DNA of 64,000 bases from NCBI RefSeq assembly GCF_014126825.1, contig NZ_CP059900.1, positions 3,734,954 to 3,798,953 on the forward strand, written 5' to 3'. A model generated the notes under the pieces. The model was not told the origin of the DNA. It was given only the letters and a program-made list of their open reading frames with translations, and searched no databases. The position numbers were made by a program, and so were the translations under genes. Position 1 is the first letter of the stretch. Each line of letters starts with the position of its first letter. Shown one piece after another: positions 1 to 64,000 of the stretch. The stretch is from Tomitella gaofuii (lineage in GTDB: Bacteria > Actinomycetota > Actinomycetes > Mycobacteriales > Mycobacteriaceae).

Positions 1-2
1 CG

Positions 3-1964
3 CGCCTGGTGGAGCTGCCGGTGGGCGCCGCAGAGGACCGTGTCACCGGGTCGCTGCACCTGGGCAAGGCACTCTCTGGTGAGGGCGCCGAGTACGAGCC
101 CGGACTGCTGGCGCGCGCCCACCGCGGGGTGCTGTACGTCGACGAGGTCAACCTGCTGCACGACCACCTGGTGGACCTGCTGCTCGACGCGGCCGCGATG
201 GGCCGCACCTCGGTGGAGCGCGACGGCGTCTCGATCAGCCATGCGTCGCGGTTCGTGCTCGTGGGCACCATGAATCCCGAGGAGGGCGAGCTGCGGCCGC
301 AGCTGCTGGACCGGTTCGGTCTGGCGGTGGACGTGGCCGCGCCGCGTGATGCCGCGGTGCGCGCCGAGATCGTGCGCCGGCGCCTGGCCTTCGACGCCGA
401 CCCGGCAGGCTTCGCCGCACGGTGGGCGGACGCCGAGTCGGAGCTGGCGCGGCGCATCGCCGGCGCCCGGGAGCGCGTCGGATCGGTGGTGCTGGGCGAC
501 GCGGCGCTCACGGCGATCGCCGAGGTGTGCGCAGCATTCGACGTGGACGGGATGCGCGCGGACCTGGTGACGGCCAAGGCCGCCGCCGCGCACGCCGCGT
601 GGTGCGGCCGCACCGGCGTCACTCGCGAGGACATCGCCGCCGCAGCCCGGCTCACCCTGCCGCACCGCCGGCGCCGGGCCCCGTTCGACGATCCGGGTAC
701 CGACGGCGAACGCCTGGACGAGCTCCTGGACGGCATGGGCGACGCGGAGGACCCCGACGGCCCCGGCGATGACGGAACCGGGGACGACGGACCGGGCGAG
801 GACGGCCCAGAAGGCGGGGAGGGCCCCGAGGGCGGGGACGGCCCTGAGGGCGGGGGCCCTGAGGGCGGGGGCCCTGAGGACGGGGGCCCTGAGGACGGGG
901 GCCCTGAAGACGACGGCCCGGGCGGCGGGGCGCCGGAACCGGCTGACGACGGCTCCGCGGAACAGCGACCCCGCACCGACGGCGGTGCAGATGACCATGC
1001 CGATCGCGATTCGGGCACGCCTGCCGAGCGCGCGCTCGCCCCCGCCGGCGCACCGTTCCGCGCCCGGCTGCTGGCCGCGCAGCGCGCCGGCCGCGGGGCG
1101 GCGGGGCGGCGCTCGCGGGCCCGGACGACGGTGGGCCGCACCGTGGGGGCACGCCGGAGCGCCTCCGCCGCGGACCCCGCACCGGTGCACCTGCCGGCCA
1201 CGATCCGCGCGGCCGTAGTGCGCCGGGGGGACCTTGCCGGTCCGCAGCCCCCGAGCCGAGCACCGTTTCCCGCGACACGCCGGGGGAATCGGCGCGCGGC
1301 TGACGAAAGCGTGCGCGGATCGGCCGACTCCGCGCCAGGTGCCCGGATCACCCCGGCCGACCTGCGCCGCAAGATCGTCGAGGGCCGGGAGACCAACCTG
1401 GTGCTGCTGTGCGTGGACGCGTCGGGGTCGATGGCGGCACGCACGCGGATGGAGCAGGTCAAGGCCGCGGTGCTGTCGCTGCTGCTGGATGCGTACCGAC
1501 GCCGGGACACCGTCGGGCTGGTGACCTTCCGCGGCGATTCCGCGTCCGTGGTCCTGCCGCCGACGAACTCGGTGGACATCGCCGCCGCGCGCCTCCGGGA
1601 TCTCCCCACCGGCGGGCGCACCCCGCTCGCGGAGGGGCTCGACCGGGCCGCGGAGACTCTGCGCCGCCACCGGCTGCGCGCCCCGGACCTGCGCCCCCTG
1701 CTCATCGTCGTCACCGACGGCCGCGCCACCGCGGGCCCCGACGCCGTGGGCAGGTCTCTCGCCGCGGCAGACCGCCTGGCCGCCGCGCAGACCCCCGCGG
1801 TGGTGTTGGACTGCGAGACGGGCCGTTTCCGCATGGGGCTCGCCCGCGACCTCGCGCAGCGCATGGGCGCCGAGTACTCCCCCGTCGGCGATGTCCGTGC
1901 GGACGCCATCACCGCGGCGGCCGCCCCCCACCTCCAGCACCCACGCACCGGAAAGGCCGCCTGA
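3..1964 (+). CDS. Chelatase-like AAA+/VWA protein, 5' end outside window
   Basis: This resembles the ChlI/ChlD (BchI/BchD) type metal chelatase subunits found beside cobO in actinobacteria (Rv2850c in M. tuberculosis). The frame is already open at the window edge and the Walker A loop is missing, so the true start lies upstream. Visible are Walker B (YVDEVNLL), a sensor-like NPEEG segment with LLDRFG, a long Gly/Pro/Glu/Asp linker from about position 760 to 930 made of repeated GPEGG/GPEDG units, and a C-terminal von Willebrand A domain with the MIDAS motif DASGS near position 1417. The AAA plus acidic linker plus VWA order is that of ChlD/CobT-type subunits. It overlaps cobO by one base. A role in cobalt insertion is inferred from context; a general MoxR/VWA chaperone role is the alternative. 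Confidence 0.85.
   Translation, partial: RLVELPVGAAEDRVTGSLHLGKALSGEGAEYEPGLLARAHRGVLYVDEVNLLHDHLVDLLLDAAAMGRTSVERDGVSISHASRFVLVGTMNPEEGELRPQLLDRFGLAVDVAAPRDAAVRAEIVRRRLAFDADPAGFAARWADAESELARRIAGARERVGSVVLGDAALTAIAEVCAAFDVDGMRADLVTAKAAAAHAAWCGRTGVTREDIAAAARLTLPHRRRRAPFDDPGTDGERLDELLDGMGDAEDPDGPGDDGTGDDGPGEDGPEGGEGPEGGDGPEGGGPEGGGPEDGGPEDGGPEDDGPGGGAPEPADDGSAEQRPRTDGGADDHADRDSGTPAERALAPAGAPFRARLLAAQRAGRGAAGRRSRARTTVGRTVGARRSASAADPAPVHLPATIRAAVVRRGDLAGPQPPSRAPFPATRRGNRRAADESVRGSADSAPGARITPADLRRKIVEGRETNLVLLCVDASGSMAARTRMEQVKAAVLSLLLDAYRRRDTVGLVTFRGDSASVVLPPTNSVDIAAARLRDLPTGGRTPLAEGLDRAAETLRRHRLRAPDLRPLLIVVTDGRATAGPDAVGRSLAAADRLAAAQTPAVVLDCETGRFRMGLARDLAQRMGAEYSPVGDVRADAITAAAAPHLQHPRTGKAA
800..915 (+). 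repeat. 15-bp tandem coding repeat (GPEGG units)
   Basis: Within the chelatase-like gene, units close to GGGGGCCCTGAGGGC recur in register every 15 bases from about 835 to 910, with looser copies before. They encode GPEGG/GPEDG pentapeptides, the acidic flexible linker between the AAA and VWA domains. The unit number is likely to vary between strains by slippage. Confidence 0.8.
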
Positions 1965-2578
1965 TGCCCCAGGGAAAACCCGCATACGTGCCCGACGACG
2001 GCCTCACCACCCGCCAGCGCCGCAACCGTCCGCTCGTCATGGTCAACACCGGCGACGGCAAGGGCAAGTCCACCTCGGCGTTCGGCCTGGCGCTGCGCGG
2101 GTGGAACCAGGGATGGTCGGTGGCGGTGTTCCAGTTCGTCAAGTCGGCCAAGTGGCGCCTGGGCGAGCAGTCGGCGTTCGAGGCGCTCGGCGGGCTGCAC
2201 GAATCCGACGGCACCGGCGGCGCGATCGAGTGGCACAAGATGGGCTCGGGCTGGTCGTGGTCGCGCAAGGCCGGCACCGACGAGGACCATGCCGCCGCCG
2301 CGCTCGAAGGTTGGCGCGAGATCCAGGCGCGGCTGGCCGATGAGCGGCACGGGCTGTACGTGCTCGACGAGTTCACCTACCCCATCAATTGGGGCTGGAT
2401 CGACGTGGACGAGGTGGTGGAGACCCTGGCGCACCGGCCGGGCCGCCAGCACGTGATGATCACCGGCCGCCGCGCCGACCCCAAGCTCGTCGAGGCCGCC
2501 GACCTGGTCACGGAGATGACGAAGATCAAGCACCCCATGGACGCCGGGCAGAAGGGGCAGCGTGGCATCGAATGGTAG
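1964..2578 (+). CDS. cobO: Cob(I)yrinic acid a,c-diamide adenosyltransferase
   Basis: CobO transfers the 5'-deoxyadenosyl group of ATP to the corrin cobalt. The 204-residue product has the family's P-loop near the N-terminus (GDGKGKST, residues 30-37), the VFQFVKS strand, VLDEFTYP in the middle, and the C-terminal ITGRRA and EMTKIKHP segments, so it looks complete. The ATG overlaps the TGA of the upstream chelatase-like gene (TGATG), indicating translational coupling; in-frame sequence further upstream is a shadow of that gene. It is followed 27 bp later by the cobB-cobC fusion, as expected for a late cobalamin operon. Confidence 0.95.
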   Translation: MPQGKPAYVPDDGLTTRQRRNRPLVMVNTGDGKGKSTSAFGLALRGWNQGWSVAVFQFVKSAKWRLGEQSAFEALGGLHESDGTGGAIEWHKMGSGWSWSRKAGTDEDHAAAALEGWREIQARLADERHGLYVLDEFTYPINWGWIDVDEVVETLAHRPGRQHVMITGRRADPKLVEAADLVTEMTKIKHPMDAGQKGQRGIEW

Positions 2579-2605
2579 GCGCCCGGGACCAGTGGTGATC
2601 GCGCC

Positions 2606-5065
2606 ATGCTGACCCTTCCCCGCGTCGTCATCGCCGCGCCGGCGTCGGGCCACGGCAAGACGACGGTCGCGACGGGGCTCATGGCGGCGCTGCGCCGCGC
2701 CGGGCACCGGGTCTCCGGGCACAAGGTGGGCCCCGACTACATCGACCCCGGCTACCACGCGCTGGCCACGGGCCGCCCCGGCCGCAACCTGGACCCGCAC
2801 CTCCAGTCGCCGGAGCTGCTGACGCCGCTGCTGCTGCACGGGGCCGCGGGCGCGGACGTCGCCGTCGTCGAGGGCGTCATGGGCCTGTACGACGGGATGC
2901 TGGGGGCCGATGGTTTCGCCTCCACCGCGCACGTGGCCGCCGAGCTCACGGCGCCGGTGATCCTGGTCGTGGACGTCTCGCACGCCTCCCGGTCCATCGC
3001 CGCCGTCGTGCACGGGATGGCCGGTTTCGACGGCGGCACCCGGCTGGCCGGGGTGATCCTCAACAAGGCGGGGTCACAGCGGCACGCCGACGAGGTGATC
3101 TCCGCGCTCGACCACACCGGCATCCCGGTGCTGGGGGTCCTGCACCGCGACGACGGCATCAGCGCCCCGTCCCGGCACCTGGGCCTGGTGCCCGCCGCCG
3201 AGCGCGCCGACGCCGCCGCCCGCCTGGACCGCCTCGCCGCGCTCATCGCCGAGCGCGTCGACCTGCCCGCCGTCGTCCGCATCGCCCGCGCCGCACCCCC
3301 GTTGGCCGCGGAGCCGTGGGATCCGGCCGCGGCGCTGCCGACGGCCCCGGCGGCTCTCCCGCCCGGCCCGCGCCCGGTGATCGCCGTCGCCGGAGGGCGG
3401 GCGTTCACGTTCCGCTACACCGAGACCGACGAGCTGCTGCGCGCCGCCGGCTGCGACGTGACCGTGTTCGATCCCCTGCGCGACGAGCGGCTGCCGCCCG
3501 GGACGGCCGGAATCTACCTGGGCGGCGGGTTTCCCGAGGTGCACGCCGCGGAGCTGTCGGCCAACACCCCGCTCCTCGGGCACGTGCGCGCGGCCGTCGG
3601 CGCCGGGATCCCCACCGTCGCCGAATGCGCGGGCCTGCTGTATCTGTGCCGCGAGGTCGAGGGCGCGCCGATGGCGGGGGCGCTCGACGCGGCCGCCGCG
3701 ATGGCGCCGCGGCTCACGCTCGGCTACCGCACCGCCGTCGCCTCCGCCGACGGGTTGGCGGGCCCGGCGGGCACGCGCGTGACCGGCCACGAGTTCCACC
3801 GCACTGCCCTCGATTCCGCGCTGGAGCCGCCGGCCTGGCTCCTCGCCGGCAGCGGCCCGGGCGCGCGTCCCCGGCCGGACGGGTGGTCCTCGGCCACGCT
3901 GCACGCGTCCTATCTGCACACCCATTGGGCCGGGTATCCGGTTCTGGCGCACCGGTTCGCCGACGCCGCCCGCCGCGCACCCGCGCTGCCCGACGCGGTT
4001 CTGTGGAGCCGCCCCGCGCCGCCCCCGGAGCCCGACCTGCACCACCACGGCGACCGCGAGTCCGCGGAAGGCCTGGCCGACTTCGCAGTGAACGTCTCCC
4101 GACTGGCCCGCCCCGCGTGGCTGGACGCGGCGCTGCGCGCGTCGTTCGACGGACTGGGCGGGTATCCCGACCCGGCCGGCGCCCGCGAGGCCCTCGCCGC
4201 GCGGCACGGTCGCGGAACCGACGAGGTGCTGCCCACCGCCGGCGGGGCCGAGGCCTTCACGCTGCTCGCCCGGGCGCGGCACTGGCACCGGCCGGTGGTG
4301 GTGCATCCGCAGTTCACCGAGCCGGAGGCGGCGCTGCGCGCGGCGGGGTACGACGGCACGGCCGGCCCGGCGGTGCACCGCATGCTGCTGCGGCCCGACG
4401 ACGGGTTCCGGCTCGATCCGGCGGACGTCCCCGCCGACGCCGACCTCGTCGTCGTCGGCAACCCCACCAACCCCACGTCGGTGCTACACCCGTCCGCGAC
4501 GCTGCGCTCCCTGCTGCGCCCCGGCCGGGTGGTGGCCGTCGACGAAGCCTTCATGGACGCCGTACCCGGCGAGCACGAATCCCTGACGCGCACCGCGCTT
4601 CCCGGGCTGGTCGTCCTGCGATCACTCACCAAGACGTGGGCGATCCCCGGGCTGCGTGCCGGCTACGCGGTCGGCGATGCCGCGGTGCTGGCCGACCTCG
4701 CCGCGCAACAACCCCCGTGGTCGGTGTCGGGGCCCGCGGCGGCGGCGATGATCGCGTGCAGCGGGGACGAGGCCGTCGCGGAATCGGACCACCGGGCGCA
4801 CACGATCGCTGCCGATCGCGACGTCCTCGTGGACGGCCTGCGCACGCTCGGCCTGCACGTGGCGGGACCGGCCCGCGGCCCGTTCGTCCTCGTCCGATGC
4901 CGCACCGGCACACGGACGATGCTGCGGGCGAACGGCTTCGCAGTGCGCCGCGGTGATACGTTCCCAGGCCTCGCGCCGGACGGCGACACCGAGTGGGTAC
5001 GGGTGGCGGTGCGCGACCGGGCCTCCACCGGTGCACTGCTCACCGCGTGGGCGGAGGCGCTGTGA
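2606..5065 (+). CDS. cobB: Fused cobyrinate a,c-diamide synthase (CobB) and CobC-type PLP aminotransferase fold protein
   Basis: This single 819-residue frame contains two enzymes. Residues about 1-475 are CobB/CbiA, the glutamine-dependent amidase acting on side chains a and c: an N-terminal P-loop (ASGHGKTT), KVGPDYIDPG, VEGVMGLYDG, and a class I amidotransferase-like half with YLGGGFPE and the nucleophile in AECAGLLYL (Cys341). Residues about 480-819 are a CobC/CobD-like class I/II aminotransferase (L-threonine-O-3-phosphate decarboxylase type) with the PLP lysine in LTKTWAIPGLRAGYA (Lys676) and NPTNPTS. In most actinobacteria these are separate genes, and no stop or restart is seen at the junction. 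The product would supply both the diamide intermediate and aminopropanol phosphate for the nucleotide loop. Its stop overlaps the GTG start of cobD. Confidence 0.9.
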   Translation: MLTLPRVVIAAPASGHGKTTVATGLMAALRRAGHRVSGHKVGPDYIDPGYHALATGRPGRNLDPHLQSPELLTPLLLHGAAGADVAVVEGVMGLYDGMLGADGFASTAHVAAELTAPVILVVDVSHASRSIAAVVHGMAGFDGGTRLAGVILNKAGSQRHADEVISALDHTGIPVLGVLHRDDGISAPSRHLGLVPAAERADAAARLDRLAALIAERVDLPAVVRIARAAPPLAAEPWDPAAALPTAPAALPPGPRPVIAVAGGRAFTFRYTETDELLRAAGCDVTVFDPLRDERLPPGTAGIYLGGGFPEVHAAELSANTPLLGHVRAAVGAGIPTVAECAGLLYLCREVEGAPMAGALDAAAAMAPRLTLGYRTAVASADGLAGPAGTRVTGHEFHRTALDSALEPPAWLLAGSGPGARPRPDGWSSATLHASYLHTHWAGYPVLAHRFADAARRAPALPDAVLWSRPAPPPEPDLHHHGDRESAEGLADFAVNVSRLARPAWLDAALRASFDGLGGYPDPAGAREALAARHGRGTDEVLPTAGGAEAFTLLARARHWHRPVVVHPQFTEPEAALRAAGYDGTAGPAVHRMLLRPDDGFRLDPADVPADADLVVVGNPTNPTSVLHPSATLRSLLRPGRVVAVDEAFMDAVPGEHESLTRTALPGLVVLRSLTKTWAIPGLRAGYAVGDAAVLADLAAQQPPWSVSGPAAAAMIACSGDEAVAESDHRAHTIAADRDVLVDGLRTLGLHVAGPARGPFVLVRCRTGTRTMLRANGFAVRRGDTFPGLAPDGDTEWVRVAVRDRASTGALLTAWAEAL

Positions 5066-5988
5066 GCGCGGCGCGTGCCGCCGGTCTGATCCTCGGGTTC
5101 GCCGCCGACCGCGCGCTCGGCGACCCGCCCCGGTGGCACCCGGTGAGCGGCTTCGGCCGTGCCGGACGTGGACTCGAGCGGCGGATGTACGCGCAGTCGC
5201 GGCTGCGCGGCGCCGCGTTCACCGGCATCCTCGTCGCCGGACCGACCGGAATCGGACTCGCCGCCGGCCGCGCCAGCCGCGGGCGCCCTGTCGCAGAGGC
5301 CGTCACGGTCGCGTTCGCCACGTGGGCCGTGCTCGGCGGCACCACCCTGGCGCGCGAAGCCCGCGCCGTCGAAACCCGCCTGGCCCGCGGCGACCTGGGG
5401 GCGGCCCGCACGCAGGTGACCCGGCTCGTCGGCCGGGACCCCGAGTTCATGTCCACCGCGGATGTGGCCCGGGCGGCGATCGAATCGGTCGCGGAGAACA
5501 CCTCGGACGCCGTCGTCGCGCCACTCGTCTGGGGCGCCCTGCTGGGGCCGGCCGGGCTTCTCGGCTACCGCGCCGTGAACACGCTCGACGCGATGGTGGG
5601 GCACCGCAGCGCGCGGTACGAGCGGTTCGGCTGGGCGTCCGCGCGGCTCGACGACGCAGCGAACCTCGCTCCGGCCCGGCTGACCGCGCTGCTGGCGGCC
5701 CTGTGCGGAGCCGACACCGCGGGCGCACTGCGGGCCTGGCGGCGGGACGCGCGCAAGCACCCGAGCCCCAACGCCGGACCCGTCGAAGCCGCGTTCGCGG
5801 GGGCGCTGGGCGTGCGGCTCGGCGGGGTGAATGCGTACCGGGGGGTAGTGGAAGATCGGGGCATGCTGGGCGACGGGCGCGCGCCGGCCGCTACGGACAT
5901 CGAGCGCACCGTGCGTTTGGCGGCGCGCGTGGGCGCTGCGGCACTCGGTGTCACTGCTCTGCTCGCCGCGGCCGCTCCCCCTCCCTGA
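5062..5988 (+). CDS. cobD: Adenosylcobinamide-phosphate synthase CobD/CbiB
   Basis: This membrane enzyme joins aminopropanol (phosphate) to adenosylcobyric acid. The GTG start overlaps the preceding stop (GTGA), giving 308 residues, normal for the family. Recognisable blocks are LGFAADRALGDPPRWHPV at the N-terminus, ESVAENTSDAVVAPLVW in the middle, YRAVNTLDAMVGH, ARLTALL, and RDARKHPSPNAGPVEAAFAGALGVRLGG. Several hydrophobic stretches fit a polytopic membrane protein. An earlier in-frame start would lie inside cobBC and is unnecessary. It ends 38 bp inside the 3' end of the convergent TetR gene. Confidence 0.93.
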   Translation: MSAARAAGLILGFAADRALGDPPRWHPVSGFGRAGRGLERRMYAQSRLRGAAFTGILVAGPTGIGLAAGRASRGRPVAEAVTVAFATWAVLGGTTLAREARAVETRLARGDLGAARTQVTRLVGRDPEFMSTADVARAAIESVAENTSDAVVAPLVWGALLGPAGLLGYRAVNTLDAMVGHRSARYERFGWASARLDDAANLAPARLTALLAALCGADTAGALRAWRRDARKHPSPNAGPVEAAFAGALGVRLGGVNAYRGVVEDRGMLGDGRAPAATDIERTVRLAARVGAAALGVTALLAAAAPPP

Positions 5989-6631
5989 TCACCGGCCACC
6001 GCTCCGGCCAGAACCCGCCCTCCGGCGGCGCCGCGAAGTACGCGGCTGTCGCCATGCCCACCACGTCGTAGACGAACGCGTCGAGCGTGATCCCGTCGAC
6101 CACCGCGTCCTGGTTCTCCGCGCGGGCGGCGAACGACGAGACCACGAACCGCGTGATCAGCCACATCCGCTCTTCCAGCACCTCGGCCGGCAGTCCTCGT
6201 GCGCTGCGCCGGATCAGATCCATCGCCAACGCGCTGGAGGGGATGAAGCGCTGCTGCTGCCAGTCGCCGATGCGGCCCCACACCTGCGCGACGATGCGGA
6301 TGAACCTCCGTCCGCGCTCGTCGCGCAGCTTCTCAGCGAACGGGATGGCGAGCGCGGCGATGGCGTCCCGCAGCGCATCCGGCGAGCCGTCGCGCCCCGT
6401 GCACAGGAGCGCCGTCGTCTCGTCGACGCGGGCGCCGATCTCGTGCAGATGCGTCTGCAGGATCGCCTCGAGCAGTCCGTCCTGCGATCCGAAGTGGTAG
6501 TGCACCGCCGAGTCGTTGCGCACGCCCGCCAGCGTGTTGAGCTCGCGCAGCCGCACCCGCCCCACCCCGGCCTCCGCATACAACTGCTCGCCCGCCTCGA
6601 TCAGCCGCTGACGCGCACTGTCCTGCCCCAT
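5951..6631 (-). CDS. TetR/AcrR-family regulator
   Basis: The 226-residue protein has an N-terminal helix-turn-helix region (residues about 8-55: RQRLIEAGEQLYAEAG, RLRELNTLAGV, AVHYHFGSQDGLLEAIL) and a variable helical ligand domain. I chose the ATG at 6631 because the canonical TetR N-terminus begins just after it; the frame extends upstream but crosses the promoter region. It is divergent from the P450 gene, with a near-palindromic site overlapping the P450 promoter in the gap, so it probably represses the P450-SDR-ALDH operon. The ligand is unknown. Its 3' end overlaps cobD by 38 bp in opposite orientation. Confidence 0.88.
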   Translation of the reverse strand: MGQDSARQRLIEAGEQLYAEAGVGRVRLRELNTLAGVRNDSAVHYHFGSQDGLLEAILQTHLHEIGARVDETTALLCTGRDGSPDALRDAIAALAIPFAEKLRDERGRRFIRIVAQVWGRIGDWQQQRFIPSSALAMDLIRRSARGLPAEVLEERMWLITRFVVSSFAARAENQDAVVDGITLDAFVYDVVGMATAAYFAAPPEGGFWPERWPVIREGERPRRAEQ

Positions 6632-6654
6632 ACGCACCCCTCTCGAAACCTTCA

Positions 6655-6682
6655 TTGACATAGTAACGAACTTCATTAATAT
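6655..6682 (+). promoter_or_regulatory. Strong sigma-70-type promoter for the P450 operon
   Basis: TTGACA at 6655-6660 and TAATAT at 6677-6682 are separated by 16 bp, nearly ideal hexamers in otherwise G+C-rich DNA. It places transcription start near 6689 and supports the P450 ATG at 6714 over one at 6681. Confidence 0.75.
6664..6678. promoter_or_regulatory. Candidate TetR operator
   Basis: TAACGAA-C-TTCATTA is a 15-bp imperfect inverted repeat (6 of 7 arm positions match) inside the -35/-10 spacer of the P450 promoter and between the divergent TetR and P450 genes. The position suits a repressor that blocks RNA polymerase. Confidence 0.6.
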
Positions 6683-6713
6683 GACTGGCATCACACAGCA
6701 GCGGAGGATCTTC

Positions 6714-7979
6714 ATGGAACCACCGGCCAGCACCCGGGCCGCAGCCGACACCGGCCCGGACGTCGACATCACCGACGCGTCCCTCTACGTGGACGGCATC
6801 CCGCACGCGCTGTTCGCCCGCCTGCGCGCCGAGAGCCCCGTGTGGTGGAACCCTCAGGCGCCCGGCGTCGGCGGCTTCGACGACTCCGGCTTCTGGGTGG
6901 TGTCCACCAACGAGCTCGTCCGCCAGGTCTCCCGGGACGGCGCGACGTTCTCGTCCTGGGAGAACACCGCCACCACCCGCTACGCCGACCATTGCCCGCG
7001 CGAGCACATCGACGCCGGCCGCGCCATCCTGCTCAACATGGACGCGCCCGAGCACACGGCGCTGCGGGCGATCGTCTCGCGCGGGTTCACCCCGCGCGCC
7101 ATCGCCACGCTCCGCGCCGGTCTCGCCGCCCGCGCCCGCGACCTTGTCGAGCGCGCACTGGCATCAGGCTCCGGGAACTTCGTCGAGCAGGTCGCCACGG
7201 AGCTGCCGCTGCAGGCGATCGCCGACATCATCGGCGTGCCGCAGGCCGAGCGCCGCCGCATCTTCGACTGGTCCACCACCATGACCGGGCGCGACGATCC
7301 CGACGTGCCCGGCGACCCGGCCACGGCGATCGGCGAGGTGTTCGCCTACGCCATGGGCCTGGCTGCCGAGCGCCGCGCGCACCCGGCCGACGACATCGTC
7401 ACCACCCTCGTCCGCGCCCAGGACGATGCGGGGGCACTCACCGACGCCGAGTTCGGCTCGTTTCTGGTGCTGCTCATGGTGGCCGGCAGCGAGACCACCC
7501 GCGACGCCGTCGCCCACGGGCTGCTCGCGTTCCAGGACAACCCAGCACAGTGGGAGCTGTACCGGCACGAGCGCCCCGCCACCGCCGTCGACGAGATCGT
7601 CCGCTGGGCGACGCCCGTGATGTCGTTCCAGCGCACCGCGACCCGCGACCTCGAGCTGGGTGGGAAGGCCGTTCGCCGGGGAGACCGGGTGGTCATGCTC
7701 TACGCCTCGGCCAACTTCGACGAGGCCGCCTTCGCCGATCCGCTGACGTTCGACATCACCCGCTCGCCCAATCCGCACGTGGGCTTCGGCGGCACCGGAC
7801 CGCATTTCTGCCTGGGGCACAACCTCGCCCGCGTGGAGGTGGAGCTGATCTTCGACGCGCTCGCCGACATCATCCCCGACATCGCCGTCACCGGACCGGC
7901 CGTCCGCGCCCCCTCGGGGTGGCTCCACGGGCTCAAGAACGTGCCCGTCGAGTACCGCGCGTGCCCCGTGGCGCATTGA
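6714..7979 (+). CDS. Cytochrome P450
   Basis: This is a soluble bacterial P450 of 421 residues. Landmarks are the I-helix AGSETTRD, the K-helix ExxR in DEIVRW, and the haem loop FGGTGPHFCLGHNLAR with axial Cys366. The N-terminal DVDITDASLYVDGIPHALF and the NMDAPEHTALRAIVSRGF block resemble the CYP124/125/142-like group of actinobacterial lipid and sterol side-chain hydroxylases, but the substrate cannot be read from sequence. The ATG at 6714 has GGAGG at 6703-6707. It heads an apparent operon with an SDR, an aldehyde dehydrogenase and a DUF1254 protein, suggesting hydroxylation, then alcohol and aldehyde oxidation. No ferredoxin gene lies nearby. Confidence 0.93.
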   Translation: MEPPASTRAAADTGPDVDITDASLYVDGIPHALFARLRAESPVWWNPQAPGVGGFDDSGFWVVSTNELVRQVSRDGATFSSWENTATTRYADHCPREHIDAGRAILLNMDAPEHTALRAIVSRGFTPRAIATLRAGLAARARDLVERALASGSGNFVEQVATELPLQAIADIIGVPQAERRRIFDWSTTMTGRDDPDVPGDPATAIGEVFAYAMGLAAERRAHPADDIVTTLVRAQDDAGALTDAEFGSFLVLLMVAGSETTRDAVAHGLLAFQDNPAQWELYRHERPATAVDEIVRWATPVMSFQRTATRDLELGGKAVRRGDRVVMLYASANFDEAAFADPLTFDITRSPNPHVGFGGTGPHFCLGHNLARVEVELIFDALADIIPDIAVTGPAVRAPSGWLHGLKNVPVEYRACPVAH

Positions 7980-8026
7980 CCGGGCCGACACCGACCTCCA
8001 CCGCCCACGAAAGGACCCCTCCCGCA

Positions 8027-8848
8027 ATGCCTGACTACACCGGGCGCACCGCCATCGTCACCGGATTCGCCTCCGGCATCGGCGCGCGCACCACGTCCCT
8101 GCTCGCCGGGCTCGGCGCGCGCGTCATCGGCGTCGACCGCCCCGGCACAGACGCCCCCACGGAGCTCGCCGCCCTGCTCGCCGCACGCATCGACGCCGAC
8201 CTGTCCGCCCCCGAAGGCCCCGCCGCGGTGGCGGCACAGGTCGACGGCCCGGTGCACCTGCTCGTCAACAACGCCGGCGTGGCCGCCACCCGGCCGTGGC
8301 GCGAGGTGCTCGGCGTCGACCTGCTCGCCCCGCGCGACCTCACCCGGCTGCTGGCGCCGACGTTCGCGGATGCGGCCGCCGTCGTCACCGTCGCTTCGCA
8401 GGCGGGTCTGCGCTGGCGCGAGAACGTCGCCCGGTCGCGGGCACTGCTCGCCGCGGAGTCCTGGGACGCGGCCTTCGCGCTCGCCGCGGAGGAGCCGGAG
8501 ATCCAGCGCGACTGCTACGCCATCGCGAAGGAATCGGTCATCGTCGACGCGCTCACGCTCGCCGCCGAGCGGACCGTGCCCGGGCTGCGCGCCAACACCG
8601 TCTCGCCGGGCACCGTGCAGACTCCGCTGCTCGCCGACTTCCGGACCTCGATGGGGAACGAGGTCGTCGAGGGCGCCGCGGCCTGGGCCGGCCGCCACGC
8701 CACCCCCGACGACATCGCCGCGGCGATCGCCTTCCTCGGCTCCGACGACGCCGCGTGGATCAGCGGGGTCGACCTGCCCGTCGACGGCGGCTACGGCGCG
8801 CTCATTTTCACGATGATGCAGTCCTCCGCGAAGGAGGCCGCCCTATGA
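8027..8848 (+). CDS. Short-chain dehydrogenase/reductase
   Basis: This classical-type SDR (273 residues) has the cofactor motif TGFASGIG, NNAG, and the catalytic YxxxK (Tyr164, Lys168 in CYAIAKES), plus the NTVSPGTVQTPLL segment typical of family C-terminal halves. It resembles 3-alpha-hydroxysteroid dehydrogenase/carbonyl reductase-like SDRs, although that is similarity only. It lies 47 bp after the P450 and its stop overlaps the aldehyde dehydrogenase ATG (ATGA), so it probably oxidises the alcohol made by the P450 and passes an aldehyde or ketone on. Confidence 0.9.
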   Translation: MPDYTGRTAIVTGFASGIGARTTSLLAGLGARVIGVDRPGTDAPTELAALLAARIDADLSAPEGPAAVAAQVDGPVHLLVNNAGVAATRPWREVLGVDLLAPRDLTRLLAPTFADAAAVVTVASQAGLRWRENVARSRALLAAESWDAAFALAAEEPEIQRDCYAIAKESVIVDALTLAAERTVPGLRANTVSPGTVQTPLLADFRTSMGNEVVEGAAAWAGRHATPDDIAAAIAFLGSDDAAWISGVDLPVDGGYGALIFTMMQSSAKEAAL

Positions 8849-10227
8849 CCGTCATCGACGACGGCACGCTGATCTCCCGCAACCCGGCGACGCTCGCCGA
8901 GGTGGGCCGCTCCCCGTCGCTCACCGGCCCCGCGCTCGACGTCGTCGTCGCCCGCGCCCGGGCAGCGCAGCCCGCATGGGCCGCCGACCTTTCCGCCCGC
9001 CGCGCCGCCTTGCGCGCGGCCGCCGAGGCGATCACCGCGCAGTCCGGCGAGCTCGCGCCGTTGCTCACCGCCGAGCAGGGCAAGCCACTCGCCGAGGCCG
9101 GCCAGGAGCTGTGGGTGGCGGGGCACGCGTTCGCCACGCTCGCCGGCACCGAGTGGGAGCCCGAGCATTCGCTCACGGCCTCGCTGGGCCGCCCGGTGAC
9201 GGTGCAGCACCGGCCGTACGGGGTGGTGGCGGCGATCGTGCCGTGGAATTTCCCGCTCTACCTCGCCGCCGCCAAGATCGCGCCGGCCCTGCTCGCAGGG
9301 AACGCCGTGGTGGTCAAGCCGGCCGAGTCGGTCTCGCTCGCGGTCACCGCCTTCGTCGACGTGCTGCGTGCCGTGCTGCCCGAGGGTGTGCTCGAGGTGG
9401 TCACCGGCGGGCCCGAGACGGGGCGGCAGCTCATCGACCACCCCGACGTGCGCATGGTGAGCTTCACCGGGTCCACCGCCGTGGGCCGCAGCATCATGGC
9501 GCAGGCCGCGGCCACGCTCACCCCCGTCGCCCTGGAACTGGGCGGCAACGACCCGGCGATCCTGCTGCCGGACGCCGACCTGGCCGACGCGGCAGCCCGG
9601 CTCGCCGCGGGCGCGTTCCTCAACGCCGGCCAGATGTGCATCGCACCCAAGCGGGTCTACGTGCCCGCGCCGCTGGTGGACGGCTTCGCCGAGGCCCTCG
9701 CCGCGCAGGCGCAACGCACGGTGGGCGACGGCGCCGACCCCGCGACCACGATGGGACCGCTGCACAACGCCCGTCAGCGCGAGATCGTCGCGGGGATGCT
9801 CGGGGACGCACTCGATTCCGGCGCGCGAGTCGTCACCGGGGGCGTGCGCGAACATGCACTGCCCGGACATTTCCTCGACCCGACGGTGCTCGTGGGCGCG
9901 GACGACGGCGACGACATCGTGCGCCAGGAGCAATTCGGACCGGTACTGCCCGTCGTCGGCTACCGCGACCTGGACGCGCTGTTGCACATGCTGGACACCC
10001 AGGAGTTCGGGCTGGGCGCGTCGGTGTGGGGCGCCGACACCGCCGCGGCCGACGCCGCCGCCGAGCGCATCGACGCGGGCACGGTGTGGGTCAACCAGCA
10101 CAACGCGCTGGACGTGGCCGTGCCATTCGGCGGGGTCAAAGCCAGCGGTTTCGGCCGCGAGGGCGGCGTCGCCGGCATCGAAGAGTTCACCACCGCCCGC
10201 GTGCTCGACCCGAGGCCGGCGGAGTAA
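8845..10227 (+). CDS. Aldehyde dehydrogenase (NAD(P)-dependent)
   Basis: This 460-residue ALDH-superfamily enzyme carries PWNFPLYL, the catalytic Glu231 in LELGGNDP and the nucleophile Cys265 in NAGQMCIAP, the FTGSTAVG cofactor loop and QEQFGPVLPV near the C-terminus. It is slightly shorter than most ALDHs but contains all key blocks. The ATG overlaps the SDR stop by four bases. It probably oxidises the aldehyde arising from the P450/SDR steps to a carboxylic acid, which the ligases further along could activate. The actual substrate is unknown. Confidence 0.93.
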   Translation: MTVIDDGTLISRNPATLAEVGRSPSLTGPALDVVVARARAAQPAWAADLSARRAALRAAAEAITAQSGELAPLLTAEQGKPLAEAGQELWVAGHAFATLAGTEWEPEHSLTASLGRPVTVQHRPYGVVAAIVPWNFPLYLAAAKIAPALLAGNAVVVKPAESVSLAVTAFVDVLRAVLPEGVLEVVTGGPETGRQLIDHPDVRMVSFTGSTAVGRSIMAQAAATLTPVALELGGNDPAILLPDADLADAAARLAAGAFLNAGQMCIAPKRVYVPAPLVDGFAEALAAQAQRTVGDGADPATTMGPLHNARQREIVAGMLGDALDSGARVVTGGVREHALPGHFLDPTVLVGADDGDDIVRQEQFGPVLPVVGYRDLDALLHMLDTQEFGLGASVWGADTAAADAAAERIDAGTVWVNQHNALDVAVPFGGVKASGFGREGGVAGIEEFTTARVLDPRPAE

Positions 10228-10265
10228 CGGCGCACCTTGTCCACCACAGAAGAATTGGAATATTC

Positions 10266-11615
10266 ATGCCCGCACCCCATGCCCCCGCAGCCATGACCGC
10301 TGATGCCACCGCCGACACGCTCGAAGACGCCTACATCTACGCCTACCCGCTCGTCCTCATGGACGTCATCCGGGAGATGACGACCAATACCGAAGTCCCT
10401 ACCGGTGTGCGCGCACCGCTCGGGCAGTTCTTCCACTCGCGCGCGCTCGCGTCGCCGTCCATCGACAGCCTCACCCGGCCCAACGCCGACACCCTCTACT
10501 CCCAGGCGTACCTGGACCTCGGCGACGAGCCGTACCTGCTGCACAAGCCGGCCGCGAACCGCTATCTGGCGATCCAGCCGTTCGACGGATACTCGAACAA
10601 CCCCTCGATCCTGGGCACCGGAGGCCCAGGCGGCGACGACGAGGCGGTGTACGCGTTCACCGGGCCCCGCTTCGTCGGCTCGCTGCCTGACGGCGTCATC
10701 CCTGTCCCCATGCCTACCGACTTCGTGTGGCTGCTGGCGCGCGTGCGCTGCCACGGCCCCGACGACACCGCCGGGCCGCACCGCCTGCAGGACGCGATGG
10801 ACCTTTACCCGCTCTCCCAGCACGGGCGCGCGCATGAATACCCGCGGGGCGTCTATACCCCGGCGCGCGACTACGTGCCGCTCGAACACATGCTGACTCT
10901 GGATGCGGAGGCCTACTTCCGCCGCTTCAACGCGCTCTCTGTGCGCAACCCCGGTACCGACGCCGACCGGCCCGCGCTAGAGCGCTTCGCACAGGTGGGT
11001 GTGGGCGCCGGCCTGGATTTTTCCGTCGAAGCCCTGCCGGAAGAGGCGCAGCGTCGGGCCAAGGAGCTGCCAGGCTTGATGGACAGTACCCGAATCGACG
11101 CACTCCGCCGGGCGATCGTCGTCGACGGCTGGACCTACCTGGACTCCGCGGTCGGGCGCTTCGGCACCGACTACACCTATCGCGCGCGGATCGCGCACCG
11201 CGGTTTCGCCAATCCCGTCGACGTCACCGCCTATCCGTCCGCGTTCACTGACTCCGACGGCGAGCCGCTCACCGGCGAAAGCTCGTACGTCATGCACTTC
11301 CCCGCGGGGCAGCATCCGCCGTACCACGAGGGCGGGTGGTGGTCGCTCACGCCGTACACGAAGGCCGGACGCCTCGTCGCCAACGACATCGACCGGTACG
11401 CCCTCGATGACAGCATGCCGCTCACCGTCAACGCGGACGGGTCGCTGGACCTGTGGTTGTCCGCCGATGCACCCGACGCGGAGCGGATGCCCAACTGGTT
11501 GCCAGTGTGCCGCAGCGAATTCGGACTCACCATGCGCATCTACTTGCCGCACGACAGCGTGACGACGCACGAGTGGACCCCGCCGCAGGTGCGCCGGATC
11601 GACGCATCACGGTGA
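10266..11615 (+). CDS. DUF1254/DUF1214 domain protein
   Basis: The N-terminal half (DAYIYAYPLVLMDVIREM, RPNADTLYSQAYLDL) is typical of DUF1254, and the C-terminal half (SYVMHFPAGQHPPYHEGGWWSLTPY, WLPVCRSEFGLTMRIYLP) of DUF1214, domains that commonly occur together. At 449 residues it is the usual full length. No signal peptide is obvious. The function of the family is not established. Its place 38 bp after the ALDH, on the same strand, suggests a role in the same pathway. An ATG at 10293 is an alternative start; the Shine-Dalgarno sequence before 10266 is weak. Confidence 0.85.
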   Translation: MPAPHAPAAMTADATADTLEDAYIYAYPLVLMDVIREMTTNTEVPTGVRAPLGQFFHSRALASPSIDSLTRPNADTLYSQAYLDLGDEPYLLHKPAANRYLAIQPFDGYSNNPSILGTGGPGGDDEAVYAFTGPRFVGSLPDGVIPVPMPTDFVWLLARVRCHGPDDTAGPHRLQDAMDLYPLSQHGRAHEYPRGVYTPARDYVPLEHMLTLDAEAYFRRFNALSVRNPGTDADRPALERFAQVGVGAGLDFSVEALPEEAQRRAKELPGLMDSTRIDALRRAIVVDGWTYLDSAVGRFGTDYTYRARIAHRGFANPVDVTAYPSAFTDSDGEPLTGESSYVMHFPAGQHPPYHEGGWWSLTPYTKAGRLVANDIDRYALDDSMPLTVNADGSLDLWLSADAPDAERMPNWLPVCRSEFGLTMRIYLPHDSVTTHEWTPPQVRRIDASR

Positions 11616-11673
11616 CTACGGCCGGCCGTCCAGGCGCCCCCTTCGAAGCTCCAGAACACCGGAAGGGTTCGGC

Positions 11674-13281
11674 ATGGCACACCCCTCACTGACCCGCGCG
11701 GGGTCGCTTCTCCTCGCGCTCGTCACCGCCGCGACATTGGCTGGTTGCGCGGGTGCCGACGCATCCGACTCCTCCGCTCCATCAGTGACGAACGGTTTCA
11801 TCGGCGCACAACCTGACGACGGCGATCCGACTCCAGGCGGGACACTCTCGTATGCCACGCTGACTGGCATCACGAGCCTGGATCCCACCGATCGACAGGA
11901 CAGCGGGTCGACAGGTGGCAGCGAAATGGCCGCCATCTACGACCTGTTGATGCGCTACGACCCAGTCGCGAAGGAATACGAGCCCCAGCTTGCCCGTTCG
12001 CTCTCCCCGAACGCGGACGGCTCGGTCTGGACGCTCTCGCTACGGCCCGACGCGATGTTCAGCGACGGCACGCCGGTGGATGCGGATGCGGTGGTCTGGA
12101 GCATCCGGCGGTACCTCGACGAGAAGGGCACGCAAGCTCAGGTGTGGCAGGAGTCGGTCGAGAATATGCGTGTCGTGGATGCGACCACCGTGCAGTTCAC
12201 GCTCAAGCGGCCCTGGCAGCAGTTTCCGTTCATGCTGGCCTCCGGACCCGGGATGATCGTGGCTCCGTCGTCGATGGCCACGGGATCCTTCACCGCGATC
12301 GGCGCGGGCCCCTTCACCGTCGAACAGTTCGCACCGCAGAATCGGCTCACCCTCACCGCGAATCCCCGGTACTGGGGCGGACCGCCTGCGCTGGAGAGCG
12401 TGCGGTTCCCCGTGATCCAAGGTGAGCAGCCCAAACTGGACGCCCTCCGCAACGGCGATATCGACGTCGCATACCTGCGACGTTCCGACACGATCCAGAA
12501 CGCCCTCTCCGCCGGCGCCATCGGCTTTCTCAACACCGTCGATATGGGCGCGGTCGGCATGATCAATCAGCGACAGGGCAGGGCGGCGTCGGATCTCCGG
12601 GTGCGCAAGGCCATCGTCGCCGCGATCGATCCTGGCCTCTACAACGAGCGCGCGGAGGCCGGTGCGGGAATGCCCGGAAGCGCGATGTTCCAATCCTGGT
12701 CGACTTGGCACAGCGATGCACCGGTGAGCGGATACGATCCTGCGGCGGCGAAGAAGTATCTGGATGAGGCCAAGGCCGACGGCTACGACGGCAGACTCAC
12801 CTACTTCACCACCAACAACGCCCAGACCCAGAAGAACGCCCTAGCTTACAAGTCCATGCTGGAGGCGGTGGGATTCACGGTGGACATCCAGTACGCGCCC
12901 ACCATCGCGGACTTCATTCGCGGAATCTACGTGGACCACGACTTCGACATCGCGCACTCCGGCATGAGCGTCCAGGAGGAGGCGCCCTTCGTGCGGCTGT
13001 ACGGAAACTTCCACAGCGACTCGGCGTCGAACGTCCTCGGATACGCAAACTCCGACATGGACGCTTTGTTGGAACGCGTCCAATCGTCAGGGGACGTGGA
13101 AGACAAGCGCGCCGCACTCGCCGACGTGCAGAAGCTGGTGAATCAGACGGCACCGTTGGTGACGCTGGGCGCCGGCCAGGTCCTCGTCACCTGGAGCGAA
13201 GATGTCCATGGGATCACCCCGAGCGCAGACGGCATCATGCTTTTCGACGACGCGTGGGTGGCTTCCGGCGCCCAAAGCTGA
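11674..13281 (+). CDS. Family-5 ABC solute-binding lipoprotein (SBP1)
   Basis: This 535-residue extracytoplasmic binding protein of the peptide/nickel (SBP_bac_5) family has a lipoprotein signal peptide with lipobox TLAGC (Cys25). Family landmarks are YDLLMRYDP, SLRPDAMFSDGTPVDADAVVWS, APSSMATGSFTAIGAGPF, DALRNGDIDVAYLR and SGMSVQEEAPF. It is a clear paralogue of the lipoprotein at 15670. Third-position G/C preference is visibly weaker than in adjacent genes, hinting at a different history. No permease or ATPase is nearby, so it is either an orphan serving an importer elsewhere or a substrate carrier at the membrane. The ATG has AAGGG upstream. Confidence 0.9.
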   Translation: MAHPSLTRAGSLLLALVTAATLAGCAGADASDSSAPSVTNGFIGAQPDDGDPTPGGTLSYATLTGITSLDPTDRQDSGSTGGSEMAAIYDLLMRYDPVAKEYEPQLARSLSPNADGSVWTLSLRPDAMFSDGTPVDADAVVWSIRRYLDEKGTQAQVWQESVENMRVVDATTVQFTLKRPWQQFPFMLASGPGMIVAPSSMATGSFTAIGAGPFTVEQFAPQNRLTLTANPRYWGGPPALESVRFPVIQGEQPKLDALRNGDIDVAYLRRSDTIQNALSAGAIGFLNTVDMGAVGMINQRQGRAASDLRVRKAIVAAIDPGLYNERAEAGAGMPGSAMFQSWSTWHSDAPVSGYDPAAAKKYLDEAKADGYDGRLTYFTTNNAQTQKNALAYKSMLEAVGFTVDIQYAPTIADFIRGIYVDHDFDIAHSGMSVQEEAPFVRLYGNFHSDSASNVLGYANSDMDALLERVQSSGDVEDKRAALADVQKLVNQTAPLVTLGAGQVLVTWSEDVHGITPSADGIMLFDDAWVASGAQS

Positions 13282-13314
13282 CCCGCACCCGCACAGCATC
13301 GCTGGAGGACCACC

Positions 13315-14433
13315 ATGACGCGACACCCTGTCCCCGACGGCGTCAACACCACCGTCACCACCACCCGCACCGACCTGGACGAGCTGGCGGCGGCGCTGCA
13401 GTCGTGGCTGCGCACCGCCGAGGACGATCAGTCGATCACCGTCGAGGACCTCGAGCGTTCGGAGTCGTCGGGCATGTCGAGCGTGACGGTCCTGTTTACC
13501 GCGGTGCGCGGCGGAGATCGTTCCGCGCAGGTGCTGCGGTTGGCGCCCGAACCGTCGGCGCTGCCGGTGTTCCCCGGCTACGACCTGCACCGACAGGCCG
13601 CGGTGACGGGCGCGCTCGCCGACGCGGGCCTGGTGCCGGTCCCCCGGGTGCGCCGGGTGGAGGAGTCGCCGGAGCCACTCGGCCGGCCGTTCCTCGTGAT
13701 GGACCGGGCCGACGGCACCGCCCCGCCCGACAACCCGCCGTACGTGTTCGGCGGCCCGCTCGTCGACGCCACGCCCGCCGAGCGCGACCGGATGCAGCGC
13801 GCCTCCGTCGCCCTGCTCGCCGGGGTGCACGCGACGCCGCCGCCGGACGCCCTGCTCGCCGACGGGCCGGCCGGCACCGGCCTGGCACGCCTGGTCGACG
13901 ACACCGTCGCGTATTACGAGTGGACCGTCGCCAACGGCGGTGTGCGCGTGCCGATCCTGGAGGACGGGCTGCGCCGGCTTCGCGACGAGCGGCCCGCACA
14001 GGCCTCACCCGACGTGCTGGCCTGGGGCGACGCGCGCATCGGCAACATCCTCTACCGCGACTTCGAGCCCACTGCGGCACTGGACTGGGAGGGCGCCGCG
14101 CTGGCGCCGCCCGAGTACGACGTCGCCTGGTTCGTGTTCTTCCACCGCATGTACCAGGACATGGCCGCGTCGTTCGGCAAGCCCGGCCTTCCCGGGTTCC
14201 TGCGCGCCGCCGACGTGCTCGGACAGTACCGCGCCGACTCGGACCGCGCGCTGCACGACATGCCGTACTTCCTCATGCTCTCCGCGGTGCGGATGGGCAT
14301 CATCTTCGCCCGCATCAAGGCGCGCTCGGTGCACTTCGGCGACACCCCCGCGCCCGCCGACCCCGACGAGTACGTGCTGCACCACCGGATGCTGCGCGCC
14401 CTCCTCGACGACCGCTACGAATGGGAGATCTGA
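13315..14433 (+). CDS. Phosphotransferase-family (APH/ACAD10-like) protein
   Basis: The 372-residue protein has the aminoglycoside-phosphotransferase fold of the subgroup found in actinobacterial lipid and aromatic catabolism loci. The catalytic loop reads LAWGDARIGNILY (Trp237-Gly238-Asp239) in place of the usual HGD, followed by ALDWEGA, the metal-binding Asp. A small N-lobe with VTVLFTAV and LRLAPE precedes it. The start has a clear GGAGG at 13304-13308. Its stop overlaps the next ATG. By family it could phosphorylate a hydroxylated intermediate, such as a hydroxyacyl compound; antibiotic resistance is unlikely given the context. Confidence 0.85.
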   Translation: MTRHPVPDGVNTTVTTTRTDLDELAAALQSWLRTAEDDQSITVEDLERSESSGMSSVTVLFTAVRGGDRSAQVLRLAPEPSALPVFPGYDLHRQAAVTGALADAGLVPVPRVRRVEESPEPLGRPFLVMDRADGTAPPDNPPYVFGGPLVDATPAERDRMQRASVALLAGVHATPPPDALLADGPAGTGLARLVDDTVAYYEWTVANGGVRVPILEDGLRRLRDERPAQASPDVLAWGDARIGNILYRDFEPTAALDWEGAALAPPEYDVAWFVFFHRMYQDMAASFGKPGLPGFLRAADVLGQYRADSDRALHDMPYFLMLSAVRMGIIFARIKARSVHFGDTPAPADPDEYVLHHRMLRALLDDRYEWEI

Positions 14434-15530
14434 TGTACCCCGACCCGCTGGACGAATACCCGATCCACCAGGTGCCGCTGTCGATGGCGCGCACCGAGAC
14501 CTCCGACCGCAACTTCTACGACCGCTACTACTTCAACGCTCACGACCGGACCGGCCGCGTCTACTTCGTCTCCGGATTCGGGGTGTACCCCAACCTGGGC
14601 GTGGTCGACGCGTTCGCCACCGCGATCCGCGGCACCGACCAGCGCGCGGTGCGCTTCTCCGACGCTCTCGACACGCGCTACCGGGACCAGGTGGGCGGCT
14701 ACCGCATCGAGGTGATCGAACCGCTGGAGCGCCTGCGGCTCGTCGGCGAGCATCCCGACCTGTCGTTCGACCTCACCTGGCAGGGCTCGTTCCGGGCGGT
14801 GCTCGAGGACCGCCACCTGCTCATGGGCGGGCGCCGGCCCAATCTCGACGCCAGCCGGTTCGCGCAGCTCGGCTCGTGGGAGGGCACGCTGAGCGTGGAC
14901 GGCGAGGACTTCGCCGTGGACCCGGTCGTGTGGATGGGCAGCCGCGACCGGTCGTGGGGCATCCGCCCGTCCGGCGAGCCCGACCCGCTCGAGCGCACGG
15001 CCGAGCTGCGCCCCGACGGGTTCTGGTGGGTGTACTGCCCGCTGCGGTTCGACGACTTCGCCATCGTCCTCATCGCCCAGGAGGACGGCGACGGGTTCCG
15101 CTCGCTCAACTACGCGGTGCGCGTCGACAGGGACGGCGCCGTGGAGCAGCTCGGCTGGCCGCGCTTCGAGATCGTCTACAAGCCGGGCACGCGCGAGATG
15201 TCCTCCGTGCGGATCCATCTCACCGACCGCCGCGGCGAGCAGACCGTCATCGACCTCGAACCGAAGACGTTCCTCACCCTGCAGATCGGCGCCGGCTACG
15301 GCAGTGACCCCGAGTGGAGCCACGGCCGGTGGATGGGCCGCGACTGGTCGCTGTCCTCCCGATACGACACGGCCGCACCGGAGTTCGACCAGCGCAAGAC
15401 CAACGGAGTCGTCGAGTATGTGGTGCACGCGCGCTGCGGCGACGCCGTCGGTTCAGGCATGTTCGAGCACCGCGTCGCCGGACGGCACACGCCGTCCGGG
15501 TTCGACTCCCCCACCGCCATGGCGCGCTGA
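14433..15530 (+). CDS. DUF7065/DUF7064-like protein, function unknown
   Basis: This 365-residue protein starts at an ATG overlapping the stop of the phosphotransferase gene by one base. It has no signal peptide and is rich in aromatic beta-strand-like stretches: NFYDRYYFNAHD, GRVYFVSGFGVYPNLGVVD, VWMGSRDRSWGIRP, WWVYCPLRF. These resemble the lipocalin-like/CrtC-type beta-barrel proteins annotated as DUF7064/7065, which often sit beside ACAD10-like phosphotransferases. I have no catalytic assignment. The tight coupling to the kinase suggests a shared step. Confidence 0.7.
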   Translation: MYPDPLDEYPIHQVPLSMARTETSDRNFYDRYYFNAHDRTGRVYFVSGFGVYPNLGVVDAFATAIRGTDQRAVRFSDALDTRYRDQVGGYRIEVIEPLERLRLVGEHPDLSFDLTWQGSFRAVLEDRHLLMGGRRPNLDASRFAQLGSWEGTLSVDGEDFAVDPVVWMGSRDRSWGIRPSGEPDPLERTAELRPDGFWWVYCPLRFDDFAIVLIAQEDGDGFRSLNYAVRVDRDGAVEQLGWPRFEIVYKPGTREMSSVRIHLTDRRGEQTVIDLEPKTFLTLQIGAGYGSDPEWSHGRWMGRDWSLSSRYDTAAPEFDQRKTNGVVEYVVHARCGDAVGSGMFEHRVAGRHTPSGFDSPTAMAR

Positions 15531-15544
15531 GCGGGCCCACCGGC

Positions 15545-15604
15545 GCCGACCAAGCGGATTCTGCACGTGCGGACGCGAGAACGTGCAGAAACCGCTTGCT
15601 CGGC
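15545..15604. repeat. 60-bp palindromic intergenic repeat, copy 1
   Basis: GCCGAC-CAAGCGG-A-TTCTGCACGT is followed by a 12-base loop and its near-perfect complement ACGTGCAGAA-A-CCGCTTG-CTCGGC. Arms are about 24 bp with two mismatches. It sits 15 bp after a + strand gene and before the lipoprotein at 15670. It shares length and right-arm sequence with copies at 19815 and 25041, and may terminate transcription. Confidence 0.85.
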
Positions 15605-15669
15605 GCGCGCGGTCGCCAGCACCCGAGCACCCCCGGCGCCTGAGCGCCCCCTATCCCCGAGGTGAAACC

Positions 15670-17250
15670 ATGCGCACCACCCGCGGTCTACTGATCGCCG
15701 CCACAGCGACCGCCCTCCTTCTCACCGGCTGCAGCAGCGGCGGCACCGCCGACTCCGCGCGCGACATCTCCGAGGTCACCGCGGGCCTGCTCGACGGTGC
15801 CGACTCCGCCGAGGAAGTCCAGGGCGGCACCGTCTCCTACGCCCCCTTCTCCGGCGTCAGCACCCTCGACCCGGTCCGCCAGGACGGCGGGTCGACGGGC
15901 GGCAGCCAGATGGCCGCGATCTACGACCTGCTGATGCGGTACGACGCGGCCGCCGACGAGTACGTCCCGCAGCTCGCCGCCGGATTGGAACCGAACGGCG
16001 ACAACACGGTATGGACGCTCGCCCTCCGCGACGGGGCCACGTTCAGCGACGGCACCCCGGCCGACGCCGAGTCCGTCAAGTGGAGCGTGGAGCGGTATCT
16101 GACGAAGCGGGGCACGCACGCGCAACTCTGGTCGTCGGCAGTGGAGCGCATCGACGTCGTCGACCCGCTGACCGCCCGCATCACGCTGACGAAGCCCTGG
16201 CCGCAGTTCCCCGCACTGCTCGCTGCCGGCCCTGGCATGATCGTCGCCCCGTCGTCCATGGCCACCGGCACGTTCCGCCCCATCGGCGCCGGACCGTTCA
16301 CCGTCGCGGACTTCCAGCCGGGCACCGCGCTCACACTGGCCGCGCGCGACGACTACTGGGGCGGCACCCCGCCTCTGGACACCCTGCGCTTTCCCGTGAT
16401 CACCAGCGAGGACGGCCGCCTGGACGCCCTGCGCAACGGCGACATCGACGCCGCCTACATGCGCTCGCCCGACGTGGTGGCGGACGCGCTGACCACCGAG
16501 GATGCCGGCTACCTCTACAACGCCAACATGGGCGCGGTGCTGGCGATCAACCAGCGGCCCGGACGCGCCGCCGCCGACCCGCGCGTCCGCCGCGCGATCG
16601 TCGCCGCAGTCGACCCCGCCCTGTTCGACCAACGCGCCAACAAAGGCAAGGGCATGCCGGGGAGCGCGATGTTCGAGCAGTGGTCGCGTTGGGGTCCCAC
16701 GGAGGCGGCCGGCTACGACCCGGACCTCGCCCGGCGCCTCCTCGACGAGGCCAAGGCCGACGGATACGACGGCGTGCTCACCTACGCCGGCCTCAACGCC
16801 GCCTACGCGCAGTCGCATGCGCTGGCGATCCAGTCGATGCTGGAGGCCGTCGGATTCACCGTGGAGCTCGACTTCAAGCCCAGCATGGCCGACCTCATCG
16901 CCGCCCTGTACGCCAAGCACGATTTCGACATCGGCGAGTCCGGCTTCAACGTCGCGGACGAGGCCCCGTACGTCCGGCTGTTCAGCAACCTGCACAGCGG
17001 CTCCAGCTCCAACGTGCTCGGCGTCGCGAGCCCGGAGGCCGACGGGCTCCTCGACGCGCTGCAGACGGCCGACGACGAGCAGGCACGGCAGGCCGCCCTG
17101 GACGACCTGCAGTCATGGGTGAACACCGAGGCCCCGTTCGCTGCGCTCGGCGCCACCAAGAACTTCGTCGCCTGGCGCGGCATCACCGGCGTGGTCCCCA
17201 GCGCCGACGGGATCATGCTGTTCGGCGACGCGGCCAGGACCGAGGGGTGA
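15670..17250 (+). CDS. Family-5 ABC solute-binding lipoprotein (SBP2)
   Basis: The 526-residue binding protein has lipoprotein signal LLTGC (Cys21), then VSYAPFSGVSTLDP, YDLLMRYDAAADEY, FSDGTPADAESVKWSVERYL, APSSMATGTFRPIGAGPF, DALRNGDIDAAYMR and ADGYDGVLTYAG. It aligns nearly end to end with the lipoprotein at 11674, but with the strong G/C third-position preference of the surrounding genes. The start ATG at 15670 follows GAGGTGAAACC. No permease or ATPase is adjacent. It directly precedes a nitronate monooxygenase-like gene, so its ligand is likely the substrate, or a precursor, of this catabolic region. Confidence 0.9.
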   Translation: MRTTRGLLIAATATALLLTGCSSGGTADSARDISEVTAGLLDGADSAEEVQGGTVSYAPFSGVSTLDPVRQDGGSTGGSQMAAIYDLLMRYDAAADEYVPQLAAGLEPNGDNTVWTLALRDGATFSDGTPADAESVKWSVERYLTKRGTHAQLWSSAVERIDVVDPLTARITLTKPWPQFPALLAAGPGMIVAPSSMATGTFRPIGAGPFTVADFQPGTALTLAARDDYWGGTPPLDTLRFPVITSEDGRLDALRNGDIDAAYMRSPDVVADALTTEDAGYLYNANMGAVLAINQRPGRAAADPRVRRAIVAAVDPALFDQRANKGKGMPGSAMFEQWSRWGPTEAAGYDPDLARRLLDEAKADGYDGVLTYAGLNAAYAQSHALAIQSMLEAVGFTVELDFKPSMADLIAALYAKHDFDIGESGFNVADEAPYVRLFSNLHSGSSSNVLGVASPEADGLLDALQTADDEQARQAALDDLQSWVNTEAPFAALGATKNFVAWRGITGVVPSADGIMLFGDAARTEG

Positions 17251-17255
17251 CGGGG

Positions 17256-18248
17256 ATGCCCGAAGCCCCCGCGCTCCTCGCCCCGGGCGGTGCGCTGTCC
17301 GCCGACCGTCTGCGCGTGCCGCTCATCGCCGCGCCGATGCTCGGCGTGTCCGGCGTCGACCTGGCGGCCGCCGCGTGCCGGGCCGGGGTGGTGGGCGCGT
17401 TCCCCACCGCCAACGCCCGCACCGTCGACGAGCTCGACCACTGGCTGACCACGCTCGACGCCGTCGTCGCGAAGGCCGCCGCGTCGGGGACGCCCGCCGC
17501 GCCGTACGCACCGAACCTCATCATCCGGCAGCCGCGGCTCACCGACGACCTCGCCTGCCTCACCCGACACGCCGTCGAGCTCGTCATCACCAGCGTCGGC
17601 GCCCCCGGCGCGGTGATCGGCCCGCTGCACGACGCGGGCACCGCCGTGTTCGCCGACGTCGGCACCCTGCGGCACGCCGAACGTGCCGTGGCCCAGGGCG
17701 CCGACGGGCTGATCCTGCTCACCGCGGGCGCAGGCGGGCAGACCGGATGGCTGAACCCGTTCGCGTTCGTGCGCGCGGTGCGCGGCTTCTTCGACGGCCC
17801 GCTGGTGCTGGCCGGCGGGCTCTCCGACGGACACGCGCTGTGGGCCGCGCGCGCCGCCGGCTACGACCTGGCCTACATGGGCACCCGGTTCATCGCCGCC
17901 GAGGAGTCGCTGGCCTCCGACGGGTACCGGCGGATGCTCGTCGACAGCACCGCCGACGACGTCGTCCTCACACGCGCGTTCACCGGGCTGCGCACCAACA
18001 TGCTCGCCCCGTCGATCCGCGCGAACGGCCTCGACCCGGCGCGGCTCGACGAGCAGATCACCGTGGCGGACTCCGCCCAGGTGTTCGGCAGCGCCGCGCC
18101 GCCGGGTCCGCGCAGATACAAGGACATCTGGAGCGCCGGGCACTCGGTATCGGGCGTGGCGGGCGTGGACAGCGCCGCCGAGATCGCGGAGCAGACCCGG
18201 CGCGAATACGAGGCTGCCCGCGAGGCCACGAGGAGGGAACTGCGATGA
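17256..18248 (+). CDS. Nitronate monooxygenase-like flavoprotein
   Basis: This 330-residue FMN-dependent TIM-barrel protein of the 2-nitropropane dioxygenase/nitronate monooxygenase family shows LIAAPMLGVSGVDLAAAACRAGVVGAFPTA, a VITSVGAPG strand, GADGLILLTAGAGGQTGWLNPF and LAGGLSDGHALWAARAAGYDLAYMGTRFIA-type blocks. In many actinobacterial clusters such genes work as enoyl reductases or handle nitro/CoA compounds, so the label is family-level. The ATG at 17256 has GAGGGG before it; a GTG at 17247 overlapping the lipoprotein stop is the alternative. Its stop overlaps the ligase ATG (ATGA). Confidence 0.85.
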   Translation: MPEAPALLAPGGALSADRLRVPLIAAPMLGVSGVDLAAAACRAGVVGAFPTANARTVDELDHWLTTLDAVVAKAAASGTPAAPYAPNLIIRQPRLTDDLACLTRHAVELVITSVGAPGAVIGPLHDAGTAVFADVGTLRHAERAVAQGADGLILLTAGAGGQTGWLNPFAFVRAVRGFFDGPLVLAGGLSDGHALWAARAAGYDLAYMGTRFIAAEESLASDGYRRMLVDSTADDVVLTRAFTGLRTNMLAPSIRANGLDPARLDEQITVADSAQVFGSAAPPGPRRYKDIWSAGHSVSGVAGVDSAAEIAEQTRREYEAAREATRRELR

Positions 18249-19810
18249 ACGAGCAGACGGCCGGCTGTGCGGGGGTGCATCAGCGCGGGCCCACGATGAA
18301 CAGCGCCGTGTTCGCCGCGCTGCGCCGGTACCCGGACCGCGTCGCGTTCTCGTGGGACGGCGGACACTGCACCTACCGCGAGGCGGCGGACATGATCGGC
18401 CGGTTCCAGGCCGTCCTGGCGGCACGGGGGTGCGCCCGCGGCCAGGTGATCGCGCTGCTCGGCGGCAACCGCGCGGAGGTCTGGTGCGCGGGCGCCGCGG
18501 CGGGCGGGCTGGGCATGGCGACGACGTGGCTGCACCCGCTGGGCTCGACGGCCGACCGGCTGTTCCAGCTCGACGACTCCGGGGCGTCGGTGCTCCTCGT
18601 CGACGAGCGGCGGTTCCCCCACCAGGGCGGCGAGCTGGCCGCGGCGTGCGCCGAGCGCGGTGTGGACGTACTCTCCCTCGGCCCGTCCCCGTTCGCGCCC
18701 GACCTGGCCACGCTCGCCGAGCGGCACGGGCCCGCGACCGTCGTCGACCTCGCCCGCCCGTCCGACCTGTCCAACATCGGCTACACCGGCGGCACCACCG
18801 GCACGCCCAAGGGCGTCGAGCGCAGCCACGCCGCCAACGCCGCGGTCACCGGCGCGGTGCTGGCCGGGTTCGAGCTGCCGCCCGTGCCGCGGTTCCTGGC
18901 GGCGGCGCCGATCAGCCACGTCGGCGGGTCGAAGGTGGTGCCCACGCTGATCCGCGGCGGCACGGTGCACCTGGTCACCGGATTCGACCCGAGCGCGACG
19001 CTGCGCGCGATCGGGGAGCACGGGATCAACTGCACACTGCTGGTGCCGTCGATGATCTACGCGCTGCTGGACGCCCCCGAACTCGGCCGCGCCGACCTCT
19101 CGCCGCTCGAGCTCGTTCTCTACGGCGCCTCCCCGATCTCGCCCGACCGGCTCGGCGAGGGGCTGGACAGGCTGGGGCCCGTGTTCTCACAGATGTTCGG
19201 GCAGACCGAGTGCTACCCGATCTCGCTGCTGCGGCGCGACGAACACCGGGTGGACGAGCCGGGGCTGCTGGCGTCGTGCGGCTTCCCGCTTCCCGGTGTG
19301 GCCGTGTCGATCCGCGGCGAAGACGGGTCCGAGGTGCCGGACGGTGAGCCGGGCGAGCTGTGCGTGCGCGGCGGGCCGGTGATGGACCGCTATCACGAGC
19401 GCCCCGACCTCACGGACGAGGCGCTGGCCGGCGGCTGGCTGCACACCGGCGACGTCGCACGGCGCGACGAGCGCGGCTATCTCTACATCGTGGACCGTAA
19501 GAAGGACATGATCATCTCCGGCGGGTTCAACGTGTATCCGCGGGAGGTGGAGGACGCGCTCGCGGCGCACCCGGCGGTATCGGCTGCCGCGGTGTACGGC
19601 GTGCCCGACGCGCGCTGGGGCGAGGCGGTGACGGCGTCGGTGGTCCTGCGCCCGGGGGCGGCAGCGGGCGAGGCCGAGCTGATCGCGCACATCCGGGAAC
19701 GCAAGGGGCCGGTGCTCACTCCGAAGTCGGTGCGGATACTCGATGCGTTGCCGCTCACCGCCGTGGGCAAGATCGACAAGCGGCGGCTGCGGGGTGACCA
19801 CCCGGCCTGA
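18245..19810 (+). CDS. Acyl-CoA ligase / AMP-dependent synthetase
   Basis: The 521-residue ANL-superfamily enzyme activates a carboxylic acid via an acyl-adenylate to its CoA thioester. Landmarks are the phosphate-binding loop YTGGTTGTPKG, QMFGQTECYP, the hinge region YLYIVDRKKDMIISGG, VYPREVEDAL, and the C-terminal catalytic lysine in GKIDKRRL. The ATG overlaps the previous gene's stop by four bases, so it is co-translated with the nitronate-monooxygenase-like gene. The substrate is probably the acid generated by this region. It is followed immediately by a palindromic repeat at 19815-19874. Confidence 0.92.
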   Translation: MNEQTAGCAGVHQRGPTMNSAVFAALRRYPDRVAFSWDGGHCTYREAADMIGRFQAVLAARGCARGQVIALLGGNRAEVWCAGAAAGGLGMATTWLHPLGSTADRLFQLDDSGASVLLVDERRFPHQGGELAAACAERGVDVLSLGPSPFAPDLATLAERHGPATVVDLARPSDLSNIGYTGGTTGTPKGVERSHAANAAVTGAVLAGFELPPVPRFLAAAPISHVGGSKVVPTLIRGGTVHLVTGFDPSATLRAIGEHGINCTLLVPSMIYALLDAPELGRADLSPLELVLYGASPISPDRLGEGLDRLGPVFSQMFGQTECYPISLLRRDEHRVDEPGLLASCGFPLPGVAVSIRGEDGSEVPDGEPGELCVRGGPVMDRYHERPDLTDEALAGGWLHTGDVARRDERGYLYIVDRKKDMIISGGFNVYPREVEDALAAHPAVSAAAVYGVPDARWGEAVTASVVLRPGAAAGEAELIAHIRERKGPVLTPKSVRILDALPLTAVGKIDKRRLRGDHPA

Positions 19811-19814
19811 GCGA

Positions 19815-19874
19815 GCCGAGCAAGCGGATTTCGCACATCGGCGCGCGCGAACGTGCAGAAGCCGCTTGCTGGGC
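19815..19874. repeat. 60-bp palindromic intergenic repeat, copy 2
   Basis: The left arm begins GCCGAGCAAGCGGATT and the right arm is ACGTGCAGAA-G-CCGCTTG-CTGGGC, exactly 60 bp like copy 1. It lies between two convergent genes ending at 19810 (+) and 19882 (-). The left arm has drifted more than the right. A bidirectional terminator role is plausible. Confidence 0.8.
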
Positions 19875-19881
19875 AGCGCCG

Positions 19882-21606
19882 CTATGTCCCCGCAGGCGCC
19901 GCCTTCGCCCCGCGCACCAGCCGCCCGGGCAGCGCGCCCGTGTGCTCGCCGTCCTCCAGCACCACTTCGCCGGCGACGATGGTCGCGCGGTACCCGGTAG
20001 CCGTCTGCATCAGCCGCCGCCCGCCGGTGGGCAGGTCATAGCGCACGTCGGGATGGTCGGCCTGCAGCGCCTCGAAGTCGATCACGTTGATGTCGGCGCG
20101 GTACCCGGGTGCCAGCAGACCCCGGTCGAGAAGACCGACGGCTGTGGCTGTGTCAGTGGTGTGCCGCTTGATCAACCACTCCACGGGGAAGCGCCGCCCG
20201 CGTGTGCGGTCGCGCCCCCAGTGCGTGAGCATCGTCGTGGTGAAGCTCGCGTCGCAGATCGCGCCGCAGTGCGCGCCCCCGTCGCCCAGCGCGGGCACGG
20301 TCCCCGCGCGGGCGAGCATGTCGCCCACCGCATCCAGGTTTCCGTCGCTGTAGTTGAGCATCGGGAAGTACAGCAGCCCGCCGGCCAGCATGGTCTCGTA
20401 GGCGAATTCCGCCGCCGGCACCCCGGCGCGCGCCGCGTGCGCGGCCACCGAATCCTCCGGGCCGGGTTCGTAGTTCGGCGGCGTGCCCAGCAGGTACATG
20501 CGCTCGAAATCGGTGGCCAGGCGGTGCTGGAAGGCGTTGTCATCGGAGGGTGCGGCGGCCAGCATCCGCGCGCGCACCTCCGGGGTGCGCAGCCGTTCAC
20601 GAAGTTCCGGCGTAGCCAGGTCCGCCAGCTCGCGGAACACCGGGTTGGCCGTGAACGGATGCCAGCTCAGCTCCCAGCCCAGCAGCACCCCCACCGCGCG
20701 CGGCGCCACCTGTCCGAGTACCGGCAGCCCCGTGCGCTCCGCCACCTGCGCCAGCCCGTCGAGCAGGTCCCGCCACTTGCCGGGCACCCTGTCCGCCTGC
20801 GTGATCGACACCGATGCGGGCCGCCCCGACTCTGCGACGATGGCGCGGACGAGCTCCATCTCCTCGGGCTCGTCCATGAAGTCCGAGATCAGATCCGTCA
20901 CACCGCCGCCCGCGTCGCGCAGACCGCCGGCCAGCGCCACGAGCTCGGAGTGCGGCGCGGTGAGGCTCGGGGTCGGCTCACCCGCCGAGGTCTTGTGCAC
21001 GGCGGTGCGCGAGGTCGACCAGCCCAGCGCCCCGGCCCGCACCGCCTCCGCGATGATCGCCCGCATCCGCGCCGTCTCCTCCTCGGTGGGGCGGGCCGTG
21101 TGGTCGGCACCGCGCGCGCCCATCACGTAGGTGCGCACCGCGCCGTGCGGCACCTGCGCGGCGAAGTCGATGGCGTGCGGGGTGTCGATGGCGTCGAGGT
21201 ACTCGGGGAAGGATTCCCAGTCCCACGCGATGCCCTCCGCGAGAACACTTCCGGGAATGTCCTCGACGCCCTCCATGAGCCCGATCAGCCAGTCGCGGTC
21301 CTCGGCGCGCACCGGGGCGAAGCCCACGCCGCAGTTGCCCATCACCACCGTCGTCACCCCATGCAGGGCCGACGGTGTGAGCACCGGGTCCCACGTCACC
21401 TGGCCGTCGTAGTGGGTGTGGATGTCGACGAAGCCGGGCGTCACCAGCAGCCCGGCCGCGTCGATCTCGCGGTGGCCGGCGTCGGCGACCTCGCTGACCG
21501 CGGTGACGGCCCCGCCGTCGATCGCGACGTCCGCGGTGAACGGCGCGCCGCCGCTCCCGTCGACGACGGTGCCACTACGGATCACAAGATCATGCACGGT
21601 GCTCAC
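19882..21606 (-). CDS. N-acyl-D-amino-acid deacylase-type amidohydrolase
   Basis: The 574-residue metal-dependent amidohydrolase has the metal-binding HTH motif in VDIHTHYDG (His63, His65) and the cysteine ligand characteristic of D-aminoacylases in [11 protein letters not shown] (Cys92). It also has an N-terminal composite domain ([12 protein letters not shown]) and C-terminal [11 protein letters not shown]. It is homologous to D-aminoacylases/N-acyl-D-glutamate deacylases and to many uncharacterised actinobacterial amidohydrolases, so an amide substrate is likely but unproven. It lies 58 bp downstream of the alpha/beta hydrolase on the same strand, forming a likely two-gene operon. Confidence 0.88.
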
Positions 21607-21664
21607 ACGCCTTCCTCAGATGGTGTCGGTGCCGGCCGGGGCCCGAGGGGTCGGGATGGGGTTG

Positions 21665-22627
21665 CTATCCGGCCACCGCATCGCAGAGCCGCACCACGGC
21701 GTCCACGATCCGGTCCTGCGCGGCGGCGGCCGCCTGGGAGACCGCGGTGAACTGCAAGAACGCATGCGGGAGCTCCGGGAACGCCATGAGCTCCACCGGG
21801 GTGCCCGCCGCCTCGGCCGCGTCCGCATACGCCAGTCCCTCGTCGCGCAGCGGATCGTGCCCGCACGCCACGACGAGCGTCCGCGGCAGCGCCGTCCCGG
21901 GACGCACCGCGCGCAGCGGCGCGATCCGAGGGTCCGACCGCAGCGCCGGGTCGGGGCAGTAATGGTCGAAGAACCAGCGCATCTCGTCCACGCCAAGGAA
22001 GCCGGTGGAGCGCGTGGCATAGGACTGCGTCGTCAGGTCGCTGTCCACCACCGGCCCCACCAGCACCTGGGCCGCGATCCGCGCCGACGACGCAGCCGCA
22101 CACACGGCGGCCAGGTTCCCGCCGGAGCTGTCGCCGCCGACCACGATGGCGCCGCCGAATCCCTCCGCCATGCCCGGGCCGCCGGCCGCCACCCACTCGA
22201 CCACCGCCGACGCGTCGTCGACCGCCGCGGGGAACCGGTGCTCGGGCGCGAGCCGGTAGTCGACGCTCACGACGGTGCGCCGCGTCGCGTCCGCGATGCG
22301 GCGGCAATACGCATCCGCATAGTCCAGGTCCCCCGTGACCCAGCCGCCGCCGTGGAAGTGGATCAGCGTGCCCGACCCACGACGGCCGCGCGCGCGGTAC
22401 ACGCGCACCGGCACCGGCGGCGCCCCGCTCGACGGCCTCGCAACGGCCTCGGCCGCCGCGACGGATGGCGGCCCCGGGGCGCACGCGGACACCGTGGCGC
22501 GGATCCGTTCGCGGGCCACGTCCACGCTCTGATGGATCATGCGCTGCGCCTCGTCGCGCGGCAGCCCCGCCAGGATCTGCCCCAGCGCGGCGTCCAGCGG
22601 CGCGTCGGCGATCGTCGCTCTTGTCAT
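21665..22627 (-). CDS. Alpha/beta hydrolase, hormone-sensitive-lipase family
   Basis: This 320-residue HSL-family esterase has the oxyanion HGGG (IHFHGGGWV) and the nucleophile Ser167 in GDSSGG, followed by Asp in CGHDPLRDEG and His in LPHAF as the likely triad. It can be proposed to hydrolyse esters, including products of the nearby Baeyer-Villiger monooxygenase, but that is inference. The ATG at 22627 is only one base from a perfect 15-bp palindrome, so its expression is probably repressed by a dimeric regulator, and the mRNA may be nearly leaderless. Confidence 0.88.
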   Translation of the reverse strand: MTRATIADAPLDAALGQILAGLPRDEAQRMIHQSVDVARERIRATVSACAPGPPSVAAAEAVARPSSGAPPVPVRVYRARGRRGSGTLIHFHGGGWVTGDLDYADAYCRRIADATRRTVVSVDYRLAPEHRFPAAVDDASAVVEWVAAGGPGMAEGFGGAIVVGGDSSGGNLAAVCAAASSARIAAQVLVGPVVDSDLTTQSYATRSTGFLGVDEMRWFFDHYCPDPALRSDPRIAPLRAVRPGTALPRTLVVACGHDPLRDEGLAYADAAEAAGTPVELMAFPELPHAFLQFTAVSQAAAAAQDRIVDAVVRLCDAVAG

Positions 22628-22628
22628 G

Positions 22629-22643
22629 AACTAGACTCTAGTT
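22629..22643. promoter_or_regulatory. Perfect 15-bp palindromic operator
   Basis: AACTAGA-C-TCTAGTT is an exact inverted repeat, A/T-rich against its surroundings and abutting the start codon of the hydrolase gene. It is a typical TetR-family-size operator; the TetR gene at 22691-23338 is the nearest candidate. Confidence 0.65.
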
Positions 22644-22667
22644 CTATTGTGATCCGTATGACAATAG
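22644..22667. promoter_or_regulatory. Second inverted repeat in the same promoter
   Basis: CTATTGT (22644-22650) and ACAATAG (22661-22667) are exact inverted repeats spaced by 10 bp, directly adjoining the 15-bp palindrome. On the - strand they include TTGTCA, a possible -35 element for the hydrolase gene. It may be a second operator half-pair or part of the core promoter. Confidence 0.5.
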
Positions 22668-22690
22668 CCCGCTTCCGGCACCGCGCGGCG

Positions 22691-23338
22691 TCAGCGCCGC
22701 GGGGCCGCCGCGCGGGCATCGAGCACGGCGGGCACCGCGGCCGCGAAGACGATCTCCACGAAGCGGTCCACCAGCCGGTGCACCTCCTCGATCCGTTGGC
22801 GCCCCTGGCTGTACAACGCGAGTTGATGTACGAGCAGCGCGGACGCCATCACCACCACGTCGTCGCGCTCGGCGGGCGGCAGCTCCGGCACCTGCTCCCG
22901 GTACGAGTCGACGACCTGCGCCGAGAACTGGTCCAGGATCCGCCGCACCACCGGATCGTCCGACTGCTGCAGCGCATAGTGCAATCGCAGATACGCGGGG
23001 TACGCCTCGAAGCGCCGGACGGAATGGTGCAGACGTGCCCGCAGCCGCTCCCCCGCCGCAGCCGCATCCGCGCCGGCGTCCCCGGACCGGGCCTGCGCGT
23101 CGGCCGCAGACCACTCGCGCAGCACCACCGCGTACAGCTGTTCTTTGGAGGGGAAGTAGCGGTACAGCGTCCCCAGCGCCACACCCGCGCGCGCCGCCAC
23201 GTCGCGGATCTGGACGGCGGCAGCGGCCTCGTCGCCTTCGGCCAGCAACGCCCCCGCGGCCGCGACGATCGCGCCCCAGCGCGCGCGTTGATGCGCGGGC
23301 AGCACGTCCGGATCCTCGGCGAACCCTCCGGCCTCCAT
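22691..23338 (-). CDS. TetR/AcrR-family regulator
   Basis: This 215-residue regulator has a helix-turn-helix region at about residues 20-60 (VQIRDVAARAGVALGTLYRYFPSKEQLYAVV) and a TetR C-terminal ligand domain containing ALQQSDDPVVRRILDQF. The ATG at 23338 is chosen because the conserved HTH follows after about 20 residues; in-frame sequence upstream crosses the divergent monooxygenase promoter. It diverges from the Baeyer-Villiger monooxygenase with a 59-bp gap and lies just upstream of the hydrolase/amidohydrolase pair, so it may control both units. It resembles KstR2/fatty-acid-type TetRs only in general terms. Confidence 0.86.
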   Translation of the reverse strand: MEAGGFAEDPDVLPAHQRARWGAIVAAAGALLAEGDEAAAAVQIRDVAARAGVALGTLYRYFPSKEQLYAVVLREWSAADAQARSGDAGADAAAAGERLRARLHHSVRRFEAYPAYLRLHYALQQSDDPVVRRILDQFSAQVVDSYREQVPELPPAERDDVVVMASALLVHQLALYSQGRQRIEEVHRLVDRFVEIVFAAAVPAVLDARAAAPRR

Positions 23339-23397
23339 CGGCTGCGCCTCCTCCCGCCGGCCCCACTGACCGCACTGTCGAATCGAGGTTGCCACAG

Positions 23398-25008
23398 ATG
23401 AACGCCCACCGCGCACACCAGCACGCCACGCACGACGTCCTCGTCGTCGGCGCGGGCTTCGCCGGCCTCTACATGCTGCACGCCGCACGGGAACTGGGCC
23501 TCGACGCGCACCTCGTCGAGGCGGCCGACGGGATCGGCGGCACCTGGCACCACAACCGCTATCCGGGCGCGCGCTGCGACGTCGACAGCATCGACTATTC
23601 GTACTCTTTCGACCCCGCCCTGCGCGCGCAGTGGCGTTGGACCCAGCGGTATCCGTCTGCGCAGGAGATCCGGCGCTACCTGCAGACCGCCGCGGACCGG
23701 CTCGGGCTGCACCCGCACATCAGCCTGTCGACGACCGTCGCCGGGGCGGACTACGACGACGAGGCCGGGAGGTGGGAGGTCCGCGCCGACGACGGGCGGC
23801 GGTGGACGCCGCGATGGCTGATCTTCGCCACCGGCAGCCTCTCGCAGGCGAACGCCACGGAGTTCCCCGGCGCGTCCGGGTACCGCGGCCGGCTGCTGCA
23901 CACCGCCGACTGGCCGGACGACGCGGACCTGCGTGGCAAGCGGGTCGGCGTCATCGGCACCGGCTCGTCCGGGGTGCAGGCGATCCCGGCTCTGGCCGGA
24001 CAGGCGTCGCAGTTGACGGTGTTCCAGCGGACCGCCGGCTACGTGGTGCCCGCGCGGAACCGCCCCCTCGACCCGGTGGAGACCGACGCGATCGAGGCCG
24101 ACTACCCCACGCGACGCCAGGCACTGCGCGAGTCATTCGGCGGATGGCATCTGCCGCCGTCGCTGGGTCCGGCCGCCGAGGTCCCGCGGGACGAGGGGCT
24201 CGCCGAGCTCGAGCGGCGCTGGGCCCTCGGCGGGCTGTGCGTGCAGTCCGCCTTCTCGGACGTCATGACGAACCCGGAGGCGAACGCCGTCGTCGCGGAT
24301 TTCGTGCGCGACAAGATCCGCGCCGCCGTCGACGACCCCGCCACGGCCGAGGCACTGTGCCCGCAGCACTTCCCCATCGGCGCCAAGCGGCTGTGCGTGG
24401 GCACCGACTACTACGAGACCTTCAACCGCGACCACGTGGAGCTCGTGGACCTGCGGGCGACGCCGATCGAGACGTTCACGCCGGACGGCATCCGCACCAG
24501 CGCACGGGACTTCGGCCTGGACGCGGTCGTCCTCGCCACCGGCTTCGATGCGATGACCGGCGCACTCTCGCGCATCGACATCCGCGGCCGCGGCGGGCGC
24601 CGGCTGCGCGACGCGTGGGCGGCCGGCCCGCGCACCTACCTCGGCGTGTCGGTGGCGGGTTTCCCCAACATGTTCGTGCTCGCCGGCCCGGGCAGCCCGT
24701 CGGTGATGTCCAACGTCGTCGTCTCCATCGAGCAGCACGTCGAATGGGTGCGCGACCTGCTGGCGCACCTGACCGGCTCGGGCGCCGGCACCGTCGAGGC
24801 GACCGCCGAAGCACAGGACCGGTGGGTGGAGCTCGGCAATCAGATCGCCGCCGGCACCCTCTACCCGCAGGCTGATTCGTGGTACCTGGGCGCCAACGTC
24901 CCCGGCAAGCCACGCGTATTCATGCCGTTCCTCGGCGGAGTCGGCACCTACCGGGGCATCTGCGACGGCGTGGCCGCCGACGGGTACAAGGGGTTCGCAC
25001 TGGGCTGA
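23398..25008 (+). CDS. Baeyer-Villiger monooxygenase (flavin-containing)
   Basis: The 536-residue FAD/NADPH-dependent monooxygenase has two Rossmann motifs, VVGAGFAGLYML and VIGTGSSGVQAI. A Baeyer-Villiger fingerprint variant lies between them (YRGRLLHTADWP, residues from 162, with Tyr replacing the usual Phe). GGTWHHNRYPGARCD and the C-terminal FPNMFVLAGPGSP also match type I BVMOs such as cyclohexanone/steroid monooxygenases. It would convert a ketone to an ester or lactone, for which the neighbouring HSL-type hydrolase is the natural follow-on enzyme. The ATG at 23398 diverges from the TetR gene. A palindromic repeat at 25041 follows it. Confidence 0.92.
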   Translation: MNAHRAHQHATHDVLVVGAGFAGLYMLHAARELGLDAHLVEAADGIGGTWHHNRYPGARCDVDSIDYSYSFDPALRAQWRWTQRYPSAQEIRRYLQTAADRLGLHPHISLSTTVAGADYDDEAGRWEVRADDGRRWTPRWLIFATGSLSQANATEFPGASGYRGRLLHTADWPDDADLRGKRVGVIGTGSSGVQAIPALAGQASQLTVFQRTAGYVVPARNRPLDPVETDAIEADYPTRRQALRESFGGWHLPPSLGPAAEVPRDEGLAELERRWALGGLCVQSAFSDVMTNPEANAVVADFVRDKIRAAVDDPATAEALCPQHFPIGAKRLCVGTDYYETFNRDHVELVDLRATPIETFTPDGIRTSARDFGLDAVVLATGFDAMTGALSRIDIRGRGGRRLRDAWAAGPRTYLGVSVAGFPNMFVLAGPGSPSVMSNVVVSIEQHVEWVRDLLAHLTGSGAGTVEATAEAQDRWVELGNQIAAGTLYPQADSWYLGANVPGKPRVFMPFLGGVGTYRGICDGVAADGYKGFALG

Positions 25009-25040
25009 CGCGGTACGCGATCACTCCCGCCGCCCCGTCC

Positions 25041-25100
25041 GCCGACCAAGCGGAAAATGCCGGATCCCGCGCCGGAACGTGCAGAATCCGCTTGGTCGGC
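25041..25100. repeat. 60-bp palindromic intergenic repeat, copy 3
   Basis: GCCGACCAAGCGGA and TCCGCTTGGTCGGC form exact 14-bp outer arms. The inner left arm has diverged while the right arm keeps ACGTGCAGAA as in copies 1 and 2. It lies between convergent genes ending at 25008 (+) and 25126 (-), again exactly 60 bp long. Confidence 0.82.
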
Positions 25101-25125
25101 ACTGCAGCAACCGGCGCGGCAGGAC

Positions 25126-26667
25126 TCACACCTTCCTGCGCACCTCGCGCTTGAGGATCTTCCCCGAGGCGTTGCGCGGGATGGCGTCGAGCACCACGAG
25201 GTCATGCGGCACCTTGTAGTGCGCGATCCGCTCGCCGCAGAACTCCCGCAGCTCGTCGAGGCCCAGGCTCGCCCCCTCTGCCAGCGTCACGACGGCCACG
25301 ATCGACTCGCCGTACTCCGCATGCGGCCTCGCCACCACGGCGCAGTCGACGACGGACGGGTGCGCGGCGACGGCGTTCTCCACCTCGACCGAGTACACGT
25401 TGCGCCCGCCCGTGATGATCATGTCCTTGAGCCGGTCGACCACGGTCATGCAGCCGTCGGCGTCGACCAACGTGAGGTCGCCGGTGTGCAGCCAGCCGTC
25501 GCGGATGGTCTCGGCGGTCTGCTCCGGCTTGTTCCAGTACTCCTTCATCACCGTCACGCCGCGCAGGATCATCTCTCCCACCTCCCCCGGGGCCACGTCG
25601 GTGCCGTCGGGGCGTACCACCCGGCATTCCAGGTTGATCAACGCCTCCTTGCCGCTGGTCTCCGGCCGTGCCACCACCTGTTCGTGCTTGGCGAGGATGC
25701 CGCCGGGCCCGGCCTCCGTCTGCCCGCACAGCTGCATGAACTCGACGCCCGGGAACGTCGCCACGAGTTGCTGCACGGCGGACGCCGGCATGGGGGCGGC
25801 CCCGAACATCCCGGTGCGCCACGCCCCCAGGTCCCGTTCCGCCACGCCCGGCACCCGCATGAGGAACTGGTAAATGGTGGGAACCCCGAACATCATCGTG
25901 ATGCGCTCGCCTGCGATGGTGTCCAACACCGCCACCGGGTCGAATCCGCTGTGCACGATGTGCGTCGCACCCACGAACACGCCCGGCAGCAGCATCAGGT
26001 TGAGCTCGGCGGAGTGGTAAAGCGGGGCCACGTGCAGCAGCCGGTCGCCATCGCGCAGGCCGACTCCCCCGATGAACGCCGCCGTCTCCCACATCTGCCG
26101 GTGGTGGTCGAACAGCGCACCCTTCGGCTTGCCGGTGGTGCCCGAGGTGTAGAGGATCTCGCAGTCGTCGTCCTCGGTGATCGCCACGTCCACCGGCCCC
26201 GGCGCCGTCCCCTCCGCGGCTTCGAACAGGTCGGGGTATCCGGCATCCGCACCCGTGCAGTGGATGCGCAGCCGCTCGGGCAGGCCGGCCGCCACCGCAT
26301 CGCGCACCGCCCCCGACACCGGCGGCGCGTAGATCAGGACCGACGCACCCGAGTCCCGGATCAGGTAGTCCAGCTCCAGCCCCGTCGACGCGGGGTTGAC
26401 CGGCACCACCACCGCGCCCGCGCGCTGGGCGGCGTAGAAGGCGATGACGAACCTGTCGGTGTTGGGCGACATGAGCGCCAGCCGGTCCCCTTTGCGGAAG
26501 CCGCCGTCCACCAGCACAGCGGCCACGCGGTCGACGGCCGCGTCGAGCTCGGCGTAGGTGTAGCGGAGGTCGCCGAACACCAGCGCCTCGCGGTCCGGCA
26601 CGCGGGCCGCGGTGGATCTCAGCGCCCCGGGAACGGTGGTGCGGCTCGTTGCGGGCGTGTGCGGCAT
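25126..26667 (-). CDS. Acyl-CoA ligase / AMP-dependent synthetase (FadD-like)
   Basis: The 513-residue ANL enzyme has the P-loop YTSGTTGKPKG, QLCGQTEAGPGG, the hinge GCMTVVDRLKDMIITGG, VYSVEVENAV, and the C-terminal lysine in NASGKILKREVR. It resembles fatty-acid/steroid-ring-acid CoA ligases of the FadD group; a precise substrate is not deducible. The ATG at 26667 has GGGAGG six bases upstream on its strand. It converges on the Baeyer-Villiger gene across repeat copy 3 and may be the CoA-activation step for acids released by the hydrolase. Confidence 0.92.
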   Translation of the reverse strand: MPHTPATSRTTVPGALRSTAARVPDREALVFGDLRYTYAELDAAVDRVAAVLVDGGFRKGDRLALMSPNTDRFVIAFYAAQRAGAVVVPVNPASTGLELDYLIRDSGASVLIYAPPVSGAVRDAVAAGLPERLRIHCTGADAGYPDLFEAAEGTAPGPVDVAITEDDDCEILYTSGTTGKPKGALFDHHRQMWETAAFIGGVGLRDGDRLLHVAPLYHSAELNLMLLPGVFVGATHIVHSGFDPVAVLDTIAGERITMMFGVPTIYQFLMRVPGVAERDLGAWRTGMFGAAPMPASAVQQLVATFPGVEFMQLCGQTEAGPGGILAKHEQVVARPETSGKEALINLECRVVRPDGTDVAPGEVGEMILRGVTVMKEYWNKPEQTAETIRDGWLHTGDLTLVDADGCMTVVDRLKDMIITGGRNVYSVEVENAVAAHPSVVDCAVVARPHAEYGESIVAVVTLAEGASLGLDELREFCGERIAHYKVPHDLVVLDAIPRNASGKILKREVRRKV

Positions 26668-27192
26668 GGCGGACCTCCCGACGCAGGATTTGTTACCTGC
26701 CTCACATCATGCCTTCTGGAATCCCGCTGCGGAGCGCGCAAGGTCTCCAGCTCTCTGTCGAGGTCGACGGCCTTTCCCGCGCCTAGGAGTTGCGGAAGAA
26801 TTCCGGCCTCTACCCCCGCACAGACCACAGCAAGTTCCCGCAGGTCAGGCGCCAGGGCGGATTGTCAATACAACAGAACACAGGTCGATGACGCTACACG
26901 TTCACTTCCTCAATACCTAGCTTCGTGACAAGCCACTCCGCTGCCCAGAGTCGACAGAGCTCGGGATCGCCCCACCGCTGACCGCGACGAAATGCCCCAC
27001 TGCCGACTTGCCTTGAAGTGGCACACGCGCCGATCACGCCGGCACCGCGCCCCCGATTCCGCGATCCCCCAATGCCGACAGCATCGGCCGCGCCCCCGAC
27101 ACCGCCATTCCCGGACCGTTCGCGACAGAAGCATGCCGAGCGGCTTGATACTGTCGTCAGCGTCGCGGTAGTCACGCGGAGGGACGGGGGAC
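26668..27192. other. Gene-poor, less G+C-rich intergenic stretch
   Basis: About 525 bp without a supported gene. The part from roughly 26690 to 27000 is much richer in A/T than its surroundings and shows many stops. A - strand frame ending at 26894 has a natural-looking tail (LCRLWAAEWLVTKLG) but an unconvincing N-terminus, so it may be a decayed gene remnant. A weak promoter (TTGATA at 27145, TAGTCA at 27169) could serve the gene at 27193. Confidence 0.6.
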
Positions 27193-28026
27193 ATGGTGCG
27201 TGGTTTCGTCTGGCAGAGGGAACGACGATGGATCAGATGGGCCGTCGTCCTGGTAGCCTCAATGGCGCTCATCGGATGGTCGATCGCCCCGGCCTCGGCA
27301 GCCCCCCCTCAAGGCGCGGCGTCTGTGGGCCTCCTCGCTGGAACCTTGCTCTTCACAATCGCGTTCATCTTCTTCCTGGGCGGATTGTGGTGGCGGTCCG
27401 TGGAATGGAAGAAGATCGTCGAACGCCAAGAGCAGATGGCAGACAACGTACGAGGCGGCTGGCAGGCCGCGGCGAGTCTGTACGCGGATCTCAGCAATGA
27501 CAGGAGACTGCCTCCTCTCGACCCGACGCCCGTAGTGCTGCGCGAGAACGAGGTCATCCAAGTACGCACCGCCGCCCGGTATACGCGGTTCGTCAGTGCC
27601 GGGGACGGCTCGTATACCCACATGGTCGGTTTCGGCACCGGATGGGCCGGGGCGCTGCTGGCAGGCAGCGCGATGGTCGGCAACAGTCGCCGCAGAAATG
27701 CGGCCACGGCCGCAGCGGCGCCGGCGTGGCGCGAGCAGCAGCAGATCGAGTTCCTTGCCGGGAACTACGGCCTCATCGCATTCCCCAACGGCCAGGTGAT
27801 GCATTTCGACTGGCAGGCAGTCTCGGCATTCCATCCCGCGCCAGAACACTTGTCGGTGACCTTCGAGTTCTACTCGGCGGCACCGTTGACCATCTCCGGG
27901 CCGTACGCCCCGCTCCTCTGTGTCTACGCAGCGTTCCACCTGTGGGGAAGGGAACGTTTCTGCAGCGCCCCTACGCTGCATGCCCTCCGCTCGGCGCCTG
28001 TGAGCGCCATGCCCCTCCCCCGCTAA
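27193..28026 (+). CDS. Hypothetical membrane protein
   Basis: I do not recognise this 277-residue protein. It has two N-terminal hydrophobic segments (about residues 14-36, ending in an Ala-rich APASAAPP that could be a signal-peptide end, and 46-66, LLAGTLLFTIAFIFFLGGLWW). A basic/acidic cytoplasmic region with VLRENEVIQVRTAARYTRF follows, then a small Gly/Ala-rich hydrophobic patch (GTGWAGALLAGSAMVG) and a C-terminal domain with IAFPNGQVMHFDWQAVSAFHP that looks like a PH-type or stress-sensing beta domain. The ATG follows GGAGGGACGGGGG. It stands alone between the A/T-rich gap and the converging cobK gene, overlapping cobK's 3' end by four bases. Confidence 0.75.
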   Translation: MVRGFVWQRERRWIRWAVVLVASMALIGWSIAPASAAPPQGAASVGLLAGTLLFTIAFIFFLGGLWWRSVEWKKIVERQEQMADNVRGGWQAAASLYADLSNDRRLPPLDPTPVVLRENEVIQVRTAARYTRFVSAGDGSYTHMVGFGTGWAGALLAGSAMVGNSRRRNAATAAAAPAWREQQQIEFLAGNYGLIAFPNGQVMHFDWQAVSAFHPAPEHLSVTFEFYSAAPLTISGPYAPLLCVYAAFHLWGRERFCSAPTLHALRSAPVSAMPLPR

Positions 28027-28772
28027 CCCATCTCCGCGGCCCACCGCGCGGCCGCCTCGGCATCGGGGACCGTGCGCACCCCCGCGGGCGCCGGCGGCCT
28101 GCGCACGACGATCACGTCCACCTTCAACTCGTCGGCGGCGTCGAGCTTGGCGCGGGTCATCACGCCCCCGGAGTCCTTGGTGACGAGCACGCGGATGCCG
28201 TGTTCGTGCATGAGCGCCCGCTCGGCGGCCAGGTCGTACGGTCCGCGCGACTCCAGCACCGTCCACTCGTCCGGCGCCGCGATGCCGAGCGGCTCGACCA
28301 CGCGCACCAGCGTCGGGCACGACGCCAGCGGCCCGACGAAGCGGTCGAGCGTCTGGCGGCCGGTGGTGAGGAACACCGTGCCGCCCCGCACGGCTGCCTC
28401 CACCGCCGCGGCAGCCGCCGCATCGTGCCCGTCCACCCAGGTCCAACGGTGCGCACCGGGCTCGTCCGACCATCCGGGCCGTTGCAGGCGCAGCAGCGGC
28501 AGCCCGGCGCGGGCGCACGCGTCGGCCGCGTGGGCACTGATCCCCGCGGCGAACGGATGGGTGGCGTCGACGACCGCGGTGATCTGCTCCTCGCACAGGT
28601 ACGACGCCAGGCCGTCGGTACCGCCGAACCCGCCGATCCGCACGGGCCCGACGGGCAGTCGCGGACGGCTCACCCGGCCGGCGAGCGAGGACACGAACGG
28701 GACGCCGGCGCCGTCGAGACGTTCCGCCAGCGCACGCGCCTCGCCGGTGCCGCCGAGCACCAGCACGCTCAT
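28023..28772 (-). CDS. cobK: Precorrin-6A reductase
   Basis: CobK (249 residues) reduces precorrin-6A to precorrin-6B with NADPH. Landmarks are VLVLGGTGEARALAERL at the N-terminus, VDATHPFAAGISAHAADAC, RLQRPGW, VFLTTGRQTLDRF, VESRGPY-like LESRGPYDLAAE, and VTKDSGGVMTRAKLDAA near the C-terminus. The ATG overlaps the cobQ stop by four bases (ATGA), so the two are co-translated. In-frame sequence further upstream is a shadow of cobQ. Confidence 0.93.
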   Translation of the reverse strand: MSVLVLGGTGEARALAERLDGAGVPFVSSLAGRVSRPRLPVGPVRIGGFGGTDGLASYLCEEQITAVVDATHPFAAGISAHAADACARAGLPLLRLQRPGWSDEPGAHRWTWVDGHDAAAAAAVEAAVRGGTVFLTTGRQTLDRFVGPLASCPTLVRVVEPLGIAAPDEWTVLESRGPYDLAAERALMHEHGIRVLVTKDSGGVMTRAKLDAADELKVDVIVVRRPPAPAGVRTVPDAEAAARWAAEMG

Positions 28773-30298
28773 CGGGGCTGCTCCAATGCGAGGCGGACCG
28801 TGGGCAGCGCGGGCCCGCCATCGAGCATCGCCAGCAGCGCGTCCACGTCGATGTGCTCGTCGATCAGGTCGGCCAGCCGGTCCAGCCGCTCCGCGCGGGC
28901 GGCTGCGAAGCCCACCGCCCCGGTTGCGATCGATTTTCCCCGCGCACGCGCCACCTCCCGCAGCCAGGCGGACCGCAGCGCATCGCCCTCCAGGGCGCCG
29001 TGCCACATGGTGCCGTACACGAGTCCGTCACGGGCGCCGCCCAGGAACCTGTCGCCGGACCCCACCGTCACGCGCCCGTGGTGGATCTCATAGCCCGACG
29101 CCGCGGCGCCCAGCGCGGTCCCCTCCGGCAGGCGCAGCACCTTGCCGGCGCGGAACTCGGTGATCGCGTCCAGCAGCCCCAGCCCCGGGGCGACGACGCC
29201 CGCGGAATCTTCCACGCCGTCCGGATCGCGGATCTCGCGGCCGAGCATCTGGAACCCCCCGCAGATCCCCAGCACCGCACCGCCGTCCGCGGCGTGCTCC
29301 GTGAGGGCCGCGTCGAGTCCGCGTCCGCGCAGCCAGGCCAGGTCGGCCAAGGTCGCCCGCGTGCCCGGCAGCACCACCACGTCGGCGCCGGCGAGCGCGC
29401 GCGGGTCGTCGACGTACCGCACCCGCACCCCCGGCTCCAGGCACAGCGCGTCGACGTCGGTGAAGTTGGAGATGCGCGGCAGCATCACCACGGCAATGGT
29501 GAGCGTCTCGGACTCACGAGGTGCCGCCGCACGATCCCCGCTGTCGGAGCGCCTGGCACCCAAGGACAGCGAGTCCTCCGAGTCCAGCCACAGCCCGCGC
29601 AGCCACGGCAGCACCCCCAGCACGGGACGGCCGGTGCGGCGCTCCAGCTCGTCGAGCCCGGGCCGCAGCAGGCCGACGTCGCCGCGGAACCGGTTGACGA
29701 CGAACCCGCGCACCAGCTCCTGGTCCTCGGGCGAGAGCAGTGCCAGCGTGCCGGCCATGGATGCGAAGACGCCGCCGCGGTCGATGTCGCCGACGATGAT
29801 CGTCGGCATCCCGGCCCGGCGTGCGAGCCCCATGTTGACGTAGTCGTGCGCGCGCAGGTTGATCTCCGCCGCGCTGCCCGCGCCCTCGCACACCACCACG
29901 TCGTAGCGCGAGCGCAGGTCGTCCAGTGCGTCGAAGGCGGCGCGGGCAAGGTGTTCCCGTCCGCCCGCGAACTCGCCGGCGTCGAGAGTGCCGGCGGGTT
30001 CGCCCATCACCACCACGTGGCTGCGGCGGTCGCTGCCCGGCTTGAGCAGCACGGGGTTCATCGCCGGCTCAGGCCGCGCCCCCGCCGCGACCGCCTGGAC
30101 CCACTGGGCCCGGCCGATCTCCGCGCAGTCTCCCGCGGTGCCGCCCTCGACGACCATCGAGTTGTTCGACATGTTCTGCGCCTTGAACGGCGCGACGGCG
30201 ATGCCGCGGCGGGCGAGGGCACGGCAGATCCCGGTGGTCACCACCGTCTTTCCGGCGTCCGAGGTGGTGCCGGCCACCAGCAGGGCCCGGCCGGTCAT
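28769..30298 (-). CDS. cobQ: Cobyric acid synthase
   Basis: CobQ (509 residues) amidates side chains b, d, e and g of adenosylcobyrinic acid diamide using glutamine. It has an N-terminal P-loop-like AGTTSDAGKT, FKAQNMSNNS, MNPVLLKP, CEGAGSAAEINL, and GDIDRGGVFAS. The C-terminal class I amidotransferase domain has VLGICGGFQMLG (nucleophile Cys) and YGTMWHG. I chose the ATG at 30298, where the conserved N-terminus begins, rather than one 15 codons upstream. It lies 55 bp after the siderophore-interacting protein and overlaps cobK; that gap is too short for a cobalamin riboswitch. Confidence 0.95.
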   Translation of the reverse strand: MTGRALLVAGTTSDAGKTVVTTGICRALARRGIAVAPFKAQNMSNNSMVVEGGTAGDCAEIGRAQWVQAVAAGARPEPAMNPVLLKPGSDRRSHVVVMGEPAGTLDAGEFAGGREHLARAAFDALDDLRSRYDVVVCEGAGSAAEINLRAHDYVNMGLARRAGMPTIIVGDIDRGGVFASMAGTLALLSPEDQELVRGFVVNRFRGDVGLLRPGLDELERRTGRPVLGVLPWLRGLWLDSEDSLSLGARRSDSGDRAAAPRESETLTIAVVMLPRISNFTDVDALCLEPGVRVRYVDDPRALAGADVVVLPGTRATLADLAWLRGRGLDAALTEHAADGGAVLGICGGFQMLGREIRDPDGVEDSAGVVAPGLGLLDAITEFRAGKVLRLPEGTALGAAASGYEIHHGRVTVGSGDRFLGGARDGLVYGTMWHGALEGDALRSAWLREVARARGKSIATGAVGFAAARAERLDRLADLIDEHIDVDALLAMLDGGPALPTVRLALEQPR

Positions 30299-30353
30299 CG
30301 GGGGGTTCGGGATCGGGTGCGCGGCATGCGCCCATCCTGGCACCGCCGCCGGA

Positions 30354-31211
30354 TCAGGGCCGCGCCCGCCCCCGGATCCAGAAGGTGGCCCAATTGGCCG
30401 CCTCGGGGTCGAGCCCCCAGGTCTTGACGGCCATCGTGCGCGCGGCCTTCGCCAAGTCCGCCTCGCCGCACGCCCATATGTACGGCACGCGCGCGGCGGG
30501 ATGGCCGTCGCGGGTCCACTGCCTCAGGATCCGCGCGGTCTCGGCGCACTGGCGGTCCTCGGGCGCGTAGACCAATTCGAGGGTGCCCACGCGGTGCGCC
30601 CACTGCTCGAGCAGCCCGGGCTCGAGCTCCGCGTCCGAGGCGGCCAGCGCGAGCACGTGCGTCGACGCCAGCTCGCCGGGGTGATGTGCGGCGAGGAACT
30701 CGAGCACCGACCGCAGCGCGGGCACGGCCGTCGCGTCGGCCACCAGCAGCCGTTGCGCGTGAGGACGCCACCAGATGCCGTTGGACGTGTAGACGCCCGC
30801 GGTGTCGCCCGGCTCCGCCCGCAGCACCCACCGCGAGCCGGGCCCGCCGTCGCCGTGCGTCACCACGTCGACGTCGATGGTGGCGGCCGCCGGGTCGAGG
30901 CTGCGAATGGTGTACCAGCGGAGCTCCGGTTGCTCGTCGGGCGCGAGGGCGGAGACGGCGGCGCGGATGTTGGCGGCCGCGTCGGGGTCGAACCACCGGA
31001 ACGTGCGACCTTCCCGCGGCATGAGCAGGCCGAAGTACTCGTCGGGCCCGCTGAGACGGTAGTCGGCGAACTCCGGGGCCGTGAATGTCAACCGGCGGAC
31101 GTTGCGGGCCAGCGGCACGTTCGCGGTGACGGTGACCGGGATGATGCGGTGCTCCCCGGCGGCCGGGCGGGCGGCGAGGCGCGTGTCGGCGGCTGTGGTG
31201 CTGTGGGCCAT
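30354..31211 (-). CDS. Siderophore-interacting protein (FAD-linked ferric reductase)
   Basis: The 285-residue protein belongs to the ViuB/SIP family, which reduces ferric siderophores in the cytoplasm to release iron. It shows an FAD-binding domain with RRLTFTAPEF, FGLLMP, the flavin motif ELRWYTIRS, and SRWVLRAEPGD. The C-terminal SIP domain contains LLVADATAVPALRSVLEFL, WACGEADLAKAART and WATFWIRG. It diverges from the siderophore-binding protein gene across the IdeR box at 31305, so both directions are likely repressed by iron. It precedes cobQ on the same strand. Confidence 0.92.
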   Translation of the reverse strand: MAHSTTAADTRLAARPAAGEHRIIPVTVTANVPLARNVRRLTFTAPEFADYRLSGPDEYFGLLMPREGRTFRWFDPDAAANIRAAVSALAPDEQPELRWYTIRSLDPAAATIDVDVVTHGDGGPGSRWVLRAEPGDTAGVYTSNGIWWRPHAQRLLVADATAVPALRSVLEFLAAHHPGELASTHVLALAASDAELEPGLLEQWAHRVGTLELVYAPEDRQCAETARILRQWTRDGHPAARVPYIWACGEADLAKAARTMAVKTWGLDPEAANWATFWIRGRARP

Positions 31212-31304
31212 GCGGCTCCTGGGTTGTGCGTCGCGGTCCGGCGGGGTCGCCGGACCGCGTCCGCCGGTCGGTTTCCGTCGGCCGATCCGGCTTCCGTTCA
31301 GGTA

Positions 31305-31323
31305 TTAGCCTAGGCTAACCTGC
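31305..31323. promoter_or_regulatory. IdeR/DtxR iron box
   Basis: TTAGCCTAGGCTAACCTGC matches the 19-bp IdeR/DtxR consensus at 15 positions and contains a perfect 14-bp palindrome, TTAGCCTAGGCTAA. It lies in the 117-bp gap between the divergent SIP gene and the ferric-siderophore binding protein, ending only 5 bp before the latter's ATG. Iron-loaded IdeR would block the importer and probably the reductase. Confidence 0.88.
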
Positions 31324-31328
31324 TCCCC

Positions 31329-32315
31329 ATGCAGAAATCTGATGCACCGACCCCCCTGCACCGGCGTCGCGGCCTCCTCGGCGCCGTCGCGGTGCTGTCC
31401 GCCGTGGCCCTGACGCTCGGCGGGTGCTCGCGCGGCGGCGACGGCGACACCGCGAACGCGGCGTCCGGAACCCAGCAGGCCGCCGACGACCAGCGCATCG
31501 CCGCGCTGGGTCTGGGCGACACCGACACGCTCCTCGCCCTCGGCATCACTCCCGTCGCGATCGCCCCGTGGGGCGCCCAGGGCGACGTCGACGAGTCCGG
31601 AGTGGGCCCGTGGGCGCAGGACGCGCTGGGCGACGCGCGCCCGCCGCTGATCTTCAACACGGCCAGCGGGTTCACCGCGGACATCGTCGAGCAGGTCGCG
31701 GCCACCAACCCCACGCAGATCATCGCCGTCAACAACGCGGTGAACGAGCAGGCGAAGACCGACCTCGAGCGCATCGCACCCGTCACCGTGCACCCGCCGG
31801 AGTACAAGGACTGGCAGGTGCCGTGGAAGGTGCAGGTCACCACCATCGCCGAGGCCGTCGGCAAGCCGGATCAGGGCCAGAAGCTCATCGAGCAGGCCGA
31901 GGCGAGCCTGGCCGAGTTCCGCGAGACGCACCCCGAGCTGCAGGGCAAGAAGGCCGCCGTGGTCATGCCCTACGCCGGGAAGCTCGGCCTCTACACCGAG
32001 GGCGACGGCCGCGGCGCGATGATCGAGAAGCTCGGGTTCACCATCCCCGACGATCTGCAGGCCACGCCCGACGGCACCTTCTACAAGGACATCGCGCCGG
32101 AGAACTACCGCGACCTCGACGTGCTCGACTACCTGTTCGTCCTCGACTACAACGGCGCCGCCGACGCCGTGCGCAACAGCCCCATTTTCCAGGGGCTCGA
32201 CCTGGTCAAGCAGGACAAGGTGTACTACCTGGACCAGAGCACGGGCAACGCGATGAGCATGCCGAACCCGCTGACCATTCCGTACGTCGTCGACGCGATC
32301 GATCAGAAGTTGTGA
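31329..32315 (+). CDS. Ferric-siderophore ABC transporter substrate-binding lipoprotein
   Basis: The 328-residue FecB/FepB-type (TroA-like fold) binding protein has a twin-Arg-like basic N-terminus and lipobox TLGGC (Cys33). The body contains LGLGDTDTLLALGITPVAIAPWG, VEQVAATNPTQIIAVNN, and LDYLFVLDYN. It delivers ferric siderophore to the two permeases that follow with overlapping stop/start codons. The iron box ends just before its ATG, so transcription probably begins very close to the start codon. Confidence 0.92.
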   Translation: MQKSDAPTPLHRRRGLLGAVAVLSAVALTLGGCSRGGDGDTANAASGTQQAADDQRIAALGLGDTDTLLALGITPVAIAPWGAQGDVDESGVGPWAQDALGDARPPLIFNTASGFTADIVEQVAATNPTQIIAVNNAVNEQAKTDLERIAPVTVHPPEYKDWQVPWKVQVTTIAEAVGKPDQGQKLIEQAEASLAEFRETHPELQGKKAAVVMPYAGKLGLYTEGDGRGAMIEKLGFTIPDDLQATPDGTFYKDIAPENYRDLDVLDYLFVLDYNGAADAVRNSPIFQGLDLVKQDKVYYLDQSTGNAMSMPNPLTIPYVVDAIDQKL

Positions 32316-33340
32316 GTGCACCGGTCCGCGGCCGCAGTAGGCGGGCGACGGCGATCCTCGTGATCGCCGTCGCCGGCGTGGTCGCGGGCTGCGTGCTCTC
32401 CCTCGTCGTCGGGGCCCGCCCCACCTCGCCGGGCGCCGCGTTCTCGGCGCTGTTCGCCGGGCCGGACGGCGGCGGGGGCGGCGACCTGGCGCAGGTGGTG
32501 TGGCAGCTCCGGGTGCCGCGCACGCTGCTCGCGCTCGCCGCGGGCGCAGCGCTGGCCGTCTCCGGCGCTTTCGCCCAGGCGTGGACGCGCAACCCGCTGG
32601 CCGACCCGGGCATCATCGGCATCACCGCCGGCGCCGCGTTCGCCGTCGCCGTCGGCACCACGCTGGGCGTCGTCGCCCTCGGCAGCCAGGCGCTGCTGGC
32701 GCTCGCGGGGGCCGGCGCGGTGGCGCTCGTCGTGCTCGCCGTCTCCCGCCGCACCTCCGACCCGCTGACGCTGCTGCTCGTCGGCTTCGGTATGGCGGCG
32801 GCGCTGCGCGCGGCGACGACGCTGCTGGCGCTGCAGGATTCGTCGGTGCTCGACGGGATGCGCCAGTGGATCGTCGGCTCCACCGTGGGGCGCAGCGGCG
32901 GCGACCTGGCCATCGCCGCCGTGGGGCTCGCCGTCGGCCTGGTGTTCGCGGCCGTCGCGGCCCGCCCGATGGACCTGCTCGCCATGGGCGAGTCCACCGC
33001 CGTCGGCCTCGGCGGGTCACCCCGCACCACGCGGACGCTCACCGCCCTGGCCGTCGTCATCCTCGCGGGCAGCGCCACGGCGGCCGTCGGCCCCATCGCC
33101 TTCGTCGGCTTCGCCGCGCCGCACCTGGTGCGGCGGTTCACCGGCCCGTCGCTGAGCCGGATGCTGATTCCCACCGCGCTCGTCGGCGCCGCCATCACGC
33201 TGCTCGCCGACGTGCTCGGCCGCGTCGTCGCGCGCCCCGGCGAGGTGGAGGTCTCGGTGGTGCTCGCCGTCATCGGGGCACCGCTGCTCATCGCCTCGGT
33301 GGTGCGCATGCGCCGGAGCCGCCCGGCGGTGTTCGCATGA
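32312..33340 (+). CDS. FecCD-family iron-siderophore permease (first)
   Basis: This 342-residue polytopic permease of the BtuC/FecCD family starts at a GTG overlapping the binding-protein stop (GTGA). Family blocks are LRVPRTLLALAAGAALAVSGAFAQAWTRNPLADPGIIGITAGAAFAV, split over the first helices, GQWIV-like MRQWIVGSTVGR, and GPIAFVGFAAPHLVRRFTG near the C-terminal half, the coupling region for the ATPase. It forms a heterodimer with the next permease. Confidence 0.93.
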   Translation: MSAPVRGRSRRATAILVIAVAGVVAGCVLSLVVGARPTSPGAAFSALFAGPDGGGGGDLAQVVWQLRVPRTLLALAAGAALAVSGAFAQAWTRNPLADPGIIGITAGAAFAVAVGTTLGVVALGSQALLALAGAGAVALVVLAVSRRTSDPLTLLLVGFGMAAALRAATTLLALQDSSVLDGMRQWIVGSTVGRSGGDLAIAAVGLAVGLVFAAVAARPMDLLAMGESTAVGLGGSPRTTRTLTALAVVILAGSATAAVGPIAFVGFAAPHLVRRFTGPSLSRMLIPTALVGAAITLLADVLGRVVARPGEVEVSVVLAVIGAPLLIASVVRMRRSRPAVFA

Positions 33341-34440
33341 CCGGCACCACGGATCTGCGCCCGGCCGGCGTGGGCACCGGTCCCGCGCCGGCGCACGACG
33401 GCAGCGCGGGACGCCGCCGCACCGCCCGGGCCCGCCGCCTGCGCCTCATCTCCGTCTTCCTCGGACTCGCCGTCGTCACCGCGGTCGGCTACGTCATGCT
33501 CCTCGCCACCGGCCCCGTGCAGCTCACGGCGGGGCAGGTGCTCGACGCGCTCACCGGCGGCGGCACCGACAGGACCATCAGCATCGTCTGGGACCTGCGT
33601 CTTCCGGTGGCCATCGCCACCGTCGCGGTGGGCGCCGCCCTGGGCCTGGCGGGCGCGTGGACGCAGACGATGTCGCGCAACCCCATCGCCTCGCCCGACG
33701 TCCTCGGCATCACCGGCGGCGCGTCGGTGGCCGTCGTCGCCGGCACCGTGGTGGCCCGGCCGGCGTTCTCCGAGGACATCTCCACGTTCTGGTGGCGGGC
33801 GGCGATGGCGCTCGTCGGCGCGGCCGTCATCGTCGGCCTGCTGCTGCTCTTCGGCGGCTTCGGCTCGTCCCGCCGCGTCGTGGTCATCGGCTTCGCGCTG
33901 AGCCTGCTGTGCAGCAGTCTCGTCAGCTACCTGCTGCTGCGCGCCGATCTCACCCGCGCGACGGAGGCGCAGACGTGGCTGGCGGGGTCGACGGGACTCG
34001 TGCGCGCCGGGGCCCTCATCCCCTTGTCGGTGGGCCTGCTCGTATTCACCGCCCTGGGGGCGGCCGTCTCGCGTGACCTGCCGCTGCTCGCGCACGACGA
34101 CACGACCGCCGCGGCCCTCGGCGTCCGGGTGCCGCGCGTCCGGATGGTGCTGCTGGTGGCGTCGACGGGGCTCGCAGCGGTGACCGTGGCCGTCGTCGGC
34201 CCCATCGGATTCGTCGCCCTCGTCGCGCCGCAGCTGGTGCGGCTGCTCAGCGGGCGTCCCACTCCCCCGCCGGCGACGTCGGCCGTCGGCGGGGCCGCGG
34301 TGATCACGGTGTGCGCGCTGGCCGCCGAGGCTCTGCCGTTCACCGCGCCCGTCGGGCTCATCACCGCGGTCGTCGGCGGCCCCGTCCTCATCGCGCTGGT
34401 GCTCGGCTCGGCGCGGCGCGGGAGGCGGTCCACGCCGTGA
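33337..34440 (+). CDS. FecCD-family iron-siderophore permease (second)
   Basis: The 367-residue permease carries a hydrophilic, Arg-rich N-terminal extension of about 38 residues before the first helix. Characteristic blocks are WDLRLPVAIATVAVGAALGLAGA, TQTMSRNPIASPDVLGITGGAS, QTWLAGSTGLV, and GPIGFVALVAPQLVRLLSG. The ATG overlaps the upstream stop (ATGA). Together with the preceding permease and the following ATPase it completes a ferric-siderophore importer. Confidence 0.93.
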   Translation: MTGTTDLRPAGVGTGPAPAHDGSAGRRRTARARRLRLISVFLGLAVVTAVGYVMLLATGPVQLTAGQVLDALTGGGTDRTISIVWDLRLPVAIATVAVGAALGLAGAWTQTMSRNPIASPDVLGITGGASVAVVAGTVVARPAFSEDISTFWWRAAMALVGAAVIVGLLLLFGGFGSSRRVVVIGFALSLLCSSLVSYLLLRADLTRATEAQTWLAGSTGLVRAGALIPLSVGLLVFTALGAAVSRDLPLLAHDDTTAAALGVRVPRVRMVLLVASTGLAAVTVAVVGPIGFVALVAPQLVRLLSGRPTPPPATSAVGGAAVITVCALAAEALPFTAPVGLITAVVGGPVLIALVLGSARRGRRSTP

Positions 34441-34471
34441 AGCATTGCGCACAGAGGCAGGAGGATTCCCG

Positions 34472-35320
34472 ATGATCCCGCAGCAGCACACGCGGCGGCC
34501 CCCGCTGGACGGCGCCGACGCCGATCCCGCCCGTACCGGCTCCACGGTGACCGTCGAGGAGGTGCGGGCCGGCTACGGCTCGGCGCCCGACGTCGTCGGA
34601 CCCGTGGCCCTGACCGCCCGCCCCGGCGAGACCACGACCCTGCTGGGGCCCAACGGATGCGGCAAGTCCACGCTGCTCAAGACGATGAGCCGGCAGCTGA
34701 GCCCGCGTGCCGGCAGGGTGCTCGTCGGCGACGAGGACGTGCACGGCATGGCGGCCCGGCACGCCGCCCGCACCATCGCCGTCCTGCCGCAGAACCCGGT
34801 GGCGCCCGAGGGGCTCACCGTGGGCGAGCTGGTGGCGCGCGGCCGCCACCCGCACCGGCCCTGGTGGCGCGGCGAGTCCGCGGCCGACTCCGCCGCCATC
34901 GACGCCGCACTGGAGGAGACCTCCACGACCGCGCTCGTCGACCGCGACATGGGCACCCTGTCCGGCGGCCAGCGCCAGCGGGTGTGGCTGGCGATGGTGC
35001 TGGCGCAGGACACCCCGGTGATCCTGCTCGACGAGCCCACCACCTACCTCGACCCGGCGCACGCCGTCGAAATGCTCGAGCTCGTGCAGGGGCTCGCGCG
35101 CCGCGGGCGCACCGTCGTCATGGTGCTGCACGACCTGATGATGGCGGGCGCCTACTCGGACCGGATCGTCGTGCTCGGGCAGGGCCGCATCCTGGGCTCC
35201 GGCACGCCGCAGCAGGCGCTGACCCCGGAGACGCTGGCGCAGACCTACCGGCTGCGGGCCGACGTGCTCGACGACCCGCAAGGCACGGTGCCGATCATCG
35301 TTCCGCGCGGAACCTGCTGA
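34472..35320 (+). CDS. Ferric-siderophore ABC transporter ATP-binding protein
   Basis: The 282-residue ATPase of the FepC/FecE type has Walker A GPNGCGKST, the Q-loop in AVLPQNPVAPEG, signature LSGGQRQRVW, Walker B VILLDEPTTYLD and the switch histidine in VLHDLMMAGAYSD. The ATG at 34472 has a good AGGAGG upstream; an in-frame TTG at 34445 is less likely. It lies 31 bp after the second permease in the iron-regulated operon. Confidence 0.93.
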   Translation: MIPQQHTRRPPLDGADADPARTGSTVTVEEVRAGYGSAPDVVGPVALTARPGETTTLLGPNGCGKSTLLKTMSRQLSPRAGRVLVGDEDVHGMAARHAARTIAVLPQNPVAPEGLTVGELVARGRHPHRPWWRGESAADSAAIDAALEETSTTALVDRDMGTLSGGQRQRVWLAMVLAQDTPVILLDEPTTYLDPAHAVEMLELVQGLARRGRTVVMVLHDLMMAGAYSDRIVVLGQGRILGSGTPQQALTPETLAQTYRLRADVLDDPQGTVPIIVPRGTC

Positions 35321-35392
35321 TCGGCCGCGCACGCCGAAGGTCAATGTGCGAGAATTCTCCGGCTAGACGTCTGTCCGACACCCGGAGGTACC

Positions 35393-36685
35393 GTGACCGC
35401 ACCCGCCCCGATCAGCCGCCCGGCCCGCGCACGCCCGACCGCCCGCGGCCTCCGGGCCCGCGGCCGCGCCGGCGTCGCGGCGGCTGCCCTCGGCGCGGTG
35501 GCCCTGAGCGTGGCCCCGCTGAGCGCGGTGGTGTTCACGCAGCCCGCCGCCGCCGCTCCGTTGTCCTCGGGCTCCGGCGGGGACTCCGGGTCGGCCGGGG
35601 CCGCCTCGGTGGAGTCGTCCGCGCAGTCGATGACCGGCTCGGGCGAGAGCGTCGGCTCGGCGAGCCCCCTCGGTTCCACCGACACCGCGTCGCTGGGCAG
35701 CACCGTCGCGCTGCCGATGGACGCCGTGTTCGGCAGCTCCGGGCTTCTCGAGGACCCGTACCAGGTCCCCCGGCCCGACCCGGCCATCACGCAGACGCGG
35801 GTGGTGCGCATCGAACGCGACGCCGCCGAACCGCGGCTGGAGACCTGGTACGTCGACTCCGCCTCGATGTCGCGGACCATCGCCGTGCAGGTGCTGCGGG
35901 CGGCGGACCCGGAAGCGCCCGCGCCGATGCTCTACCTGCTCGACGGGGTCGGCTCCGACCTGCCCAGCGGCTGGATCACCCTGGGGCACGCCGACGACTA
36001 CTTCCGTGACAAACAGGTCACCGTGGTCATGCCCACCGGCGCCTACGGCTCGATGTACACCGACTGGATCGCCGACGACCCGATGCTCTCACGCAACAAG
36101 TGGGAGACCTTCCTGACCTCGGAGCTTCCGCCGCTGCTCGAGGGCGGCGCGCACGCGATCCCCTTCAACGGCAAGCGCGGCATCGCCGGCCTGTCGATGG
36201 GCGCGTCCGGGGCGCTGGGCATCGCCACGCTGCACCCCTCCCTCTACAGCGCGGTGGCGGGGATCAGCGGCTGCTACTCGTCGCTGTCCGACGCCGGCTA
36301 CGCGATGACGAAGATGACGGTGGAGACGCGCCGCGGCGATGTCACCAAGATGTGGGGTGCCCGGGACAACCCCGAGTGGGCCCGGCACGACGTCCTCTCG
36401 CACGCCGACGCGCTGGAGGGGATGGCGGTGTACCTGTCCGCGTCGCCCGGGATCGGGCGGCCCGGCGAGCTGGAGGGACCGTACGGCGGCGACGTGTCCG
36501 CCTACCTGTCCGGCGCCGTCATCGAGCAGTTCGTCTACGGGTGCACCCAGGACCTCGACCGCGCACTCGACGACGTGGACGCCGACGTCCGCGTCGACTA
36601 CCTGCAGGACGGGCTGCACGGCTGGGAAACCTTCGGCCCGCAGCTCGCGCCCGCGTGGCGGCACATGAGCCGGGCCCTGTACTGA
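35393..36685 (+). CDS. Secreted mycolyltransferase/esterase (antigen 85 family)
   Basis: This 430-residue protein of the Ag85/esterase D family transfers mycolic acids to trehalose or arabinogalactan in the cell envelope. A GTG start with GGAGG precedes a long signal peptide ending near QPAAAAPLS. Residues about 50-110 form a Ser/Gly/Ala-rich linker, then an alpha/beta hydrolase domain. The oxyanion/substrate segment YGSMYTDWIADDP and NKWETFLTSELP closely follow Ag85, with nucleophile Ser268 in GLSMGASG and His409 in DGLHGWETFG. The presence of such a gene is the best sign of a mycolic-acid-producing host. It is monocistronic, converging on the DUF3151 gene. Confidence 0.9.
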   Translation: MTAPAPISRPARARPTARGLRARGRAGVAAAALGAVALSVAPLSAVVFTQPAAAAPLSSGSGGDSGSAGAASVESSAQSMTGSGESVGSASPLGSTDTASLGSTVALPMDAVFGSSGLLEDPYQVPRPDPAITQTRVVRIERDAAEPRLETWYVDSASMSRTIAVQVLRAADPEAPAPMLYLLDGVGSDLPSGWITLGHADDYFRDKQVTVVMPTGAYGSMYTDWIADDPMLSRNKWETFLTSELPPLLEGGAHAIPFNGKRGIAGLSMGASGALGIATLHPSLYSAVAGISGCYSSLSDAGYAMTKMTVETRRGDVTKMWGARDNPEWARHDVLSHADALEGMAVYLSASPGIGRPGELEGPYGGDVSAYLSGAVIEQFVYGCTQDLDRALDDVDADVRVDYLQDGLHGWETFGPQLAPAWRHMSRALY

Positions 36686-36707
36686 GGCCGGCTCATGTGC
36701 CGGCGGT

Positions 36708-37127
36708 TCAGGCCAGGCCCAGCTCGCCCGCGGCCGCCGGGTCGCAGTCCTCGAGCAGATCGAGGCAGCGGCGGTACTCGCTGTCCTCGCCGATCGTCTG
36801 TGCGGCCCTGGCCAGCGCACCGACAGCGCGCAGGAACCCCCGGTTGGGCTCGTGGCTCCAGGGCACCGGGCCGTAGCCTTTCCAGCCGTTGCGGCGCAGC
36901 TGGTCCAGGCCGCGGTGGTATCCGGTGCGCGCATAGGCGTACCCGGCCACCGCGGCGCCCTCCTCCAGGGCGCCCTCTGCCAGCGTCGCCCAGGCGATGG
37001 ACGCCGACGGGTACTTGGCCGCCACTGCGGTGGGGTCGGCGTGGTTGAGCAGCTCGGACTCGGCGTCGTCGTCATCGCCGGGAAGCAGGACGGGCGGGGG
37101 TCCCAGAAGGTCACCGAAAGAGGTCAT
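36708..37127 (-). CDS. DUF3151 family protein (Rv0360c-like)
   Basis: This small 139-residue soluble protein begins MTSFGDLLGPPPVLLPGDD and contains YPSASIAWATLAEGALEEG, YAYARTGYHRGLDQLRRNGWKG, PVPWSHEPNRGFLR and CLDLLEDCDP, all hallmarks of DUF3151. The family is conserved beside fba in mycobacteria (Rv0360c) and has no established function. The ATG at 37127 matches the family N-terminus; ATG 37136 is possible. Confidence 0.9.
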   Translation of the reverse strand: MTSFGDLLGPPPVLLPGDDDDAESELLNHADPTAVAAKYPSASIAWATLAEGALEEGAAVAGYAYARTGYHRGLDQLRRNGWKGYGPVPWSHEPNRGFLRAVGALARAAQTIGEDSEYRRCLDLLEDCDPAAAGELGLA

Positions 37128-37326
37128 GGTGCCCATTGTGCCGGAGGGGCCGCGCACCGTGGACCCGGACTGCGCCGCGCTCCGGCCGCCACCCCGCGTG
37201 CAGGCTGCCACCCCGCGTGCCGGTTGCGGCGACACGCCGGGACGACACGCGCGCGTGGTGATGATCGGCGCGAGGCGCGAGGCCAACCGAGCACGGCCCC
37301 CGCCATGCACACCGCCCCGGCACGCG

Positions 37327-37360
37327 ACGGCGGCCGCACCCCCGGGGATGCGGCCGCCGT
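37327..37360. terminator. Strong hairpin downstream of fba
   Basis: ACGGCGGCCGCA (37327-37338) and TGCGGCCGCCGT (37349-37360) form a perfect 12-bp G+C-rich stem with a 10-base loop, 21 bp beyond the fba stop on the - strand. There is no U-run, as is common for actinobacterial terminators. Confidence 0.7.
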
Positions 37361-37381
37361 AATGCGTTCCGAACCGTGCGG

Positions 37382-38425
37382 TCAGGCGCTGACGGACTTG
37401 CCCGCCGAGTGCAGGTTCCGGCAGGCCTCCACCACGCGGTCGGTCATCGACTGCTCGGCCTTCTTGAGGTAGCTGCGCGGGTCGTAGACCTTCTTGTTGC
37501 CCACGTCGCCGTCGACCTTGAGCACACCGTCGTAGTTGGTGAACATGTGCGCGGCGAGCGGCCGGGTGAACGCGTACTGCGTGTCGGTGTCCACGTTCAT
37601 CTTGATCACGCCGTAGGTCAGCGACTCTTCGATGTCCGAGACCGCGGAGCCGGAGCCGCCGTGGAAGACGAAGTCGAACGGGTTCTCGCCCTCCGACAGG
37701 CTCAGCTTCTTCTCGGCGATCCGCTGCCCGGCGGCCAGCACCGCCGGCTCGAGCTTGACGTTGCCCGGCTTGTACACGCCGTGCACGTTGCCGAACGTCG
37801 CTGCGAGCATGTAGCCGCGCTCGTCGCCGACCCCCGCGGCGCCGAGGGCGTCGACAGTCTTCGCGAAGTCCTCGTCCGAGGTGTAGAGCTTCTCGTTGAT
37901 CGCGTTCTCGACGCCGTCCTCTTCACCGCCGACGACGCCGATCTCGATCTCGAGGATCTGCTTCGCCTTGGAGGTCAGGGCCATGAGCTCCTTGGCGATC
38001 TCCAGGTTCTCGTCGATCGGCACCGCGGAGCCGTCCCACATGTGCGACTGGAACAGCGGGTTCTTGCCGGCGTCGACCCGCTCCTGCGACAGCGCGATGA
38101 GCGGGCGGACGAAGCCGTCCAGCTTGTCCTTGGGGCAGTGGTCGGTGTGCAGCGCGATGTTGACGTCGTACTTGGCGGCCACCACGTGCGCGAACTCCGC
38201 GAGCGCGACCGCGCCGGTCACCATGTCCTTGACACCGAGCCCGGATCCGAACTCCGCGCCACCGGTGGAGAACTGGATGATGCCATCGCTGCCGGCCTCG
38301 GCGAAGCCGCGGATGGCGGCGTTGATGGTCTCGGACGACGTGCAGTTGATTGCGGGGTAGGCGAAGGTGTTCTCCTTGGCCCGTCCGAGCATCTCGGCGT
38401 AGGCCTCGGGGGTTGCGATGGGCAC
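37382..38425 (-). CDS. fba: Class II fructose-bisphosphate aldolase
   Basis: The 347-residue zinc-dependent aldolase of glycolysis/gluconeogenesis has AYPAINCTSSETINAAIRGF, the zinc-binding HTDHCPKDKLD, FQSHMWDGS, IEIGVVGGEEDGV, VHGVYKPGNVKL, and FHGGSGS near the phosphate site. Length and motifs match the actinobacterial enzyme (Rv0363c). A CATAAT -10-like element on its strand lies at 38489-38494. It diverges from the DedA gene at 38622 and is followed by a strong hairpin. Confidence 0.95.
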   Translation of the reverse strand: MPIATPEAYAEMLGRAKENTFAYPAINCTSSETINAAIRGFAEAGSDGIIQFSTGGAEFGSGLGVKDMVTGAVALAEFAHVVAAKYDVNIALHTDHCPKDKLDGFVRPLIALSQERVDAGKNPLFQSHMWDGSAVPIDENLEIAKELMALTSKAKQILEIEIGVVGGEEDGVENAINEKLYTSDEDFAKTVDALGAAGVGDERGYMLAATFGNVHGVYKPGNVKLEPAVLAAGQRIAEKKLSLSEGENPFDFVFHGGSGSAVSDIEESLTYGVIKMNVDTDTQYAFTRPLAAHMFTNYDGVLKVDGDVGNKKVYDPRSYLKKAEQSMTDRVVEACRNLHSAGKSVSA

Positions 38426-38621
38426 GGCTGGGGTCCTCCATTGACGACTGTGCAGGTCCGGGGCGGGCCGACACGGCCTACCGCACTCATTATGGCAACT
38501 CCCCGCGGCGAAGTCTCGTGACGGCCCACTCGGTGGGGACGGAAGGAGGGCGCCGGCCGCCGACGGTGACGAGGCTCACGGCCTCCCGGATCCACGCTGC
38601 GGTCCAGGTACGCTGGGCTCC

Positions 38622-39404
38622 GTGAATTTGCTGGCCGCTTCCGACTCCGTCACCACGAACCTGGCGCTGATGCCGGGCTTCATGGACCCGTTCAACCTGA
38701 TCGGCTACTTCGGCGCCTTCGCATTCTGGGGCCTGCTGCTGGTCATCCTGATCGAGTCGGGAGTGCTGTTCCCGATCCTGCCCGGAGATTCGCTGCTGTT
38801 CGTCGCCGGGCTCATCGCCGCCGGCAGCGCGACCGCCGAGCATGCCGACAAGGTCGCGGATTCACACCTCAAGCTCGTCTGGCTGCTCATCGGCGTGCCC
38901 ATCGCCGGCATCATCGGCGGGCAGATCGGCTACTGGATCGGCCGCTACACCGGTACGTCCATGTTCAAGCCCGACGCACGCTTCCTCAAAGAGAAGTACC
39001 TGGTCGAGGCACATGACTTCTTCGAGAAGCGCGGGCCGTTCACCATCTTCATCGCGCGCTTCGTGCCCATCGTGCGCACGCTCGCACCCATCGTCGCCGG
39101 CGCCGCGCGCATGCGGTACTCCCTGTTCAGCCTCTACAACATCGTCGGCGCCATCGTCTGGGGCGCGGGCATCGTGCTGCTCGGCTACTGGCTGGGCAGC
39201 TTCGCGATCATCCAGAAGCTCATCGAACCGATCTTCATCCTCATCGTGCTCGTGTCGGTCCTGCCGATGGTGTGGGAGTGGTACAAGCGGCGCAAAGCCG
39301 GCGGCGGCGACGCGTCTTCCGCAGGCGGACATGCCGCCACCGCCGACGAGCCGCAGTCCGTTTCGCTCGGTTCCGCCGACCCAGAGCAGCCGGCCGGCCA
39401 GTGA
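38622..39404 (+). CDS. DedA-family membrane protein
   Basis: The 260-residue SNARE-associated/DedA-family protein has ESGVLFPILPGDSLLFVAGLIA near the N-terminus, GGQIGYWIGRYTG, and the re-entrant region signature FIARFVPIVRTLAPIVAGAARM. Four or more hydrophobic segments and a Ser/Ala-rich cytoplasmic tail are visible. DedA proteins act in membrane lipid transport/scrambling and envelope homeostasis. It starts at a GTG (38622), a poor start in codon terms but at the expected N-terminus, and corresponds in position to Rv0364. Its stop overlaps the next gene's GTG. Confidence 0.9.
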   Translation: MNLLAASDSVTTNLALMPGFMDPFNLIGYFGAFAFWGLLLVILIESGVLFPILPGDSLLFVAGLIAAGSATAEHADKVADSHLKLVWLLIGVPIAGIIGGQIGYWIGRYTGTSMFKPDARFLKEKYLVEAHDFFEKRGPFTIFIARFVPIVRTLAPIVAGAARMRYSLFSLYNIVGAIVWGAGIVLLGYWLGSFAIIQKLIEPIFILIVLVSVLPMVWEWYKRRKAGGGDASSAGGHAATADEPQSVSLGSADPEQPAGQ

Positions 39405-40063
39405 CCTTCTTCAGCACCGCACTCGACCACGTCCAGTCCGCAGGCCCCGGCCTGCTGGTCGTGATGGTCGCTGCGGTGCTGTTCGTCGAATGCGCGTTCC
39501 TCATCGGCTTCGTGCTGCCGGGCGATTCCCTGCTGGCCACCGCGGGCATGATGTTCGCGGCCGGGCATCAACCGGGGTGGCTGTTGCTCGCGGTGGTCGC
39601 CGTGTTCGCCGCGGCCGTGGCGGGCAACCACGTGGGCTACCGGATGGGTCGATGCCGTGGGAGCAGGCTCGCCGCCCGCCCCGGCGGCCGGTTCGTCAAC
39701 GCCGAGAACCTCGGAAAGGCTCGCGGCCTGCTCAACCGCTACGGCTTCTGGGGCGTGCTCATGGCGCGCTGGCTGCCGTGGATCCGCACGCTGTGCCCCC
39801 AGGTCGCAGGCGCCGCGGCGATGAACCGGCGCTCGTTCGCTATCGCGACGGCGCTCGGCGCGCTCGTCTGGGCCCCGGTGATGCTGGTCGTCGGGTACGT
39901 CGGCGGTTCGCAGCTCGACCGCGTGCGCTGGCTCATGCCGGTGGTCCTCGGCGGAATGACGCTCACCGTCGTCGTCGTCACCGCGGTCGGAGTGGTGCGC
40001 ATGCGCAGGGAAGGCCGCGAGAATCGGTGCGCCGAGGAAGCCGCGCCCGCCCTCACGCACTGA
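39401..40063 (+). CDS. Second DedA-family membrane protein
   Basis: This 220-residue paralogue is coupled to the previous gene (GTGA overlap). It has ECAFLIGFVLPGDSLLATAGMMFA, NHVGYRMGRCRG, MARWLPWIRTLCPQVAGAAAMNRRSF and two C-terminal helices, the DedA pattern with the basic PxxR segment retained. Tandem DedA genes may form a hetero-oligomer or divide lipid substrates. No second copy is at the corresponding M. tuberculosis position as far as I recall, so it is probably a local duplication, though the two differ strongly in sequence. Confidence 0.88.
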   Translation: MTFFSTALDHVQSAGPGLLVVMVAAVLFVECAFLIGFVLPGDSLLATAGMMFAAGHQPGWLLLAVVAVFAAAVAGNHVGYRMGRCRGSRLAARPGGRFVNAENLGKARGLLNRYGFWGVLMARWLPWIRTLCPQVAGAAAMNRRSFAIATALGALVWAPVMLVVGYVGGSQLDRVRWLMPVVLGGMTLTVVVVTAVGVVRMRREGRENRCAEEAAPALTH

Positions 40064-40079
40064 GCGACCGGGCCGGCGC

Positions 40080-41252
40080 TCACCCCGCGCCGTAGCCGGA
40101 TGTGGTCTTCTCGACCCGCGCCGCCGCCTCCATCAGCATCCACCCCGACACCTGTACGGACAGATCACGCTCGGCGACCCGCGCGGACGGGTCGTCGGGC
40201 CGGAACAGGGCCGCCGGCACCACCGCGGGGGTCACCCACTCGTGCCCGAACAGCGGCTCTCCGTCGAACTCGATCCGGTTGCCCCACGCCGCCTCGGCGG
40301 ACGTCAGCACCAGGTTCGCGGCCGCGCCGCGCAACAGGTCCGCATCGGGCACGGCGTCGGGCAGGTCGCACGCGACCCCCGCGAGATACCGTGCCAGGAT
40401 CCCGGCGAACAGCCCGCCGTCCTCGCCGCCGTCGCCGTGGATGACGCCGCCGACGCACATGCCCGTCGACACCGCCTCGAGCAGGCGCCCGATGCGCTCA
40501 CCGTGCGTCGACACCCCCGACGCTTCCGCCCCCGACACATCCGCGGCATGCGCCGCAAGCTCCGTCTCCGCGCCGAGCACTGTGCCTTGGCAGTAGGTGT
40601 AGTACTCCTCCACCAGCACGCCCTTGCGGATGCCGTCGTGGATGAGGGCCGTCTGCGGGTCGCGGAGCGTGGCATCGAGCCAGTCGCAGAGCCTCTCCGC
40701 CGTGTCGGTCCGCCCCAAGCGGGCGCAGAGGATCGCCGCCGGCCCGTTGGTGGCCGCGTTCAGGAAGTCGCCGCCGCGCCGCCAGGGCAACACCCCCGTG
40801 ACGGGGTCGGCCCCGGCCACGATGGCGGCCGTCAGTTTGTCGAATCCGCGCGGCTTGCGCACGCCGCACAGCCGCGTCGCCCGCTCCAGCGCCAACGCCA
40901 TCCACGCCATGTCGTCATGGAAGTCGCGCCGCCAGCCGATGGACCCCGACCGGCTCACAGAATTGCGGATCCACGGGGTGCGGCACAGGTTGCCGAGCCG
41001 GCGGCGACGCACCGGGGTGGGCTCGCGCAGCGCCGCATCCACCGCGCAGTCGATCAGCTGCGCCTGCCACCAGTAATGCCAGGTGACGAACGTCCCGGAC
41101 GGCACGTCGGCCGGCCAGCGCGCGCAGCCCATCCTCGTCCACGGGACCGCCCAGAGCCGCCGGATGTGCCGGTGCACGACAGCCGACTCCGCGGCATCGG
41201 CGCGCGAGGCCCACGCGGTGAGCTGCGCCGACGGGCCGCCAGGTAACGACAT
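40080..41252 (-). CDS. Glycoside hydrolase family 76 protein (alpha-1,6-mannanase-like)
   Basis: The 390-residue GH76-type (alpha/alpha)6 protein shows the family's catalytic aspartate pair in FHDDMAWM (Asp113-Asp114), WWQAQLIDCA, CARLGRTDTAERLCDWL, and TYCQGTVLGAETEL. GH76 enzymes cleave alpha-1,6-mannan; in Mycobacteriales the substrate could be the mannan core of lipomannan/lipoarabinomannan. No signal peptide is evident, so it may be cytoplasmic, as for Rv0365c at the equivalent position. Confidence 0.88.
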   Translation of the reverse strand: MSLPGGPSAQLTAWASRADAAESAVVHRHIRRLWAVPWTRMGCARWPADVPSGTFVTWHYWWQAQLIDCAVDAALREPTPVRRRRLGNLCRTPWIRNSVSRSGSIGWRRDFHDDMAWMALALERATRLCGVRKPRGFDKLTAAIVAGADPVTGVLPWRRGGDFLNAATNGPAAILCARLGRTDTAERLCDWLDATLRDPQTALIHDGIRKGVLVEEYYTYCQGTVLGAETELAAHAADVSGAEASGVSTHGERIGRLLEAVSTGMCVGGVIHGDGGEDGGLFAGILARYLAGVACDLPDAVPDADLLRGAAANLVLTSAEAAWGNRIEFDGEPLFGHEWVTPAVVPAALFRPDDPSARVAERDLSVQVSGWMLMEAAARVEKTTSGYGAG

Positions 41253-41304
41253 GATCTCATCGTGCCCCGACCCGGCCCGCGGCGCAGGGCGTTCGGAATC
41301 CGGT

Positions 41305-41403
41305 CGCTCACCACGCGGTGGACAGAGCTCCGCTCACCACGCGGTGGACAGAGCTCCGCTCACCACGCGGTGGACAGAGCTCCGCTCACCACGCGGTGGA
41401 CAG
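41305..41403. repeat. 26-bp tandem repeat, about 3.8 copies
   Basis: Units of CGCTCACCACGCGG-TGGACAGAGCTC start at 41305, 41331 and 41357, with a partial fourth at 41383-41403; the first three are identical. The fourth covers the last codons and stop of the methyltransferase gene, so each unit re-encodes its C-terminal LSTAW and stop on the - strand. Each contains the near-palindrome CCACGCGGTGG and a GAGCTC site. Confidence 0.95.
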
Positions 41404-42117
41404 ATCCGCGTGCTGCCGGATCCACGTGTGCATCGCGATGCCCGCCGCCACGCCGGCGTTGATGCTGCGCGTGGAGCCGAACTGCGCAATGGACACGGTG
41501 GTGAGCGCGGCGTCGCGGGCCTCGTCCGTCACGCCAGGCCCCTCCTGGCCGAACAGCAGCATGCACTCGCGCGGCAGCGTCGCCGTCTCGATCGGCACCG
41601 ACCCCGGCACGTTGTCCACCGCGACCACGCCCAGGCCGTGCTCCGACGCGTAGTCCAACAGGGTCGGGACGTCCGGATGATGCTCGATGTGCTGGTAGCG
41701 GTCCGTGACCATCGCGCCACGACGGTTCCAGCGCCGCCGGCCGACGATGTGCACCGCCCCCACCGCGAAGGCGTTGGCGGTACGCACCACGGTCCCGATG
41801 TTCGAGTCGTGGCCGAAATTCTCGATGGCGATGTGCAGCGGATGGCGCCGCGTGTCGATGTCCGCGACGATCGCCTCGCGCCGCCAGTACCGGTAGGCGT
41901 CGACGACGTTGCGGCGGTCGCCGTCCTCGAGCAGTGCGCGGTCCAGGCGCGGATCGTCCGGCACGGGCCCGCCGCGCGCCTCCCGCCACGGGCCGACGCC
42001 GACGGGACGCGGGTTCCACTCGGTGGGGCCGGGCGCGGCAGTGCGCGGGTCCAGGTTGCGGGTCTCCGGCAGGTCCTGCGTCGACGCGTCGGGTCCGTTG
42101 TGGCTGGTGTGAGGCAC
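41386..42117 (-). CDS. SpoU/TrmH-family RNA 2'-O-methyltransferase
   Basis: The 243-residue SPOUT methyltransferase modifies tRNA or rRNA ribose using S-adenosylmethionine. Trefoil-knot motifs are FGHDSNIGTVVRTANAFAVGAV (motif 1, conserved N and R), LLFGQEGPGV (motif 2), and IAQFGSTRSINAGVAAGIAMH (motif 3). A GTG at 42117 (VPHTSHNG) is the best start; the frame remains open upstream without a natural N-terminus, so the first 50 residues are uncertain. The gene corresponds to the Rv0380c position. Its stop lies inside the last 26-bp repeat. Confidence 0.88.
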   Translation of the reverse strand: MPHTSHNGPDASTQDLPETRNLDPRTAAPGPTEWNPRPVGVGPWREARGGPVPDDPRLDRALLEDGDRRNVVDAYRYWRREAIVADIDTRRHPLHIAIENFGHDSNIGTVVRTANAFAVGAVHIVGRRRWNRRGAMVTDRYQHIEHHPDVPTLLDYASEHGLGVVAVDNVPGSVPIETATLPRECMLLFGQEGPGVTDEARDAALTTVSIAQFGSTRSINAGVAAGIAMHTWIRQHADLSTAW

Positions 42118-42233
42118 GTCGGCGACGGTACCCGCCGGCCGACGCCCCGGCGTATCGCGGCGAGTGCGCGTGCGACAGACTGCGCAGAGGACCAGGCGCA
42201 CGGCCCGGCGCACCCATGGCAAGGAGTCTTCGA

Positions 42234-42707
42234 GTGAAACCGTCCCGGCTGATCGTCCGTCTGCTCGCGCCGCTGGCGATCACCCTGTTCCTCGCCGGCA
42301 TGTACCTGGGCTTGAGCCGGCCCACCCTGGTCCAGACGCCACTGGGCGCCGTCCAGTGCGCCTCGGCGTTCGGCACCGGTTCGGTGCAGGGTGCCACGGA
42401 GACCGGCCAGGCCAGCTGCGCCGCGCTGACCTCCGAACGCCAAGTGTGGGCGTCGGCCATGCTCGCGATCTCGATCGGCCTGCTGCTGGGCCTGGTATGG
42501 GTCACCGCCACGTCCATTTCGACGGACGCGGCCGACGGCCCACGGACGCGCACCGGCGTCCCGGAGGGGGCCTGGCCGCCGCTGGACCCGTCCGCCGGCT
42601 GGGCCGACTACCCCGGCCAGTCCCCCACCACGCGCGCGCCCCAACCGCCGGCGGCGCCCGGTGCCGTTCCCCCGCAACCGCCCCGGCATCGTCCGGCAGA
42701 GGACTAG
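42234..42707 (+). CDS. Small two-helix membrane protein, unknown
   Basis: This 157-residue protein is not recognised. It has an N-terminal hydrophobic helix (LLAPLAITLFLAGMYLGL), a short extracytoplasmic loop with two Cys residues (VQCASAFG, ASCAAL) that could form a disulfide, a second helix (AMLAISIGLLLGLVWVTA) and a Pro/Ala-rich cytoplasmic tail. I chose the GTG at 42234 because AAGGAG lies seven bases upstream; an ATG at 42216 is the alternative. It diverges from the SpoU methyltransferase. Confidence 0.75.
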   Translation: MKPSRLIVRLLAPLAITLFLAGMYLGLSRPTLVQTPLGAVQCASAFGTGSVQGATETGQASCAALTSERQVWASAMLAISIGLLLGLVWVTATSISTDAADGPRTRTGVPEGAWPPLDPSAGWADYPGQSPTTRAPQPPAAPGAVPPQPPRHRPAED

Positions 42708-42750
42708 GCTGGTGTCATGGGCGTGCTGGTTTAGCCGCTACGGTTCCCGT

Positions 42751-42800
42751 CGATACTGGTTGAAACTGGTCGATGCTGGTTGAAACTGGTCGATGCTGAA
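42751..42800. repeat. 20-bp tandem repeat, 2.5 copies
   Basis: CGATACTGGTTGAAACTGGT (42751-42770), CGATGCTGGTTGAAACTGGT (42771-42790) and a half unit CGATGCTGAA follow each other directly. Only one base differs between the full units. They lie between two small membrane-protein genes, 50 bp before the likely start at 42850, and are A/T-richer than the context. Confidence 0.9.
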
Positions 42801-42849
42801 GGTGACCGTGCGGCGGTCCGCGTCGCCCGGGTCGAGGTCGGTGAGTCGG

Positions 42850-43299
42850 ATGGGCCGTGCGCGTTCCGTACGAGCGGTTGCAATCGTGACCGCACTGTTC
42901 CTCGCCGCCTTCATCGCGTGGGTGACGGTGCTGCACACCATGGCGCCGCAGGGCACGCTCGCCGCGCAGATCGTCATCCTGCTGGGCGGGTACGTCCTCC
43001 TGCTGGGCGTCGGGCTGCTGTGGGCGCATCGGCGTCCGCGCCTGGCACGCCACGGCTACGAGGGGTGGGCCACCATCCTGGCGGTGCACCCGTTGCAGCC
43101 GCGTGAACTCACCGGCGAGCTCACGGACATCACGCTGCGCCTCGTGGTCCCCGGCGCGGTGCCGTACGCGGGCCACATCGTGCGGATGCTCGACCCGCAC
43201 GAGCGCGCCATCTTCCTGCCGGGCGAGACCTTCCCCATCCGCGTCGACCCCCGCGACCGGGACCACGTGCTGCTGCAGCCGCATCTGATGCCGCACTGA
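42850..43299 (+). CDS. Small membrane protein, unknown
   Basis: This 149-residue protein is not recognised. Two N-terminal helices (AIVTALFLAAFIAWVTVLHTM and IVILLGGYVLLLGVGLLW) precede a soluble C-terminal domain with GYEGWATILAVHPLQ, TLRLVVPGAVPY, and FLPGETFPIRVDPRDRDHVLL, which looks like a small beta-rich domain. The ATG at 42850 follows GAGGTCGGTGAG. An ATG at 42793 lies within the 20-bp repeats and would add 19 basic residues. Function is unknown. Confidence 0.75.
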   Translation: MGRARSVRAVAIVTALFLAAFIAWVTVLHTMAPQGTLAAQIVILLGGYVLLLGVGLLWAHRRPRLARHGYEGWATILAVHPLQPRELTGELTDITLRLVVPGAVPYAGHIVRMLDPHERAIFLPGETFPIRVDPRDRDHVLLQPHLMPH

Positions 43300-43341
43300 G
43301 CCGCCACACTGGAAGGGCCACCGGGCGGCGGGGTCGGGCGG

Positions 43342-44109
43342 CTAACGGCGGCGCAGCGCGAGCATGCCCTCGACGAGCATGAGGTGGGCGGCGCCGTAGC
43401 TGGCGATCACGAACCCCTCCGCCAACCGCCGGGCCGCCGCGCCGCGCAGGAACATCCGTCGGCCCACGATCGCCGCATCGGACACCGTGAACAGCATCCC
43501 CCCGGCGCCGAGCCAGGTGCGGGTGTCGGCGGCATCGGGGCGCACCACGTCGGCGATCCGGGGCGCCCCCGGTGCCAGCCCCGGGTCGGCCGCGAGCGTG
43601 GCCGTGGTGCCCAGCGCCAGCGAATACCCGCTGAGTGTGGACGCCACCTGCGGCATCCGCCAGTGGAGCAGCGCCGCCCCGGCCGCCGCGGACGCGCCGC
43701 CCACCAGAGCGGTCTTGAGCCTCGGCTTCGCGCCGTGCTGCCGCAGGTACTGCCCGTAGGCGGACTGCATCACGCCGAAGGCCGACGCCCCGCGCCGCAG
43801 GCGTTCGTCGTCGTCCGCGTCGATCATGAACACGTCGCCCGCCGTCGCGCCCGCCAGTCCGATGAGCAGCAGTGCCGTGTCGACGCCGTCGATCGCGCCG
43901 GCGCGCCGCTCGCGCAGCACACGGGCCGCCAGAGCCGGCCCCAGCGTGGTCTTGGTGGCGTACTGGATGCGTTTGTCGCCCGTCAGCGCCAGCGCCGTCG
44001 TGGCGAGCGCCCCGGCCAGGTACACCCCGTGCTCGGGGTGGAGTCCGCCCGATCCGCGCAGCGACGCGCCCACCCTGCGCAGGACCGACCGTGCGCCGCC
44101 ACGGGTCAT
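43342..44109 (-). CDS. Lysoplasmalogenase (YhhN family)
   Basis: The 255-residue polytopic membrane protein of the YhhN/TMEM86 family hydrolyses the vinyl ether bond of lysoplasmalogens in characterised members. Typical features are KRIQYATKTTLGPALAARVL, LIGLAGATAGDVFMI and FTVSDAAIVGRRMF, with seven or eight hydrophobic segments. Its substrate here is unverified. The ATG overlaps the pyrE stop by four bases, so the two are translationally coupled. It converges on the gene ending at 43299. Confidence 0.82.
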   Translation of the reverse strand: MTRGGARSVLRRVGASLRGSGGLHPEHGVYLAGALATTALALTGDKRIQYATKTTLGPALAARVLRERRAGAIDGVDTALLLIGLAGATAGDVFMIDADDDERLRRGASAFGVMQSAYGQYLRQHGAKPRLKTALVGGASAAAGAALLHWRMPQVASTLSGYSLALGTTATLAADPGLAPGAPRIADVVRPDAADTRTWLGAGGMLFTVSDAAIVGRRMFLRGAAARRLAEGFVIASYGAAHLMLVEGMLALRRR

Positions 44110-44696
44110 TCCGCGGCCCCCGCCAGCCCGAGGTCGGCGAGACCCAGCAGCGAGCGGTAGGGGACGCCCTCGGCTTCGATGATCTGCGCCGCGCCGGTGT
44201 CGCGGTCGACCACCGTCGCCACGCCGACGACCTCCGCCCCCTCTTCGCGCAGCGCCCGCACCGCGGTGAGCGGCGAGTTGCCGGTGGTGGTGGTGTCCTC
44301 GACGACGAGCACGCGACGGCCGCGCACGTCCGGCCCCTCGATGCGCCGCTGCATCCCGTGCTGTTTCGCCGACTTGCGCACCACGCACGCGTCGACCGGG
44401 CGCCCCGGCGCGTGCATCACCGCCAGGGCCACCGGGTCGGCGCCCATGGTCAGCCCGCCGACGGACGTGTAGTCCCAGTCCGCGGTGAGCTCGCGCAGGA
44501 GCCGACCGATCAGCGGCCCCGCCCGATGGTGCAGCGTCGCCCTGCGGAGGTCCACGTAGTAGTCGGCCTCCTTGCCCGACGACAGCGTCACCTTCCCGTG
44601 CACCACGGCGTGCTCGCGGACGAGTCCCGCCAGCTCGGCCGTCGCGTCACCGTCGGTGGACGGTGTCGTGGTCGCGGTCCGGTCCGGGTTCGTCAT
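44106..44696 (-). CDS. pyrE: Orotate phosphoribosyltransferase
   Basis: PyrE (196 residues) makes orotidine 5'-phosphate from orotate and PRPP in pyrimidine synthesis. It shows VHGKVTLSSGKEADYYVDLRR, GGLTMGADPVALAV, VVRKSAKQHG and the PRPP motif VLVVEDTTTTGNSP. The N-terminus is about 20 residues longer than the core, with a Thr/Asp-rich stretch. It overlaps genes on both sides (ATGA at each end), matching the Rv0382c position. Confidence 0.95.
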   Translation of the reverse strand: MTNPDRTATTTPSTDGDATAELAGLVREHAVVHGKVTLSSGKEADYYVDLRRATLHHRAGPLIGRLLRELTADWDYTSVGGLTMGADPVALAVMHAPGRPVDACVVRKSAKQHGMQRRIEGPDVRGRRVLVVEDTTTTGNSPLTAVRALREEGAEVVGVATVVDRDTGAAQIIEAEGVPYRSLLGLADLGLAGAAE

Positions 44697-44989
44697 CTGC
44701 CACCTCGTGTCGGGTCGATCGGGTCGGGCTCGCGCATCCGGGCCGCATTCCCGTCCCGTGCGCTGCTGTCTGTGTCTGTGTCTGTCTGGTCGAGTGTGCT
44801 CTCGTCGATCATTCTCGCGTCGAGCATGCCCTGGCCGGCTCCGCGCCCGTCCCCGCTTCGCCCGTCCCCGCCGGGCGCATGCACGCCGGCGCCGAAGCGG
44901 GGTGTCCGCACCCGCCCCCGCAGGGCGCTCCGCGCAGCGAGCGCGATGAACACCAGCACCGGGATCACGCCGAACAGCACTGTTTCCAT
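44693..44989 (-). CDS. Small membrane-anchored protein, unknown
   Basis: The predicted 98-residue product starts METVLFGVIPVLVFIALAAR, a single N-terminal transmembrane helix. A basic stretch and a Gly/Asp-rich disordered tail with repeated DTD residues follow. The TGA overlaps the pyrE ATG, which supports it being a real coupled gene. Codon use in the tail is less convincing. Function is unknown. Confidence 0.65.
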   Translation of the reverse strand: METVLFGVIPVLVFIALAARSALRGRVRTPRFGAGVHAPGGDGRSGDGRGAGQGMLDARMIDESTLDQTDTDTDSSARDGNAARMREPDPIDPTRGGR

Positions 44990-45040
44990 GCCGCTCCTAC
45001 CTCGCCGCCCCGGCGTGGCCGGTCCGGGCCGCACGCGCGC

Positions 45041-45739
45041 TCACGGGCGCGGGCTCCCCGGGTCGTGCGCCATCGCCCGCGGCACGGGGCCGCCGAGGGC
45101 CGGGGGAAGCACCCGCAGCAGCGACGTGAACCTGGCCAGCGCGGCGACGGCGTCGTCGCAGTCGTCGGGGCTCGCCCCGGGCACCAGCCACGCGAACGTC
45201 CAGTCCCCTTCGCTCCACAGCGTGTCGACGCATTCGGGCACCGCCTCGGCGAACGCGACCATGCGCCTGTCGCACACCCGGCGGGCCACGCCCAGGTCGT
45301 TGGAGAACGCGAAGAACCGTCCGACGGCGCCGAGGATGTGCACCTCGGGCTCCGTGGGGGCCGGGGAGGTCTCGGCGCGCAGGTCGAACACGACCGGCGA
45401 TCCGACCGCGCGCTGCAGGCAGACGACGGTCTCCCGCTGCGCCGCGGCCGCATCCTGGCCCACCTGCGGCGGCACTTCGATGTCCGTGACGTACATCTGC
45501 GCGCCGTCCAGCAGCCCCATCGCCACATCGACCGCGCGCGTGTGCGGGAACTCCTCGAACACCCCGCGACGCCACTCCGCGGTGAACCCGGGCTCCGCGT
45601 CGGCGTACACCAGTCCGCGCGCGTCGGCCCAGTCCCGGCGTCCCAGCACGGCGGGCTCGGGCTTGTTGCGGTCCAGGTACATCAGCGCCACGGCACCGAT
45701 CAACGCCAGCGCGGCCAGGACGAACCAGAAGATAGACAT
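45041..45739 (-). CDS. Conserved membrane-anchored protein (Rv0383c-like)
   Basis: This 232-residue protein has an N-terminal helix (FWFVLAALALIGAVALMYL) followed by a soluble extracytoplasmic or cytoplasmic domain containing GRRDWADARGLVYADAEPGFTAEWRRG, YVTDIEVPPQVG, RFFAFSNDLGVARRVCDRRMVAF and LRVLPPALGGP. Position between pyrE and clpB and overall layout match M. tuberculosis Rv0383c, a conserved secreted or membrane protein of unknown function. Confidence 0.82.
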   Translation of the reverse strand: MSIFWFVLAALALIGAVALMYLDRNKPEPAVLGRRDWADARGLVYADAEPGFTAEWRRGVFEEFPHTRAVDVAMGLLDGAQMYVTDIEVPPQVGQDAAAAQRETVVCLQRAVGSPVVFDLRAETSPAPTEPEVHILGAVGRFFAFSNDLGVARRVCDRRMVAFAEAVPECVDTLWSEGDWTFAWLVPGASPDDCDDAVAALARFTSLLRVLPPALGGPVPRAMAHDPGSPRP

Positions 45740-45827
45740 CGATGGACAGCTTAAGCGTCAATCCGACGCCGGCGGGGAAGCATCGCCGATGGCGGCGTGA
45801 TCCGCGTCTGATATTGACGGCCGGCGA

Positions 45828-46685
45828 TCATCTGGTCCCCGCGCCCAGCTCGGGGAACGCGCCGCCGAGGACCATGTCGGCCTTGATGGTGCCGTCGGAC
45901 TGGTTCTCGCCTCCGACGAACACCAGGTCGCCGACGGCAAGCTTGGAGATGCCGCCGATTCCCCGCACCGTCGCGAAGTAGGTGTGGCCGTCGGTGTCCA
46001 CCTGGTTCTCGCTTCCGTCGATGGTGCGCACGAAGAACGTGGACCCGTCGATGGACGCGACGACGCCCAGCGCCGCGCTCGTGCCGCCGTGGTCGGCCTG
46101 GCCGCCGGCACCGGCCGAGGAGCCGCCGCCCAGCGAACCGAGCGGCGCCGGCGGGGACTGCGCCCCCTCGCCCCCGGAGCCACCCTGCGGCGGCCCGGCC
46201 GCGCTGCCGTCCTGCCCACCGGGCGCGGGCGCCTGCTGCGCTATCCCCACCGGCATCGCGGGCTCCTCGTCGGACGAACCCAGCCCCACGGACACGAGGT
46301 AGCCGCCGCCCAGCCCGATCAGCAGGACGCACACCACCGCGACGAGAGCGCCGACGCCGCCGATGGGCCGGCGCTTTTTCTCCGCGGCGTCGGTGTAACC
46401 GGGCTCCACGTACGCCGGCGAACCGAACGCGATGGGCTGCACCGGCGCCGTCGGAAACGCCATCGTGTCCCGCTGTTGGCCGGACCCGGGCGGGTACGGC
46501 GGGCCCGGCGGATACGCGGCGTCCGGCCTGTACGCCTCGTCGCCCGGGTGCCACGGGCGCGGCGGGCCGGAGTCGGGCGCGCCGGGGTGGGGTGCGCCGG
46601 GGTGAGGCCGGGACCACGCGGCACCTGAAGAGTCGTCATCGCGCGACGAACGATCCGGGTCATCCATCTCGATGTGGCCTCCCAT
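45828..46685 (-). CDS. Membrane protein with Pro-rich N-terminus and DUF5666-like domain
   Basis: The roughly 285-residue protein has a disordered Pro/Gly/Asp-rich cytoplasmic region with HPGAPHPGAPDSGPP, one transmembrane helix (VGALVAVVCVLLIGLGGGYLV), and a Gly/Ser-rich linker. A small C-terminal beta domain reads VVASIDGSTFFVRTIDGSENQVDTD and KLAVGDLVFVGGENQSDGTIKADMV, reminiscent of DUF5666 (OB-like). Start candidates are 46685 (ATG, GAGG upstream), 46667 (ATG, GGGAGG) and 46715 (GTG). Function is unknown; cell-envelope localisation is likely. Confidence 0.75.
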   Translation of the reverse strand: MGGHIEMDDPDRSSRDDDSSGAAWSRPHPGAPHPGAPDSGPPRPWHPGDEAYRPDAAYPPGPPYPPGSGQQRDTMAFPTAPVQPIAFGSPAYVEPGYTDAAEKKRRPIGGVGALVAVVCVLLIGLGGGYLVSVGLGSSDEEPAMPVGIAQQAPAPGGQDGSAAGPPQGGSGGEGAQSPPAPLGSLGGGSSAGAGGQADHGGTSAALGVVASIDGSTFFVRTIDGSENQVDTDGHTYFATVRGIGGISKLAVGDLVFVGGENQSDGTIKADMVLGGAFPELGAGTR

Positions 46686-46858
46686 CGGAACCTCGGCGTG
46701 CACGGGCGGTGTCACCGCGGCGTGTGTTCCCGGCGCATTCTCCGGGCCGGGCGCGTACCGGCTGCGTGCTGTTCAGGCTAGGCACGGATCCTGAGTGCAG
46801 GCTGTGAACCCGCGTGGTTTCCGCTGAGGGCGCGAACACGCGCTCCGTGCCCGGACAG

Positions 46859-46896
46859 CAGTGTGCCCGGACCCCCGTCGAGGTCCGGGCACACTG
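46859..46896. terminator. Perfect 15-bp stem hairpin
   Basis: CAGTGTGCCCGGACC (46859-46873) and GGTCCGGGCACACTG (46882-46896) are exact complements with an 8-base loop. It lies 50 bp beyond the 3' end of the small gene at 46946-47062 and upstream of the gene at 45828, so it would separate two - strand transcripts. A terminator is most likely; an attenuator is possible. Confidence 0.65.
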
Positions 46897-46945
46897 TACG
46901 TGCGGCGGCGGCACCGCGCGATCGCAGTTCCGCCGCTCTGCGCCG

Positions 46946-47062
46946 TCAGCGCGGGTTGTCGGTCTTGGCCCGCACTTCACGGGCGCCGAAGTCGAGTCCG
47001 CGCCCGGAGGCCAGCCCGATGGCGAGTACCGCGCCGGCTGCGATCAGGAGTCCTGCAAGCAT
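46946..47062 (-). CDS. 38-residue single-helix membrane peptide
   Basis: A short frame starts with ATG at 47062, preceded by AAGGG at a good distance. It encodes a hydrophobic helix (MLAGLLIAAGAVLAIGLASG) and a charged tail (FGAREVRAKTDNPR). It stands alone between clpB's terminator and a strong hairpin. No homologue is recalled; real expression is uncertain. Confidence 0.45.
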   Translation of the reverse strand: MLAGLLIAAGAVLAIGLASGRGLDFGAREVRAKTDNPR

Positions 47063-47203
47063 GTCGTGTCCCTTCGTCGGGGTCCGGTTCCGGCCGGGCC
47101 CTGGGTGTTGCGCAGTGCGCGCCCCCGTAAACATTCTGTGCATGCCGGACACACCAAATCTACCTATGACGGCCGGTACCGCCTATGACGTTGGTCATGG
47201 CGC

Positions 47204-47237
47204 GGCCGTGGGCGAGACCGGCATCTCACCCACGGCC
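47204..47237. terminator. clpB terminator hairpin
   Basis: GGCCGTGGGCGAGA (47204-47217) pairs with TCTCACCCACGGCC (47224-47237) with one G-U type mismatch and a 6-base loop. It starts 8 bp beyond the clpB stop on the - strand. Confidence 0.72.
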
Positions 47238-47244
47238 CACTCCG

Positions 47245-49809
47245 CTATGACCCGGACGACAGGACCAGGCTCTCGCCGTCCTCCGCCACGGTGACCGGCA
47301 CCGCGTCCCCGTCCCGGATCTCGCCGGCGAGCAGCTTCTTGGCCAGCTGGTCGCCGATGGCCTGCTGGATCAGCCTGCGCAGCGGACGCGCCCCGTAGGC
47401 CGGGTCGTAACCGCGCGCCGCCAGCCAGGCCCGCGCGGGCCCGGAGACGTCCAGCGTGAGCCGGCGCGCCTCGAGCCGCCTGGCCAGCTGGCCCAGCTGG
47501 ATGTCGACGATCGACTCCAGCTGCTGCTCCGACAGCGGGTCGAAGATGACCACGTCGTCGAGCCGGTTGATGAACTCCGGCTTGAAGGTGGCCTTCACCG
47601 CCGCCATCATCTGGTCGTGGCTCCCGCCCGCGCCCAGGTTGGACGTGAGGATCAGGATCGTGTTGCGGAAGTCCACCGTCCGCCCCTGGCCGTCGGTGAG
47701 GCGGCCGTCGTCGAGCACCTGCAGCAGGATGTCGAACACGTCCGTGTGCGCCTTCTCGACCTCGTCGAACAGCACCACCGTGTACGGGCGGCGGCGCACC
47801 GCCTCGGTGAGCTGCCCGCCGGACTCATAGCCGACGTACCCCGGGGGCGCACCGACCAGCCGTGCCACCGAGTGCTTCTCCGAGTACTCCGACATGTCGA
47901 TCCGCACCATCGCGTGCTCGTCGTCGAAGAGGAATTCGGCAAGCGACTTGGCCAGCTCCGTCTTGCCCACGCCCGTGGGCCCCAGGAACAGGAACGAACC
48001 CGTGGGCCGGTCGGGGTCGGCCACGCCGGCGCGCGCCCGCCGGACCGCGTCCGACACGGCCTGGACGGCCTCGGTTTGGCCCACCACGCGGCGCCCCAGC
48101 TCCTGCTCCATGCGCAGCAGCTTGGCCGTCTCGCCCTCGAGCATGCGGCCCGCGGGGATGCCGGTCCAGGCGGAAACGACCTCGGCGACGTCGTCGGGGC
48201 CCACCTCCTCCTTGAGCATCACATCGCCGGACCCGTCGTCGCCGCCCGCCTCGTCCGTGGCGGCCGCGAGCTCCTTCTCCAGCTCCGGGATCCGCCCGTA
48301 ACGCAGCTCGGCCGCCTTGCCCAGGTCGCCGTCGCGCTCGGCGCGCTCCGACTCGCCGCGCAGGTTCTCCAGCTGCTCCTTGAGCTCGCGCACCGCGTCG
48401 ATGGACTGCTTCTCGTTCTGCCACCGCGCCATGAGCTGGCTGAGCTTCTCGCGCTCGTCGGCCAGTTCCTCGCGCAGCTTGTCCAGGCGCTCCTTCGAGG
48501 CGGCGTCGTCCTCCTTGGCCAGCGCCACCTCCTCGATCTCGAGGCGACGGACGATGCGCTCCACCTCGTCGACCTCCACGGGGCGCGAGTCGATCTCCAT
48601 GCGCAGCCGCGACGCCGCCTCGTCCACCAGGTCGATGGCCTTGTCCGGCAGGAACCGCGAGGTGATGTAGCGGTCCGACAGTGTTGCGGCCGACACCAGC
48701 GCGGAGTCGGTGATGCGCACGCCGTGGTGCACCTCGTAGCGCTCCTTGAGCCCGCGCAGGATGCCGACGGTGTCCTCCACACTCGGCTCGCCCACCAGAA
48801 CCTGCTGGAAGCGCCGCTCCAGGGCGGCGTCCTTCTCGATGTACTGGCGGTACTCCTCGAGCGTCGTGGCGCCGACCAGCCGCAGCTCACCGCGGGCGAG
48901 CATCGGCTTGATCATGTTGCCGGCGTCCATCGCGGACTCGCCGGTGGCGCCGGCGCCCACGATGGTGTGCAACTCGTCGATGAAGGTGACGATCTGGCCG
49001 TCGCTCTCCTTGATCTCGTCGAGCACGGCCTTGAGCCGCTCCTCGAACTCGCCGCGGTACTTGGCACCCGCCACCATCGAGCCGAGGTCCAGGGAGATGA
49101 CCGTCTTGCCGCGCAGCGATTCGGGCACGTCGCCCGCGACCACGCGCTGCGCCAGGCCCTCGACGATGGCCGTCTTGCCCACGCCGGGCTCGCCGATGAG
49201 CACCGGGTTGTTCTTGGTGCGGCGGCTGAGCACCTGGACGACGCGGCGGATCTCCGTGTCGCGGCCGATCACCGGGTCCAGCTTGCCTTCGCGCGCGGCG
49301 GCGGTGAGGTCCGTCGAATACTTCTCCAGCGACTGGTAGGTGGACTCCGGGTCCTCGCTGGTCACCCGCCGGTTGCCGCGCACGGAGGTGAACGCCTCCC
49401 GCAGCGCGTCCGGCCCCGCCCCGCGCCCGGAGAGCAGCGTGGCCACATCGGAGTCGCCGGTCGCCAGGCCCACGAGAAGGTGCTCGGTGGAGACGAACTC
49501 GTCCGACATCTCGCCGGCCAGCTTCTGCGCCACCGTCACCGCGGCAAGCGACTCACGCGACAGGTTCGGCTGCGCGGAGGCGCCCGACGCCGTCGGCAGC
49601 GCGTCCACCAGCCGCTGCGCCTCGGCGCGGACCGTCTGCGGGTCGACGCCCACGGCGCGCAGCAGCGGCGCGGCGATCCCGTCGGCCTGGTCGATCAGCG
49701 CCACCAGCAGGTGCGCGGGCCGGATCTCCGGGTTGCCCGCGGCCGACGCCGACTGCAGAGCGGCCGACAGCGCCGCCTGGGTCTTGGTTGTCGGGTTGAA
49801 CGATTCCAC
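47245..49809 (-). CDS. clpB: ATP-dependent disaggregase ClpB
   Basis: The 854-residue Hsp100 chaperone works with DnaK to dissolve protein aggregates. In order it has the N-domain ([12 protein letters not shown]), AAA-1 with Walker A GEPGVGKT and the pore [10 protein letters not shown], a coiled-coil middle domain (about residues 410-530, [17 protein letters not shown]), AAA-2 with [17 protein letters not shown] and pore [13 protein letters not shown], and the C-terminal small domain. A GTG at 49809 has AAAGGG at proper spacing; GTG 49815 adds two residues. A HAIR-like element upstream suggests HspR control. The gene equals Rv0384c in position. Confidence 0.96.
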
Positions 49810-49869
49810 TTCCACCCTTTCGTCCGGGTCGAGCCGGGTCGCGCGACAGCCGCGCGCCCCGCCGAGTCA

Positions 49870-49906
49870 GTTGATATCACCAGACTCAACCTGGTCGCAC
49901 TTGAGT
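49870..49906 (-). promoter_or_regulatory. HAIR-like HspR binding site upstream of clpB
   Basis: On the - strand, GTTGAGT-N7-TATCAAC (49890-49870) resembles the HAIR inverted repeat CTTGAGT-N7-ACTCAAG that binds HspR. An exact CTTGAGT on the + strand (49900-49906) forms a second, wider-spaced inverted pair with ACTCAAC (49884-49890). Placement about 60 bp before the clpB start fits heat-shock repression. Confidence 0.55.
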
Positions 49907-50000
49907 CTATTCCGCTCATGCATGGACGCCGGCCGCTTCCATCGTGATCTCCCCCACGATTCCAGCAGCCCAGGCACGCCCCGCGCCGGAGAACGCGCCT

Positions 50001-50046
50001 GTACTGCTGAGTAACCCATGGCCGAGCGCCCGGAAGCGCTCACACC
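50001..50046 (-). repeat. Dispersed 3'-end repeat, partial copy A
   Basis: GTACTGCTGAGTAACC and CTCACACC occur in the same order and near the same spacing as in the longer copies at 51064 and 58067. As there, CTCACACC contains the stop codon of a - strand gene (50040). The 5' portion of the repeat is absent. Confidence 0.55.
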
Positions 50047-50969
50047 GGCGCGCCGGCTGCGCGCAGGGCGGTCCGCAGCTGCCCGAGAGCCTTCGCCGCC
50101 CCGTCCCGCAGGTGCGGCGCGCGCACTCTGATCACCACGTACCCGGCCTCATGCAGATCGTTCCAGCGCACGATGTCGCGGTCGCGCTGCGCCGTCGTCG
50201 CATGCGGGGCGTCACCGTCGTACTCGAACACGACGCGGTACTCCGGCCAGCACATGTCGACACGCGCGATGAACGCCCCGTCCGCACGCCGGATCTCCAC
50301 CTGGGTCCGGGGCGTCGGCAATCCCGCGGCGACGACGGCCAGGCGCGCACGCGTCTCCCACACCGACTCGGCGCCCTCATCCGAAGCGTCGATCACCGCG
50401 GGCACGCGCGGACCGCCGCGCAGCCCACGATGGGTGCGCGCATACTCGGCGAGCGCGGCACGGGTGAGGTTCGTCGCCTGGTAGAGCGCGTCGACCACCT
50501 CGACGCTCTGCGGATACGGCATCCGGCGCGCCACGTCGAATGCGGTGCGGACCGGCGAAGTGACGCGGACTCCGCGGACCCGGCGCACATCGCCGTCATC
50601 GAGTTGATCCTCATGCACATGCACCCACGCGCGGCATCTGCGGGGCGTCCGGCTGACGCAGCTCGCGTAGCGGTGGTCCCCCAGGTAGCGCGCGCCCAGC
50701 ACCGCCGCGGCCGAGACATCGGACAGCACGACCGCCCCGCGCGACCACTCCCAGACCGCGAGCGCGCGCAGGTACGGAGTCAGCGACACGCTGTTTCTGA
50801 TGCACACCCCCGGCAGGATCAGCCGGTGGTGCGAATCCATCCGACGGCGGGTGACGCACCCGCACGCCAGCGCCTCGGCACGGCGGAACGGCACTCCGGT
50901 CGTGTGCGAGCAACACGAGAGCGCCGCACCGCGGCGGGGGCGGGCATCACGGGGACGATTCGACTCCAC
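50040..50969 (-). CDS. DUF559-type nuclease-fold protein with AbiEi-like N-terminus
   Basis: The 309-residue protein has an N-terminal region typical of AbiEi-like/winged-helix proteins (FRRAEALACGCVTRRRM, LILPGVCIRNSV, VVLSDVSAAAVLGA). Its C-terminal domain is of the DUF559/Vsr-like PD-(D/E)XK fold: ARVDMCWPEYRVVFEYDGD, then HATTAQRDRDIVRWNDLHEAGYVVIRVR. Such proteins are common in Mycobacteriales and have no firm function; mobile-element defence or housekeeping nuclease roles are guesses. The start is a GTG at 50969. Two DnaA-box-like sites lie upstream. Confidence 0.8.
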   Translation of the reverse strand: MESNRPRDARPRRGAALSCCSHTTGVPFRRAEALACGCVTRRRMDSHHRLILPGVCIRNSVSLTPYLRALAVWEWSRGAVVLSDVSAAAVLGARYLGDHRYASCVSRTPRRCRAWVHVHEDQLDDGDVRRVRGVRVTSPVRTAFDVARRMPYPQSVEVVDALYQATNLTRAALAEYARTHRGLRGGPRVPAVIDASDEGAESVWETRARLAVVAAGLPTPRTQVEIRRADGAFIARVDMCWPEYRVVFEYDGDAPHATTAQRDRDIVRWNDLHEAGYVVIRVRAPHLRDGAAKALGQLRTALRAAGAPV

Positions 50970-51021
50970 GGGGCGAGACTGTCACCCCAGTCGGCCGCCC
51001 GCGCCGCGCCGAGCGCCGCCC

Positions 51022-51049
51022 TGTGGACAACGTGTACGCCTGTGCATAA
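51022..51049 (-). promoter_or_regulatory. Pair of DnaA-box-like 9-mers
   Basis: On the - strand TTATGCACA (51049-51041) and TTGTCCACA (51030-51022) lie 10 bp apart. The second is the exact actinobacterial DnaA-box consensus and the first a common variant. They are in the upstream region of the DUF559 gene, not in an obvious origin. Confidence 0.5.
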
Positions 51050-51063
51050 CCGCCAGCGCCCCA

Positions 51064-51156
51064 GCGCACGGTTCCAGCACTCCGGGTACGTTAGCGCCCC
51101 CGTGACGTCCCCCTACTGCTGAGTAACCTCATATCGGAGGCGCCCCCTCACACCAT
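51064..51156 (-). repeat. Dispersed ~92-bp repeat, copy B
   Basis: GCGCACGGTTCCAGCACTCC at its left, TACTGCTGAGTAACC in the middle and GGAGGCGC with CTCACACCAT at its right match copy C at 58067-58158 at about 80 of 93 positions, in the same orientation. The first 26 bases are identical. It ends over the stop codon of the ORF at 51148. Confidence 0.9.
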
Positions 51157-51676
51157 CGGTGCGCGGCCCAGCACCAGTCCCCCGTCCGCGAGCAGACGGA
51201 ACGGCGCCGCGCGGTCCGCCGCTTCGAGCGCTACCGACCCACGCTCGAAGCCGCGCACGGCGAACACGAACGCCGTCAGCCTCACGTGCAGCGGCCCGCA
51301 GCCGGTCAGCACCACCCGCGGCGGCGCGCCGCCACCGGCACCGGGGCCGGCGGCGGGCGGTAGTCGCCGTGCTGCTCGGCCCGGAGTCAGGCGCCGTCCG
51401 GGAGCAATCGCTCCCGGAGTCCGTGATCGCACCGGTCAACGATTCCCAGGTGTCGTACCGCAGCCGGGGAGCCGCGGCCGCGGCGAGCGCATCGAGCGTC
51501 GACGCGACAAGCATTCCTCCGGTCGATCGCTGGACGGTCCACCCCTGTGCGGCAGGGGCGATCCGCAGTCCGGATGTCAGCGCCGTGGCCAACGACGCGA
51601 TCCGGCGCCGCCGCCGCATGCCGGACACCAGCGGCGTCGCCCAGTCGCCGGCGACCGCCCCGCACGCGCCGCACAT
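51148..51676 (-). pseudogene. Frameshifted ORF, probable pseudogene or sequencing error
   Basis: Reading leftwards from an ATG at 51676, a natural-looking protein begins MCGACGAVAGDW, with SGMRRRRRIASLATALTSGL and WTVQRSTGGMLVASTLDALA. After about residue 85 (near 51400-51430) that frame becomes Arg/Ala-rich low-complexity to a stop at 51113. A different - strand frame takes over with LTGCGPLHVRLTAFVFAVRGF and FRLLADGGLVLGRAPMV, ending at 51148. A single frameshift would join them into a product of about 175 residues. A hairpin (TCCGGGAGC...GCTCCCGGA) lies at the shift, so slippage or an assembly error is possible. Function is unknown. Confidence 0.55.
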
Positions 51677-51712
51677 CCGCGTCCTCCGATCCTCTACGAC
51701 GGTCCGGCCGGG

Positions 51713-52591
51713 CTACTTGCGTGGAAAGCGGGCCACGAAGTCGTCGGCGATGCCGTTGAAGTTCGACCAGCGCACACCGTCGTGGGAGTTGATGTGTTCG
51801 ATGAGCCGTTCGAGCATGAGAAGCACCTGCGGACGGCCGGACACGTCCGGGTGCACGGTCATCGTGAACACCGCGTAGTCCATCTCCCGGTACACCCAGT
51901 CGAACTGGTCCTGCCACATCTGGCCGATGTCCCGCGGGTTGACGAAGCCGTGGCTGTTGGGGCTGGTCTTCACGAACATCATCGGGGGCAGGTCGTCGAG
52001 GTACCAGTTGGCGGGGATCTCGACCAGGTCTGTTTCCTCGCCGCGCACCAACGGCTTCATCCACTCGGCAGCCGGCTTGTCGTAGTCGATCTTCGTCCAG
52101 CTGTCTCCGACGCGCACGTAGTACGGCTCGAAATCGCGGTGCATGAGCGAATGGTCGTACTTGATGCCCCGTTCGAGCAGCAGCTCATTGGTGACCGGAG
52201 AGAACTCCCACCACGGGGCCACGTATCCGGTGGGCCGGGTTCCGGTGCGCGTTTCGATCAGGCCGATGCAGTGGTCGAGCACGGACGATTCCTGCGCCCG
52301 GTCCATCGCGATCGGGTTCTCGTGGCTGTAGCCGTGCACGCCGATCTCGTAGCCGCCGGCGACGACGTCGTCGAACTGCTGAGGGAAGGTTTCGATGGAG
52401 TGCCCTGGCCAGAACCACGTGGCCGGGAGCTCGTACTTCTGCAGAAGTCGCTGGAGTCGCGGCACGCCGACCTCGCCGGCGAACATTCCGCGTGAGATGT
52501 CGTCGGGGGAGTCCTCGCCCCCGTAGGAGCCGAGCCATCCGCCGACCGCGTCGACGTCGATGCCCAATGCTACGAAGATTTCCTTGGCCAC
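51713..52591 (-). CDS. PgdA/imidase-type polysaccharide-deacetylase-fold enzyme
   Basis: The 292-residue metal-dependent hydrolase is strikingly like H. pylori PgdA (HP0310). It keeps [64 protein letters not shown] and [18 protein letters not shown]. Metal ligands Asp14, His86 and His90 fall at the family positions. Relatives include bacterial cyclic imidases and allantoinase-like enzymes, so the substrate may be a cyclic imide or amide rather than peptidoglycan. No signal peptide is present, which argues for a cytoplasmic small-molecule role. A GTG start at 52591 has AAGGA upstream. It is the last gene of the LacI-controlled operon, 56 bp after the asparaginase. Confidence 0.88.
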
Positions 52592-52647
52592 GGTGTTTCC
52601 TTCCTCTCGACCCGGCGCACCGGGGTGCTGTATTCGTACTGTGGTCC

Positions 52648-53619
52648 TCAAACGTGGTCCGCGATGGCGTCGCCGTCCACGTGGCGCCCTCCGGCCAACA
52701 GCGCCGCGAACAGGATCCGCGCGTGGAACAGCGGGAGCGAACCGGTGCAGAGTGCGCCCGCGGCGACCAGGTCGACACCACCGCCGTTGGCGTAGATCGG
52801 CACGACGGGGCCTTCGTGGACCCGGGTGGACAGGCCCACGGTGATCCCGTCGGCCGTGGCCGTGCGCACCCACTCCAGCAGTGCATGGTTGCCGTTGCCT
52901 GCTCCTGTGCCGGCGAGGATGACTCCGCGCGCTCCCGCATCGACTGCGGCCGAGGCCAGCCGCGCGTCGGCCCCCGGGTGGGCGACCACCACGTCGACTC
53001 GCGTCACATCGAAGCGCGCGTCCGGCAGTGCCAGCGGCGACGGGCGGAGCGGGGCCGCGGTGAACGCGACGTTCCCGTCCACGATGCTGCCCACCGGACC
53101 GGCGCCGAGCGCGGCGAACGGGTCCGGCGCAATGGTCGCGGTCTTGCGGGTGCGCGCGGCCGGGAGGATTCTGCCCGCGAACACCAGCAGCACTCCGCGT
53201 CCGCGCGCCCGGGGGGAGGCCGCCACCGCGATCGCGTCCCGCAGGTTGCGCGGCCCGTCGGTGTCCGGCTCGTCCGCCGCCCTCTGCGCACCGGTGAACA
53301 CCACCGGCTTGTCCGCGGAGTGCACGAGGTCGAGCAGGTACGCCGTCTCCTCCATAGTGTCGGTGCCGTGGGTGATCACCACTCCGTCCACGTCGTCGCG
53401 GGCGAGTTCGGCGGCCGCCGCCTCGGCGATGCGCCGCAGGTCCCGGTGGGTCAGCAGATAGGACCCGAGGTTCATCACGTCCTTGCCCTCGACGATGGCC
53501 GGGCCGCCGGGCGCGCCTGCCAGCAGGTCGGCGACGCCGCGCTGGGCGGCGGAACCGCCGCCGGGCACGTAGGCCGAGGCGATGGTCCCGCCGGTGGCGA
53601 GGACGACGATGCGCGCCAT
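52648..53619 (-). CDS. Asparaginase/glutaminase-family amidohydrolase
   Basis: The 323-residue L-asparaginase-type enzyme has the first catalytic threonine in [10 protein letters not shown] and the second motif [16 protein letters not shown], followed by [10 protein letters not shown] and a C-terminal domain with HPGADARL and [14 protein letters not shown]. There is no signal peptide, so it is cytoplasmic. The ATG at 53619 with AAGGA upstream marks the conserved N-terminus. In this operon it could hydrolyse a half-amide such as the product of an imidase; simple asparagine use is the default alternative. Confidence 0.9.
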
Positions 53620-53674
53620 GGAGTCCTTCCTCGATTGCGGGGGTCGTGTCTGTGCGGTGTACCGGATGTCGGCG

Positions 53675-54406
53675 CTACGGCATGACATCGCCGCTGTTGG
53701 GCCCGAGCGTCTGTCCGACGTAGATGTCGCCGCCGGGCGAGCCGGCCAGCAGCAGTGCGGTGGGCGCGATCTCCTCGGGGCGCCCGAAACGCCCCAGCGG
53801 AAGTTCAGCGGCCTTCTGCGCCTTCCAGTCTTCCGAGAGCCCGTCGATCAGCGGGGTGACGACGGGCCCCGGCGCGATGGCGTTGACGAGCACGCCGTGG
53901 GGCGCGAGTTCCTGGGCCAGCGCCTTGGTCATGCCGATCACGCCCGCCTTGGCCGCGACATAGTGCGCCAGGTTCACCCCGCCCTTGATCCCCAATTGCG
54001 ACGCGATCGGAATGATCCGGCCACGCCCGGCCGCCACCATGTGCGGGGCGGCGTACCGGGCGGCGAGGAACACCCCGCGCAGGTCCACCGCGAGCGTCCG
54101 GTCCCACTGCGCCGGGTCCATCTCCAGGAACGGCACCTCCTCGAGGATCCCGGCCGCGCACACGAGCACGTCGATGCGCCCGTGCTCGGCGATCACCGCG
54201 TCGATCCCGGCGGACACCGAGTCCGCGTCGGTCACGTCCACCCTGTGGCGGGTGGTCGCCGGCAGTGCGGCCGACTCCGGGGCGGGTTCGGCGATGTCGA
54301 ACAGGGCGAGTGCGGCGCCTTCCGCGCTGAACAGGCGTGCCACCGCCGATCCGATACCACTGGCGGCACCGGTGATCACGGCGACCTGCCCTTCGAGTGC
54401 TCCCAT
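53675..54406 (-). CDS. Short-chain dehydrogenase/reductase (SDR-A)
   Basis: The 243-residue classical SDR has TGAASGIG, CAAGILEE, the active-site IASQLG serine region and HYVAAKAG (YxxxK). It ends with a family-typical GGDIYVGQTLGPNSGD. It lies in the middle of the LacI-regulated operon, 14 bp after the other SDR, and probably oxidises a hydroxyl of the imported compound or its product with NAD(P). Confidence 0.9.
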   Translation of the reverse strand: MGALEGQVAVITGAASGIGSAVARLFSAEGAALALFDIAEPAPESAALPATTRHRVDVTDADSVSAGIDAVIAEHGRIDVLVCAAGILEEVPFLEMDPAQWDRTLAVDLRGVFLAARYAAPHMVAAGRGRIIPIASQLGIKGGVNLAHYVAAKAGVIGMTKALAQELAPHGVLVNAIAPGPVVTPLIDGLSEDWKAQKAAELPLGRFGRPEEIAPTALLLAGSPGGDIYVGQTLGPNSGDVMP

Positions 54407-54420
54407 GTCGTTCCTCCTTC

Positions 54421-55242
54421 TCAGCTCGGCCATCGCACGGTCAGACCGCCGTCGACGATGAGTTGCTGTCCGGTGATGTACGCCGCGTCCTCGCTGGTGA
54501 GGAACCGGATCGCACGCGCGCATTCGTCGACGGTGCCGACCCGGCCGCGCGGGATGATCCGCCCGGCTTCGCGCAGGCCGTCCGGGCCCAGGGAGTTCTG
54601 CTCGTCGAGCGACTGCGGGCTCTCGATCAGGCCGGGGATCACCGCGTTGCACCGGATGCCGCGTGGGGCGAGTTCCACCGCGAGGGAGCGGCACAGGCCG
54701 AGCACTCCGGACTTCGCCGCCGCGTAGTGGGCGTGATCCTCCCAGCCGTATACGCCGCCGGCGATCGACGACGTCGCCACGAGGGCGCCGCCGGAGTCCA
54801 TGCGAGCAGCGGCCGACCGGAACAGCCGGACCACCCCGGACAGGTCCACCGCCATCATGTCGTCCCAGGCCTCGTCGGTCATCTCACCGAGCGGACGCCG
54901 CCGGAGGATGCCGGCCGCGGCCACAGCGATATCGAGGCGGCCGAAGGTCTCCAACGCCGCTTCCGTGAACCGGTCGGTCCGTTCGGCCGAACGCACGTCG
55001 AGCTCCACCGCCCGGCACCGCCCGCCGGCCCGTTCGACGGCCTCGACGGTCTCGCCGGCGTCATGCGGATCGCCGGGGTAGTACCCGACCACCGAGTCCG
55101 CGCCGGCCCGGGCGTAGGCGACCGCGAGGGCGCGCCCGATCCCGCTGGCGCCGCCGGAGATAGCGGCGACCTTCCCGGCGAGCCCGTCGTCGCGTGCGGG
55201 GGCCGTGGCCTGCGTGCCGGGCTCGAGGTCTTGTGCTGTCAT
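54421..55242 (-). CDS. Short-chain dehydrogenase/reductase (SDR-B)
   Basis: The 273-residue classical SDR has SGGASGIGRAL, ELDVRSAERTD, AAAGILRRRP, SSIAGGVYGWEDHAHYAAAKSG (catalytic Ser and YxxxK) and ITGQQLIVDGGLTV. Its N-terminal 20 residues are Ala/Thr-rich and variable. The stop is 14 bp before the SDR-A ATG and the start 8 bp after the transporter stop, so all are one operon. Two different SDRs suggest successive oxidation/reduction (epimerisation-like) steps. Confidence 0.9.
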   Translation of the reverse strand: MTAQDLEPGTQATAPARDDGLAGKVAAISGGASGIGRALAVAYARAGADSVVGYYPGDPHDAGETVEAVERAGGRCRAVELDVRSAERTDRFTEAALETFGRLDIAVAAAGILRRRPLGEMTDEAWDDMMAVDLSGVVRLFRSAAARMDSGGALVATSSIAGGVYGWEDHAHYAAAKSGVLGLCRSLAVELAPRGIRCNAVIPGLIESPQSLDEQNSLGPDGLREAGRIIPRGRVGTVDECARAIRFLTSEDAAYITGQQLIVDGGLTVRWPS

Positions 55243-55250
55243 CGCTGCTC

Positions 55251-56615
55251 CTACGCTGTCTCGCGGGCGTGATCGCCCATCCGGTTGGTTGTGCGGGTGC
55301 CGAGCATGAGCAGCCCGGACACGAGCATGAACACCGAGCCCGCGCCGATCGCCGCAGCCGACATCGGCATCCCGGTGGCGAGCAGCAGGCTGAGCAGGCC
55401 GGAACCGATGATGCCTCCGACCGGCGCCATCACGTGCGCCACGTTGGCGCCGGTTCCGCGCACGTGCGCCGGGAACGATTCGCCCATGTAGAACAGCATG
55501 GCGCCGTAGGGCCCGTTGAGGAAGAACAACGTCAGGGCGTACATGAAGATGGTCATGCCCTGACCGGTCGGCAGGATCAGCATCAGTGCTGAAACGATGC
55601 CGCCGAGCGTCCAGCCGACCGTCACGGTGAGCTTGCGGCCGAAGCGGTCGCCGAGCCAGCCGTGCGCGAGGTAGCCGATGAACGCGGCCACGTTGGAGAG
55701 CACCAGGACCACCAGTGCGCTTTCGAAGCTGACGTCCTTGGCACCGACGAGCACCGTGGTGCCGAGCACCGAGAACACCTGGATCCCCATCCAGTTGGTC
55801 AACCATGCGCCGGACAGGCACAGCGTGTGCCGACGGATCGACGGGGCGAGGACGTCGCGCAGGCCGCCGGTCATCTGCTCGGAGTCGGTGAGCTCCGTCA
55901 GCTCGAATCGCACCGCGAGCTCGCGGGCTCCGGCGTCGTCGCCGACGGACTGGCGCCGTTTGACCTCCTTGATCGCCAGGAAGGTCGGGGACTTCGGCAG
56001 GAACTTGATCGCCGCGAGGATCACCGGGATGGAAACGGCCCCCGCGACCACGAAGGACCAGCGCCAGCCGATCACCGGCAGCAGCAGCGCCGTGATGCCG
56101 GCCGAAACGAGGGCGCCCACCGGCCAGCCCGACTGCACGAGGCTGAAGATGAACCCCCGGTTCTTGACCTTGCGGAGCATCTCGTTGAGGTAGACGGAGT
56201 TGACCACCTCCTCGGACAGCGACAGACCCGTGATCGAGCGGATCAGGATGATGCTGACCACGCCCATGGCCAGTCCTGTCAGGCCCGACGCGATGGTGCC
56301 GCCGATCATCAGGATGATCAGCGCCTGTTTGCGGCCGAGCTTGTCGAGCAGCGGCCCGACGGCGATCGACACGAGGAACACGCCGGCCGTGGCGATGGTG
56401 TTGATGGTCGTGGACTGCGCCGTGGACCAGCCGAACTCGTCGGCTATCTCGGGAAGGAGCGTGCCGAACAGCGTGTAGTCGTACACGGAGGCGGACCAAG
56501 CGAGGAAGGCGATGATGCTGACCGCTGCGATGTCCTTGCGGGTGATCTCCCGGTCCCATGGTTGCGCATCGGGCGGGGCCGGGCGCGCCGTCTTCGCGCG
56601 CAGGGTTGCGTTCAT
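55251..56615 (-). CDS. MFS transporter (sugar/aromatic-acid-type symporter)
   Basis: The 454-residue 12-helix major facilitator protein has the loop-2 signature LLDKLGRKQALI, SLSEEVVNSVYLNEML in helix 5, and the second-half repeat GWLGDRFGRKLTVTVG. It heads the operon and probably imports the inducing substrate by proton symport. The ATG at 56615 gives the natural hydrophilic N-terminus. Two LacI-type operators lie upstream at 56663 and 56775. Confidence 0.9.
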   Translation of the reverse strand: MNATLRAKTARPAPPDAQPWDREITRKDIAAVSIIAFLAWSASVYDYTLFGTLLPEIADEFGWSTAQSTTINTIATAGVFLVSIAVGPLLDKLGRKQALIILMIGGTIASGLTGLAMGVVSIILIRSITGLSLSEEVVNSVYLNEMLRKVKNRGFIFSLVQSGWPVGALVSAGITALLLPVIGWRWSFVVAGAVSIPVILAAIKFLPKSPTFLAIKEVKRRQSVGDDAGARELAVRFELTELTDSEQMTGGLRDVLAPSIRRHTLCLSGAWLTNWMGIQVFSVLGTTVLVGAKDVSFESALVVLVLSNVAAFIGYLAHGWLGDRFGRKLTVTVGWTLGGIVSALMLILPTGQGMTIFMYALTLFFLNGPYGAMLFYMGESFPAHVRGTGANVAHVMAPVGGIIGSGLLSLLLATGMPMSAAAIGAGSVFMLVSGLLMLGTRTTNRMGDHARETA

Positions 56616-56662
56616 CTGCGAGGCTCCTCGTTCTCGGGCAGCGGCAGCGGGGCGCCGCTCGG

Positions 56663-56680
56663 CACACAAAGGTTTGTGTG
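56663..56680. promoter_or_regulatory. LacI-type operator O1
   Basis: CACACAAA-GG-TTTGTGTG is an exact inverted repeat 48 bp upstream of the transporter start, positioned to block its transcription. Confidence 0.65.
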
Positions 56681-56774
56681 GATGGCGTTACGCAAACGTC
56701 TCCACGTGCACCGCCTCAAGCGGAAGCCATCGACGCACGGTGCGTCGGGGGCGCTCCGGGCGTCGGCACGAATC

Positions 56775-56794
56775 TTACACAAACGTTTGGGTAA
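56775..56794. promoter_or_regulatory. LacI-type operator O2
   Basis: TTAC-A-CAAACGTTTG-G-GTAA is an inverted repeat with a perfect CAAACGTTTG centre, the classic CpG-centred LacI-family core. A related half site TTAC-G-CAAACGT lies at 56688-56699. With O1 it brackets the promoter region of the operon. Confidence 0.75.
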
Positions 56795-56887
56795 CGATGG
56801 ATGAGAGAGTAGCGGTGAGTGCCGTCACAAGTCAACGGGGGTCGCTCTCCGAGGACCACGCCGCCGCCGAAGCCCCGGGCCCGCGCC

Positions 56888-57940
56888 TCAGGCCGACGAC
56901 CCCTGCGCTCCTGCTCCACGACCCGCGGAGGACTCGCGCACGATCAACGTCGGCTCCAGCTCGACAGGCTCGGGGTCCTCACCGTCGAGGACCCCGAGCA
57001 GCATCGCGAACCCCTCCGACCCCATCCGGTGCATCGGCGAGTGCACCGAGGTGAGCGGCACCGGCAACTCTGCGGCCAGCGTCGTGTCGTTGTAGCCGAT
57101 GAGGACGATGTCGTCCGGCGCGCGCAACCCGTGATCCCGCAGCGCTCCCATGGCGCCGATCGCGGCGAAATCGTTGGTCGCGAAGATGGCGTCGGGATAC
57201 GGCGGCCCCTGCGCCAGCAGCTCTTCGGCCGCGGCGCGCCCGCCCCGGGCATCGAACGGTCCGTGGATGATCCGTTCATCCGGCACCGCGACTCCCGCTT
57301 CCGCCAGCGCGGCGACGAGCCCGGCAGTGCGGTCGATGCCGGTCGAGGCGTAGGGCTGGCCGGCCAGCACGGCGACGCGGCGGCAGCCCAGCTTGGCCAG
57401 GTGGCGACCGGCCAGCCGCCCTCCCAGCTCGTCGTCGCAGGTCACGGAGGGGAAACCCGGGCTACGCCGCGAGACCAGCACGAACTTGAGCCCCCGGGCA
57501 TGCACCTCGCGAAGGAACTCGCCGTCGAAGAAGGCGTCGCCGAAGATCAGCCCCTCGACCCGGCGCGCCGCCAGCAACTCGACAGCCTTCTGCTGTCGTT
57601 CACGCTGGTCGAGCGAGTTCGCGGCCAGGGTTGTGTACCCATGCGCAACCGCAGCCTCGTCGACGCCCTCGTGGATGGTCGCGAGAACATAGTCCTGCAT
57701 CCGCGGGACCACCATGCCCACGAAGTTCGAGCGCTGGGTGCGCAGACCCACCGCCTGCGGGTTGGGGGTGTACGCGTGCCGGTCCGCCGCCTTGCGCACC
57801 CGTTCGATCGTCTGGTGCGATGCCCACCGTCGCGCCGCGGAGGCGCTCTCCGCGTTGAGGACCCGCGACACCGTCGAGGCCGAGACGCCGGTCTCCTCCG
57901 CAATGGTGTGCAGCGTCGAATGCCGCGGCTGCCTCGCCAC
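56888..57940 (-). CDS. LacI-family transcriptional regulator
   Basis: The 350-residue repressor has the N-terminal LacI helix-turn-helix and hinge (TLHTIAEETGVSASTVSRVLNAESA, YTPNPQAVGLRTQRS) and a periplasmic-binding-protein-like core: NFVGMVVPRM, EGLIFGDAFF, AIFATNDFAAIGAMGAL, and VLIGYNDTTLA. A GTG start at 57940 has AGGAGG at ideal spacing. It lies immediately upstream of the operon on the same strand, with LacI-type operators in the gap, so it is the likely local regulator. The inducer is unknown. Confidence 0.92.
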   Translation of the reverse strand: MARQPRHSTLHTIAEETGVSASTVSRVLNAESASAARRWASHQTIERVRKAADRHAYTPNPQAVGLRTQRSNFVGMVVPRMQDYVLATIHEGVDEAAVAHGYTTLAANSLDQRERQQKAVELLAARRVEGLIFGDAFFDGEFLREVHARGLKFVLVSRRSPGFPSVTCDDELGGRLAGRHLAKLGCRRVAVLAGQPYASTGIDRTAGLVAALAEAGVAVPDERIIHGPFDARGGRAAAEELLAQGPPYPDAIFATNDFAAIGAMGALRDHGLRAPDDIVLIGYNDTTLAAELPVPLTSVHSPMHRMGSEGFAMLLGVLDGEDPEPVELEPTLIVRESSAGRGAGAQGSSA

Positions 57941-58066
57941 CCGGTCCTCCTGCCCCGATCTCCGGCCGCGTCTCGCAGCCCGGCCCGCTCCCCGTCCGGA
58001 TCCCCAAGCTACCGCAGCGGCGCGGCGTCCCCGCGCGCATTCCCGCGCACGCCGGTCCGCCGCGCC

Positions 58067-58158
58067 GCGCACGGTTCCAGCACTCCGGGTACATTCGCGC
58101 CCCCAGACGTACCCATACCGCTGAGTAACCCCGCTTCGGAGGCGCGCCCTCACACCAT
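58067..58158 (-). repeat. Dispersed ~92-bp repeat, copy C
   Basis: This is a direct repeat of copy B (51064-51156), about 7 kb away in the same orientation. It too ends over the stop codon of a - strand gene (58150) and includes TACCGCTGAGTAACC. On the - strand GGGTAC...GTACCC could form a short stem. Confidence 0.9.
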
Positions 58159-59778
58159 CCGCTCGGCGCCCTCCCAGTACCGCGCCCGCAGCGCCTTCTT
58201 GTCCGGCTTGCCCAGCCCCGTCACCGGGATCGCGTCGATGACGTCGACCGTCTTGGGCGAGTGCACCGACCCCAGGGCCTCCTTGACCCGCGCGATCAGC
58301 ACGTCCGCGTCGACGGTGCGCCCCTCCCGGGGGACGACGCACGCCTTGACCGCCTCGCCCCACTTCTCGTCGGGCACGCCCACCACGGCGACGCCGGCGA
58401 CCGCCGGGTCCGCGGAGATGACGTCCTCGATCTCGCGCGGGAACACATTGAATCCGCCGGTGACGATCATGTCCTTCTTGCGGTCGACGATGGTCATGAA
58501 TCCGGCCTGGTCCATGCGCGCGACGTCGCCGGTGTGCAGCCACCCGCCGCGCAACGCCTCCTCGGTCTGCTCCGGCTTGTTCCAGTACCCGCGCATGACC
58601 AGCGGGCCGCGCACGCAGATCTCGCCCAGCTGCCCGCGCTCGACCTCGTTCAGGTCGTCGTCGAGCAGGCGCACGTCCAGCCACGGCACCGGCCGCCCGC
58701 AGGAGGCGAGCCGCGCCGGGTCCTCCGGCAGGTGTTCTTCCCGGCGCATCACGGCGATCGTCATGCCGCACTCGGACTGGCCGTAGAACTGGAAGAACAC
58801 CGGCCCCAACTTGGCCATGCCCTCCCGCAGCCGGGACGGCGACATCGCGGAGGCCCCGTAGAACACGGTCTGCAGGCTCGACAGGTCGCGGGTGTCGATG
58901 TCGGGGTGGTCGAGCAGCATGTAGATCATCGTCGGCACCAGCATGGTGGAGGTGATCCGGTACTTCTCGATCGCCTCCAGCACCGCGCCCGGCGAGAACT
59001 GCTCGAGCACCACCAGGGCACCACCGCGCAGGAGAGTGGGCAGGAAGAACGCGGCGCCGGCATGCGAGAGCGGCGTGCACACCAGAAAGCGCATGTCGTC
59101 GGGCAACTGCCACTCCGACATCTGGATCTGCGGCAGCGTCACGCCGGACCGGAAGGTGTTGACGACGCCCTTCGGCTTGCCGGTGGTGCCGCCGGTGTAC
59201 ACCATCGACGACGCGTCCTCGCCGTCCACATCCGCCGCCACCAGCGGCTTCGGTTCGAACGTGGCGGCCAGCGCCAGGATGTCCGTGCCCACCTCGGACG
59301 GCCCCAGCGACAGCAGCGTCGTCAGAGTGGGGCACGCGTCGCGGAGTTGCGCCGCGCGCTCCTCGTAGTGGCGGGGGTCGAAGACGAGCATCTCGATCTG
59401 CGCGTCGTCGATGATGTAGCGGTGCGCGTCGAGTTCCACGGTGGGGCTCAGCGCGGTGTTGCGGCACCCGGCGATGATGGTCGAGCCCATCGAGATGAGG
59501 ACCTCGGGCCGGTTCTTCGACAGCATCGACGCCTTCGTGCCCTTGCCGACGCCCAGCGATGCGAGTGCCTGGATGAAGCAGCTGATCTGGTCGCGCACCT
59601 CGCCCGCGGTGAGCACCACGTCGCCCAGGTACAACGCCGGCTTGTCCTGGTTGCGGTCGAGGGCGCGGATCAGCAGGTCGGGCATGTACTGCATGCGGTG
59701 CAGAGCGGGGTCCGCCGCCCCCGCCGCGCCGGCCGGCCCCGGGGCGCCCGCGGAGTCCGTCGTCAGGGTGTCGCTCAT
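58150..59778 (-). CDS. Acyl-CoA ligase / AMP-dependent synthetase
   Basis: The 542-residue ANL-superfamily ligase has YTGGTTGKPKGVV, QFYGQSECGMT, FMTIVDRKKDMIVTGG, VFPREIEDVI, and a C-terminal lysine in GLGKPDKKALR. The N-terminal 30 residues are Ala/Gly-rich and variable. The ATG at 59778 with GGAGG upstream is preferred over one nine codons earlier. It probably activates fatty or aromatic acids to CoA esters. It is divergent from the flavohaemoglobin gene, and its 3' end lies in repeat copy C. Confidence 0.92.
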   Translation of the reverse strand: MSDTLTTDSAGAPGPAGAAGAADPALHRMQYMPDLLIRALDRNQDKPALYLGDVVLTAGEVRDQISCFIQALASLGVGKGTKASMLSKNRPEVLISMGSTIIAGCRNTALSPTVELDAHRYIIDDAQIEMLVFDPRHYEERAAQLRDACPTLTTLLSLGPSEVGTDILALAATFEPKPLVAADVDGEDASSMVYTGGTTGKPKGVVNTFRSGVTLPQIQMSEWQLPDDMRFLVCTPLSHAGAAFFLPTLLRGGALVVLEQFSPGAVLEAIEKYRITSTMLVPTMIYMLLDHPDIDTRDLSSLQTVFYGASAMSPSRLREGMAKLGPVFFQFYGQSECGMTIAVMRREEHLPEDPARLASCGRPVPWLDVRLLDDDLNEVERGQLGEICVRGPLVMRGYWNKPEQTEEALRGGWLHTGDVARMDQAGFMTIVDRKKDMIVTGGFNVFPREIEDVISADPAVAGVAVVGVPDEKWGEAVKACVVPREGRTVDADVLIARVKEALGSVHSPKTVDVIDAIPVTGLGKPDKKALRARYWEGAERMV

Positions 59779-59996
59779 CGTCCCTCCACTTTCGTCGTGA
59801 TCCACCCGACACTATCGCCATAATTGACACATGTTCCAGTGCCGGTTCCGGGGGCACCCCCGACAGGCGCCGCATGACGCCCGCCACCCGCCGCGACGCC
59901 GCACCTTCCACCGGTTCAGTACGCTGTAACCGCAGCGGAAGCAGCGGGTGCCGGCCGGATGGGCGCGGCCGCGGTGCCGACAGGGAAAGGGGTCGC

Positions 59997-61148
59997 ATGT
60001 CCACAGCGGAACCGTCCCCACGACAACAATTCCTGGCGTTCCTGCATGAAGACTCCGATACACTCAGCGCGGAGATATTCGCGCGCTTCTTCGCCTACCG
60101 GCCCGCCGCCCGCGCCATGTTCCCGGCGAACATGGTCGGGCACCGCGCCGTGTTCATGGATGTCCTCGTGTATGTGGTGCGCTCGATCGAGGACCCCGCC
60201 GCGGAGCCCGCCATGATGGCGTTCCTCGGCCAGTTGGGGCGGGATCACCGCAAGTTCGGGGCCACCGCTGAGGACTACTCGGCCTTCCGCAAGTCGATGG
60301 CGATGGTCGTCTCGCAGCGCCTCGGCCACCGGCGCACCCCCGAGATCGACAAGCTCCTGCTGCTCCTGGTGCGCGCCACCACCGAGCTGATGAACGCGGG
60401 CGCCGCCCAGGCCCCGGGGCCGGCCTTCGTCGAGGCGACGGTGGTCGAGCACATCCGGGCCACGCGCGATCAGGCCGTCATCCGCCTGCAGGCCGACGCG
60501 CCCGTCCCCTACCGCGCCGGCCAGTACCTGAGCGTGCGCACCACGCTGGGCGGCTGGCGCTACTTCTCCCCCACCATCCCGCCCAACCCCGGCGGCCAGG
60601 TGGAGTTCCTCGTCCGCACCGTCCCCGGCGGCGACGTGAGCGGCCCGGTGGTGGCGGGCACGCGGGTGGGCGACCGGTGGCGGCTCGGCGCGGCCCACGG
60701 GGCGATGCAGGTGGACCGCGATGCGGGCTGCGACGTGCTCATGGTCGCGGGCGGCTCCGGCGTGGCCCCCATGCGGTCGATGATCGTGGACATGGCCCGC
60801 TTCGGCGACAACCCGCGGGTGCACCTGTTCTACGGTGCGCGGCATCCGGGGGACCTCACCGAGATGCCCACGCTGTGGCGGCTGTCCATCACGAACCCGT
60901 GGCTGACGGTGGTGCCGGTGTCGGAGGAGACCGAGGACCCCTGGTGGTTGACGGACACCGACAGCCGATACGAGCCGGGCATGCACTCGCGGCAGACGGG
61001 CACGCTCGCCGACGTCGTCACGTCGTACGGGGCGTGGTCGGACCGGCGCGTGCTGGTGTGCGGTTCACCGAAGATGGTCGAGGCCACCGTGGGCCGGCTC
61101 CTGGCGGCGGGCACGCCCCGCGAGAACATCGCCTTCGACCCGTACTGA
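59997..61148 (+). CDS. Type II flavohaemoglobin-like oxidoreductase (Rv0385-like)
   Basis: The 383-residue protein has an N-terminal globin domain (residues about 8-140; FFAYRPAARAMFPANM, candidate proximal His in LGRDHRKFG), an FAD domain with YRAGQYLSV and the RYFSPT flavin segment, and an NAD(P) domain with VAGGSGVAPMRSM and VLVCGSPKMVEATV. Position (after clpB in the conserved order) and sequence match the mycobacterial type II flavohaemoglobins, which differ from NO-dioxygenases in the haem pocket and are linked to D-lactate/electron transfer. The ATG at 59997 follows GGGAAAGGGG. Confidence 0.87.
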   Translation: MSTAEPSPRQQFLAFLHEDSDTLSAEIFARFFAYRPAARAMFPANMVGHRAVFMDVLVYVVRSIEDPAAEPAMMAFLGQLGRDHRKFGATAEDYSAFRKSMAMVVSQRLGHRRTPEIDKLLLLLVRATTELMNAGAAQAPGPAFVEATVVEHIRATRDQAVIRLQADAPVPYRAGQYLSVRTTLGGWRYFSPTIPPNPGGQVEFLVRTVPGGDVSGPVVAGTRVGDRWRLGAAHGAMQVDRDAGCDVLMVAGGSGVAPMRSMIVDMARFGDNPRVHLFYGARHPGDLTEMPTLWRLSITNPWLTVVPVSEETEDPWWLTDTDSRYEPGMHSRQTGTLADVVTSYGAWSDRRVLVCGSPKMVEATVGRLLAAGTPRENIAFDPY

Positions 61149-61233
61149 CGGATCCGGTCTGCACCCCCCGGTGCGCACGCGATCGGGCCCCGCGCGCGGG
61201 AGGTTCCGCGCACAGGGCCCGACCGGCCGTCCG

Positions 61234-62709
61234 TCAGTTGGGGTTGAACCCGAAGTCCTGGCCCCGCACGCTCTCCCAGCGCGACGTGACGTACTTGGGC
61301 CGCGTGTAGAAGCTCCAGGACGCGTTGTTCAGCCCCGTGTCGCCGAACGCCGACGCCTTCCAGCCCTGCACCGCGTAGGCGGCGACGGGCACCGGGATCG
61401 CGACGTTGACGCCGACCATGCCCGCGGTGACGCGCCGCTCGAACTCGTTGGCCGCGGCCCCGTTCTGCGTGAAGATCGACGCACCGTTGCCGTAGCGGTG
61501 GCTGCGGATCAGCTCCAGCGCCTCGTCGAGCGTGTCCACCCGCAGCACCACCAGCACCGGGGCGAACAGCTCCTGCGTGTACACCGGCGAGGTCACGTCG
61601 ACGTCGGTCAGGAGCGTCGGCCCCACGAAGTACCCGCTCTCGTAGCCGGGGACCGTCTCGGCCGACCTGTCGACGACGGCCCGCGCACCGGCGGCCACCG
61701 CGTCGCGCACCACCTGCTGCACCCGCTGCTGCGAGCGGCGGCTCACCACCGGCCCCACCTCGACTCCGGTTTCCGATCCCGCGCCGACGACGACGTTCCG
61801 CGCACGCTCGGCGAGACGTTCCAGCAGCGGCTCGGCCGTCGGCCCCACCACGACCGCGACGGAGATGGCCATGCACCGCTGCCCGGCCGCGCCGAAGGCC
61901 GCGGCGGTGAGCTGGTCGGCGGTCACCTCGAGGTCGGCGTCGGGCATGACGACAAGGTGGTTCTTCGCCCCGCCGAAGGCCTGCACGCGCTTGCCCGCGG
62001 CGGCGGCCCGCTCGTAGATGACCTGGGCCACGTCGGAAGAGCCGACGAACGACACCGCCTCGGTGTCCGGCGAATCGATGAGCCGCTGCGAGGCCTCGAC
62101 GCCGCCGTGCACCACGTTGAGCACGCCGTCCGGGAGCCCGGCCTGCGAAAACAGCTCGGCGATGCGCACGCACACGCCCGGGTCCTGCTCGCTGGGCTTC
62201 CACACGAACGTGTTGCCCGCGGCCAGCGCCACCGACATCATCATCAGGCCCATCATCGCCGGGAAGTTGAACGGCGTGATGCCCACGCACACGCCGAGCG
62301 GGTGCAGGACGGACTTGGTGTCGATGCTGGGGCCCGTTTGCAGCGACGTGGCGCCCCGCAGCTGCGCCGGTCCGCCGCAGGCCAGCTCGATCGAGTCGAC
62401 GGCGCGGGTCACCTCGCCGGCGGCGTCGTCGAGGGTCTTGCCGTGCTCTTCGGAGATGAGCGCGGCGAGCTCGTCGCGGTGCTCCAGCAGCAGGTCGCGC
62501 GCCTTGAACAGCACGTGCACCCGGCGCGACTGCGGGGTCTGCGACCAGCCTTCGAACGCCTTGAGTCCGGAGGAGACGGCCGTGTCGATCGTGGCGGCGT
62601 CCGCCATGGGAGCCGTGGCGACCGCGCTGTCGGTGGCCGGGTTCTCCACCTCGACCGCGCCGGTGCCGTCCACGGCTGTGCCGTTGATCCAGTGGGTGAT
62701 GGTGCGCAT
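61234..62709 (-). CDS. mmsA: Methylmalonate-semialdehyde dehydrogenase (CoA-acylating)
   Basis: MmsA (491 residues) converts methylmalonate semialdehyde and malonate semialdehyde to propionyl- and acetyl-CoA in valine, thymine and inositol breakdown. Diagnostic blocks are HWINGTAVDG, GVCVGITPFNFPAMMGLMM, WKPSEQDPG, FVGSSDVAQVIYERA, and the catalytic FGAAGQRCMAIS. The C-terminal TRPKYVTSRW is also typical. A transporter lies just upstream on the same strand, separated by about 100 bp. Confidence 0.95.
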   Translation of the reverse strand: MRTITHWINGTAVDGTGAVEVENPATDSAVATAPMADAATIDTAVSSGLKAFEGWSQTPQSRRVHVLFKARDLLLEHRDELAALISEEHGKTLDDAAGEVTRAVDSIELACGGPAQLRGATSLQTGPSIDTKSVLHPLGVCVGITPFNFPAMMGLMMMSVALAAGNTFVWKPSEQDPGVCVRIAELFSQAGLPDGVLNVVHGGVEASQRLIDSPDTEAVSFVGSSDVAQVIYERAAAAGKRVQAFGGAKNHLVVMPDADLEVTADQLTAAAFGAAGQRCMAISVAVVVGPTAEPLLERLAERARNVVVGAGSETGVEVGPVVSRRSQQRVQQVVRDAVAAGARAVVDRSAETVPGYESGYFVGPTLLTDVDVTSPVYTQELFAPVLVVLRVDTLDEALELIRSHRYGNGASIFTQNGAAANEFERRVTAGMVGVNVAIPVPVAAYAVQGWKASAFGDTGLNNASWSFYTRPKYVTSRWESVRGQDFGFNPN

Positions 62710-62810
62710 GGGTCATTGCCTTTCGTCGGGTTCCGGACCGCACGCGGTGCGCGCGGCCGGGGTACAGCGGGTTCGGTGGGTTGAGGGGTGTTCCGCGGGG
62801 CGACCGCGCG

Positions 62811-64000
62811 TCAGGCCGGCGCTTCGGCGCGGGCGTTGTACTCGGCGTCGAGGTCGGCCAGCGACGATCCGCGCGTCTCCTTCATGAAGGCCACGGCGAT
62901 CATCGAGATCACGCCCGCGAGCGCCATGTAGGCGGCGACGGGGATCCAGCTGTTGTAGGTGCGCAGCAGCCAGGTGGCGATCACCGGCGCCAACGACCCC
63001 GCGAAGATCGCCGTGACCTGCGCCCCCAGCGATACGCCGATGTAGCGCATGTGGGTGGGGAACATCTCCGCCATCAGCGCCGGCTGCGGCGCGTACATGA
63101 TGGCGTGGATGATGAGCCCAAGGGTGATGGCTCCGAGGATCAGCACATCGCTGCGCGTGTCCATCAGCGGGAAGGCGACGAACGCGTACACGGTCGCCAG
63201 CGCCGCGCCCACTCCGTAGACGGTCTTGCGGCCGGCCACGTCGGACAACCAGCCGAACACGAGGATCATCACCGCGTGCACGGCGTGCGAGATGAGCATC
63301 AGCAGCAGGATCGTCGACGTTTCGAGCCCCAGCCGCACGCTCAGGTACGTCAGCGAGAACGTCACCACGATGTAGTAGAGGATGTTCTCCACCACCCGGG
63401 CGCCCATGGCGGTGGCGACCTGCCGCGGGTAGGCCTTGCACACGCGGCGCACGGCGGCCCACGTGCTGGCGACCTGCTCGGTGTTCTGGGCGGCCTGCTT
63501 GTAGACGTCCGACTCCTCCACCCGGGTGCGGATGAACCAGCCGATGAGCACGATCACCGCGGACAGGAAGAACGCGATGCGCCAGCCCCACGAGAGGAAC
63601 TGGTCCTCGGGCATCGACGCGGACAGGATCAGGAGGGCGACGGTGGCGACGATGTTGCCGACGGGCGCTCCGAACTGCGGGAAGCTGGACCAGAAGCCGC
63701 GGCGGTCGTCCGGACTGTGCTCGGCGACGAGCAGCACCGCGCCGCCCCATTCGCCGCCGATGGCGATGCCCTGGATGAAGCGCATGACCACCAGGAGCAG
63801 CGGTGCGGCGATACCGATGGCCGCGTAGCTCGGAATGGCGCCGATGAGGAACGTCGAGACGCCGATCATCAGCAACGAGATCTGCAGCAGACGCTTGCGG
63901 CCCAGCTTGTCGCCGTAGTGCCCGAAGATCACCCCGCCGATGGGGCGCGCGACGAATCCGATCGCATAGGTGAGCAGCGCGGCGATGACCCCGTCGAGCT
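62811..64000 (-). CDS. MHS-family MFS transporter, 5' end outside window
   Basis: The metabolite:H+ symporter-type MFS protein is open at the right edge; about 396 residues are visible and the N-terminal helix lies outside. The loop GHYGDKLGRKR, the family signature FIQGIAIGGEWGGAVLL, VAEHSPDDRRGFWSSFPQ, and a second-half loop FGWLSDVAGRKTVYG are present, with a charged cytoplasmic tail. Relatives carry dicarboxylates, proline/betaine, shikimate or aromatic acids. Co-orientation with mmsA suggests import of a compound degraded through a semialdehyde. Confidence 0.9.
   Translation of the reverse strand, partial: LDGVIAALLTYAIGFVARPIGGVIFGHYGDKLGRKRLLQISLLMIGVSTFLIGAIPSYAAIGIAAPLLLVVMRFIQGIAIGGEWGGAVLLVAEHSPDDRRGFWSSFPQFGAPVGNIVATVALLILSASMPEDQFLSWGWRIAFFLSAVIVLIGWFIRTRVEESDVYKQAAQNTEQVASTWAAVRRVCKAYPRQVATAMGARVVENILYYIVVTFSLTYLSVRLGLETSTILLLMLISHAVHAVMILVFGWLSDVAGRKTVYGVGAALATVYAFVAFPLMDTRSDVLILGAITLGLIIHAIMYAPQPALMAEMFPTHMRYIGVSLGAQVTAIFAGSLAPVIATWLLRTYNSWIPVAAYMALAGVISMIAVAFMKETRGSSLADLDAEYNARAEAPA

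Follow-up and report, generated by a model that had tools for sequence, protein, structure and literature searches.

Which pathway do five adjacent genes on the minus strand of the Tomitella gaofuii contig serve? At 51,713–56,615 the window (the whole stretch of 64,000 nt that was analysed) encodes an MFS importer, two short-chain dehydrogenases (SDR1 and SDR2), an asparaginase-type protein and a PgdA-like hydrolase, in this order. An earlier note read this set, with a LacI regulator, as a small-molecule route of imide opening and amide hydrolysis. All five genes are found where they were described, with matching domains, and the LacI-type gene lies upstream on the same strand. Intergenic gaps of 8, 14, 55 and 56 nt make an operon likely. 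The small-molecule interpretation holds overall, but a sixth gene and a sign of mobility had been overlooked (Table 1). With moderate confidence, we interpret the locus as a self-contained and probably LacI-controlled unit for the catabolism of a small nitrogen heterocycle taken up from outside, for which a hydroxylated lactam or a cyclic imide is the likeliest candidate.

Table 1. Features of the proposed cassette and its borders (positions in the window).
Feature	Position	Strand	Basis
Direct repeat, lacI-side copy, units D1 and D2	58042..58171		Repeat match and empty-site comparison
LacI-type regulator	56888..57940	-	Peripla_BP_3 2.9e-33, LacI 2e-10; GTG start at 57940 chosen by us
LacI-type operator palindrome	56779..56790		1 mismatch to ACAAACGTTTGT
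LacI-type operator palindrome	56666..56677		1 mismatch to ACAAACGTTTGT
MFS importer	55251..56615	-	MFS_1 3.4e-38
SDR1, short-chain dehydrogenase	54421..55242	-	Domain match; Ser and YxxxK kept
SDR2, short-chain dehydrogenase	53675..54406	-	Domain match; Ser and YxxxK kept
Asparaginase-fold amidohydrolase, proposed half-amidase	52648..53619	-	Asparaginase 2.9e-54; residues compared with E. coli AnsB
HpPgdA/cyclic imide hydrolase-type metal hydrolase, proposed imidase	51713..52591	-	HP0310 match; ligand conservation
Sixth gene, MCxxCG small protein	51113..51676	-	Similarity matches, co-occurrence, model of a relative
Direct repeat, sixth-gene-side copy	51039..51169		Repeat match and empty-site comparison
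Cassette, ~6.9 kb	51156..58062		Missing from congener G504

The closest solved relative of the PgdA-like hydrolase is H. pylori HP0310 (PDB 3qbu/4ly4, E 1.1e-156), and the ungapped alignment over residues 2–292 indicates full-length homology. The metal ligands Asp14, His86 and His90 claimed earlier are present and, like Asp12 and His247, invariant in 113/113 distinct relatives that share 55% identity or more, counting the window protein. The gate residues Tyr23, Trp127, Trp196 and Leu201 of HP0310 are kept in the same 113 proteins. No hydrophobic leader was seen by eye at the N-terminus. PuuE allantoinase is also a relative; PuuE identity itself was rejected, as the TIGR03212 score of 71.8 bits falls far under the cut-off of 424.6. 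The cyclic imidase kinship proposed earlier agrees with published work, which sets HP0310, the P. putida cyclic imide hydrolase and Aspergillus HxnM near the cyclic imidases. HxnM is 64.2% identical to the P. putida enzyme and has HP0310 as its closest structural homologue, and in a strain deleted for HxnM a little 3-hydroxypiperidine-2,6-dione builds up, whose ring opening by HxnM was proposed by the authors (PMC9304392). The HP0310 structure paper describes a closed active site that fits a small molecule and the absence of a signal peptide, and reports that GlcNAc, chitotriose, N-acetyl polyamines, N-acetyl dipeptides and allantoin were not acted upon; it recounts knock-out data that tie the protein to peptidoglycan acetylation and leaves the natural substrate open (PMC3084791).

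The asparaginase-type protein shares its fold and the catalytic Thr/Thr/Asp/Lys set with type II L-asparaginase: Thr12, Thr89, Asp90 and Lys162 (E. coli AnsB as reference) are kept in 80, 81, 81 and 81 of 81 linked proteins (window included), and Ser58 is kept in all 81. In contrast to AnsB, Tyr25 and Gln59 are kept in none of these proteins and Glu283 in 6 (lost in 75/81), and the window protein keeps none of the three. We take these residues to surround the amino-acid substrate in L-asparaginase. They are expected to hold the alpha-amino group, and a half-amidase might lack them in this way; the pattern speaks against a plain L-asparaginase. Gln59 is not universal in solved asparaginases, being Thr in 9bad. 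The window protein also scores under the type I and type II cut-offs (TIGR00520, 210.5 versus 314.3; TIGR00519, 137.3 versus 260.5). A second asparaginase-type stretch of the genome (698280–698615) was tried as a control and is not a clean one, because its frame also lacks Tyr25 and is gapped at positions 58–59. A clade of database 'asparaginases' is predicted to consist of half-amidases.

Both dehydrogenases keep their catalytic residues, with Ser, Tyr and Lys present in 50/50 linked SDR1 and 55/55 linked SDR2 proteins. The Asn of the SDR tetrad is replaced by Asp in 50/50 SDR1 and 49/55 SDR2 proteins. Both score against many sugar/polyol and FabG-like families; naming their substrates from solved relatives was set aside, since the matches are mostly generic FabG- and polyol-type SDRs. 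The best MFS subfamily is that of the aromatic acid/H+ symporters (TIGR00895), at 158.5 bits far below the cut-off of 418.55. The MFS protein is less than 45% identical to that of the window in 28 of the 43 loci carrying such a gene, and the compounds transported may therefore differ between loci.

A LacI protein matching with 40% identity or more across 200 residues is found in 45/80 relatives. The window contains two sites of the operator-like pattern versus 0.24 expected, a figure that is partly circular because this very region served to derive the pattern by eye. Outside the window, a palindrome of at least 10/12 occurs in 32/50 LacI-side regions compared with 0.4% of shuffled regions; seven loci have none at 9/12, in a count that leaves out L015, whose region is too short. 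The cassette is probably LacI-controlled.

The earlier note made its reading depend on recurrence of the neighbourhood, which recurs in both Actinomycetota and Pseudomonadota. All six genes are present in 37 of the 80 nearest relatives (up to 9 kb per side), a sample that leans to near kin because it comprises the best 80 of at least 586 confirmed; 15 of these loci are cut by contig ends, and the full set is found in 31 of the 65 others. Together with the operator-like palindromes at other loci, this marks the arrangement as no chance association. The asparaginase-type gene lies directly upstream of the hydrolase in 65/80. It is missing in 15/80, and one or both SDRs are missing in 38/80; the hydrolase therefore also works in settings without the full gene set. 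In 79/94 tree rows the locus carries an amide hydrolase, which belongs to either of two unrelated folds; the tree omits L001–L031, L122–L127, L136–L143 and L144–L158, and it stands without the more distant loci because the last group was dropped with the identical proteins. Eleven of these distant loci (L148–L158) have both SDRs in 3 cases and an amide hydrolase in 6. The SDR identity cut-off of 48% misses some rhizobial pairs listed by annotation, and amidase matches at 32% (L049, L074, L149) may be unrelated amidases.

Plasmid regions were picked for variety, 18 of 104 records at 1e-40 or 181 at 1e-20, and counts use the 15 loci with at least 60% identity (L130, L131 and L135 dropped). In these mostly proteobacterial loci two SDRs and an amide hydrolase are usual, the latter often of an unrelated fold (a PF01425 amidase in L115, amidase-annotated genes in others). 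PxpABC-type genes occur in 7/15, a dihydropyrimidinase gene adjoins the hydrolase in L128, and a hydantoinase/oxoprolinase lies beside a 35%-identical hydrolase paralogue in L135. An OYE alkene reductase gene is present in 5/80 relatives and 2/15 plasmid loci; none was found in the window between 45000 and 64000. The gene tables of haloarchaeal L130 and L131 (46–48% identity) list neither an SDR pair nor an amide hydrolase, with one SDR in L131.

The sixth gene begins with MCGACG 36 nt downstream of the hydrolase. Its N-terminal domain (~85 aa) is intact and similarity beyond it runs on in other frames, so that the gene is apparently broken past this domain, or mis-sequenced. No Pfam or NCBIfam match was obtained among the scanned members of this small protein family, and a PDB sequence search with its profile gave a best E of only 0.28. 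With strict criteria for motif and start and a 700-nt rule, the gene is counted in 49/80 relatives, a count that misses at least L091, L101 and L102 and excludes a false minus-strand motif match in L054. The MCxxC cysteines are kept in 44/44 rows by construction, because rows were chosen by the motif [MV]CxxC[GAS]; independent support comes from similarity matches to the window gene that share the same start. In Proteobacteria a CobW GTPase gene, likewise absent from the earlier note, adjoins the sixth gene (L128 and L129 counted by annotation only). The sixth protein may, tentatively, help to load metal into the hydrolase. The comparison brings a conserved small protein family to light.

The cassette is absent from a congener: L186 of G504 aligns to 46595–51155 and 58063–61149 with nothing between. 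The hydrolase and its metabolic neighbours are present or absent together at this site. Insertion is likelier than deletion, and the cassette was probably acquired horizontally and is probably mobile. The unit lies between direct repeats, whose two copies are 78–79% identical.

In the proposed route, the MFS protein would import a small nitrogen heterocycle and one SDR would oxidise a ring hydroxyl to yield a cyclic imide. The metal hydrolase would open the imide to a half-amide, which the asparaginase-fold enzyme would convert to a dicarboxylate and ammonia. The other SDR would oxidise the remaining hydroxy group and pass the carbon into central metabolism. The asparaginase-type residue pattern, the recurring amide hydrolase and the ring-chemistry neighbours (OYE, PxpABC, dihydropyrimidinase) support this imide/half-amide reading; together with the published family evidence and the recurrent neighbourhood, they uphold the core of the route proposed earlier.

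The hydrolase could instead act as an N-deacetylase or deformylase on a small molecule that resembles an amino sugar or amino polyol, with the SDRs as polyol dehydrogenases and LacI sensing a sugar. LacI regulators often sense sugars, and together with SDRs that match sugar/polyol families would suit a sugar derivative. Acetate release points the same way and counts against the imide reading: according to PMC3688963, native HP0310 frees acetate from acetylated xylan and chitin (Table 1 of that paper adds chitosan) and acts on p-nitrophenyl acetate, and PMC6957412 describes a fungal relative as a chitin deacetylase. However, HP0310 did not act on GlcNAc, chitotriose or a number of small N-acetyl amines (PMC3084791), the HxnM deletion data favour imide opening (PMC9304392), and the frequent amide hydrolase, OYE and PxpABC neighbours would be left unexplained. 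We regard this alternative as unlikely. Peptidoglycan deacetylation with unrelated neighbours, which the Pfam/database name and the HP0310 phenotype and activity reports suggest (PMC3084791; PMC3688963), is highly improbable given the lack of a visible leader, the closed active site of the solved relative, metabolic neighbours that recur in two bacterial phyla and their shared presence or absence with the hydrolase at the empty site.

If the ring were of the hydantoin, dihydropyrimidine or lactam type and not an imide, this would fit the PxpABC-type, dihydropyrimidinase and hydantoinase/oxoprolinase neighbours and the kinship with PuuE, but the PxpABC and dihydropyrimidinase genes are outside the window operon and the asparaginase-type pattern fits an amide that lacks an alpha-amino group. 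The 18 annotated plasmid regions, whose gene tables are incomplete, name no carbamoylase, and HP0310 fails to hydrolyse allantoin (PMC3084791). Such a route is unlikely.

Cyclic imides are degraded by an imidase and then a half-amidase, a route of which SDRs are not known to be part. The cassette would follow the same imide-then-half-amide logic, with the SDRs as its own addition. Metal and gate residues are shared with HP0310, described as a peptidoglycan deacetylase, whereas the window enzyme lies in a putative catabolic operon; the P. putida cyclic imide hydrolase (AAY98498) belongs to the same family through publications that link HxnM, by way of the cyclic imide hydrolase, to HpPgdA (PMC9304392; PMC8478523). 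For the HpPgdA family, the locus supplies a conserved metabolic setting and so a few candidate substrates. The earlier claim that no described pathway has this exact set stands among the open-access matches listed, which concern fungal hxn (two papers), HP0310, dihydropyrimidinase-type enzymes and other subjects and include no bacterial imide operon; it is qualified by a close functional parallel, the lower hxn nicotinate pathway of Aspergillus nidulans. The locus may point to a bacterial route that handles cyclic imides or hydroxy-lactams, is widespread and was not found described among these matches. A far-reaching version, which we consider rather improbable, would make the cassette a mobile bacterial counterpart of the fungal pathway, in which an imported dihydroxy-lactam would pass by oxidation to 3-hydroxyglutarimide, by ring opening to 2-hydroxyglutaramate and, after deamidation through a re-purposed asparaginase, by a further oxidation to 2-oxoglutarate; the MCxxCG protein (with the CobW GTPase in Proteobacteria) would mature the metal imidase, and HP0310 would by extension be an imidase and not a peptidoglycan deacetylase. 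The hxn pathway comprises HxnT (OYE), HxnW (SDR), HxnM (cyclic imidase), HxnN (amidase) and transporters, and there an SDR acts before ring opening (PMC9304392), whereas the earlier note put oxidation after ring opening and amide hydrolysis. The proposed route of the cassette would use the same kinds of reaction, with an SDR, an imidase of HpPgdA type, an amide hydrolase and dedicated uptake, and the unit of SDR, imidase-type hydrolase and amide hydrolase is present together in the window and recurs in relatives; the likeness to the Hxn proteins is drawn from their published description. Unlike hxn, the window encodes an asparaginase-fold enzyme in place of the FAAH-like amidase of HxnN type, two SDRs, a LacI regulator and the small MCxxCG protein, with neither an OYE nor upper nicotinate genes in the operon.

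The hydrolase gene lies in a compact run of genes on the minus strand (table below). An earlier note had described a five-gene operon at 51713–56615; when the genes were re-read, its coordinates and gene calls proved right, and every gene that it named stands. It had overlooked a sixth gene, which starts directly behind the hydrolase and encodes a small protein with an MCxxCG motif. Downstream of the MFS gene, the successive spacers are 8, 14, 55, 56 and 36 nt, the last separating the hydrolase from the sixth gene. Many SDRs carry Asn in the catalytic tetrad; Asp takes its place in SDR1 (50/50 linked proteins) and SDR2 (49/55).

Genes of the operon and the repeats that flank it, in window coordinates
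Feature	Position	Strand	Remark
LacI-type regulator	57940-56888	-	first in transcription order
MFS transporter	56615-55251	-	after lacI
SDR1, short-chain dehydrogenase	55242-54421	-	after MFS
SDR2, short-chain dehydrogenase	54406-53675	-	after SDR1
Asparaginase-fold protein	53619-52648	-	after SDR2
PgdA-like hydrolase	52591-51713	-	after asparaginase-fold protein
Sixth gene, MCxxCG small protein	start 51676	-	after hydrolase
Direct repeats flanking operon	51039-51169 and 58042-58171		78-79% identical copies

The gap between lacI and the MFS gene, which spans 272 nt, contains two palindromes, each with one mismatch to ACAAACGTTTGT. The chance expectation for such palindromes in the window is 0.24, for a pattern that was itself taken by eye from this region. 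Sites matching at 10/12 positions or more were found in 33 of 51 LacI-side regions (32 of 50 without the window) and in 0.4% of shuffled-letter regions; seven of the 51 have no site of 9/12 or better. In proteobacterial loci, the regulator adjoining the cluster is mostly annotated as GntR.

The arrangement recurs. A scan of the genome collection yielded at least 586 confirmed relatives of the hydrolase, and neighbourhoods of up to 9 kb per side were counted for the best 80. An asparaginase-type gene lies directly upstream on the same strand in 65 of these 80, and matches to LacI, MFS, SDR1 and SDR2 occur in 45, 43, 42 and 43, respectively. All six of these genes, the hydrolase included, are present in 37/80, and in 31 of the 65 loci that are clear of contig ends. 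Genes for an OYE-family reductase (5/80) and PxpABC-type genes (3–4/80) appear occasionally. Two 19-kb control stretches of the same window gave no match to the reference operon genes. Gene order varies from locus to locus; the Ruania hydrolase, nearest in the tree (support 92), shares the order of the window. The MFS protein is less than 45% identical to that of the window in 28 of the 43 loci that have one, so the transporter differs, and perhaps the transported compound as well. By our labels, a tree of 94 hydrolases requires at least 19 changes of SDR linkage, a figure inflated by cut-offs and contig ends. By our reading of the matches, a close hydrolase occurs in 20 of 200 genomes of the taxonomic order to which the window belongs (38 have any match at 1e-20), and a 1e-100 match was obtained in 6 of 299 sampled Pseudomonadota, including the Halomonas genome used as centre.

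Fifteen plasmid loci with at least 60% hydrolase identity, picked for variety (13 proteobacterial and two actinobacterial, L112 and L119), show a related composition. Two annotated SDRs occur in 11, an amide hydrolase in 12 (in L114 by sequence match alone, not annotation), a CobW-type GTP-binding protein in 14, PxpABC-type genes in seven and OYE in two (L112 and L134). Among 11 distant loci (L148–L158), three have both SDRs, six an amide hydrolase and six the small-protein motif; L151 is without any of the partner genes. On the plasmids, the CobW-type gene has a solute-binding-protein-like gene immediately behind it at 10 of the 15 loci (e.g. L115 14141-16382 and L118 11220-13465); no leader was seen by eye in the latter. 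The proteobacterial version of the cluster on a Klebsiella pneumoniae plasmid (L115, about 8592-16382) sits between annotated insertion sequences (IS26; IS903B and ISKpn21). A Leisingera plasmid (L113) carries two hydrolase–amidase units, at 8691-10882 and 18130-20288, the second adjoining an annotated urea carboxylase-associated family protein. At locus L135 (6326-8831), a 35%-identical hydrolase paralogue lies near genes annotated as hydantoinase/oxoprolinase-type, DUF917 and cytosine permease.

Aligned to E. coli AnsB, the 81 linked asparaginase-type proteins keep Thr12 (80/81) and Ser58, Thr89, Asp90 and Lys162 (81/81 each). Tyr25 and Gln59 are kept by none and Glu283 by six. In asparaginase, Gln59 and Glu283 hold the α-amino group of the substrate. 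The residue pattern would suit asparagine less well than a half-amide (succinamate or hydroxyglutaramate, for example), with the caveat that one solved asparaginase (9bad) has Thr in place of Gln59 in the alignment. In proteobacterial loci, an amidase-signature protein of unrelated fold often replaces the asparaginase-type protein (PF01425 by domain search in L115; annotated in L113, L117, L118 and L132–L134). One or the other gene is present in the locus for 79 of the 94 rows of the hydrolase tree. The occurrence of an unrelated amide hydrolase fold at the same place argues that the amide-hydrolysis step itself is needed.

The nearest solved relative of the hydrolase is H. pylori HP0310 (3qbu/4ly4; E 1.1e-156, residues 2-292, ungapped). 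Across 113 distinct relatives that share 55% identity or more, the window included, 70 positions are invariant. Five of these bind metal or serve in catalysis (Asp12, Asp14, His86, His90 and His247), and four others seal the pocket in HP0310 (Tyr23, Trp127, Trp196 and Leu201).

In the structure paper, HP0310 was inactive on GlcNAc, chitotriose, N-acetyl polyamines, N-acetyl dipeptides and allantoin, and its structure was argued to suit a small substrate; the same paper recounts knock-out data that tie HP0310 to peptidoglycan acetylation (PMC3084791). In another report, native HP0310 frees acetate from acetylated xylan and chitin and also acts on p-nitrophenyl acetate (PMC3688963), which counts against the imidase reading. 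Two A. fumigatus relatives are taken as chitin deacetylases, of which Cod7 was inactive on N-acetyl oligosaccharides (PMC6957412). For cyclic imides, work on A. nidulans proposes that HxnM opens 3-hydroxypiperidine-2,6-dione, a compound detected solely in the hxnM deletion strain and in small amount. HxnM is stated there to be 64.2% identical to a cyclic imide hydrolase of P. putida, and its nearest homologue by structure is given as HP0310 (PMC9304392).

Comparison with congeners bears on the origin of the operon. At 1e-15, the hydrolase has no match in four congeners, one of them 81% complete, or in a fifth family member; the same query does match in the window's own genome. In congener G504, the flanks meet without the operon, its locus (L186) aligning to window 46595-51155 and 58063-61149. 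A segment of ~95 bp is single there (11790-11884) and lies at both ends of the cassette in the window. The 24-mer core of the repeats occurs twice in the 4.35-Mb genome (at most three mismatches), both times at the cassette. Insertion of a single unit of ~6.9 kb is the simplest account of the empty site. Deletion in the congeners through recombination between the direct repeats is a less simple one. The repeat copies are merely 78–79% identical, so the favoured insertion is not termed recent. At the same site in congener G505 (L187 4820-7019), an apparent MarR gene and an MFS gene were seen by eye, which suggests an insertion hotspot. On the far side of the cassette's end, before a clpB-like gene, is an ORF (50040-50969) whose C-terminus resembles, by eye, a DUF559/endonuclease-like domain; a partial third repeat copy (49982-50017) adjoins this ORF.

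The small protein starts with MC[GS]xC[GA], and the scanned members have no match in Pfam or NCBIfam. Counted by a strict rule, 49 of the best 80 relatives have its gene behind that of the hydrolase or of SDR2, and it is present in 15/15 plasmid loci. When the 200 genomes of the taxonomic order were searched with a profile, nine had it, all within the 20 that have a close hydrolase; the other 11 gave no match. The co-occurrence (Fisher p 1.4e-10; 1.4e-9 minus the window's genome) is overstated by genome kinship. The two genes are at most 5 kb apart in eight of the nine, and on separate contigs in genome G020. For one member from Actinomycetota (97 aa), the predicted structure (pLDDT 85.3) runs helix, three strands, two helices; the model is less confident at the N-terminus, where the Cys residues lie. 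In the window (51113-51676), the N-terminal domain is whole, but the C-terminal part shifts frame twice compared with longer relatives. Similarity to the relatives at L040 and L033 passes to a second and then a third frame, which suggests that the gene is broken or mis-sequenced past about residue 85, near which many relatives stop anyway. Some CobW GTPases are metallochaperones. The company of CobW-type GTPases weakly hints that the small protein might deliver metal to the hydrolase; a ZigA match lies far under its cut-off.

Provided that the cassette came in by itself, one would expect it to cover all, or nearly all, of the route between import of a compound and central metabolism. In the simplest scheme that gives every part a role, there would be five steps: a hydroxy-lactam would be imported and oxidised to a cyclic imide, the imide opened to a half-amide, the half-amide deamidated and the remaining hydroxy acid oxidised. 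The OYE and PxpABC genes by relatives fit unsaturated rings and lactams. A five-membered analogue, from malimide to malate, would suit equally well. We regard an imide/half-amide route, as a class, as somewhat favoured, and any single named substrate as much less probable. Each enzyme class is already known, as is the reaction logic in a fungus. No description of the bacterial operon, the operator, the half-amidase reading or the small protein was found among the open-access literature matches listed. The closest parallel is the lower part of the A. nidulans nicotinate (hxn) pathway, which corresponds to the first steps of the proposed route on a six-membered ring; its HxnN is described as a FAAH-like amidase, whereas the window has an asparaginase fold.
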